Source: a virus | Reading direction: 5' to 3' (one strand) | Virus record (IMG/VR): IMGVR_UViG_3300017917_004134 | Coordinates: 1 to 29,752 of that record | DNA: 29,752 bases | Shown: one piece after another, positions 1-29,752 of the stretch | Layout of the letters: each line of letters begins with the position of its first letter | How positions within the stretch are numbered: the first letter of the stretch is position 1 | Made by a program: the position numbers and the translations under genes | Notes under the pieces: model-generated | Databases searched by the model: none | The model's input: only the letters and a program-made list of their open reading frames with translations | Told to the model about the DNA's origin: nothing

Positions 1-342
1 GCAAGATATGATTTTAAAATACATTCTCATAGATTGTATAACGAAATGAATACGTTTGTTTATATAAATGGAAGACCGGATCACCAAAAAGGTCATCATG
101 ATGACTGCATTATGGGTATTTCCATGGCAATATATGTGGCGGAAAAATCATTCCAATCTTTAACTAAAGTTGCGAATCATACAAAAGCTATGATAAACTC
201 ATGGGCGACAACAATTAATGAAAATAAAAATACTTCTGATTATTTTAATCCATTAGTTCCTCAAATGGGAAGACAATCACCAATAAACCAAGGCCCAACA
301 AAATCAGATTATCAAAAATATGGGTGGTTATTTGGACGATGA
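1..342 (+). CDS. terL: Terminase large subunit, C-terminal fragment (5' end outside window)
   Basis: The frame is open from base 1, so this is the 3' end of a longer gene, and the TTG at 34 is not its start. The visible 113 residues match the end of the nuclease half of a T4 gp17-type packaging motor, which cuts concatemeric DNA and pumps it through the portal. The key motif is GHHDDCIMGISMA at about residues 32-44 of the visible part. The paired acids of HDD are the late metal-binding position of the RNase H-like terminase nuclease. The upstream RLYNEMNTFVYING segment also fits the family. The last 50 residues are polar and low in conservation, as is usual for the tail that contacts the portal. 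The portal gene follows after 39 bases, the expected T4-like neighbour. The ATPase half cannot be judged. Confidence 0.88.
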   Translation, partial: ARYDFKIHSHRLYNEMNTFVYINGRPDHQKGHHDDCIMGISMAIYVAEKSFQSLTKVANHTKAMINSWATTINENKNTSDYFNPLVPQMGRQSPINQGPTKSDYQKYGWLFGR

Positions 343-346
343 TAAC

Positions 347-354
347 TATTTATA
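347..354 (+). promoter_or_regulatory. TATTTATA element upstream of portal gene
   Basis: The sequence TATTTATATTAT starts at 347, directly after the terminase stop and 27 bases before the portal ATG. The same 12-mer occurs before the scaffold gene (4767) and the gene at 9481. Bases 351-368 form a perfect 8-bp inverted repeat around TG (TATATTAT/ATAATATA). It probably belongs to a phage promoter family; that role is inferred from position and recurrence. Confidence 0.5.
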
Positions 355-381
355 TTATTGATAATATAAGTAAAATTAACT

Positions 382-2241
382 ATGGATCAAAATAATATGA
401 CGGTATGGCAAAGGTTATCCAAAACATTTGGACCCAACTCTTTGCTCAATCAAGATTATCCAACATTTAAGTTTGATAAGAAAGAACTTTTAAGAACTAA
501 AAGTAGAGAAGAATACGAGAAAGAAAAACTACAAGCGCAACAAACGTTTTATTTAACAAACCAATGGGCAAAGGTAGAAAATAATTTATATTCTCAAGCG
601 ATCTACTATGAGCCAACAAGATTATCCGCACAATATGATTATGAGAGTATGGAATATACTCCGGAAATTTCAGCGGCATTGGATATCTATGCGGAAGAAT
701 CTACTACAACAAATGAAGATGGTTATATTTTACAAATATATTCAGAATCAAAAAGAATTAAAAGCGTTTTAGCTGATTTATTTAATAATTCATTAGATAT
801 AAATACAAATCTACCAATGTGGACTCGAAATACCTGCAAGTATGGTGATAATTTCGTTTATTTGAAATTAGATCCTGAAAAAGGTATTGTCGGCTGCCAA
901 CAATTACCAACGATAGAAATTGAAAGACATGAAGTAGGTGTATCTCAAAAAATTTCAGTTGATATTACCCAAGAATTGGATGCCAATAAAAAAGCATTAC
1001 ATTTTACTTGGAAAAATAAAAATATGGAATTTCAATCGTGGGAGATCGCCCACTTTAGACTATTAGGTGACGATAGAAAATTACCTTATGGTACATCCAT
1101 GCTAGAGAAAGCAAGAAGAATTTGGAAGCAATTACTTCTTTCAGAAGACGCAATGTTAATTTATCGTACTTCAAGAGCACCAGAAAGAAGAATGTTTAAA
1201 GTGTTTGTTGGAAACATGGACGATGATGATGTTGAGGCATATGTACAGCGTGTTGCAAATAAATTTAAAAGAGAACAAATTGTTGATAGTAATACCGGTA
1301 ATGTGGATATGAGATTTAATCAAATGGCTGTAGATCAAGATTATTTCATTCCTGTTAGAGACCCGGCAGCACCGGATCCAATTACAACTCTACCGGGCGC
1401 AACAAATCTATCAGAAATTGCGGACATAGAATATATTCAGAAAAAATTATTAACCGCTCTTCGCGTACCAAAAGCGTTTTTAGGGTTTGAAGAAGTTGTT
1501 GGTGATGGAAAGAATTTATCATTACAAGATATTCGTTTCGCTCGCACCATCAATAGAATTCAAAAAAGTATGATCCAAGAATTAAATAAAATTGCGATCG
1601 TGCATTTATTTTTACTTGGATTTGAAGATGAACTATCAAATTTCACTTTAGGTTTAACTAACCCTTCAACACAAGCAGATCTATTGAAGATTGATGTTTG
1701 GAAAGAGAAAGTTTTATTGTATAAAGATTTGGTTGCAGATCCAGGAAACGGTATTCAAGCAACTTCATCGACATGGGCTAAAAAACATATTTTTGGATGG
1801 TCAGACGAGGAGGTTCGTTTGGATTTACAACAACAAAGAATCGAAAGAGCTGTTGGTGAGGAATTAAAAGCTACACCGACCGTAATTACTAAAACAGGAT
1901 TATTCGATACTATCGATAAACTTTATGGAAATACTTCGGGCGCGACGCAAGTTGCTGCAGCAAATGCTGCGGGAGAGGAAACATCTCCAACACCGTCAAT
2001 GCCGTCATTTGGTTCTGAATTAGGCGGAGGTGAAGCCGGTGCTCCGCCGCCGGCAGAGACTGAAGGAGCCGCTGCGCCACCTACAGGAGAACCTGAATTA
2101 GCTCCGGAATCCAAGAAAAAAGACATGAACATTTTACTCGAAAATAATTGGATTGACGGCGCAAGAATAATAGATTTAGGTGCTGCACAAGATTCTTTAG
2201 GTGAAATTTCAAAAGAATTGGATAAGTTATTAAATTCGTAA
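382..2241 (+). CDS. 20: Portal protein (T4 gp20-like)
   Basis: This 619-residue protein is taken to be the dodecameric portal at the unique head vertex, which starts prohead assembly, is the DNA channel and docks the terminase and neck. Support comes from its position just after the terminase, its size (T4 gp20 is 524 residues) and family-like segments: an N-terminal part with YTPEISAALDIYAEES (about residues 92-107), a core with WEIAHFRLLGDDRKLPYG (about 220-240), and DIEYIQKKLLTALRVPKAFLG (about 350-370), the usual portal stem/crown region. Residues about 515-577 are a Pro/Ala/Gly/Glu-rich linker. A conserved-looking tail of about 40 residues follows, ending in ISKELDKLLNS. The linker DNA (about 1930-2110) is much richer in GC than its surroundings. 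The ATG has no Shine-Dalgarno sequence but an A-rich leader. Confidence 0.9.
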   Translation: MDQNNMTVWQRLSKTFGPNSLLNQDYPTFKFDKKELLRTKSREEYEKEKLQAQQTFYLTNQWAKVENNLYSQAIYYEPTRLSAQYDYESMEYTPEISAALDIYAEESTTTNEDGYILQIYSESKRIKSVLADLFNNSLDINTNLPMWTRNTCKYGDNFVYLKLDPEKGIVGCQQLPTIEIERHEVGVSQKISVDITQELDANKKALHFTWKNKNMEFQSWEIAHFRLLGDDRKLPYGTSMLEKARRIWKQLLLSEDAMLIYRTSRAPERRMFKVFVGNMDDDDVEAYVQRVANKFKREQIVDSNTGNVDMRFNQMAVDQDYFIPVRDPAAPDPITTLPGATNLSEIADIEYIQKKLLTALRVPKAFLGFEEVVGDGKNLSLQDIRFARTINRIQKSMIQELNKIAIVHLFLLGFEDELSNFTLGLTNPSTQADLLKIDVWKEKVLLYKDLVADPGNGIQATSSTWAKKHIFGWSDEEVRLDLQQQRIERAVGEELKATPTVITKTGLFDTIDKLYGNTSGATQVAAANAAGEETSPTPSMPSFGSELGGGEAGAPPPAETEGAAAPPTGEPELAPESKKKDMNILLENNWIDGARIIDLGAAQDSLGEISKELDKLLNS

Positions 2242-2249
2242 TATTTATA
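2242..2249 (+). promoter_or_regulatory. TATTTATA element upstream of the 232-aa gene
   Basis: TATTTATATT begins at the last bases of the portal stop codon and ends 16 bases before the ATG at 2266. It is one of the repeated gene-start elements of this window. A promoter role is inferred. Confidence 0.45.
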
Positions 2250-2265
2250 TTGAAAACAACATAAG

Positions 2266-2964
2266 ATGACTTTCGGAACATTAAAATCAATAATTGAGCA
2301 AAATTTACTTGAATCTTACAAAGATGAAAAAGATTTCAAGAAATCATTAAGAGAATTTAAACATAACGTATTAAACGATAAATCAATATCGAAGATATAC
2401 GACATATACGATCAATTAAGCACACCTCAAGGGCTAACCGAAGAAGATGCTAAAGATTTTTTATATGAGGGAGTTAATCTTATTCAAAAACTTTTACCAA
2501 CAGTAAAGTTACCAAAAACACTATCAGAAAATATAAAAAACAAATATTCTGATATAGATACGCTTGTTAGTATTTCAAAAACTAATCTATTGGAAAGAGT
2601 GGGCGCCAAAAAAAATATTATTTCAATATTAACCATGAAAAACAATTCAGTTAATGAGTCTATTAATATTCCAATTAAATCGATGGTTAAAATTGCTAAT
2701 CAAACATTGAGATCTTATATTGAAAATCTTGATGAAACTACCAAGAAAGAATTTTATCAAATTGTTTCCGAAGATACGGCTGTTTTAGAAAATAAATTTG
2801 AAAAAATTCGTGAGAGTGCTATTACAAAACTCAATACAATTTTAGAGAATGAAAGTGAATCCGAAGTAAAAGTTAAAATTATTGAAACAATTGAAAAACT
2901 TAAAGATGAAAAATTTGATCAAATGAACTTTTTGAGATTAAAAAATCTTGAACAATCAATTTAA
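2266..2964 (+). CDS. Unknown 232-aa helical protein in the gp67/gp68 (prohead core) position
   Basis: I do not recognise the family. The protein is almost wholly predicted helix, rich in Lys, Glu, Ile and Asn, with no cysteines and no membrane segment. The N-terminus (MTFGTLKSIIEQNLLESYKD) resembles in style the short amphipathic head-targeting leaders of T4 internal proteins, and it has (I/L)-x-E sites (IIE, LLE) that a gp21-type protease could cut. In T4 the genes between portal and protease (67 and 68) encode prohead core proteins, so a core or internal head role is possible, but this rests on position only. It starts 24 bases after the portal stop. Its 3' end converges on the bS21 gene, with a 9-base overlap of the two coding ends. 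Confidence 0.75.
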   Translation: MTFGTLKSIIEQNLLESYKDEKDFKKSLREFKHNVLNDKSISKIYDIYDQLSTPQGLTEEDAKDFLYEGVNLIQKLLPTVKLPKTLSENIKNKYSDIDTLVSISKTNLLERVGAKKNIISILTMKNNSVNESINIPIKSMVKIANQTLRSYIENLDETTKKEFYQIVSEDTAVLENKFEKIRESAITKLNTILENESESEVKVKIIETIEKLKDEKFDQMNFLRLKNLEQSI

Positions 2965-3141
2965 TCTTTTCTTTTGGGTATAAATTGCTTTTAATTTTTC
3001 TTTACGTTTTTGAATAGATTTCTTAACAAATTCTTTTTTCTCAAATAGAGTTTGAGTTTGTTTAGTTTTAATTACTTTAGATTTTAAAGTCTTTAATGCT
3101 TTATCTATGTTTTCGTTGTTTTTAATTTCAATGATTATCAT
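2956..3141 (-). CDS. rpsU: Ribosomal protein bS21 (phage-encoded)
   Basis: This 61-residue, strongly basic protein matches bS21 of the small ribosomal subunit. MIIIEIKNNENIDKALKTLK aligns with the bS21 start (hydrophobic strand, then ENI(D/E)(R/K)ALK), followed by a Lys-rich helix and the ending KAIYTQKKRLN. Length and ending are of the Bacteroidota type. Tyr54 sits where, in Flavobacterium ribosomes, an aromatic residue of bS21 helps hold the 16S anti-Shine-Dalgarno tail (recalled family knowledge). The ATG at 3141 was chosen over a TTG at 3180 because homology begins at MIII. No Shine-Dalgarno sequence precedes it. It lies antisense within the head operon, divergent from the next gene. It probably joins or replaces host bS21 in ribosomes during infection to alter mRNA choice; the effect is inferred. 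Confidence 0.85.
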   Translation of the reverse strand: MIIIEIKNNENIDKALKTLKSKVIKTKQTQTLFEKKEFVKKSIQKRKEKLKAIYTQKKRLN

Positions 3142-3173
3142 ATAATACAAATATCTTGTTTTTATTAAAAATT

Positions 3174-3202
3174 TTGACAAGTGAAGTAAATTATGCTATA
3201 TT
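3174..3202 (+). promoter_or_regulatory. Strong vegetative-type promoter for the 143-aa gene
   Basis: TTGACA (3174-3179), a 17-base spacer and TATATT (3197-3202) form a near-perfect sigma70-type promoter. The same bases also fit the Bacteroidota layout (TTG, about 20 bases, TATATTTT). Transcription would start near 3209, 30 bases before the ATG at 3239. On the other strand the -35 region reads TTGTCA, pointing toward bS21, so the two divergent genes may share this control site. Confidence 0.6.
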
Positions 3203-3238
3203 TTTCTCATAAAATAAACATTTTCACAATGAAATTTA

Positions 3239-3670
3239 ATGAAGAAAGGAAAAAGCATAAAATTAAACCTTTACAGTCCTGTTAAATCAACTTACGGAAC
3301 AGTCGATTCTAAAAATTTAAAATCCATTTACATAAATATTCAATCATGGGTGTCACCTAAAAATGAACATGATAATTGGAACAGAGTTGTGTGTAATTTA
3401 ACAAGAGAAATCAAACATTCTGTTTTTAACTCAATAAACACCGATATTTTTAAAGACAAAAGTATTGTTGATTTAGATTTAAGATCTAGCGGCCTCAATC
3501 ACGGCAAAAAATCATTTTTTAATTTAGAAGTTAATTTATTTTCAAATAATGAATTAGATTTTAAATCAGAGGAGATTAAAGACAACGTTAAAAATATCAT
3601 TAAAAACATTTATAAAACTAATATTATTGAAAATAAGTATTTTGATTTTTCAAGTTCAAAAAAAGATTAA
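3239..3670 (+). CDS. Conserved-looking phage protein, 143 aa, function unknown
   Basis: I do not assign a function. The protein is a mixed alpha/beta, soluble, Asn/Lys-rich chain with one cysteine. A central block, SIYINIQSWVSPKNEHDNWN followed by a stretch ending SIVDLDLRSSGLNHGKKSFF, has the alternating strand pattern of a compact conserved domain and reads like a family of its own. It has its own strong promoter (3174-3202) and is divergent from bS21, so it may be expressed separately from, and perhaps earlier than, the head genes around it. A second ATG at 3229 is in another frame and opens only a very short peptide, so it is not the start. Confidence 0.75.
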   Translation: MKKGKSIKLNLYSPVKSTYGTVDSKNLKSIYINIQSWVSPKNEHDNWNRVVCNLTREIKHSVFNSINTDIFKDKSIVDLDLRSSGLNHGKKSFFNLEVNLFSNNELDFKSEEIKDNVKNIIKNIYKTNIIENKYFDFSSSKKD

Positions 3671-3694
3671 TTAGATTAAAGTTATCTAACTGTA

Positions 3695-3702
3695 TATTTA
3701 TT
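3695..3702 (+). promoter_or_regulatory. TATTTATT element upstream of prohead protease
   Basis: TATATTTATT lies 12 bases before the protease ATG and is preceded at 3683-3692 by TATCTAACTG. The reverse complement of that 10-mer (CAGTTAGATA) precedes the element before the scaffold gene at 4756-4765. This is a member of the repeated gene-start element; its function is inferred. Confidence 0.45.
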
Positions 3703-3714
3703 CTAAAAGAATAG

Positions 3715-4431
3715 ATGAAAAATTTAAGAATATTAGAAGCAAATGAAATTGGTCACGGGATCCTAATTGAAATGGATGCTGGATGGATTTCACCTAAAGA
3801 CAAATTTAATGAAAATGTATTAAGAGAAGCGAAGGAGATGGATTATAGAAATCCGTTTGAATTTTATGCCGTCCTTCAAAAATATAATACACCAAATAGA
3901 AACGGTAGATTTTATCCTGAAAGAATTTTAAAAAGAGAAGCAGATAACTATAAAAAAGCAATTGCTAAAGGATTATCAACTTCAGAGCTTAACCATCCTG
4001 AATCATCATTGATTGATTTGGATAGAGTTTCTCACCTTATTACTGATATATGGTGGGATGGAATTATCTTAATGGGTAAATTAAAGTTATTAACTTCGCC
4101 CGGGTTTCATGAAAGAGGCATTGTTTCAACCAAAGGCGATCAAGCAGCTAATTTAATGAGACAGGGTGTTACACTAGGAATATCATCTCGTGGTGTAGGG
4201 TCACTTAAAAAAGTTGGTGAAAGAAATGAAGTACAAGATGATTTTGAATTAATTTGTTTTGATTTAGTTTCATCACCATCAACTCCCGGAGCGTATTTAT
4301 TTTCAAATGCTGACGATCGTAGTAAATATGAAGAAAATTTAGATGAAGAAAAAAAATACAAAGAAAATAATCCACACGTCGAAAAATCAGTTGACTTAAT
4401 GAGGAAATTAACCGATTTTTTAGGAAAATAA
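3715..4431 (+). CDS. 21: Prohead core maturation protease (T4 gp21-like)
   Basis: This 238-residue protein fits the herpes/T4-type serine protease fold (peptidase family S80/U9) that sits inside the prohead and cuts capsid, scaffold and internal proteins after (I/L)-x-E. Visible marks are NTPNRNGRFYPERIL (about 58-72), the catalytic His in ELNHPE (His94), the nucleophile in GISSRG (Ser157 or Ser158), and ELICFDLVSSPSTPGA (about 178-193), typical of the family end. Its place between the portal and the scaffold/major capsid genes is the T4 order. The start ATG lies 12 bases after a TATTTATT element. The stop is 4 bases before the next gene, so the two are co-transcribed. Confidence 0.9.
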   Translation: MKNLRILEANEIGHGILIEMDAGWISPKDKFNENVLREAKEMDYRNPFEFYAVLQKYNTPNRNGRFYPERILKREADNYKKAIAKGLSTSELNHPESSLIDLDRVSHLITDIWWDGIILMGKLKLLTSPGFHERGIVSTKGDQAANLMRQGVTLGISSRGVGSLKKVGERNEVQDDFELICFDLVSSPSTPGAYLFSNADDRSKYEENLDEEKKYKENNPHVEKSVDLMRKLTDFLGK

Positions 4432-4435
4432 TTAT

Positions 4436-4648
4436 ATGGACGAAAAATATTTTGTTGCAAAAATTCAGTACGATTTACCTGATGAGAATTCCGGAAAAAT
4501 TAAAAAAATTAGGGAAGAAAAACTTGTTAAGGGCTATTCGGTAACAGATGTGGAAGCTAAAGTCACATCAAAATACGAGGGATTCACACATGATTGGAGA
4601 ATTACCTCGGTATCGGAAAGTAAAATTGATGAAGTAATTGAAGAATAA
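4436..4648 (+). CDS. Small DUF4494-like protein, 70 aa
   Basis: The 70-residue acidic protein begins YFVAKIQYDLPDE and continues with a strand-helix-strand pattern (EEKLVKGYSVTDVEAKVTSK, then WRITSVSESKIDEVIEE). This spacing recalls DUF4494, a small family common in Bacteroidota and their phages, whose members have a basic or aromatic N-terminal strand and a helix with 'S.TEAEA'-type spacing. The match is from memory and only moderate. No catalytic residues are visible. The ATG is 4 bases after the protease stop, and a strong terminator begins at its stop codon, so it is the last gene of the first head transcript. Confidence 0.7.
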   Translation: MDEKYFVAKIQYDLPDENSGKIKKIREEKLVKGYSVTDVEAKVTSKYEGFTHDWRITSVSESKIDEVIEE

Positions 4649-4670
4649 GTGGTCTATGACCACTTTTTTT
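4647..4670 (+). terminator. Rho-independent terminator after the first head operon
   Basis: The stem AAGTGGTC/GACCACTT (4647-4654 and 4658-4665) has a 3-base loop and runs into a T-tract to 4670. It overlaps the stop codon of the preceding gene. Confidence 0.85.
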
Positions 4671-4681
4671 ATTTTATAACA

Positions 4682-4774
4682 TATTTATAATGTAGAACGA
4701 TTGAATGTCATTTATAAAAAAATGACATTTTGTCTATCTATAACTAACTTTTTTTCAGTTAGATAGTATTTATA
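4682..4774 (+). promoter_or_regulatory. Scaffold leader: two TATTTATA elements and inverted repeats
   Basis: The gene-free stretch before the scaffold holds TATTTATA at 4682-4689 and TATTTATATTAT at 4767-4778, the latter 20 bases before the ATG. Between them is a perfect 10-bp hairpin (AATGTCATTT 4704-4713 with AAATGACATT 4720-4729, then TTTTG), which could be a second terminator. An imperfect hairpin follows (CTATCTA.. 4734 with GTTAGATAG 4758-4766). The layout suggests termination or attenuation followed by a fresh promoter for the highly needed scaffold and capsid genes. Promoter function is inferred. Confidence 0.5.
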
Positions 4775-4794
4775 TTATAAAATAATAATTTTTC

Positions 4795-6210
4795 ATGCAA
4801 GAAAAAAACAAATTAGTTGAAGAGGCACTTATTCAAATGAAACAAGTTGAAGAAGCTATTGCCGAAAACGCAAAAGGAATACTTGCTTCTACTATGAAGG
4901 AAGAAATCAATCAGTTAGTAAAAGAATCTCTTTCAGAGCAAGACGATGAAGATGAGGTTGATTTAGACGCAGATATTGATGCTGACACAGACATGGATAC
5001 AGATGATGTAGATTTGGATGTTGATGTTGATTTAGATGCAGATAATTTGGATGATATGGATGATGAAGATTCGGATGATTCTGAATTAGATTTTGATATG
5101 GATTCTGAAGAAGAAACTCCAATTGATTTAACCGGTGCTTCTGACGAAGAAATTCTTCGAGTGTTTAAAGCTATGGGTGAAGAAGACGGAATTATTATCA
5201 GTAAAGATAATAATGAAGTTCATCTTAAAGACAACGATGCTGATGTTGAGTATCTTGTTAAGCTTGGCGAATCTGAAGAAGAGTATGATTTAGACGAAGA
5301 AATGTACGAAGCGGAAGATGATCAGACAACTAAAATTATTAATAGTATTTTTGGTAAAGAAAATGAAGGATCATATTCTGAGGAAGACGAAGAGGTTATG
5401 TATGAAATCGAATTTGACGAACAAGAAGAAGATCTTGACGAACAAGAAGAAGATCTTGACGAAGAAGAAGAAACAGAAAATTTGGAGGAATCTCGTAAAT
5501 CAAAGTCTCTTAAAGGGAAATCAAAAATAAAACCTAAAGGTGTTGGAATTGGTAGCGGTCCTAAATTCGCATACAAAAAAACTTCCGGAGGCTTCAAAGA
5601 AGAAAAGAAAGAAGGTCCAAAAAGTGTGGGAACTGGTAAAGCTAAATTCGAATACAAGAAAGGTGCAAATATTGAAGGCAAATCTAAAGTTGTTAAGAAG
5701 GCAGAAACTAAAGAAGCTGCAAGAACTTTAGGAAATGGTTCTGATTTTAGAAAGGGCGGATTACCAAAATCTAGAGCTCATTCTAAATTTAATACCGCAA
5801 TAAAAAATGAATCTGTTAATTCTGAAGTTTCTTTATTAAGAGAAAAGAATGATGAATATAGAAAAGCATTAAATGTTTTCAGAGAAAAACTTAATGAAGT
5901 TGCTATTTTCAATTCCAACCTAGCTTACGCTACTAGATTATTCACAGAACACTCAACAACTAAAAAAGAAAAAATTAACATTCTTAGAAGATTTGATGAG
6001 GTCGCTACATTAAAAGAATCAAAATCTCTTTATAAGTCTATAAAAGATGAATTATCTAAAACTTCAAGCACAGAATCAATCAATGAATCAGTAAAAACTA
6101 AATTAAATAAAACAGTTTCAACAGGTTCATCAACTACTTTAATTGAATCAAAAACTTATGAAAATCCTCAATTCTTAAGAATGAAAGATTTAATGAGTAA
6201 ATTAAAGTAA
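4795..6210 (+). CDS. Prohead scaffold (core) protein, T4 gp22 position
   Basis: This 471-residue protein lies directly before the major capsid gene and after the protease, the position of the internal scaffold on which the capsid assembles and which is later degraded. It has four blocks: an N-terminal helical part (1-55); an extremely acidic Asp/Glu region (about 56-235) with runs such as DLDADIDADTDMDTDD; a basic Gly/Lys region (about 236-320) with the imperfect repeat GPKFAYKK/KAKFEYKK; and a C-terminal coiled-coil part (about 345-471) with LREKNDEYRKALNVFREKL and ILRRFDEVATLKES. The coiled-coil end looks most conserved. Many (I/L)-x-E sites would allow digestion by the protease. Unlike compact T4 gp22 it is long and strongly charge-segregated. 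Confidence 0.78.
   Translation: MQEKNKLVEEALIQMKQVEEAIAENAKGILASTMKEEINQLVKESLSEQDDEDEVDLDADIDADTDMDTDDVDLDVDVDLDADNLDDMDDEDSDDSELDFDMDSEEETPIDLTGASDEEILRVFKAMGEEDGIIISKDNNEVHLKDNDADVEYLVKLGESEEEYDLDEEMYEAEDDQTTKIINSIFGKENEGSYSEEDEEVMYEIEFDEQEEDLDEQEEDLDEEEETENLEESRKSKSLKGKSKIKPKGVGIGSGPKFAYKKTSGGFKEEKKEGPKSVGTGKAKFEYKKGANIEGKSKVVKKAETKEAARTLGNGSDFRKGGLPKSRAHSKFNTAIKNESVNSEVSLLREKNDEYRKALNVFREKLNEVAIFNSNLAYATRLFTEHSTTKKEKINILRRFDEVATLKESKSLYKSIKDELSKTSSTESINESVKTKLNKTVSTGSSTTLIESKTYENPQFLRMKDLMSKLK
5416..5457 (+). repeat. 21-bp tandem repeat in scaffold gene
   Basis: Two identical 21-base units (5416-5436 and 5437-5457), each encoding DEQEEDL, are followed by a degenerate third unit (DEEEE). 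The repeat is in frame and lengthens the acidic region, suggesting recent slippage. Confidence 0.85.
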
Positions 6211-6241
6211 AAAAATAAATTAAAACAAAACAATACTAAAA

Positions 6242-8035
6242 ATGGGAGCATTATTAGAATCAGGTCTTGTCGGTAACATCGGTCTTAAGCACCTTAAAGT
6301 TATCAAAGAAGACACAATCAACAAATGGGACAAATTAGGATTCCTTGAGGGTCTTAAAGGTCATATGAGAGAAAACGTAGCACAGCTTTATGAAAACCAA
6401 GCGTCGTTTTTGATTAACGAAGCATCATCTACATCTGATACAGGTGCATTTGAAACTGTGGTTTTTCCAATCGTTAGACGTGTATTCTCTAAATTATTAG
6501 CGAATGATATCGTTTCAGTACAAGCTATGAACTTACCAATCGGTAAATTATTCTACTTCGTACCTAACATTCAGTCTTACCAACCTGGTACTTCTGAGCA
6601 CTATGCACCTTACGGTTCTCCTAACCAAGCGGCAGGTCAAACACCTAATAGCGGTTATGATTACAATAACACTAAAGACCTTTATGATAGATTTTATGAA
6701 GGTAGTGAGCCTGCTTTAGATCCTCCGGGTTTATTCGATTACTCTAAAGGACAATATTCAGCAATCACTGCTGATGTTGCAACAGTAGCTTGGGTTGGTG
6801 ATCAGTTAGTAGTTTCAGGTTATGGTACTGATAATTACAGAAAAGTATTAATCGTTATGTCAGGTTTCGCATCTGATGGTGCCGGTAAATTAATCGGACC
6901 TGATGGTCAGCCAATGGATAATGAAGCTTTCCTTTCTGATTTAACAGTTTATGGCTCTCCAGCAAATCCAACAACCGCTGCAAACGCATCTAATCCTTAT
7001 TTATTTAGAGTTGTAACTCAAAGATATGGTAAAGGTATCGTTCAATACGGTAACAATAACGCAACATTAACTTTCCCTAATAGCAAAACAGATGGTGGTC
7101 AATATGATAACGTATGTGATGCTGAAGGTAAGATCTACTTAGAAGTTGATTTACAAGTTCCTGTATGTATCTCTTGTGGTGGTTCTTTAGACGGTTACAC
7201 AGGATCAACTTTCTCTTCAACAACTGCTGCAAACAGCGCATTCACAGCTACTTATAGAATCTATAAGAATCTTGAATTTGAAGATAAGATTGGTGAGGTT
7301 TCTTTTGATCTTATGTCAGTAACAGTTTCAGTTACAGAAAGAAAATTAAGAGCACAATGGTCTCCAGAAATGGCACAAGACGTTGCTGCGTTCCACAACA
7401 TCGATGCTGAAGCTGAATTAACAGCTTTATTGTCTGAACAAGTTGCTGCTGAAATCGATAGAGAAATCTTGAGAGATCTTAGAAAAGGTGCTGCTTGGAA
7501 TTTGAGATGGGATTACAACGGATGGAAGAGATTATCTTCTGTTGGTGCTGTACCTTACACTCAAAAAGACTGGAATCAAACATTGATTACAGCAATCAAC
7601 CAAATTTCTGCACAAATCCACAAATCAACTCTTAGAGGTGGTGCAAACTGGATTGTAGTTTCTTCTGAAATTAGTGCAATATTTGATGATTTGGAATATT
7701 TCCACGTATCAAATGCTGCTCCAGAGCAAGATCAGTACAACATGGGTATTGAAAGAGTTGGTACATTAGCGGGTCGTTATCAAGTGTATAGAGATCCTTA
7801 TTTCCCAGCAAACCAAGTGTTAATGGGACACAAAGGTACATCTTTACTTGATACAGGTTACATCTACGCACCATATGTACCATTACAATTAACTCCAACT
7901 ATGTACAATCCGTTTAACTTTACACCAATCAAGGGTATCATGACTAGATACGCCAAGAAGATGGTGAACAACAGATTTTACGGCAGAATTACAGTTGATG
8001 GTGTTAGAACATTTGATTTAAGAGAATTGAGATAA
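6242..8035 (+). CDS. 23: Major capsid protein (T4 gp23-like)
   Basis: This 597-residue protein forms the hexamers of the head. Its N-terminal propeptide (1-60) ends ENQASFLINE, then ASSTSD. This mirrors T4 gp23, whose leader ends at an (I/L)-x-E-type cut, so mature protein probably begins at Ala61. Next comes FPIVRRVFSKLLANDIVSVQ (about 76-95) and AMNLPIGKLFYF (about 97-108), hallmark gp23 segments. A long insertion of about 200 residues in the middle (Gly/Asn/Thr-rich, about 130-330) could be a surface insertion domain. The fold resumes with EMAQDVAAFHNIDAEAELTA and ends GRITVDGVRTFDLREL. The leader before the ATG is nearly G-free and A-rich (AAAACAATACTAAAA), a good start context for a Bacteroidota ribosome. 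Codons are visibly richer in C and G than in neighbours, as expected for very high expression. Confidence 0.93.
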   Translation: MGALLESGLVGNIGLKHLKVIKEDTINKWDKLGFLEGLKGHMRENVAQLYENQASFLINEASSTSDTGAFETVVFPIVRRVFSKLLANDIVSVQAMNLPIGKLFYFVPNIQSYQPGTSEHYAPYGSPNQAAGQTPNSGYDYNNTKDLYDRFYEGSEPALDPPGLFDYSKGQYSAITADVATVAWVGDQLVVSGYGTDNYRKVLIVMSGFASDGAGKLIGPDGQPMDNEAFLSDLTVYGSPANPTTAANASNPYLFRVVTQRYGKGIVQYGNNNATLTFPNSKTDGGQYDNVCDAEGKIYLEVDLQVPVCISCGGSLDGYTGSTFSSTTAANSAFTATYRIYKNLEFEDKIGEVSFDLMSVTVSVTERKLRAQWSPEMAQDVAAFHNIDAEAELTALLSEQVAAEIDREILRDLRKGAAWNLRWDYNGWKRLSSVGAVPYTQKDWNQTLITAINQISAQIHKSTLRGGANWIVVSSEISAIFDDLEYFHVSNAAPEQDQYNMGIERVGTLAGRYQVYRDPYFPANQVLMGHKGTSLLDTGYIYAPYVPLQLTPTMYNPFNFTPIKGIMTRYAKKMVNNRFYGRITVDGVRTFDLRELR

Positions 8036-8055
8036 TCAATACTTATCAAAATACC

Positions 8056-8087
8056 AAAAGGAGACAAGAAATTGTCTCCTTTTTTTA
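8056..8087 (+). terminator. Rho-independent terminator after major capsid gene
   Basis: A 12-bp stem (8056-8067 with 8072-8083) closed by a GAAA tetraloop is followed by a T-tract to about 8087. It is the strongest terminator in the window, 20 bases after the capsid stop. Confidence 0.92.
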
Positions 8088-8111
8088 TTTACAACATTTA
8101 ATACAACTTTA

Positions 8112-8119
8112 TATTTATT
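8112..8119 (+). promoter_or_regulatory. TATTTATT element upstream of structured leader
   Basis: TTATATTTATTATTAG lies 25 bases after the capsid terminator and about 105 bases before the next ATG, so a transcript starting here would have a leader of about 100 bases. It is a member of the repeated gene-start element; promoter function is inferred. Confidence 0.45.
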
Positions 8120-8140
8120 ATTAGATTTTAGTTTATCAGT

Positions 8141-8207
8141 CCCCAGCCGTAAAAGCTGCAGACTATTCACGGATAGAAAGGTATTGGTAACATAGTCAAT
8201 TAACTAT
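8141..8207 (+). ncRNA. Structured 5' leader RNA, possible regulatory element
   Basis: This stretch is richer in GC than other spacers and full of complementary words. CAGC 8144-8147 pairs with GCTG 8155-8158. CCGT 8147-8150 can pair with ACGG 8169-8172 across that loop. GACTAT 8161-8166 pairs with ATAGTC 8192-8197. Two rival pairings exist: CTAT 8163-8166 with ATAG 8173-8176, and ATAGT 8192-8196 with ACTAT 8203-8207. The alternatives exclude each other, as in a switching leader or a pseudoknot. It is not a tRNA (no T-loop or anticodon arm) and no frame is open through it. It precedes the zinc-ribbon protein gene. A regulatory role is inferred. Confidence 0.4.
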
Positions 8208-8225
8208 TGTAAAATTAAAAAAAAA

Positions 8226-9011
8226 ATGAATTACATCACATCTGATGCAATGCCTTCTGCATTCATCACAAAAAGAAAATCAAGATTGAAGGTTTATCAA
8301 TCAAACAATGTTCATCTAAATGATGGCGATAATTTCGAAATTGAAATTTATAACCCGACAACAGCTCCAATTTTAGCAAAGATTAAACTTAATGGAAGTT
8401 ACATCTCAAGTAATGGTGTTGTAATAAAACCGGGACAAAGGGTGTTTTTAGAGCGTTTCCTTGACAGTAATAATAAGTTTGTATTCAACACCTATGAAGT
8501 GGATAACAACCGCGAAAATAGGGACGCTATTGCGTTTAATGGGGACGTTACTATTGAGTTCTATAATAAAACCCAACCAAATCATTACACATATGGCACA
8601 ATTTTAACAAATACATATGGTTCAACCTCAACAAGCACATATGGTTCAACCTCAACTGGCCCGTCAAATTATAATACATTTACAACCACTAGTAGTTTAT
8701 CTAATTCTGCAATGCCAATATCAGGAAGCATATCATATTCAAATACAAGTCAGTCTTTAAATTTAACAGCGAAATATAATAGTAAAAATATTGAAACTGG
8801 TATGGTTGAAAAAGGTGAAACTTCTAATCAAACTTTCACATCATCATATGATAATTTTGAATATTTTTCATTCAAAAAAGTTGAGTATAAAATATTACCT
8901 TCCGGTGTTAAAGCGGTTTATTCTTCGGATCTAAAACAATATTGCACCGATTGCGGTAAGAAAGTTAAGAAAAATCATAAATTCTGTCCGGCTTGCGGAA
9001 CAAAAATTTAA
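8226..9011 (+). CDS. Putative virion protein with Tyr/Ser/Thr repeats and C-terminal zinc ribbon
   Basis: This 261-residue protein has three parts. Residues 1-120 form a beta-rich domain (VHLNDGDNFEIEIYNPTT, then IKLNGSYISS and VIKPGQRVFLERFLD), the style of a small jelly-roll or capsid-decoration domain. Residues about 121-215 are a low-complexity Thr/Ser/Tyr/Asn linker with TYGSTSTS repeated. The end, CTDCGKKVKKNHKFCPACG (239-259), is a C-x2-C/C-x2-C zinc ribbon. I have the impression that the N-terminal pattern recurs in uncultured-virus proteins of unknown role, but cannot name a family. It follows the capsid gene and has its own long leader and terminator, so a head decoration or fibre role is plausible, though unproven. 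A zinc ribbon at the end of such a linker is unusual. Confidence 0.7.
   Translation: MNYITSDAMPSAFITKRKSRLKVYQSNNVHLNDGDNFEIEIYNPTTAPILAKIKLNGSYISSNGVVIKPGQRVFLERFLDSNNKFVFNTYEVDNNRENRDAIAFNGDVTIEFYNKTQPNHYTYGTILTNTYGSTSTSTYGSTSTGPSNYNTFTTTSSLSNSAMPISGSISYSNTSQSLNLTAKYNSKNIETGMVEKGETSNQTFTSSYDNFEYFSFKKVEYKILPSGVKAVYSSDLKQYCTDCGKKVKKNHKFCPACGTKI
8613..8660 (+). repeat. 24-bp tandem repeat encoding TYGSTSTS
   Basis: Two 24-base units (8613-8636 and 8637-8660) differ only at the last few bases and encode TYGSTSTS and TYGSTSTG. A further partial copy of the ACATATGG core lies at about 8589. They extend the linker of the zinc-ribbon protein. Confidence 0.85.
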
Positions 9012-9013
9012 AA

Positions 9014-9223
9014 TTAGGGGGTCCGTGAAGCCCCCTTTTTTAATTTACAAAATTCCGATTGATATCCAAATAGTAAGCAACGCAATAGTTTTAATTCTTC
9101 TCTTTTTGGTTGAAAAAAATCACCTTGGGTGGCTCTATGACCGTTAATTATAAGTTTAACTTCTTCTGTTGCGAGCTCAACAATTCTCGCGCTAATTTCT
9201 TCTTTATGTGGATCGTTTATCAT
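9014..9223 (-). CDS. Small unknown protein, 69 aa
   Basis: I do not recognise it. It is a helical, charged protein (MINDPHKEEISARIVELATE..., then PKREELKLLRCLLFGYQSEF) with two cysteines and no membrane segment. Its ATG overlaps the stop of the upstream gene by 4 bases (ATGA), which supports both as real genes translated in tandem. Its last eight codons run through the terminator hairpin of the convergent zinc-ribbon gene, so its C-terminal KGASRTP may be dictated by that hairpin. Confidence 0.6.
   Translation of the reverse strand: MINDPHKEEISARIVELATEEVKLIINGHRATQGDFFQPKREELKLLRCLLFGYQSEFCKLKKGASRTP
9016..9041 (+). terminator. Terminator after the zinc-ribbon gene
   Basis: GGGGG (9017-9021) pairs with CCCCC (9031-9035), extended by A9016-T9036, and runs into TTTTTT. 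The convergent minus-strand gene ends inside it. Confidence 0.8.
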
Positions 9224-9444
9224 TTGGTTAATATTTGGTTAGATAATGTTCGGAGCGACTTTGAAATGGCTTCGGACTCTTTTAATGTGAAAGCACCATT
9301 ATTGTAGGCATATTCTAAAGCCTGATTTATAACATATATTGATTGCTCAAATGTCATGTTTTCAATTAAATTTGAAATATCTTCCGTTTGATAATATGCA
9401 ATACTATCAAATAAAAATCCGATTGGTTGTTTTTGCTCACTCAT
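9220..9444 (-). CDS. Small unknown protein, 74 aa
   Basis: I do not recognise the family. The 74 residues form an acidic, helix-rich protein with the compact pattern NLIENMTFEQSIYVINQALE followed by YAYNNGAFTLKESEAISKSL, like a small alpha-helical bundle or partner-binding protein. Its ATG is 14 bases from the TATTTATA element that it shares, in the opposite sense, with the gene at 9481. The stop overlaps the start of the next minus-strand gene by 4 bases, so the pair is translationally coupled. Confidence 0.7.
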   Translation of the reverse strand: MSEQKQPIGFLFDSIAYYQTEDISNLIENMTFEQSIYVINQALEYAYNNGAFTLKESEAISKSLRTLSNQILTK

Positions 9445-9458
9445 AATGATTAACGATA

Positions 9459-9466
9459 TATTTATA
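9459..9466 (+). promoter_or_regulatory. TATTTATA element in a divergent gene-start region
   Basis: TATTTATATTAT lies 14 bases before the ATG at 9481 and 14 bases before the minus-strand start at 9444. For the minus-strand gene it reads TATAAATA, the T4 late-promoter core, and for the plus-strand gene it has the sense seen elsewhere in the window. It may act in both directions; this is inferred. Confidence 0.5.
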
Positions 9467-9480
9467 TTATAGTTAAATAT

Positions 9481-9879
9481 ATGAAGAAAAAAGAAATTAG
9501 TGAAGCGACTGCATCAGGAAGTGCGGGGAAGTTTAAAGTTCCTATTGTATTGGCACCCCAACTATGGAATACGGATCAATTAGGTCCATTCACCGAACCG
9601 GTGTATGACTACCTTAATGCTGAATTAGCATATGAAGAGGCTGATGGGGATTTCAAAGAAAGTCCAAAAGAAAGAGAGCGAATCGAAAGAAGAACTGATA
9701 GGACCGCAGAAATTGACATGTATTTAAAAAAATTCTATACATACCAAAATGATGATGAGGGTAGCAATATTGGCCAAATAGAAAAACCCCAAGAAATAAA
9801 TAATCCCATGGGGTTGTCTGTTAAAAATGAAACATTAAGACGATTAATCAAAAAAGTTATTAGAGAAAATTTTGGTTAA
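9481..9879 (+). CDS. Putative head-associated protein, 132 aa, with C-terminal helix tag
   Basis: Function unknown. The N-terminus EATASGSAGKFKVPIVLAPQ has a Gly/Ala/Ser start typical of small virion proteins. The middle is acidic with a Glu/Arg-rich helix (SPKERERIERRTDRTAE). The C-terminus VKNETLRRLIKKVIRE followed by NFG matches a helix found at the N-terminus of the proteins at 10321 and 10643, and ends in an (I/L)-x-E site like the capsid cleavage site. This suggests delivery to, or processing in, the prohead, but it is only inference. The stop codon and that of the convergent gene at 9876 share the palindrome TTAA. Confidence 0.7.
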   Translation: MKKKEISEATASGSAGKFKVPIVLAPQLWNTDQLGPFTEPVYDYLNAELAYEEADGDFKESPKERERIERRTDRTAEIDMYLKKFYTYQNDDEGSNIGQIEKPQEINNPMGLSVKNETLRRLIKKVIRENFG

Positions 9880-10274
9880 TTCACTTCAATTTTATCTAAT
9901 ATGTCTTTTAAAGAATGTTGGATATTGTTTTTAATTTCATGTTCCAAAACAATTCTTTTATTTTCCATTGTTTGATTAAATAAGTTGATTAAACTTGCAT
10001 ATAGAACGTCATGTTCAATAAAAACGCTATAACTATAAACATGGTTTATAATTGTAATGTTTCTACTTTCGATCACAATAAAAATATTCTGATCGTCATT
10101 TTTGATGAACTTTTTGCCGGAAATCGGAGCCAAAGTTAAAGATGAGGATGGGTTGTTTATCAGCTTTTTGGCTATATTAACTGAATATCTTTCTTCCTCG
10201 GTAACTTGTTGTTTCGGACGCAAAATGTGTCGGCACTTAATATAAAGTCTTAATATTCTTGTTTTAATTTTCAT
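9876..10274 (-). CDS. Unknown protein, 132 aa
   Basis: I do not recognise it. A very basic N-terminus (MKIKTRILRLYIKCRHILRPK) precedes an alpha/beta body with strands NIFIVIESRNITIINHVYSY and SVFIEHDVLYASLIN, and a helical end (NNIQHSLKDILDKIEVN). The strand-rich middle resembles a small, independently folding domain, with no visible catalytic motif. It is the last gene of the long minus-strand block, separated by 46 bases from the gene upstream. That spacer contains TATTTTTG 5 bases before the ATG, which fits a Bacteroidota -7 element (TAnnTTTG) but leaves almost no leader, so I do not call a promoter. Confidence 0.7.
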   Translation of the reverse strand: MKIKTRILRLYIKCRHILRPKQQVTEEERYSVNIAKKLINNPSSSLTLAPISGKKFIKNDDQNIFIVIESRNITIINHVYSYSVFIEHDVLYASLINLFNQTMENKRIVLEHEIKNNIQHSLKDILDKIEVN

Positions 10275-10320
10275 ACCGCAAAAATAAGTGATAATTTGGA
10301 ATAAAAAAATAATTTTTTAA

Positions 10321-10641
10321 TTATTTCCTTTTTCTGCGCAAACTTTCTTGAACATCATCGAAATCTAAATAGCTATCATCCTTTTTGGTTTCGTTCATTA
10401 AGAAATCAAAAACTTGATCAATATTCGTTTTAGCTTCCGAAATATGGTCATCGGCCCAATCATGACCTTGTTGGATAATCATATCCACTTTGTCCTGATC
10501 TAATTCTAATAGCATTTCGCATTGTCTTTTAATTTGTTCTAAATTTGAAAAGAACATATAATTTGCTTCATCCTGTTCTTTGAGAACTTTTCTAACCAAT
10601 GTGGTTAAATCTTTTTCTGTTAGTTTTACTATTTTATTCAT
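10321..10641 (-). CDS. Putative internal head or virion protein with N-terminal helix tag, 106 aa
   Basis: The start VKLTEKDLTTLVRKVLKE is a basic amphipathic helix shared with the upstream neighbour and with the end of the gene at 9481. It ends at LKE, which fits the (I/L)-x-E rule of gp21-type proteases. The rest is acidic and helical (YMFFSNLEQIKRQCEMLLELD...), then an Asp-rich part and a basic tail RRKRK. The gene starts 1 base after the neighbour's stop. A leader removed on packaging into the head, as in T4 internal proteins, would explain the layout. No enzyme domain is seen. Confidence 0.75.
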   Translation of the reverse strand: MNKIVKLTEKDLTTLVRKVLKEQDEANYMFFSNLEQIKRQCEMLLELDQDKVDMIIQQGHDWADDHISEAKTNIDQVFDFLMNETKKDDSYLDFDDVQESLRRKRK

Positions 10642-10642
10642 A

Positions 10643-11044
10643 TTACTTCCAACTGTCTAAATTCAACGTTTTTATTTTTGCCAATATTCGGTCGTTCATA
10701 TTTGAATATTGATTAAAGTGATAAATAGAATTATCTATTAAATTAATTAAAGTTTGTTTTCTTTGTGATGGTATATTTAATGAATTCACATTATTTTTTA
10801 AATTATTTAATTCTTTCATGACCTGCTCATTAGGAACATCTAATTTTTTTAACTTCATTATTAGTTGTTCTAATTTACTAACATTTTTGAAAAAATCATA
10901 ACCATATCCTCTTTTGATACCTTTAACGCCTCTATAGACATTTTTTAAAGAATCTAAAGGTCCTTCATTAATTTCATTTTCATTAATAACCTTATTAACA
11001 ATTCTAATAAGATCCTGTTCGTTTAATTTTACTATTTTACTCAT
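10643..11044 (-). CDS. Putative internal head or virion protein with N-terminal helix tag, 133 aa
   Basis: The N-terminus VKLNEQDLIRIVNKVINE is the second copy of the shared helix. INE at its end is identical in type to the predicted cut site of the major capsid protein (LINE before Ala). The body is helical and basic, with leucine-rich heptad-like runs (LEQLIMKLKKLDVPNEQVMK, then NNLKNNVNSLNI), suggesting a coiled coil. The ATG overlaps the stop of the 500-aa structural gene (ATGA). It may be a processed internal or neck-associated protein; function unknown. Confidence 0.75.
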   Translation of the reverse strand: MSKIVKLNEQDLIRIVNKVINENEINEGPLDSLKNVYRGVKGIKRGYGYDFFKNVSKLEQLIMKLKKLDVPNEQVMKELNNLKNNVNSLNIPSQRKQTLINLIDNSIYHFNQYSNMNDRILAKIKTLNLDSWK

Positions 11045-12543
11045 TTTTTATCTACAATATTAAAGGTTAATTCTTTTTTATAAGTATCTTTTTCTCCGGA
11101 AGAATTCACTTGAATATCAACATAATATTGATTAGGGATTTTGTCTCTCATATCGAATATAAAATAATATTCATTTGGCGTTCTATTTATTGGCGTCCAA
11201 TCTTGAACCTGAACTTCTGTTGTTCCTTCCTTAACATATACTCTATAAAAAGCTGAAATGTTTTGTAATACCTGTTGGCCGGTATATGCTTTTTTAATTG
11301 TTACGCCAACTTTTCTAATATCTGAATTTAATATTTGTTCATTTTGTAATATACCATAAAAATCAAATCCGAACTTGGTTGGATCTTTTGAAACGGTTCC
11401 AATTTGTATTCCTGCACTGTATTGTTGAAGGATAAATTGATTTTGAACGTTTGGTATTGACTCACCATTTATAGCTAATCCTGACCAAATATCGTAAAAT
11501 TGGCACGGAGTGGGATATGTTGTTAAAGAATTTGGGATAGTTACTTCATAAACACCTTTTGTTTTTAAACAAGTTGTTAATCCACTTAAACCAAAAACAA
11601 CCGATCCATTTCTATCTTCAATATTAACCATCGGAAGATTATCTAAATTCACCAAATCTCCATTCTGATAAACATATAAATATAATTTATTAACCTGATT
11701 TTTCAGGAAAAGATTTCTATCATCTTTAATGATATCATCATAATTGGTTAATAGATATGGTTGATAAAATGTTTGAGTATGTCTCGAGAAAAATGCAATA
11801 CTATAACTTTCGGTTAATCCTGTTATATTTTCAATATCCGGAACGTAAGCTATTCCCCAACCTGTAACGCCAGTTAAGGTGCCGTTTAAAATATTATTAA
11901 TCTCATCGGTCATATCCATATTAAGATCTTCATTACCTAATTCAAAATGCTGTCTTGCAATAATTGTTAGGCCCGAATAATTAACTAGTCCTTCGTTTTT
12001 GTTATTATAAATCCCTGGGTTAGACCAATCATTAACTGTTGTTGTTTTAAACCAATTTGACGGCCTTGTTGAGAACGCCCTACTATCAACATACGTTAAT
12101 GGTGATTGACCGCCTTGAGCGCTATTTTTAGTCAAATTAAAGTCATTATAGTCATATCCAACACCTTCATCCCAATATTGATCATCGCCGGTATCTCCGG
12201 AGGTTTTTGGAATCCTAAATAGAATTAAATCAAAAGATGTTGCACGTCTTCTTTCATTAGACATGAAAGTATTTAATAATTCATTATCAAAATAAGATGT
12301 ATTTGTCATCTTCAAGGTATGCGTCATTCCTGTTGTACAGCCGGTAGATATGGTACCATCTAAAATACTTTGTTGTAATAATGTTAAATCAAGATTAAAA
12401 ATAAATCTTGAATATCCGTAATTCGGAACAATGAAATCCGAAGCACCAAAATTTAATTCAATAACAGGATTTCTTCCCGTATTAACGTTTGAATTAGAGA
12501 TGATGGTGTTATTTTTATCTATATATGATCTTAAAATTGACAT
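11041..12543 (-). CDS. Putative virion structural protein, 500 aa
   Basis: I cannot name the family. The protein is beta-rich, Asn/Thr/Tyr-rich and without membrane segments or catalytic motifs, as expected for baseplate, neck or fibre parts. The N-terminal half has strand blocks such as NPVIELNFGASDFIVPNYGY and TSFDLILFRIPKTSG. The C-terminal part (about 390-500) looks like an Ig-like fold (FYRVYVKEGTTEVQVQDWTP, then YYVDIQVNSSGEKDTYKKEL). It lies just downstream of the spike candidate in the same transcript, which supports a tail or baseplate role. A TATTTATT element lies 12 bases before the ATG. Confidence 0.75.
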   Translation of the reverse strand: MSILRSYIDKNNTIISNSNVNTGRNPVIELNFGASDFIVPNYGYSRFIFNLDLTLLQQSILDGTISTGCTTGMTHTLKMTNTSYFDNELLNTFMSNERRRATSFDLILFRIPKTSGDTGDDQYWDEGVGYDYNDFNLTKNSAQGGQSPLTYVDSRAFSTRPSNWFKTTTVNDWSNPGIYNNKNEGLVNYSGLTIIARQHFELGNEDLNMDMTDEINNILNGTLTGVTGWGIAYVPDIENITGLTESYSIAFFSRHTQTFYQPYLLTNYDDIIKDDRNLFLKNQVNKLYLYVYQNGDLVNLDNLPMVNIEDRNGSVVFGLSGLTTCLKTKGVYEVTIPNSLTTYPTPCQFYDIWSGLAINGESIPNVQNQFILQQYSAGIQIGTVSKDPTKFGFDFYGILQNEQILNSDIRKVGVTIKKAYTGQQVLQNISAFYRVYVKEGTTEVQVQDWTPINRTPNEYYFIFDMRDKIPNQYYVDIQVNSSGEKDTYKKELTFNIVDKK

Positions 12544-12554
12544 TTATCTTTCTC

Positions 12555-12562
12555 AATAAATA
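12555..12562 (-). promoter_or_regulatory. TATTTATT element upstream of the 500-aa structural gene
   Basis: In the sense of the minus-strand gene this reads GATATTTATTGAG, 12 bases before the ATG at 12543, squeezed into the 19-base gap after the spike gene and touching its stop. Promoter role is inferred. Confidence 0.4.
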
Positions 12563-14095
12563 TCAATTAATCCGAATATTCTCGTTTAATATCTTATTTA
12601 CGGCATTTTGTAATTCAGTAAGAATTGTATCTATTTTAGAACCATCTTGCGTAACAGGAACCGGTGGTAGTCCAGGATATGCGTGGGTATGAGTAACCAA
12701 AAATCTAACAATCATATTAATTAGTTCTAACAACTCTTCGCCTCTAACACTACTTGATGTTTTTGGTATAATTTCATCCGCAAATTGTTCTTGAGATATC
12801 CCATATAAAGTATTGTCAAAATTGATCTTTCCTTTAGCAGGTATTTGTGAATTATGTGATAATAAAAATAATTTGTCTCCGCCTAATGCACTGTAAGTTA
12901 CTGGTGATGCAACATATTTTGATTGTGGTATTTTTTTGACAATAGGTGTGGTCGGAACCCCGACTGTATTTTTAGCATATATTAAACCATAACCACCTTT
13001 TAAAGAGGGATTTAGTTTAACACCCACATAAATTTCTGACACATTTTTAATTTCTGCACTTGTAGCCATACTACCTGATGGGGTAAAAGAACTTATTAAT
13101 GAATACATGGAATTTGATGGTCTATAGTAAATAGGAAATTTTGTTGCGTTATTATTAAAAACCGTAATTCCATTAATTTGATCGGAATTGTTACAAGATT
13201 TAATAAAATCATTTATAAATTTAATCGTGTCTAATTTAGAAAGCGAATTAAAGTTTTGAGTATAAATTAAAGTCTTATATTTCTCGTCAATAATACTATT
13301 TACTGTAACATTTAGACTACTAGTACTTATATCAGGTTTTAGCTGATATAAATAAATTGATCCAGTAAATTTATCTTGTGTGTTTTCCGGATTTGTTAAA
13401 ACCCACTCAATTAAATAATTAACACTAACAAACTTCTCACTAAATTCAATGAATGTTTTATCATTTAATTTTTGTTTTGAACTATTAAATCTAGATAATT
13501 GTAAAAAACTTCTTTTTGGATTTCCGGTTGGAACTGTGTTATTTAACAAAACCTCGCCTTCGAATTTTCCGGCTCTTAATAATACGTCATTTTCTTTAAC
13601 AATTAGATCAGCACTACCTCTACCTAACAATGCATTATCGCCCGGTTCAGGGAATACCCCCTTATGAATTGCTTGATCGGTATAAGTACCATCTTGATTT
13701 TTAAGTGGTTTTGAATCTTTGATTTGTAATCCGGTACCCGTAAATTTATTTCCACCAAAATTATATTGAAAAAAAGTTGATGTTGGTGATGAAAAAGTTG
13801 ATTGTACGTAATATTGATTATACCCTTGGTTTGGATAATCCTTATTTACAAACATAACTTGAACAAGCTCATCTACTTTTGGTACTTGATACACAAAATA
13901 AGGTAATAGGGGGGTAAATACAAGAGGATCTCTTGATGTCCATACATCTTTCTCTTCATTCCATGAAGGGTCTGAAATACCCTTTAAAACGTCATTTAAA
14001 TTGTCTATTAATCTAACGCCTCTAATCCTACCTAGCATAAGAGGATCGTCGGTGCTTAATACCTTACATAGAAAAAAAATTGTATTATCTCTCAT
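12563..14095 (-). CDS. Baseplate central spike/hub candidate with N-terminal OB-like domain
   Basis: The first 120 residues follow the gp5/VgrG/gpV OB-fold pattern: DPLMLGRIRGVRL (17-29), a loop with WTSRDPLVFTPLLPYFVYQVP (about 52-72) and the closing strand DELVQVMFVNKDYPNQGYNQYYV. Such domains join the spike to the hub under the tail tube. The middle is beta-rich and unassigned. The C-terminal part has RFLVTHTHAYPGLPPVPV (about 462-480), whose His-x-His recalls the metal-holding motif of some spike tips, although here it is about 45 residues from the end. T4 gp5 carries a lysozyme domain, and I see no such domain here. Neighbours are virion proteins on both sides. It is 510 residues, overlaps the upstream 70-aa gene by 11 bases and has no Shine-Dalgarno sequence. 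The OB assignment is by pattern only. Confidence 0.65.
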   Translation of the reverse strand: MRDNTIFFLCKVLSTDDPLMLGRIRGVRLIDNLNDVLKGISDPSWNEEKDVWTSRDPLVFTPLLPYFVYQVPKVDELVQVMFVNKDYPNQGYNQYYVQSTFSSPTSTFFQYNFGGNKFTGTGLQIKDSKPLKNQDGTYTDQAIHKGVFPEPGDNALLGRGSADLIVKENDVLLRAGKFEGEVLLNNTVPTGNPKRSFLQLSRFNSSKQKLNDKTFIEFSEKFVSVNYLIEWVLTNPENTQDKFTGSIYLYQLKPDISTSSLNVTVNSIIDEKYKTLIYTQNFNSLSKLDTIKFINDFIKSCNNSDQINGITVFNNNATKFPIYYRPSNSMYSLISSFTPSGSMATSAEIKNVSEIYVGVKLNPSLKGGYGLIYAKNTVGVPTTPIVKKIPQSKYVASPVTYSALGGDKLFLLSHNSQIPAKGKINFDNTLYGISQEQFADEIIPKTSSSVRGEELLELINMIVRFLVTHTHAYPGLPPVPVTQDGSKIDTILTELQNAVNKILNENIRIN

Positions 14096-14297
14096 TTACT
14101 CTCTCTTGGTATATTTTTAAAATATTATTATACATCCCCTCTATTTTATCTAAATAAATGGTTGTATCTATAATCCTTTGTTTAGTTTCATCAAAATCTT
14201 GGCTTAAAACATCCATATATTGTATTAAGGTATTATTGGATAAATCTTTAAGATTTGATTGATCTTTAATTATTTGTTCAAAAACTTCTTTTGTCAT
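14085..14297 (-). CDS. Small coiled-coil protein, 70 aa
   Basis: This is a helical, acidic, Asp/Gln/Leu-rich protein (LKDLSNNTLIQYMDVLSQDF, then IDKTIEG-like heptads ending ILKIYQERVNER). It lies between the 706-aa and spike genes, one base after the former and overlapping the latter by 11 bases. The tight packing supports a real gene. Small helical proteins at this place could be baseplate assembly factors, but I cannot assign one. Confidence 0.7.
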   Translation of the reverse strand: MTKEVFEQIIKDQSNLKDLSNNTLIQYMDVLSQDFDETKQRIIDTTIYLDKIEGMYNNILKIYQERVNER

Positions 14298-14298
14298 A

Positions 14299-16419
14299 TT
14301 ATATAGATTTTCCGGTAATTCTAAATATACCTCCAGTCAATGGTGGTATTGCAACAAACGCGTCAATTTTTCCATTTTCAGCCTGTTCCTTATCGGCACC
14401 CTTATTAGATGCTAAATTATATATTAACATAAGGTTTGGGCTTCCGTCAGGCATGGCTCCGGTCGGCACTCCCAAGCTTTGTAAAATCTCAATTGTGTTA
14501 ATGGTAGATCTTTCAGGAGAACTTCCGGGTAAAAAAGAAGACATTGCCAATAAAGGTAATGGTATGTTGTTTTTATTTAATGGGCTAATACTGCTAATTA
14601 AATTCAATAAGGTTAAAATATTATCTAACAAAGACTTACATTTTCGATAATCATTAACTAATTGTGATACCACCATAATAATTTGAACTAACTTCAAAAT
14701 CATTATGTATTTTTTTGTAATTTTACTTTTTGTGATATCTTTAATAACCTCACCAATTAAATTAATAATATCTTTTTTTAATAATTCATATAGAACTTTA
14801 ATAAATTCTCCATTTATTTTTGATACTACCTCTATTACAAATTTTTTATATTTTTTAATAAAATCAACACCATTTGTTACTACATTGTTGGTTGTTTCTG
14901 TTATTCCTGAAATTGTGTTCGCGATTTGTTCTGGGGTTAAACCAGAAGTACTTACAGCTCCTGACGAATTTGTTGTTCCCGTTGTAATTGATTGTGTGTT
15001 AGTATATGATGCACCTGATTGAACAACCGAAAGAATTGTAAATAATGGTAATAGTACTTTAGGTGTTAATACCGCACCCGCAACTGCAACCGGTATCAAT
15101 TTAATAATGTTTTTATTAATTGACATTTCAACATTTAATGAAGGTATTTGAGTAGGTGGGATAATATTATCAAGAATTGTTTCTGCGTTAGCAACTTGCT
15201 GTTCTATTGTTTGCGATGGTTGAGAAGCTCTAAAATTAATTAACTCATCAATTAATACTTGAGTATTTACCGGAAGTTTAATGTTATCACAGTCTGTAAA
15301 TTCCATAACACCATTTTGGATGTTTGTAATTTTTGCATCAAGATTTCTTAAATCAACTTCAGTTAATTCAAAAAAACTATCATCAACACCATCAAGTTCA
15401 GCAACTTTAGAAATACCGCTTACATCAATTTCTCTTCTTGAATCAAAACATAATCCTAAAATCCTTTGCATTAATAAAGCGTATTTGCTTTGATTATCTA
15501 TTTCACTAATTCCGGAGCTAGCTTTAATGTTAATTGCACCAGATATTAAATTAACTAGTTGAGGTACAATACTTGAAGTATCAACAAATTTAATTGTACT
15601 ATAATAATCTTTTAAAAATTCGCCAACTTTATTTGCCGGATTACCTGAACTATCTTTCCGATCAATTAACATCATCCTATAATAATCGCCAGTAACACCA
15701 AAATTATTTATTGTCGTATATTGAACATCAAATAAGTTTTGTCCGGATTTACCTTGGAAAAATTTATCGTTAATTTGTTTAAATGATTTTCCGGCATTAT
15801 TTGCATCCATAAGTTGATACAACTGCTTATTCATTGGAAATTTAACCGGCCCGCCATACGGAACGAATTTTTGATCCGCAGAAGGATTTTCGGGTTCGTA
15901 ATATATTTTACCAATCTCGGATTCCGGATTTGTTTTTAAATTATCAATAAAATCAACTGATTGTACAGGAATATAAATTCCTTGTTGTATATCTAGTTGA
16001 GGTAAGGGTTGTTGTAGTAATGTTTCTGCGGGCGTACCCACATATGTTTGTTCTTGAGAACACCCTATCGCTTTTAGGGTTTCTTCGTTAAGAATTTCTT
16101 GCACTTTAGGTTCAATTTTAGCTGAAGCCTCAAGTATTTTCTTTCTTAAATATTTTAAAGACGATTGACCCTGTCCTTTAGTTTGACCTAGAAAATTAAG
16201 TAATTGATCTGTTGAAGTTGGTGGTTCTCTTAAATATCTTTTTTGTTGATCTTTAATCTTATTAAGTTGTGTAGATATTTTAGAGGAAGCCTCGGTAAAT
16301 GAATTTCCGGCATCTTTTTCTAGTTTTTTAGCGGCACTAGATATCTCATTATAAGCTTTAATTGAACTTATTTTACTATTAATGGATTGAGACGCTGATG
16401 CAATATCTAATGCCGGCAT
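14299..16419 (-). CDS. Large putative baseplate/tail protein with hydrophobic segments, 706 aa
   Basis: I do not recognise the family. The N-terminal 110 residues are helical and charged (coiled-coil-like, ISSAAKKLEKDAGNSFTEAS). The middle (about 150-400) is alpha/beta. Residues about 432-465 are strongly hydrophobic (KLIPVAVAGAVLTPKVLLPL, then FTILSVV). A Thr/Ser/Gly linker follows, then amphipathic or hydrophobic helices (ILKLVQIIMVVSQLV), and the end is PPLTGGIFRITGKSI. Hydrophobic helices in a large tail-region protein recall tape-measure or hub proteins that insert into the host envelope, but it sits beside the spike gene rather than tail-tube genes, and 706 residues would be short for a long-tail ruler. 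A baseplate-hub or injected protein role is an inference from context. Confidence 0.72.
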   Translation of the reverse strand: MPALDIASASQSINSKISSIKAYNEISSAAKKLEKDAGNSFTEASSKISTQLNKIKDQQKRYLREPPTSTDQLLNFLGQTKGQGQSSLKYLRKKILEASAKIEPKVQEILNEETLKAIGCSQEQTYVGTPAETLLQQPLPQLDIQQGIYIPVQSVDFIDNLKTNPESEIGKIYYEPENPSADQKFVPYGGPVKFPMNKQLYQLMDANNAGKSFKQINDKFFQGKSGQNLFDVQYTTINNFGVTGDYYRMMLIDRKDSSGNPANKVGEFLKDYYSTIKFVDTSSIVPQLVNLISGAINIKASSGISEIDNQSKYALLMQRILGLCFDSRREIDVSGISKVAELDGVDDSFFELTEVDLRNLDAKITNIQNGVMEFTDCDNIKLPVNTQVLIDELINFRASQPSQTIEQQVANAETILDNIIPPTQIPSLNVEMSINKNIIKLIPVAVAGAVLTPKVLLPLFTILSVVQSGASYTNTQSITTGTTNSSGAVSTSGLTPEQIANTISGITETTNNVVTNGVDFIKKYKKFVIEVVSKINGEFIKVLYELLKKDIINLIGEVIKDITKSKITKKYIMILKLVQIIMVVSQLVNDYRKCKSLLDNILTLLNLISSISPLNKNNIPLPLLAMSSFLPGSSPERSTINTIEILQSLGVPTGAMPDGSPNLMLIYNLASNKGADKEQAENGKIDAFVAIPPLTGGIFRITGKSI

Positions 16420-16426
16420 AATTTAA

Positions 16427-16786
16427 TTACATTTTATATGTTTCTTCTTTGGATACGTCTTTTTCAATTAGATTTTGTATTAAATCATCATCTAAATCAG
16501 CCATAGAAAATGACTCAATATTATTGTTTGATTTCTCCCAAATTGATGATTGTAATTTTGATAAACTAATTTTCTTTTCAACACAATCATTAATTATTTT
16601 TTGTTGTTTTTCAATAACGGGTCCAATTGTTACCATATCAGTAGGATCCTTTAGCATTGATAACATCTTATTTTGAATTCTAATTGCTGTTTGTCTTTGT
16701 TCTACAAGTTCATTGTAAATCTCTTGCATCAGAGCTAACATAGAATCCTTTGTGAAATTAATTTCTTTACGTTGTGGTCTTGGCAT
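16427..16786 (-). CDS. Helical phage protein, 119 aa, unknown
   Basis: This is an all-helical, coiled-coil-like protein: FTKDSMLALMQEIYNELVEQ, then RQTAIRIQNKMLSMLKD, a turn at MVTIGP, a second helix (EKQQKIINDCVEKKISLSKL) and an acidic tail. The pattern suits a two-helix assembly partner. It ends 7 bases before the 706-aa gene and starts 17 bases after the sigma factor gene. A TATTTATA element is only 3 bases before its ATG, so if that is a -10 box the transcript would be leaderless or begin inside the gene. A start at Met16 is a possible alternative. Confidence 0.72.
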   Translation of the reverse strand: MPRPQRKEINFTKDSMLALMQEIYNELVEQRQTAIRIQNKMLSMLKDPTDMVTIGPVIEKQQKIINDCVEKKISLSKLQSSIWEKSNNNIESFSMADLDDDLIQNLIEKDVSKEETYKM

Positions 16787-16789
16787 AAT

Positions 16790-16797
16790 TATAAATA
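16790..16797 (-). promoter_or_regulatory. TATTTATA element upstream of the 119-aa gene
   Basis: In gene sense AGTATTTATAATT runs up to the ATG at 16786, in the 17-base gap after the sigma factor gene. The closeness to the start codon (3 bases) is shared with both homing endonuclease genes. Role inferred. Confidence 0.4.
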
Positions 16798-16803
16798 CTA
16801 TTT

Positions 16804-17553
16804 TTATTGATTTTTCATTTTAGTTTGAATTACAATATATAATTTTTTAAATCGTTTAATTGATGATCTAATTTCTTTAGTACTTAAATTGGTCATTTCT
16901 CTCAACGAAAGAAGAATTACATTTTTATTAAACTTATTATTATCGGCACCCGAAAATATTGTTTCATAATTATCAAAAAGATCAACTAATGCATACCCTA
17001 ATTTTTTTTCATTTTCATTTAGATTATCAACTTCAATAAAATCCTTTAATTCTTTCAAATATTCAACAATGATTGTGTCCGTTTCTACAACATCATCATC
17101 AATACGATAAACCATATCAGGCCTTTCCTCAATACTTGAGGAGATGTCTTCATATGATATTTTTCTATTTGTTTCTTTTTGATCTTTAATTATTTGGCCC
17201 ATTAAGTAATTCTTACAAATTGTGCCAAAATAAGAATACGCTTTCTTGTTTTTTGACGGTTTAAATTTATCTACCTTTGTCATTAAAAAAGAATGAGTAT
17301 CAATATGAATATCATTAAAGTCCATATTTTTACGATACAGTTTGTATCGTCTTATAATAGATGATATCATCTTATCAAGAGGAGATCTTAAAAATTCATT
17401 ATAAATTTTATTTTTTTCTTCAAGAGTTTTTGCGGCTAAAAAATTTCTAACCGCAAGCTCTTCTCTAACATCAAAATAATTTTCTTTAACTACTTTACGT
17501 CCTCTTTTTTTTGATAAACCATCTTCTGTTACTCCAGATAGAATTTCTAGCAT
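16804..17553 (-). CDS. 55: Late RNA polymerase sigma-like factor (T4 gp55-like)
   Basis: This 249-residue protein resembles T4 gp55, a divergent sigma that redirects host RNA polymerase to phage late promoters. The supporting block is residues 80-135: NDIHIDTHSFLMTKVDKFKP, then NKKAYSYFGTICKNYLMGQI and IKDQKETNRKISYED. It matches the sigma region-2 pattern of gp55 (a run ending in a basic helix, an aromatic 'aYfg.icknyl', then KxxKE). The C-terminal part (about 208-249, REMTNLSTKEIRSSIKRFKK) looks like a helix-turn-helix, absent or reduced in T4 gp55. Its ATG overlaps the glycosyltransferase stop (TAATG), so the two are coupled. It is the natural reader of the TATTTATA elements in this window, though that link is inferred. 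Confidence 0.75.
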   Translation of the reverse strand: MLEILSGVTEDGLSKKRGRKVVKENYFDVREELAVRNFLAAKTLEEKNKIYNEFLRSPLDKMISSIIRRYKLYRKNMDFNDIHIDTHSFLMTKVDKFKPSKNKKAYSYFGTICKNYLMGQIIKDQKETNRKISYEDISSSIEERPDMVYRIDDDVVETDTIIVEYLKELKDFIEVDNLNENEKKLGYALVDLFDNYETIFSGADNNKFNKNVILLSLREMTNLSTKEIRSSIKRFKKLYIVIQTKMKNQ

Positions 17554-18359
17554 TAAGCATTTTGTGGTTGATATTTTATGGATCTATCGTCGGTGAAAAA
17601 ATACTCTTTTTTTGCCGTTTGAATCCAAAATTTAACTTCATCGTCGTATAATTTATCCTCACTAAATTTATAATTCCAAAATATAGAACCTTCCCTCATA
17701 TTAGTGTGTTTATAACCTAATTTAGGTATAGTCATAATTAAAACTGAATTATATGTTAATCTTAATAAAAATTCATAAGTAAATGTTAGTTTGATTGATG
17801 ATTTAAATCCGCCAAAATCACTAACAATACTTTTCTTAAATACAGATCCTGCGGTTTGAAAGTTTTGATAATCTTGTAAAGTTTCATTTGTTAAAACACC
17901 CATTTCTTGACTAAAGTTAGCAGCAAATGTTGCTTCATTTGTAAATCCAGCAAAAAGACCTTTTTCATCAGTTTCAACAACAACCGGAAGGAATACTTGT
18001 ACGTTTGGATATGATTTAATGTATTTATTTACATTATCAAACCATATTGATGAATACTCATCATCAAATTCAAATAAAGATATCCATTCCCCTTTAGCTT
18101 CTTTAATACCATAATTTACTTGATCGGCATAATTGGGATCTTTATCCCACACTAATTTAATAACATTTAATTTACCGAAATCATAATCTTTGAGTAAATT
18201 AACTAAAGACTCCTCTTGAGTATGAACTATAACTAATTCTTCAAATTCAATTTTTTGCGCTTGCAATGATTTTATTGCTTTATCGAAGTATTCATCAAAA
18301 TTTTTAGCTTTAGATGATTTTATTGGTAATACTACTGATAATGATAATTTATTTTCCAT
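17553..18359 (-). CDS. Glycosyltransferase, GT2-like (GT-A fold)
   Basis: This 268-residue protein has the GT-A pattern of family 2 enzymes, which move a sugar from a nucleotide sugar. SLSVVLPIKSS at the start is the first Rossmann strand. ELVIVHTQEE (about 41-50), then NYADQVNYGIKEAKGEWISL and FEFDDEYSSIWFDN (about 97-110), hold the acidic cluster that replaces the usual DxD metal site. GGFKSSIKLTFTYEFLLRL marks the acceptor half. There is no membrane segment, so it is soluble. The stop overlaps the sigma factor start by one base and the start is 1 base after the neighbouring GT4-like gene. The acceptor (virion protein, DNA base or host glycan) is not readable. Confidence 0.82.
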   Translation of the reverse strand: MENKLSLSVVLPIKSSKAKNFDEYFDKAIKSLQAQKIEFEELVIVHTQEESLVNLLKDYDFGKLNVIKLVWDKDPNYADQVNYGIKEAKGEWISLFEFDDEYSSIWFDNVNKYIKSYPNVQVFLPVVVETDEKGLFAGFTNEATFAANFSQEMGVLTNETLQDYQNFQTAGSVFKKSIVSDFGGFKSSIKLTFTYEFLLRLTYNSVLIMTIPKLGYKHTNMREGSIFWNYKFSEDKLYDDEVKFWIQTAKKEYFFTDDRSIKYQPQNA

Positions 18360-18360
18360 A

Positions 18361-19410
18361 TTATTCTTCGGTTTTTGTTATTTGATCTTCAAATGATTTA
18401 GCTCTAACGTTTAAATATCCCTCAAATAAAGAGACTACTTTAGAATCAAATTCTTGTTTATTATATTTTTCAACGGTCAATTTCATTTGTTCATATATCG
18501 ATGGGTTAATGTTATCTTCTAACCAATTTTGAATAAAATCAGCAATAACATCAGGCAATAATGTTGGATCTGTAACCCAAATACCATTTTCTTCTGTCAT
18601 CCATTCAGGTGACATATCAGGAACTTTTCCAATTACAGGTACGTTACTTGCCATAGATTCTAATGGAAAGGTACCAAATGAACTTTTATTGTCTATCCAG
18701 ACACTTGCAAAACATTCTCTTAAAGAATTTGCAAATTCTCTTTCAGATAATCCACGCAAGTCTCTAAAAGAGAACCATCTGTATTGTGGAAATTTTAAAT
18801 AAAACGTTTTAATTAGATTAATCGTATCACTTTGGTCTTTAGTATGAACCCCAATGATTGGGAATGGTGGTAATAAATTTGGTTTAAAATTATCGGTAAT
18901 GTATGGTTTTACAACATCAAAATTGGATTGTCTCATAATTCTTTCAAGATATTCTTTTTGAGTGTTTGAAGTTGTAATACACTTTAAAAATCCGAATTGG
19001 GCCCATGTTTGACCTGGCTGAAGTGTCTCAACAATATATGAATATGATTGAGTTAATACGATTTTAGCACAAGGCATTTGTTTTAATTGGTCCATTACAT
19101 ACCCAAATATTTCTGGTATAATTAGAAAATCTTCAGGTGAAATTTCCAAATTCTGACCTTCAATCGCTTTGTGAGGTAATTGAGCATACTCTTCATCAAG
19201 CCACGCAACAACTCCGGCATAATCTGATTTTTCGTGTAAAATAATTGGATTAAATCCATTTTCTTTTAATACCATAGCCATTTGATAAATGTATCTTACG
19301 GAGGCCTTGGCATTTCCTTTAGTGTCTTGTATCAAGAAATATATTCTTGATTTTTTGTCTTTCAAATTTTGAATAGACAGTTCTACTTTTTCTTTTAATG
19401 TGTTTGGCAT
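18361..19410 (-). CDS. Glycosyltransferase, GT4-like (GT-B fold)
   Basis: This 349-residue protein follows the GT-B layout. The N-terminal half has SRIYFLIQDTKGNAKASVRY (a donor/acceptor Rossmann start), VLKENGFNPIILHEK and ILTQSYSY-like strands. The C-terminal half has FGTFPLESMASNVPVIG (about 246-262), the E-x7-type signature of family 4, with the residues that hold the nucleotide sugar. The C-terminal helix returns with KYNKQEFDSKVVSLFEGY. No signal or membrane helix is seen. It lies between a GT2-like gene (1 base) and a 100-aa unknown (3 bases), and probably works in one pathway with the other glycosyltransferases of the window. Specificity cannot be read. Confidence 0.82.
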   Translation of the reverse strand: MPNTLKEKVELSIQNLKDKKSRIYFLIQDTKGNAKASVRYIYQMAMVLKENGFNPIILHEKSDYAGVVAWLDEEYAQLPHKAIEGQNLEISPEDFLIIPEIFGYVMDQLKQMPCAKIVLTQSYSYIVETLQPGQTWAQFGFLKCITTSNTQKEYLERIMRQSNFDVVKPYITDNFKPNLLPPFPIIGVHTKDQSDTINLIKTFYLKFPQYRWFSFRDLRGLSEREFANSLRECFASVWIDNKSSFGTFPLESMASNVPVIGKVPDMSPEWMTEENGIWVTDPTLLPDVIADFIQNWLEDNINPSIYEQMKLTVEKYNKQEFDSKVVSLFEGYLNVRAKSFEDQITKTEE

Positions 19411-19413
19411 ATA

Positions 19414-19716
19414 TTAATAATGATTAATAAGTTTTTTATTTAATAAACTGTTAAATGCTAGTCTAAACGGAATGGTTGATGTTATTTTACTTTTTTTAAT
19501 TAAATTATCGTCATAATTTTCCTCCTCGGATAAAATCACATCTATCAACATTTTAACTAATTCAAATTTAACAATATTAATTTTCATTTCACTAGAGCTA
19601 ACCGGCGAGCTATCTTCGCTTTTATCCTCTTCGTCTCCAAATTTGTCGGACATATCTATATATTTTTCAATTTCATCCAAATCTATATAGTAGTTTTCAC
19701 CTAATACTTCAATCAT
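19414..19716 (-). CDS. Unknown acidic protein, 100 aa
   Basis: I do not recognise it. The first 45 residues are very acidic and low in complexity (DKFGDEEDKSEDSSPVSSSE). The rest looks like a small helical domain (KINIVKFELVKMLIDVILSE, then TSTIPFRLAFNSLLNKKLIN). It overlaps the HAD-like gene by 8 bases and precedes the GT4-like gene by 3 bases, so the three are translated from one mRNA. The C-terminal half could bind a partner; no catalytic motif is seen. Confidence 0.7.
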   Translation of the reverse strand: MIEVLGENYYIDLDEIEKYIDMSDKFGDEEDKSEDSSPVSSSEMKINIVKFELVKMLIDVILSEEENYDDNLIKKSKITSTIPFRLAFNSLLNKKLINHY

Positions 19717-20302
19717 ATAGTTCTTTAATTTTACTTGCGAGATCCTTCAAAGTTGAAATTGAATGCTTTGAATTAATCTCCGAATTATATCCTGTGTTAA
19801 ACTTAATTACTTCTTTATCATCAGGATGATTTAATAATAGTTTAGGATTTGCCGTAAGTAAAACATCTATTGAATTCCATAATGAATTTAATGTGCTTTC
19901 GCTATAAAATTTAACTGTTTCAACTAAACAACCGAATTTAGATATAAAAAATAAAGACGCTGGTTTTGATTTACCTATTTCATCCGAAACAATTAGTATT
20001 TCATGGTTGTCCCTCATATCGAAATAAAAATCGTTAAAGTCTTGCATACTTGTCATTTCAACCGAACCTGCGTGACCAAAAATCTCCATGGTGTGTTCTT
20101 TATATAAAAAATCATAAAGCTCGTCAGCATCTTTAAAAGCTAAATGCGAAGCGATATCCATAGAAGTTAATTCTGAAATAACTTTATATTCAAATTCACT
20201 TTCTTCTTTATAGATGTTATCTATATACCATTTTTCGTATTCTTGTTGAATTTTTTTCAGGGTGTCTCTTAATACACCATTTAGTTCAATACCTATTCTC
20301 AT
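19709..20302 (-). CDS. HAD-fold protein with degenerate active site
   Basis: This 197-residue protein has the layout of a small HAD phosphatase (5'-nucleotidase-like), but the catalytic residues are changed. Motif I, normally DxDG, reads ELNG (Glu6, Asn8), so the nucleophile Asp is Glu and the acid/base Asp is Asn. Motif II is present as ILIVSDE (Ser106). Motif III Lys is Lys111 or Lys113 in GKSKP. Motif IV, normally a pair of acids (V-L-I-D-D-x-P), reads VLLTANP. The fold is therefore plausible but phosphatase activity is doubtful, and it may be a binding or regulatory protein. It begins the minus-strand block below the homing endonuclease, with a TATTTATT element 26 bases before its ATG. 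It overlaps the next gene by 8 bases. Confidence 0.7.
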   Translation of the reverse strand: MRIGIELNGVLRDTLKKIQQEYEKWYIDNIYKEESEFEYKVISELTSMDIASHLAFKDADELYDFLYKEHTMEIFGHAGSVEMTSMQDFNDFYFDMRDNHEILIVSDEIGKSKPASLFFISKFGCLVETVKFYSESTLNSLWNSIDVLLTANPKLLLNHPDDKEVIKFNTGYNSEINSKHSISTLKDLASKIKELYD

Positions 20303-20327
20303 TCTTCATATCTTTTTAATATATTAA

Positions 20328-20335
20328 AATAAATA
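20328..20335 (-). promoter_or_regulatory. TATTTATT element upstream of the HAD-like gene
   Basis: In gene sense AAATATTTATTTTAAT lies 26 bases before the ATG at 20302, at a distance like that of the portal element. It gives the lower minus-strand block its own possible start downstream of the homing endonuclease insertion. Role inferred. Confidence 0.45.
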
Positions 20336-20384
20336 TTTTTTTATTTTTAGTAAATAGTGTATTTTTATGAAAAATTGGGATACT

Positions 20385-20391
20385 TATTTAT
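20385..20391 (+). promoter_or_regulatory. TATTTAT element at the start of the homing endonuclease
   Basis: ACTTATTTATGTATATG puts the element across or just before the start codon (ATG at 20390 or 20396). Free-standing homing endonucleases often carry their own late promoter, so a separate start is plausible; inferred. Confidence 0.35.
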
Positions 20392-21394
20392 GTATATGAA
20401 AGAAAATAAAAGAAAAGTTTGGAGTGAATCTGAAATAGATTTTTTGGTGAAAAATTATTCAGAAATGTTTAATTCTGAATTAGTTAAAATATTAGATAGA
20501 AGTGAATTATCTATATATGTTAAGGCAAATAAATTAGGGTTATCTAAATCTTCCGAACATAAATCAAGATGTATTTCCAAAAGAAATAAAATGGTTGGAA
20601 GGAATTTAACCAACGATGCATTAGGTTTAATAGCTAAAGAATATAAAACTAAAACCGAGTTTCAAAAAAATGATCCGTCGGCATATTCTTCTGCAAGAAG
20701 AAGAGGAATTATAAATGAAATCTGTAGTCATATGATATCAAAATCTTTTAGTATTCCACAATTAATTTTAAAGGATATTATTTCAAAAATATATAAAACA
20801 AAAGACATTAATTATAATGACAGAAAAACATTAAAACCATATGAAATTGATGTTTATTTACCGGAATATAAAATAGGGTTTGAATATAATGGAAAAGGTT
20901 GGCATAACAACAATACTAGGGACGAGTTAAAAAATAAATTATCATTATTAAATGGTATTACATTAATAACGATAAGTGAAAATAATCGAGAATATGAGGA
21001 TGATATAAAAAAACAATTAATATGTAATATTGAAAAATTAAAAATTAAAATTGACGCTAGCCAAATTAATGAAGTTATAATAGATAACCCATACTCTATG
21101 GTGTATAATATAGAAGATTTAAGGAAAATTGCAAATTCATATACCTCATTTATTGATTTTTATAAAAACGAAAAATCAATATATACTAAAATAATGAGAT
21201 TAGGATTGATAGATGAAATGACTGATCACATGTGTTGCAGACGCAAAAAAAGAGAATTGGGTGAAATTGTTGAAAAAATAAATAAGTATCAATACCTTAA
21301 TGAATTAATCATTAATGATAGTAATACTTATTCATATGTTAAAAAAAATAAATTAGATCATCTGTTAATTAATTTGAAAAGAATTAGGAAATAA
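20390..21394 (+). CDS. Free-standing homing endonuclease (Vsr/PD-(D/E)xK-like nuclease with repeated DNA-binding motif)
   Basis: From ATG 20390 the protein has 334 residues. It starts with a Myb/SANT-like DNA-binding helix set (KVWSESEIDFLVKNYSEM). Next comes a motif of about 40 residues, FQKNDPSAYSSARRRGIINE to ICSHM. The nuclease core follows: KPYEIDVYLPEYKIGFEYNG then KGWHNN, with the E-x-D...E-x-N-G pattern of Vsr-like homing nucleases. Two more divergent copies of the 40-residue motif follow (SFIDFYKNEKSIYTKIMRLG.. and YLNELIINDSNTYSYVKKNK..). It lies on the opposite strand in an operon gap, 1 base from the PhoH stop, as expected for an invading selfish gene. The GTG at 20357 was rejected because the protein pattern begins near KENKRK. 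Target site unknown. Confidence 0.85.
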   Translation: MYMKENKRKVWSESEIDFLVKNYSEMFNSELVKILDRSELSIYVKANKLGLSKSSEHKSRCISKRNKMVGRNLTNDALGLIAKEYKTKTEFQKNDPSAYSSARRRGIINEICSHMISKSFSIPQLILKDIISKIYKTKDINYNDRKTLKPYEIDVYLPEYKIGFEYNGKGWHNNNTRDELKNKLSLLNGITLITISENNREYEDDIKKQLICNIEKLKIKIDASQINEVIIDNPYSMVYNIEDLRKIANSYTSFIDFYKNEKSIYTKIMRLGLIDEMTDHMCCRRKKRELGEIVEKINKYQYLNELIINDSNTYSYVKKNKLDHLLINLKRIRK

Positions 21395-21395
21395 T

Positions 21396-22172
21396 TTAAT
21401 TTGAATATCGCTTAATAATTTCTTTAATTATTGGATTTCTAATCACATCATCATCACTAAAACTACTTATACCAATATCATTAACATTATTAAGTCTTTT
21501 AATGGCATCAAAAAGTCCAGATTTTTCTTTATCTTTAAATTTATCGGATTGCTCGATATCACCCGATATGAAAAATTTACTATTAAAACCAATTCTCGTT
21601 AAAATTAGTTTCATTTCTAACGGCGTTGTATTTTGACTCTCTTCAACAATACATATTGAATTATCAATATTAAAGCCTCGCAAATAAGATATTGATAAAA
21701 CTTCAATAAACCCACTTTCTTTTAATTTTTCTCTAGTTTCTTTACCAATAATCTTATTTAATAAATAATACGATGGTATAATATATGGCTCCATTTTTTC
21801 CTCATAACTTCCGGGAAGACTTCCTAATCTAGAGTCACCACCTTCAACAACAGGTCTAATTATAATAATTTTCTCATAAGGAGTTTGAGGGTCAGATATT
21901 AAATCTATCGCAGCTTTCATTGAGATGTAGCTTTTGCCAGTTCCTGCGGGACCGGAACAGAGTACTATCTGATTATTCATTAAAGTTTCATAATAATTTT
22001 TTTGACTTTCAGTTAAAAATTTTTGTTTTGTTTTTTTCTTTAAAATAGAACAAATTTGTTCTTTTTTGGTTTTGATAACTTTTTCTTCGGAATCCGTTTT
22101 TGGCTCCGCGCTTTTTCTCGAGGTTCTCCCCATTTTATTTGTTTTAGTTGTTAATGAACTAATATTCAACAT
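21396..22172 (-). CDS. phoH: PhoH-like ATPase
   Basis: From ATG 22172 the protein has 258 residues and carries a PhoH-family P-loop ATPase domain, common in T4-like phages; the cellular role is unsettled (RNA/DNA helicase-like or phosphate-stress-linked). Motifs are Walker A GPAGTGKSY (about residue 74), RPVVEGGDSRLGSLPGSYEE (about 106-125), and a Walker B region SICIVEESQN, where EE replaces the usual DE. The ending FFISGDIEQSDK is the sensor block. The first 55 residues are basic and low in complexity. The start is uncertain: TTG 22187 and ATG 22133 (MGRTSRK) are alternatives, and I chose 22172, which overlaps the upstream gene by 14 bases. Confidence 0.88.
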   Translation of the reverse strand: MLNISSLTTKTNKMGRTSRKSAEPKTDSEEKVIKTKKEQICSILKKKTKQKFLTESQKNYYETLMNNQIVLCSGPAGTGKSYISMKAAIDLISDPQTPYEKIIIIRPVVEGGDSRLGSLPGSYEEKMEPYIIPSYYLLNKIIGKETREKLKESGFIEVLSISYLRGFNIDNSICIVEESQNTTPLEMKLILTRIGFNSKFFISGDIEQSDKFKDKEKSGLFDAIKRLNNVNDIGISSFSDDDVIRNPIIKEIIKRYSN

Positions 22173-22539
22173 ATTCCTTAATTTCAATAATATCGGAAGA
22201 TGTTAAAATATTTATTTCTGTCTTCACTCTATATCTCTCATCATTAAGATGATAAACCTTCCTTGCCAATTTTACAAATTCATCATCAAATGTTTTTTGA
22301 GACTCTTGAATTCTTAATAAATCCTCAACTTCCCAAAGAGACGAATTCGTGAAAACTAATTCATGATATAAATTAAAAATTTTTTCATCTGTTAAAAAAT
22401 TAGAAGCTATATTATACAGCGTTTCAAATTCCTTTAGGATGTGATTTAATTTTTCTTGATTAGTTATTTTTGTTTTTTTAACTTGAAGTATTGATAATTT
22501 ATCAATTAACTCCCCAATACTAACAGGTATATTTATCAT
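22159..22539 (-). CDS. DUF6165-like protein, 126 aa
   Basis: The pattern IPVSIGELIDKLSILQVK at the start, then ELVFTNSSLWEVEDLLRIQE and FDDEFVKLARKVYHLNDERY, with a closing INILTSSDIIEIKEY, matches what I remember of DUF6165. That family is often found beside glycan-synthesis genes in bacteria and phages, and its function is unknown. It is all-helical and soluble. It sits between a glycosyltransferase-methyltransferase fusion (4-base ATGA overlap) and PhoH, so it belongs to the glycan set by both family habit and position. No catalytic residues can be named. Confidence 0.75.
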   Translation of the reverse strand: MINIPVSIGELIDKLSILQVKKTKITNQEKLNHILKEFETLYNIASNFLTDEKIFNLYHELVFTNSSLWEVEDLLRIQESQKTFDDEFVKLARKVYHLNDERYRVKTEINILTSSDIIEIKEYVEY

Positions 22540-23810
22540 GATAAATCATTCATTTTAACCATCCATTGTTGATTTCCTATGCGAGTAACTTTATTTCTAA
22601 ACATTTCATCCACCGCTTTTATAACTCCGGGCCATCCATCAATATAGTCATCACCACAAATTATTCCATTTTTTTTGACTTTAGGTAACCATGCTTTAAT
22701 ATCGGCAATAACCGCATCATAATCATGGCTAGCATCAATATATATAATATCAAAAAATTCATTTTCATATTTATTACATTCCGATTGTGAGTCATTTTTA
22801 ATTATATTAACATTATCAATAATTGATGATAAATTATTTTTAGTTAATTCATAGTAATTAATAGTCTTATCATGTTCTGATGAACCCAAAAAATGATCAA
22901 TAGCGTAATATTCATATTTCAAATCTTTATTGATTAGTTCTACATTCCACATAGCTGTTAATCTTCCTTGATATACGCCTACCTCAACAATTTTAATATG
23001 ATCGGTTGTTTGAATAGTTTTAAGTATCGTCTCCAATAAAATACCTTGATCATGATATTGAGACCACCCTTGAATTTTTTCGTAAAAATGTTTCATATTT
23101 TCTTTATTTTTGTCGTTAATGGTACAGTGATTATTATAATCATAAAAATGATTCATGTTATAATTTCGATTACATTTGTCTCCGCTACCCCTTTTTATTT
23201 TCAGTTCAAATTCAGATGCACTTCTAGTCCATATATGTTTTATCCAAATATTTTGGCTCGTATGATTACCTATTGCAGATAAAATAGGATTACCCAATTC
23301 GTCAATATAATTACCTTGTATTAATGCGTGATGGGGATTATTAAAATTTAAAATATTTTTTGGTTTAATAAAACTTTTAATGTGTCCATTTGAATGATAT
23401 TCCACATAATCATCAATTTTCATTCTAGTTTCATAATATGGTTGTTGCTTACCATAAAACCTCCAGTACAAACCAAGTCCTACAAAATCGCCAAACTTTT
23501 CTTTAAGATTGTTAAAATCTTCTTTAATATTCATGGTTTTTGAAACATAGAATTCATCGGTATCTATAAAACCAATATAATCAAAATCTTGGTTATTTTT
23601 AGCACAATCAAAATATGCTGCAATTTGTGTTGAAGTGTTATTCATAGACCATCTAACCACTTTCACATAATCTAAATCGCTTTTAATTGGTGTAGCACTA
23701 TCATTATCATAAATGATAAAATTATCGATCCCAATATTTTTATGGTAAGATATCCATTCGTCTAAATAATCATTTTCATCTTTAATTAAAAGACATAAAG
23801 CTATTTTCAT
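22536..23810 (-). CDS. Glycosyltransferase (GT92-like)-methyltransferase fusion
   Basis: This 424-residue protein has two enzyme domains. Residues 1-240 fit the GT92/Glyco_tranf_2_4 type: ALCLLIKDENDYLDEWISYH, IDNFIIYDNDS and the metal-site strand YIGFIDTDEFYVS (DTD at 83-85), followed by HHALIQGNY and an H-x-W-like late motif (IKHIWTRS). Residues 255-424 are a class I SAM-dependent methyltransferase of the Methyltransf_24 type: motif I VEVGVYQG (275-282), FFDIIYIDASHDYDAVIADI (about 352-371) and GIICGDDYIDGWPGV. A sugar transfer coupled to O-methylation of the same glycan is likely. The gene overlaps the DUF6165-like gene by 4 bases and lies 6 bases after the free methyltransferase. Nothing suggests a frameshift join. 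Confidence 0.85.
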   Translation of the reverse strand: MKIALCLLIKDENDYLDEWISYHKNIGIDNFIIYDNDSATPIKSDLDYVKVVRWSMNNTSTQIAAYFDCAKNNQDFDYIGFIDTDEFYVSKTMNIKEDFNNLKEKFGDFVGLGLYWRFYGKQQPYYETRMKIDDYVEYHSNGHIKSFIKPKNILNFNNPHHALIQGNYIDELGNPILSAIGNHTSQNIWIKHIWTRSASEFELKIKRGSGDKCNRNYNMNHFYDYNNHCTINDKNKENMKHFYEKIQGWSQYHDQGILLETILKTIQTTDHIKIVEVGVYQGRLTAMWNVELINKDLKYEYYAIDHFLGSSEHDKTINYYELTKNNLSSIIDNVNIIKNDSQSECNKYENEFFDIIYIDASHDYDAVIADIKAWLPKVKKNGIICGDDYIDGWPGVIKAVDEMFRNKVTRIGNQQWMVKMNDLS

Positions 23811-23816
23811 TTTAAA

Positions 23817-24374
23817 TTATTTAATAATTTTAAACCAAGACATATCTTTAAATACTCGGTCTGGTGTTCCTAACATTTCGTCTATTGCTACTTTTACACC
23901 TTTAATGTGTGGATGAATTCTTAAGAACTCACTATCCAAACAATAATCATGTCCGGAAATTATTTTTTTAGTTAAATGCAGCCAATGTAGTATGTCATTT
24001 TTAACACATTCATATTTATGACAAGCGTCAATATAAACTAAATCGCACTCAATATTTCTTGATGTGGATTCACCAACAATTTTTTCAATATTATTAGTTA
24101 ATTTTAATCTTAAATCAAATTGTTTCTCAACGTCATTATAATCAGCATTACTACAACTATCAAAATCATCAAAACCCCCTTTCCAAATATCTATACAATA
24201 TATTTTTCCGTTTGGAAATTCTTGTGAGAAGATAAGACTACTCTCACCATTATATGAACCTAATTCAACGATTGTCGGGCTATCCCCGATAATTTCTCTA
24301 ACTTCTTTACAAAAATCTCTTAATCCTTGTTCGGATTCCGGAGGCCTCATAACTGTTTTTAATGTATCGGTCAT
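23817..24374 (-). CDS. SAM-dependent methyltransferase (Methyltransf_24-like), 185 aa
   Basis: A complete small Rossmann methyltransferase. Motif I is IVELGSYNGESS (about 35-46), then the ribose-binding acid in IYCIDIWKGG, the YIDACHKYECVKNDI segment (about 113-127, the same 'YIDA-H-Y' signature as in the neighbouring fusion), and IISGHDYCL. It ends KDMSWFKIIK. The likely activity is O-methylation of a sugar or other small acceptor, since this subfamily is common in glycan clusters. It differs enough from the fused domain not to be a recent copy. It starts 2 bases after the double glycosyltransferase gene. Confidence 0.85.
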   Translation of the reverse strand: MTDTLKTVMRPPESEQGLRDFCKEVREIIGDSPTIVELGSYNGESSLIFSQEFPNGKIYCIDIWKGGFDDFDSCSNADYNDVEKQFDLRLKLTNNIEKIVGESTSRNIECDLVYIDACHKYECVKNDILHWLHLTKKIISGHDYCLDSEFLRIHPHIKGVKVAIDEMLGTPDRVFKDMSWFKIIK

Positions 24375-24376
24375 TT

Positions 24377-25879
24377 TTAATTTATTATTCTAATTTTATG
24401 TTTTATTTTTTCAAAATTATTCGAAACAAATGGTAATAAATTATCTCGATAATCAATATGTAATTTTTCCATGTTTTTGGGATCCTCATTTCTTGTGCTG
24501 CTTTCATAATGATACGACACCAAAGAACCATCATAAATATTGTTATACCCCAATATAATTGTTTTCATATTTAATTCAACATCTTCAAAACAACTAATGT
24601 AATTTTCATTAAAAAACCCGCACTGTTTAAATACAATTTTTTTAATCATTAATAGCGCTCCGGTGTTACCAATTACATTTTTTTGATATGGTCCAACATC
24701 ATAATATGAACCTAAACTTTCATGCGTTACACCAAAAATTTTATCTTTATTTATTATTGCAATAATCCCACCGTGTTGAATTGTGTTATCCGCAAAATGC
24801 AATCTCGCACCCACAGTTCCAACATTTTTACTCTCTTTGAAAATTCGTAACATTCCGTAAATTACATTATTCAATATTTTAATGTCATTATTACAAAATA
24901 ATAGAAATTCATGTTCGTCTCCTGTATGGTTTTTAACAACATCATTATTAATTTTTGCAAAATTATAATAGTCGTATTCTATAATTTTTATATTTTCTTT
25001 AGATGAAAAGTGATGTTTCATTTCATTTTTTTCTTCTTCTGATGAACCAGTATCGGCAATAAATATATCAAATAAATTTGGGTTACAGTGTTCAAAAAAA
25101 GCATCAACACAAGGTAACAAAAAATCTAATTTACCTTTTGTCGGTATGATAATAGCAACTTTACCAATATTTTTGATTGGCTTTTCTTTAATTTCAGGCA
25201 CAAAAATTTTATCTGGTTTTAAATCTAAAGGTAATTTATCTTTCCATTTTTTCAAAAATTCTTCCTTGGTTAGGTGAAACTCATCATTAGTAGCACCAAC
25301 CGATTTGTGAATTATTTCAAATGAAAATGTGACACCTATTTTAACACCGTCAAGATAATTTGGAAGACAAAATAAATGATCGTAAAAATGAAATCTGCCA
25401 ATAGTTTCATCAAAGCGATGTTTAATTTTTGTCTTATCTATCGCAATAAATAAACCATCAACACTAATTACAGGAATAATAAAAGGTAATTTTGGTGAGT
25501 AAGTACTTAACCATTTTCGATAACCTTCCGGCTGATGATACACTTGACCGACCATGGTTTGTTGCATTTTTTCCCAATAAACTCCCGACTCTGGAAAATA
25601 ACAAGTCCCGGCTTTACCTATAATACCATATTCAGGATTTTTTTCAAAATCCGATAAAATCTTTTTACCCCACCCTTTTTCAAGTTTAATATCATCATGG
25701 CACAAAATAACAATATCCGTTTTTGAAGAGTCTAACACTTCATTATAAACTTGGTTTAAAGATTTTTCACCATTATTTATCTTTTCAATAATGGTGATGT
25801 CTTTTAACCCAGAGGTTTCAATCAAATGATTGATATACTCCGGGTTATTTTTTCTTGTTGAAAATCCTACAGTGATCAT
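24377..25879 (-). CDS. Double glycosyltransferase (two GT2-like domains)
   Basis: This 500-residue protein has two GT-A domains in tandem. The first (about 1-230) is of the Glyco_tranf_2_5 type: ITVGFSTRKNNPEYINHLIE, DIVILCHDDIKLEKGWGKKI (acid pair at about 61-62) and SVDGLFIAIDK. A linker LDLKPDKIFVPEIKEK follows. The second domain (about 240-490) is a rhamnosyltransferase/WbbL-like GT2: KVAIIIPTKGKLDFLLPCVD, LLFCNNDIKI as metal site, ENTIQHGG-like acceptor loop (DNTIQHGGI) and NENYISCFEDVELNMK with the usual ED. The two domains may add two sugars in turn. The gene lies between dUTPase (9 bases) and methyltransferase (2 bases). Confidence 0.85.
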   Translation of the reverse strand: MITVGFSTRKNNPEYINHLIETSGLKDITIIEKINNGEKSLNQVYNEVLDSSKTDIVILCHDDIKLEKGWGKKILSDFEKNPEYGIIGKAGTCYFPESGVYWEKMQQTMVGQVYHQPEGYRKWLSTYSPKLPFIIPVISVDGLFIAIDKTKIKHRFDETIGRFHFYDHLFCLPNYLDGVKIGVTFSFEIIHKSVGATNDEFHLTKEEFLKKWKDKLPLDLKPDKIFVPEIKEKPIKNIGKVAIIIPTKGKLDFLLPCVDAFFEHCNPNLFDIFIADTGSSEEEKNEMKHHFSSKENIKIIEYDYYNFAKINNDVVKNHTGDEHEFLLFCNNDIKILNNVIYGMLRIFKESKNVGTVGARLHFADNTIQHGGIIAIINKDKIFGVTHESLGSYYDVGPYQKNVIGNTGALLMIKKIVFKQCGFFNENYISCFEDVELNMKTIILGYNNIYDGSLVSYHYESSTRNEDPKNMEKLHIDYRDNLLPFVSNNFEKIKHKIRIIN

Positions 25880-25888
25880 TATTTTTAA

Positions 25889-26530
25889 TTAAATTATGGG
25901 CGAACCAATGCCGGTCGATCCAAAACCGTTTTCCCCTCTTTCTTTCTCACCTATTTTATCAACTTTTTCAAGTTTCACATATCTTCCATTAAACACCGGA
26001 CATAATACCGCTTGAGCAATCTTCATGCCTTTGTTAATCGTTAATGGATAATTATTCACATTAAAGACAATAACCTTAATTTCCCCATTGTATCCAAAAT
26101 CTATTGTCCCGGGTGAATTAAGCACGGTTAAACCCATCTTAAGCGCTAATCCACTTTTAGGTCTAACTTGAATTTCATATCCCTCACTAATACCTAATTT
26201 AAGACCGGTTGAAACTGCAGCTCTACCAAATGCCGGTAAAATAACCTCTTCTATTGAATGTAAATCAAACCCGGAATCTGAAGGATATGCATATGTTGGA
26301 AATACGGCGTCTTCATGGATGACCTCAACTTCTAGGGTTGATGTTCTAACCATATCATTCATTTCTTTATCCATTTCGTCATACGTAAAACCCAATAACT
26401 CCTCAATGTCTTTTTGATAAGTTTCTTCATCGGTATCGCCCACACCGGACTCCTCTTTAATTTTCTCAAATTGCTCTTGGATCTCTCTCCAAACATCGGG
26501 ATCCATCTGAATGTTGTTTTTGTCTATCAT
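25889..26530 (-). CDS. dut: dUTP diphosphatase with N-terminal extension
   Basis: The enzyme splits dUTP to dUMP and pyrophosphate, keeping uracil out of phage DNA and feeding thymidylate synthesis. All five trimeric dUTPase motifs are present: DSGFDL (85-90), RPKSGLA (123-129), GTIDFGYNGEIKV (141-153, catalytic Asp144), GMKIAQ (168-173) and RGENGFGSTG (198-207, a variant of GxGGFGSTG, with Glu-Asn in the loop). The core begins near residue 65. The first 64 residues are an acidic helical extension not found in ordinary dUTPases of about 150 residues. The gene overlaps the exonuclease gene by 4 bases, tying the two in translation. Confidence 0.93.
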   Translation of the reverse strand: MIDKNNIQMDPDVWREIQEQFEKIKEESGVGDTDEETYQKDIEELLGFTYDEMDKEMNDMVRTSTLEVEVIHEDAVFPTYAYPSDSGFDLHSIEEVILPAFGRAAVSTGLKLGISEGYEIQVRPKSGLALKMGLTVLNSPGTIDFGYNGEIKVIVFNVNNYPLTINKGMKIAQAVLCPVFNGRYVKLEKVDKIGEKERGENGFGSTGIGSPII

Positions 26531-27228
26531 ATTAATTTTACAATTTTTTCAATTACATCAATTAGAACTGTCACATCTTTTTCACAATATTTAACAATTC
26601 CTTCAATATCTTTTTTAACCCAAAACGCTTCATGAACTTTGTTGCCGGTAACTTCCATCGTTTTGGATGATTCCACACCCAAACATACACACATTAGCTC
26701 TAATGAGGCTATTGATCCATAACCACCATATTGCCAAAATTCTTTGGTATCAAATGCTTTAATTTCCCATGGCTTGGTATCATGACCCGGTAATATTTTT
26801 GGAGGCTTAATTCCATTCATAATCATCCTTTTTGCCAACATGGGTATATCAAATCCTTTAACGTTATGACCACAAAGATAGAAATCTAATCCACCAACAC
26901 GGTTTAAAAGTTTTTGAACTTCTAATAACATTTTTTTCTCATCCGGATCACTAAATGATTGCATTTTTCTTTCACCCTTATCCGTTACAAACGCAACGCT
27001 AACACATGCAATTCTCGCAAATTCAGGAACCAATGCCGCTCTATTTACGAACATTTCACCTACCGGCTTATTCGCATCCTCGGGAAATCTTTTTTGAAAC
27101 CAATCAAAATAATTCTCAAATTGAAATGAAAGGGCTTCGTTCTCTTTAACTAATGTATTCCAATCGGGCTGAATTCCAACTGTTTCAATATCAAGAAATA
27201 AAATCTTTGTTATAGGTATATTAATCAT
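26527..27228 (-). CDS. 3'-5' exonuclease, DEDDy type (PolB-exonuclease-like)
   Basis: This 233-residue protein is a single-domain DnaQ-fold exonuclease of the type related to the PolB proofreading domain (PF10108-like). The metal-binding acids are D13 and E15 in LFLDIETVG, D127 in GHNVKGFDIPML, and Y214/D218 in YCEKDVTVLIDV, the Tyr giving the DEDDy class. It would trim 3' ends of DNA. It has no polymerase domain. The gene is 4 bases from the glycosyltransferase upstream and overlaps dut downstream, making a nucleotide/DNA pair amid glycosylation genes. Confidence 0.87.
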   Translation of the reverse strand: MINIPITKILFLDIETVGIQPDWNTLVKENEALSFQFENYFDWFQKRFPEDANKPVGEMFVNRAALVPEFARIACVSVAFVTDKGERKMQSFSDPDEKKMLLEVQKLLNRVGGLDFYLCGHNVKGFDIPMLAKRMIMNGIKPPKILPGHDTKPWEIKAFDTKEFWQYGGYGSIASLELMCVCLGVESSKTMEVTGNKVHEAFWVKKDIEGIVKYCEKDVTVLIDVIEKIVKLI

Positions 27229-27232
27229 ATTT

Positions 27233-28447
27233 TTATTTTAAAATGCTTAAGTAAAATTCTCTTCTGTTTTTTGTTACGGTATTAAGATCGTATGTATCCT
27301 TAACGGTCTCATATAATCTTTCACCCATATCTTTAACCATGTTTGGATTTTTCATTAATTTCTCAATGTATTTCGCCCAATCAGAGTGATTTCTATTCTC
27401 TTCAACTAATAACGCGTTACCATCAACAAATTCACCATTCTTTAAACAATGTTTTAAGTCTATCTGATATGGACCTAAATTTGAAGCAATAAGAGCTTTT
27501 TTGTAGAACCCGGCCTCAATAACTTTTAATTGAGATTTCATTCTATTAAACATGTGGTTCTTAATTGGTGCCAAAGAAACATCAAACTTCGAATAATTCT
27601 TGGCATAAGAATTAACAGGCTTTGTCCAAACTCTCAAATAAGCTTCTTGATTTTCATTTGGGAAAACTTCTTGATTATAATTTAACAAATATTTTTTATA
27701 ATGTTCAGATATTGTTGTGAAATTCTGTGTAAATATTTTCTCATATTGAGCCCAAACAGTTTCTGCGGGTAAGATGTTTCTTTTAGTATGCTCACCGGTA
27801 TCTGATTTAATTTCGGTGACAGTCCCTCTTGTATCAAATCCGCATAATACAAATTGTAGTTTGTCTTTATAAGATGTTAATTTACTGAATGATTGATCTA
27901 ACAATTCCAAATCATGTAAATGTGACGAACCGCCTAACCATCCAATTCTTAATCTATCTGACTCAATAGTTGGTTCATTGAACTGTGGTTCTTTTGGATT
28001 AATTGCGTTTGGAAAAATCACAACATTTTTATTGAACTTCATGATTTCAGAAGCAAACAACGGTGTCGTTGTTGTTACATATTTTGATGTTCTTAAGCTA
28101 TTAACGATTTTTTCATTAATCTTATTAAATTTAATAACATCATGAATCGGATGTTCTTTTCCCGGCATCCAATAATCATCAATATCACAAACGGTTATGA
28201 TACCTTTAGAGTTAAGCTCCTCGATCATTTTTATTGATCTTTCAAAATCATGACCAAGACTTCTATGATAGACAACAATTTGATATTGGTCCCAAAACTT
28301 GGGGTCATCATAAGGAGGATTATATACTATATCTACGTGAAATTCATCACCATATAGATTTTGTAGCATTACGTGTGGATCAACTGATCTAAATTTCCCA
28401 ACGCCACTTCCATCGCTAGGGGTTACGAGAACATTAATTTTTGACAT
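27233..28447 (-). CDS. Glycosyltransferase, GT4-like, phage type
   Basis: This 404-residue GT-B glycosyltransferase opens with INVLVTPSDGSGVGKFRSVD, a phosphate-loop-like start common in phage and Bacteroidota enzymes. YQIVVYHRSLGHD and TVCDIDDYW are in the first half, and NVVIFPNAINPKEP crosses to the second. LRIGWLGGSSHLHDLELLDQ begins the nucleotide-sugar domain. The region SLAPIKNHMFNRMKSQLKVIEAGFYKKALIASN holds the acidic residue of the E-x7 motif. It ends with MGERLYETVKDTYDLNTVTK. Its first 14 bases overlap the end of the homing endonuclease gene. Substrate unknown. Confidence 0.83.
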   Translation of the reverse strand: MSKINVLVTPSDGSGVGKFRSVDPHVMLQNLYGDEFHVDIVYNPPYDDPKFWDQYQIVVYHRSLGHDFERSIKMIEELNSKGIITVCDIDDYWMPGKEHPIHDVIKFNKINEKIVNSLRTSKYVTTTTPLFASEIMKFNKNVVIFPNAINPKEPQFNEPTIESDRLRIGWLGGSSHLHDLELLDQSFSKLTSYKDKLQFVLCGFDTRGTVTEIKSDTGEHTKRNILPAETVWAQYEKIFTQNFTTISEHYKKYLLNYNQEVFPNENQEAYLRVWTKPVNSYAKNYSKFDVSLAPIKNHMFNRMKSQLKVIEAGFYKKALIASNLGPYQIDLKHCLKNGEFVDGNALLVEENRNHSDWAKYIEKLMKNPNMVKDMGERLYETVKDTYDLNTVTKNRREFYLSILK

Positions 28448-29195
28448 ATTTTTTGATTATATTTTCAATAATATTTGGGTTCTGAATAAAATCGGTTTCC
28501 CAAATAATTTCTAAATTATAACCATATTTCTTAATATTATCAATTCTAATTATATCTTCATCCCATATTTGTTTAGATGTTTTCTTTTTGTGCGGATGAA
28601 AATAGTCTGGATGATATTTGTTTGGATTACAGTGCCAATAATCACCATTAAATTCAATAATTAAGTTTAATTTTTCTATAAAAATATCACATATATATTC
28701 TTTAACCCTATAAGTTCTATTAGTTTCAAAATTTAGTTGCTCAATAATTTTTTGTATTTTTCTTTCTGGTTTTGAGGATGGATTATATTTTCTTGGATTG
28801 TCGGTTAAAGTCTTCGTCATCTTCATAAGACTTTCTTTTGAGTGTTTTTTACCATAAAAAGGATTTCCTTCACCCACCTGCAATTTTAAAGAACATGGTT
28901 TGCAAAGACTTTTATTATTTGAAAAAGTGAAATAATTTCTACAAGCAATAATTTTATATTTTGAACTAACTTTAATGTCATTCCCACATTTTGGACATTT
29001 TCGGATAACATAAAATCTATCGCCATCTTTAATTATATTTAACGATTTACACCTATCTTTTTTTCGTATAATACCGGCATCGTTTAAAATCTTTAAAATT
29101 CTTGGTTTGGATATTTTTAATTCCTTTTCAATTGTTGTTGATCCCTTTCCTGAAAGGTATTCCGCAATTATTCTGTCTTTTATTTCTTGTTCCAT
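28434..29195 (-). CDS. Homing endonuclease (HTH, zinc ribbon, NUMOD3, Vsr/PD-(D/E)xK-like)
   Basis: From ATG 29195 the protein has 253 residues with all the parts of a phage homing nuclease in a row. The N-terminal helix-turn-helix is STTIEKELKISKPRILKILN. A Cys4 zinc ribbon follows (CPKCG at about 66-70, CKPC at about 101-104). A NUMOD3-type DNA-binding motif is next (GEGNPFYGKKHSKESLMKM). The nuclease domain has YICDIFIEKLNLIIEFNGDY then WHCNP, and a C-terminal block ending EIIWETDF. The ATG at 29222 was rejected because MEQEIKD sits just after a TATTTATA element and starts the domain. It ends 14 bases inside the next gene, as in a compact insertion before a host gene. Confidence 0.87.
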   Translation of the reverse strand: MEQEIKDRIIAEYLSGKGSTTIEKELKISKPRILKILNDAGIIRKKDRCKSLNIIKDGDRFYVIRKCPKCGNDIKVSSKYKIIACRNYFTFSNNKSLCKPCSLKLQVGEGNPFYGKKHSKESLMKMTKTLTDNPRKYNPSSKPERKIQKIIEQLNFETNRTYRVKEYICDIFIEKLNLIIEFNGDYWHCNPNKYHPDYFHPHKKKTSKQIWDEDIIRIDNIKKYGYNLEIIWETDFIQNPNIIENIIKKYVKN

Positions 29196-29200
29196 ATGAT

Positions 29201-29208
29201 TATAAATA
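29201..29208 (-). promoter_or_regulatory. TATTTATA element upstream of the second homing endonuclease
   Basis: In gene sense GGGATATTTATAATCATATG places the element 5 bases before the ATG at 29195, as with the first homing endonuclease and the 119-aa gene. Role inferred. Confidence 0.4.
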
Positions 29209-29240
29209 TCCCGTATAATCAAAAGGAATATATTATAAAA

Positions 29241-29267
29241 TAAAAAAACCTACTAAAAGTAGGTTTT
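29241..29267 (-). terminator. Rho-independent terminator after the gene at the right edge
   Basis: The 10-bp stem AAAACCTACT/AGTAGGTTTT (29245-29254 and 29258-29267) has a 3-base loop. Read on the minus strand it runs into a T-rich tract (TTTTTTTATTTTAT), so it ends the gene that stops at 29273. Confidence 0.88.
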
Positions 29268-29272
29268 GCTTG

Positions 29273-29752
29273 TTAAGATAATTTTTTAATTTTATTAACT
29301 TTTCCCTCAAAAACATGTTTGCCGACTTTGAAGCTAAATATTTCATTTGATTTCTCACTGCTTTCAGCAATTAATCCGTTTTCTTTAAGAGCGCTCTTCA
29401 CCGCTTCATTAATCATCTTTTGAATTAATTTATAATCAATCGATGAATTATTTGTTGGTTGCGCTTTAGGTTGTTCAGTTTTCGGCTTTGCGGACTCCGG
29501 AACATAATTATTACCATTCTCTTTCATTAATCGTGCAGCTCTTTCAATAATGTCATCTGAAATTGTTGCTGATTGTTGAGCAGGTTGTGCAATTGGATGC
29601 TCCATCATTAATCTTTTAATTTCATCCGGCAATTTTGAATTTTTAATTGCATCAACCGAAGGAACTCCAACGGGCTTTGTATTAACTCTTGGTTCATTTT
29701 GAAAAACCGGTTGTTGTCTTTCCTCTTGAAGATATTCTGAAGGTATGTTATA
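29273..29752 (-). CDS. Unknown protein, 3' part (5' end outside window)
   Basis: The frame stays open from 29632 to the window edge, so the gene begins beyond base 29752; the TTG at 29632 is not a real start. The visible 159 residues are Gln/Pro/Glu-rich in the N-terminal part (SEYLQEERQQPVFQNEPRV), then DEIKRLMMEHPIAQ, an Ala/Pro/Gln linker, a predicted amphipathic helix (DYKLIQKMINEAVKSALKEN) and a short strand-rich tail (IFSFKVGKHVFEGKVNKIKK). It looks like a flexible protein with one binding helix and a small terminal domain. I cannot name it. It has its own strong terminator and so is not in the same unit as the downstream genes. Confidence 0.75.
   Translation of the reverse strand, partial: YNIPSEYLQEERQQPVFQNEPRVNTKPVGVPSVDAIKNSKLPDEIKRLMMEHPIAQPAQQSATISDDIIERAARLMKENGNNYVPESAKPKTEQPKAQPTNNSSIDYKLIQKMINEAVKSALKENGLIAESSEKSNEIFSFKVGKHVFEGKVNKIKKLS

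Follow-up and report, generated by a model that had tools for sequence, protein, structure and literature searches.

The DNA stretch analysed here (the window) is a virus record of 29,752 bases. On its plus strand, the left part carries a T4-type head block. Three proteins between positions 9481 and 11044 carry a short helical tag, here called tag A. The features used below are:

382-2241, plus strand: portal protein gp20 (phrog_213, E=3.8e-65)
2266-2964, plus strand: head-block protein in the position that gp67/68 take in T4, with C-terminus NFLRLKNLEQSI
3715-4431, plus strand: prohead protease of the gp21/S77 type (phrog_207, E=3.6e-42)
4795-6210, plus strand: acidic, gp22-like scaffold, named by position and make-up only
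about 6169-6207, plus strand: C-terminal helix of the scaffold, QFLRMKDLMSKLK, which matches sister tag B
6242-8035, plus strand: major capsid protein gp23 (phrog_138, E=9.8e-67)
6410-6421, plus strand: predicted gp23 cut LINE↓A after residue 60, conserved in relatives
9459-9465, plus strand: promoter-like TATTTAT before the 9481 gene
9481-9504, plus strand: leader MKKKEISE of the 9481 protein, with a predicted cut (I/L)xE↓A
9820-9867, plus strand: C-terminal tag VKNETLRRLIKKVIRE, which the 9481 protein carries three residues ahead of its stop
10321-10575, minus strand: body of the 10321-10641 protein, a conserved helical domain, YMFFSNLEQIKRQ...
10576-10641, minus strand: N-terminal tag A of the same protein, residues 1-22, MNKIVKLTEKDLTTLVRKVLKE
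10643-10978, minus strand: body of the 10643-11044 protein, ENEINEGPLDSLKNVYRGVKGIKRGYG...
10979-11044, minus strand: N-terminal tag A of the same protein, residues 1-22, MSKIVKLNEQDLIRIVNKVINE

Within the head block, the capsid site LINE↓A is kept in all close relatives whose N-terminal region is complete. The protease's own N-terminus reads MKNLRILE↓A, and RILE↓A is found in 22 of 22 aligned relatives, which were picked with an RILEA pattern, and in unselected homologues as well. The C-termini of the 2266-2964 product and of the scaffold are similar, a likeness that is suggestive of a C-terminal binding helix shared among core proteins. The product of 8226-9011, adjoining the capsid gene, has a middle part rich in Ser and Thr and, at its C-terminus, a zinc ribbon (PF13240). 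By eye, glycosyltransferase-, methyltransferase-, dUTPase- and exonuclease-like genes were recognised on the minus strand at 16427-29632, and two endonuclease-like ORFs (20357-21394 and 28434-29222) in the right half of the window.

By capsid protein, Microcystis phage Mel-JY01, the Flavobacterium immuto phages and Rhodothermus phage RM378 are the closest cultured phages (37-42% identity), and IMG/VR holds hundreds of much closer relatives of the window phage. The AT-rich genomes and the kinship with immuto suggest Bacteroidota hosts.

Tag A and its (I/L)xE sites

The initial annotation had proposed that the N-termini of the 10321 and 10643 proteins and the C-terminus of the 9481 protein are one pattern on otherwise unrelated proteins. 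All three motifs were confirmed in the window sequence, in position and in frame, the 9481-9879 protein ending in SVKNETLRRLIKKVIRENFG and the stop, and the remainders of the three proteins share no relationship. The consensus of tag A is MKK(I/V)(I/V)(R/K)LTESDLxR(I/L)VK(R/K)V(I/L)xE(Q). It is a strongly amphipathic helix with a net charge of about +3, its last Glu is usually residue 22, and Pro and Cys are absent from all 114 tags A examined.

In the family of the 10321 protein, Glu9 and Glu22 are identical in 33 of 33 relatives and are followed by a linker of variable length, a conserved domain, a third invariant site of the form (I/L/V/M)xE↓G, and a basic, Cys-containing end. The third site lies at Glu99; it reads xE↓G in 42 of 45 members and VQE↓S in the window copy, whose basic C-terminal end is shortened. 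At all three conserved Glu columns P3 is I, L, V or M (F twice). AlphaFold predicted an isolated helix at residues 9-22 of the 10321 protein, between both invariant glutamates, and a separate helical body, for which Foldseek returned one uncultured phage protein (E=0.017), without function. The 10643-type body occurs in relatives alone, tagged, or fused behind other domains.

The patterns used for collection had partly fixed the glutamates of tag A, so these were measured again, with the columns masked, on loci reached through the capsid gene or a tagged body and not through the motif. In this masked set, numbered by the 18-residue core, Glu5 is present in 54 of 54 and Glu18 in 54 of 55 tags, P2 is variable, and P3 of Glu18 is L in 33, I in 14, V in 5 and M in 3 (I or L in 47 of 55). 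The tags do end in (I/L)-x-E, as had been read from the first three, with V or M making up the rest at P3. The suggested likeness to the capsid cut LINE stands for the (I/L)xE and fails at the next residue, which in tag A is Gln in 39 of 55 cases, unlike the Ala (or Ser) after Glu at the capsid, gp21 and 9481 sites. Inside tag A is a second invariant site, (L/I)-x-E↓S, absent from the initial annotation; in N-terminal tags it could be the actual cut equally with the last Glu.

The 321-kb contig G001 has 53 N-termini in which two hydrophobic-x-E sites stand 8-16 residues apart (shuffled mean 18, maximum 27). Contig G019 has 39 (mean 14, maximum 20) and the immuto phage described below 17 (mean 7, maximum 11), with no excess in Mel-JY01 and RM378, phages without tags. 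Single-genome tests were used because an enrichment of N-terminal (I/L)xE in pooled genomes was inflated by orthologues and was set aside. A general N-terminal mature-end motif, (I/L)xE↓A/S/G-(T/S), showed no enrichment outside the 9481 family.

The alignment of the 9481 family has 49 members, 41 of which cover the N-terminal site. All 41 have I or L at P3 and Glu at P1, and the next residue is Ala in 36 and Ser in 3. A further site, (I/L/V/M)xE↓D, stands ahead of a conserved DLAVWFG domain in 48 of 48 members, and the C-terminal helix ends in (I/L)xE in 47 of 49. The window copy is without the DLAVWFG domain and is 132 residues long, against about 230. A Cys- and Lys-rich DLAVWFGTKKKPKG domain, conserved in most relatives, is missing from the window copy (9481-9879); parts of this domain have weak matches to cyanophage and pelagiphage proteins. 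The AlphaFold prediction for the family is poor (pLDDT 53), and its one feature is a weakly supported helix at the C-terminal end (residues 219-230). One relative (L187:5165-5905) ends in KKTVRLTESDLVRLVKKIINEQIG, which is the N-terminal tag consensus itself, and the N- and C-terminal versions are therefore one element, as the initial annotation had supposed.

Tag A is also found between two domains of one chain (loci L122, L067, L128, L166, L071, L025 and L271). Such fused, tagged chains look like a polyprotein with a putative cut site at each joint. In the fusions L122:7547-8299, L067:15721-16473, L071:7154-7924, L166:13352-14053 and L128:12930-13673, the tag joins an upstream domain to a 10321- or 10643-type body, and this upstream domain often begins with a short leader ending in (I/L)xEQ. 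A tag-A-like C-terminus of the 12563 protein was dropped because its Glu is not kept in relatives.

Distribution, cargo and genomic company

A profile of the tag found 51 proteins in 14 phage genomes or contigs at a score of at least 10, against 4 in shuffled copies, and 41 against 0 at a score of at least 12. When the fetched relatives are included there are 196 distinct N-terminal tags A, on bodies that make up at least 114 families without detectable mutual similarity, and G001 has about a dozen tagged proteins. The initial annotation had called for a search of the genome and its relatives for the pattern at protein ends, and the pattern turns out to be far commoner than the three proteins it noted. 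An exact degenerate DNA pattern of tag A was found in at least 120 stretches in IMG/VR, whereas 257 Gb of bacterial and archaeal genomes contained 3, which indicates that tag A belongs to phages. Two of the three cellular matches (L286 and L287) lie on one contig, QCKH01000009.1, of a Prochlorococcus single-cell assembly that also contains T4-type capsid and protease genes; the contig probably comes from a phage that was sorted along with the cell or contaminated the assembly. A tblastn comparison with cultured phages turned up none with tag A: a 23-residue query gave nothing useful, a 69-residue query of concatenated tags gave one chance match only, and for the full 10321 and 9481 proteins the only matches were records of uncultured phages or of very distant ones.

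Tags from a single genome have 55-60% identity as proteins, against 6-7% for the next 40 residues, and the codons for identical residues agree in 54-56%. The tag is therefore an old element, and it is selection on the protein, not recent copying, that keeps the tags alike.

Few of 112 representative tagged proteins match known families. The recognised bodies are PG_binding_1 (three), LysM (one), M23 (one) and a YqiA-like esterase (one). The median length of tagged proteins is 136 residues, and basic and acidic bodies are about equally many, unlike the internal proteins of T4, which are basic.

Of the 27 long contigs or genomes with tag A, 13 encode a gp21-type protease, each of them together with gp23. 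The other 14, which include the 160-kb G025, are without gp21 and, one weak match apart, without gp23; a portal search on them, run without a positive control, found none. Among them, G019 has 132 proteins in common with G001 and begins at the edge of the head block, and is therefore a cut-off fragment; the remaining ones may be fragments too. As they stand, the 14 contigs, one of them a demonstrated fragment, count against a link to the head. Other genes of the window's T4-like group are present in 110 of the 120 tag-A loci listed, and many tagged genes in G001 lie far from the head block.

The TATTTATnnTA-type element ahead of the 9481 gene also occurs in the window upstream of 382, 2266, 3715, 4795, 11041, 16427, 19709 and 28434, and is perhaps a late promoter. 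In this phage group TATTTAT is found ahead of portal, gp21, scaffold and 9481-type genes. In G001 it stands before 9 of 11 tagged genes, while only 2 of 365 positions lie within genes; since roughly a quarter of the other genes have it as well, it is given a supporting role and no more.

Sister tags and the scaffold

Further leaders were found by comparing N-termini without a motif and by pattern:

Tag B: MKKQILSEEFRRMQKLAGIITE (70 N-terminal cases)
Tag C: MxLNEEIxRIKSIMGLLxE
Tag D: MENFDLKKFLVENKLTxNSKLLKE
Tag E: MKKSQLRxIIKEAL
Tag F: SKIRHIQEANxxLEKRLLKE

Tags A, B, C, D and F have a common plan, (I/L)xE - helix - (I/L)xE, in which the glutamates of B and C were partly fixed by the patterns and those of D and F were free. 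What tag B appears to copy is the helix at the C-terminus of its own phage's scaffold. A profile of its 12-residue core places the scaffold C-terminus first among 57,140 sequence windows in Mel-JY01, first among 9,138 in the stretch analysed here, and third among 48,409 in immuto, behind that phage's two tagged proteins. On contigs with tag B, the C-terminus of the scaffold reads R[FWM][KQR]xLAG[IL]. Tag-B genes are located between gp21 and the scaffold; of 11 tag-B loci that include gp21, 7 have the tagged gene immediately beside it, on the same strand. Mimicry of the scaffold's N-terminal helix (KEEINQLVKESLSEQ) by tag A looked appealing on inspection but was rejected, as it ranked 7 of 9,101 sequence windows here, which is not significant.

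The cultured Flavobacterium phage vB_FspM_immuto_2-6A (Immutovirus; NC_055915) has tag B on two proteins (25061-25456 and 111675-112139) and tag D on four (1803-2318, 103806-104354, 117631-118632 and 118632-118931), and its tag-D product of 117631-118632 is annotated as a cobalamin adenosyltransferase. Immuto is related to the window phage by its major capsid protein (42%) and has tags B, D and E, but unlike the window phage it is without tag A. It is a cultured system where the leader idea can be tested.

Proposed role and alternatives

The sequences show the tag itself, its modularity, its restriction to phages, the constraint on it, its architecture, its genomic company and the likeness of tag B to the scaffold. 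From these we infer, and hold to be probable, that tag A is a portable leader which targets proteins to the prohead core and is probably trimmed by gp21, the bodies being enclosed in the head and then ejected. The tag helix would bind the assembling core (scaffold and protease) inside the prohead, and the closing shell would take in the tagged late protein. A cut by the gp21-type protease, probably after one or both invariant glutamates, would then free the body, which would be kept with the DNA and pass into the host at ejection. Tag B plausibly has the binding surface of the scaffold's C-terminal helix. The capsid-like site in the 9481 protein, together with sister tags that copy the scaffold and adjoin gp21, supports head targeting, and the lack of significant likeness between tag A and its own scaffold counts against a core leader.

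We also put forward a wider reading tentatively, leaning slightly against it ourselves: T4-like phages whose hosts are aquatic and probably Bacteroidota would have interchangeable leader families A-F, mostly of the plan (I/L)xE-helix-(I/L)xE, and would use them to bring dozens of unrelated proteins per genome inside the head. With at least one family, which copies the C-terminal helix of the scaffold, the cargo would enter the prohead as a scaffold impostor and be freed when gp21 destroys the core.

A cut after the last Glu is the weakest step of the proposed mechanism. Gln mostly follows this residue, unlike the Ala or Ser elsewhere, and a C-terminal tag would stay on the protein after such a cut; both points count against trimming there. 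They would fit a tag that is never cut, a helix docking into the prohead or another part of the virion with its glutamates capping the helix or binding. The amphipathic make-up, free of Pro and Cys, and the Thr-Glu-Ser-Asp stretch, which resembles a helix start, would fit it too. Against a docking helix speak the combination of invariant Glu, fixed hydrophobic P3 and variable P2 at several domain boundaries of the same proteins, the match of these sites to those of the capsid and gp21, and their recurrence in sister tags differing in sequence, and we regard it as possible and rather doubtful. The initial annotation's proposal of a capsid-targeting equivalent is partly supported: there is one modular (I/L)-x-E tag in gp21-bearing phages, best taken as a head-targeting leader, while the Gln after Glu and a C-terminal tag that such a cut would not remove speak against trimming at the last Glu.

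It is unlikely that the tag directs proteins to the tail, the baseplate or the cell envelope and not to the head. The recognised bodies are mostly peptidoglycan-active, so a tail location would fit them, and the two N-tagged genes of the window end a minus-strand operon, apparently with tail or baseplate genes. Muralytic domains are known in head-ejected proteins too, however, T7 gp16 being an example. The position of the tag-B genes, the copying by tag B of the scaffold, which is an inner prohead protein, and the capsid-like cut site in the 9481 protein likewise argue for the head. We think it very unlikely that the tag is an import or docking signal for a non-structural assembly, such as the replication or transcription machinery or a jumbo-phage compartment. 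Some carriers are indeed jumbo phages (about 320 kb), and the tagged genes of G001 are often distant from the head block, but most loci belong to one T4-like group and not to jumbo phages at large, (I/L)xE is invariant at the tag ends, and tag B, which has the same plan, points to the scaffold. Chance similarity of charged amphipathic N-terminal helices, whose K/E/L/I/V-rich composition is common in AT-rich phages, is refuted by the profile and pattern counts and has a negligible probability.

The proposed leader for the prohead core was compared with known systems. In T4, gp21 cuts after (L/I)-X-E and destroys the core, internal proteins reach the core through leaders, and both ends of Alt are processed; Asp at the cut site stops processing but leaves targeting intact (PMC9026906). 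Tag A is like the T4 capsid targeting sequence in being a short leader on unrelated proteins of one phage, in its (I/L)-x-E end, and in its occurrence in phages with a gp21-type protease, gp20, a gp22-like protein and gp23, and Alt is a precedent for processing at both ends. It differs in length (22 residues, against 10-19 for T4 leaders), in having two (I/L)xE sites, and in being C-terminal and internal as well, where known T4 leaders are N-terminal. Also unlike T4, it is found on more than 100 families, a dozen or more per genome, and Gln mostly follows its last Glu. Compared by eye only with T4 MKTYQEFIAE, tag A has no evident match beyond MK- and the (I/L)xE end; the T4 IPI leader differs from the IPIII leader as well. 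In a 50-kb stretch of T4, besides the internal proteins, the gp22 N-terminus EQLIAEA ties as the best match to QEFIAEA, which is suggestive of a likeness between the T4 leader and the N-terminus of gp22.

In phage P1, about 30 residues from the N-terminus of DarB are enough for a foreign protein to enter the head; unlike the tag A carriers, the Dar proteins have no common consensus, and no separate scaffold is known there (PMC9024508). According to the sections cited of a study of SPN3US/phiKZ-type phages, their head proteins have N-terminal propeptides, two of them only 20-24 residues long, which the prohead protease removes after X-E motifs, and a C-terminal propeptide is known in SPN3US (PMC10052503). 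These phages are of a different lineage, and no leader common to many unrelated proteins is seen in those sections (PMC10052503). Tag A most likely works like the capsid-targeting sequences of T4 and the DarB signal of P1. No published description of the leaders A-F was found in the literature searched, the coverage of which is incomplete.

If the targeting reading is true, a 22-residue word in raw sequence would mark proteins that are carried in the head and probably injected, and the injected proteome of uncultivated phages would be readable directly from metagenomes. More than 100 families, mostly without known domains, would become candidates for early takeover of the host and counter-defence in abundant uncultivated phages. 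A leader that imitates the scaffold would explain how T4-like heads recruit varied cargo, and the tags would provide new packaging tags for phage-based protein delivery.
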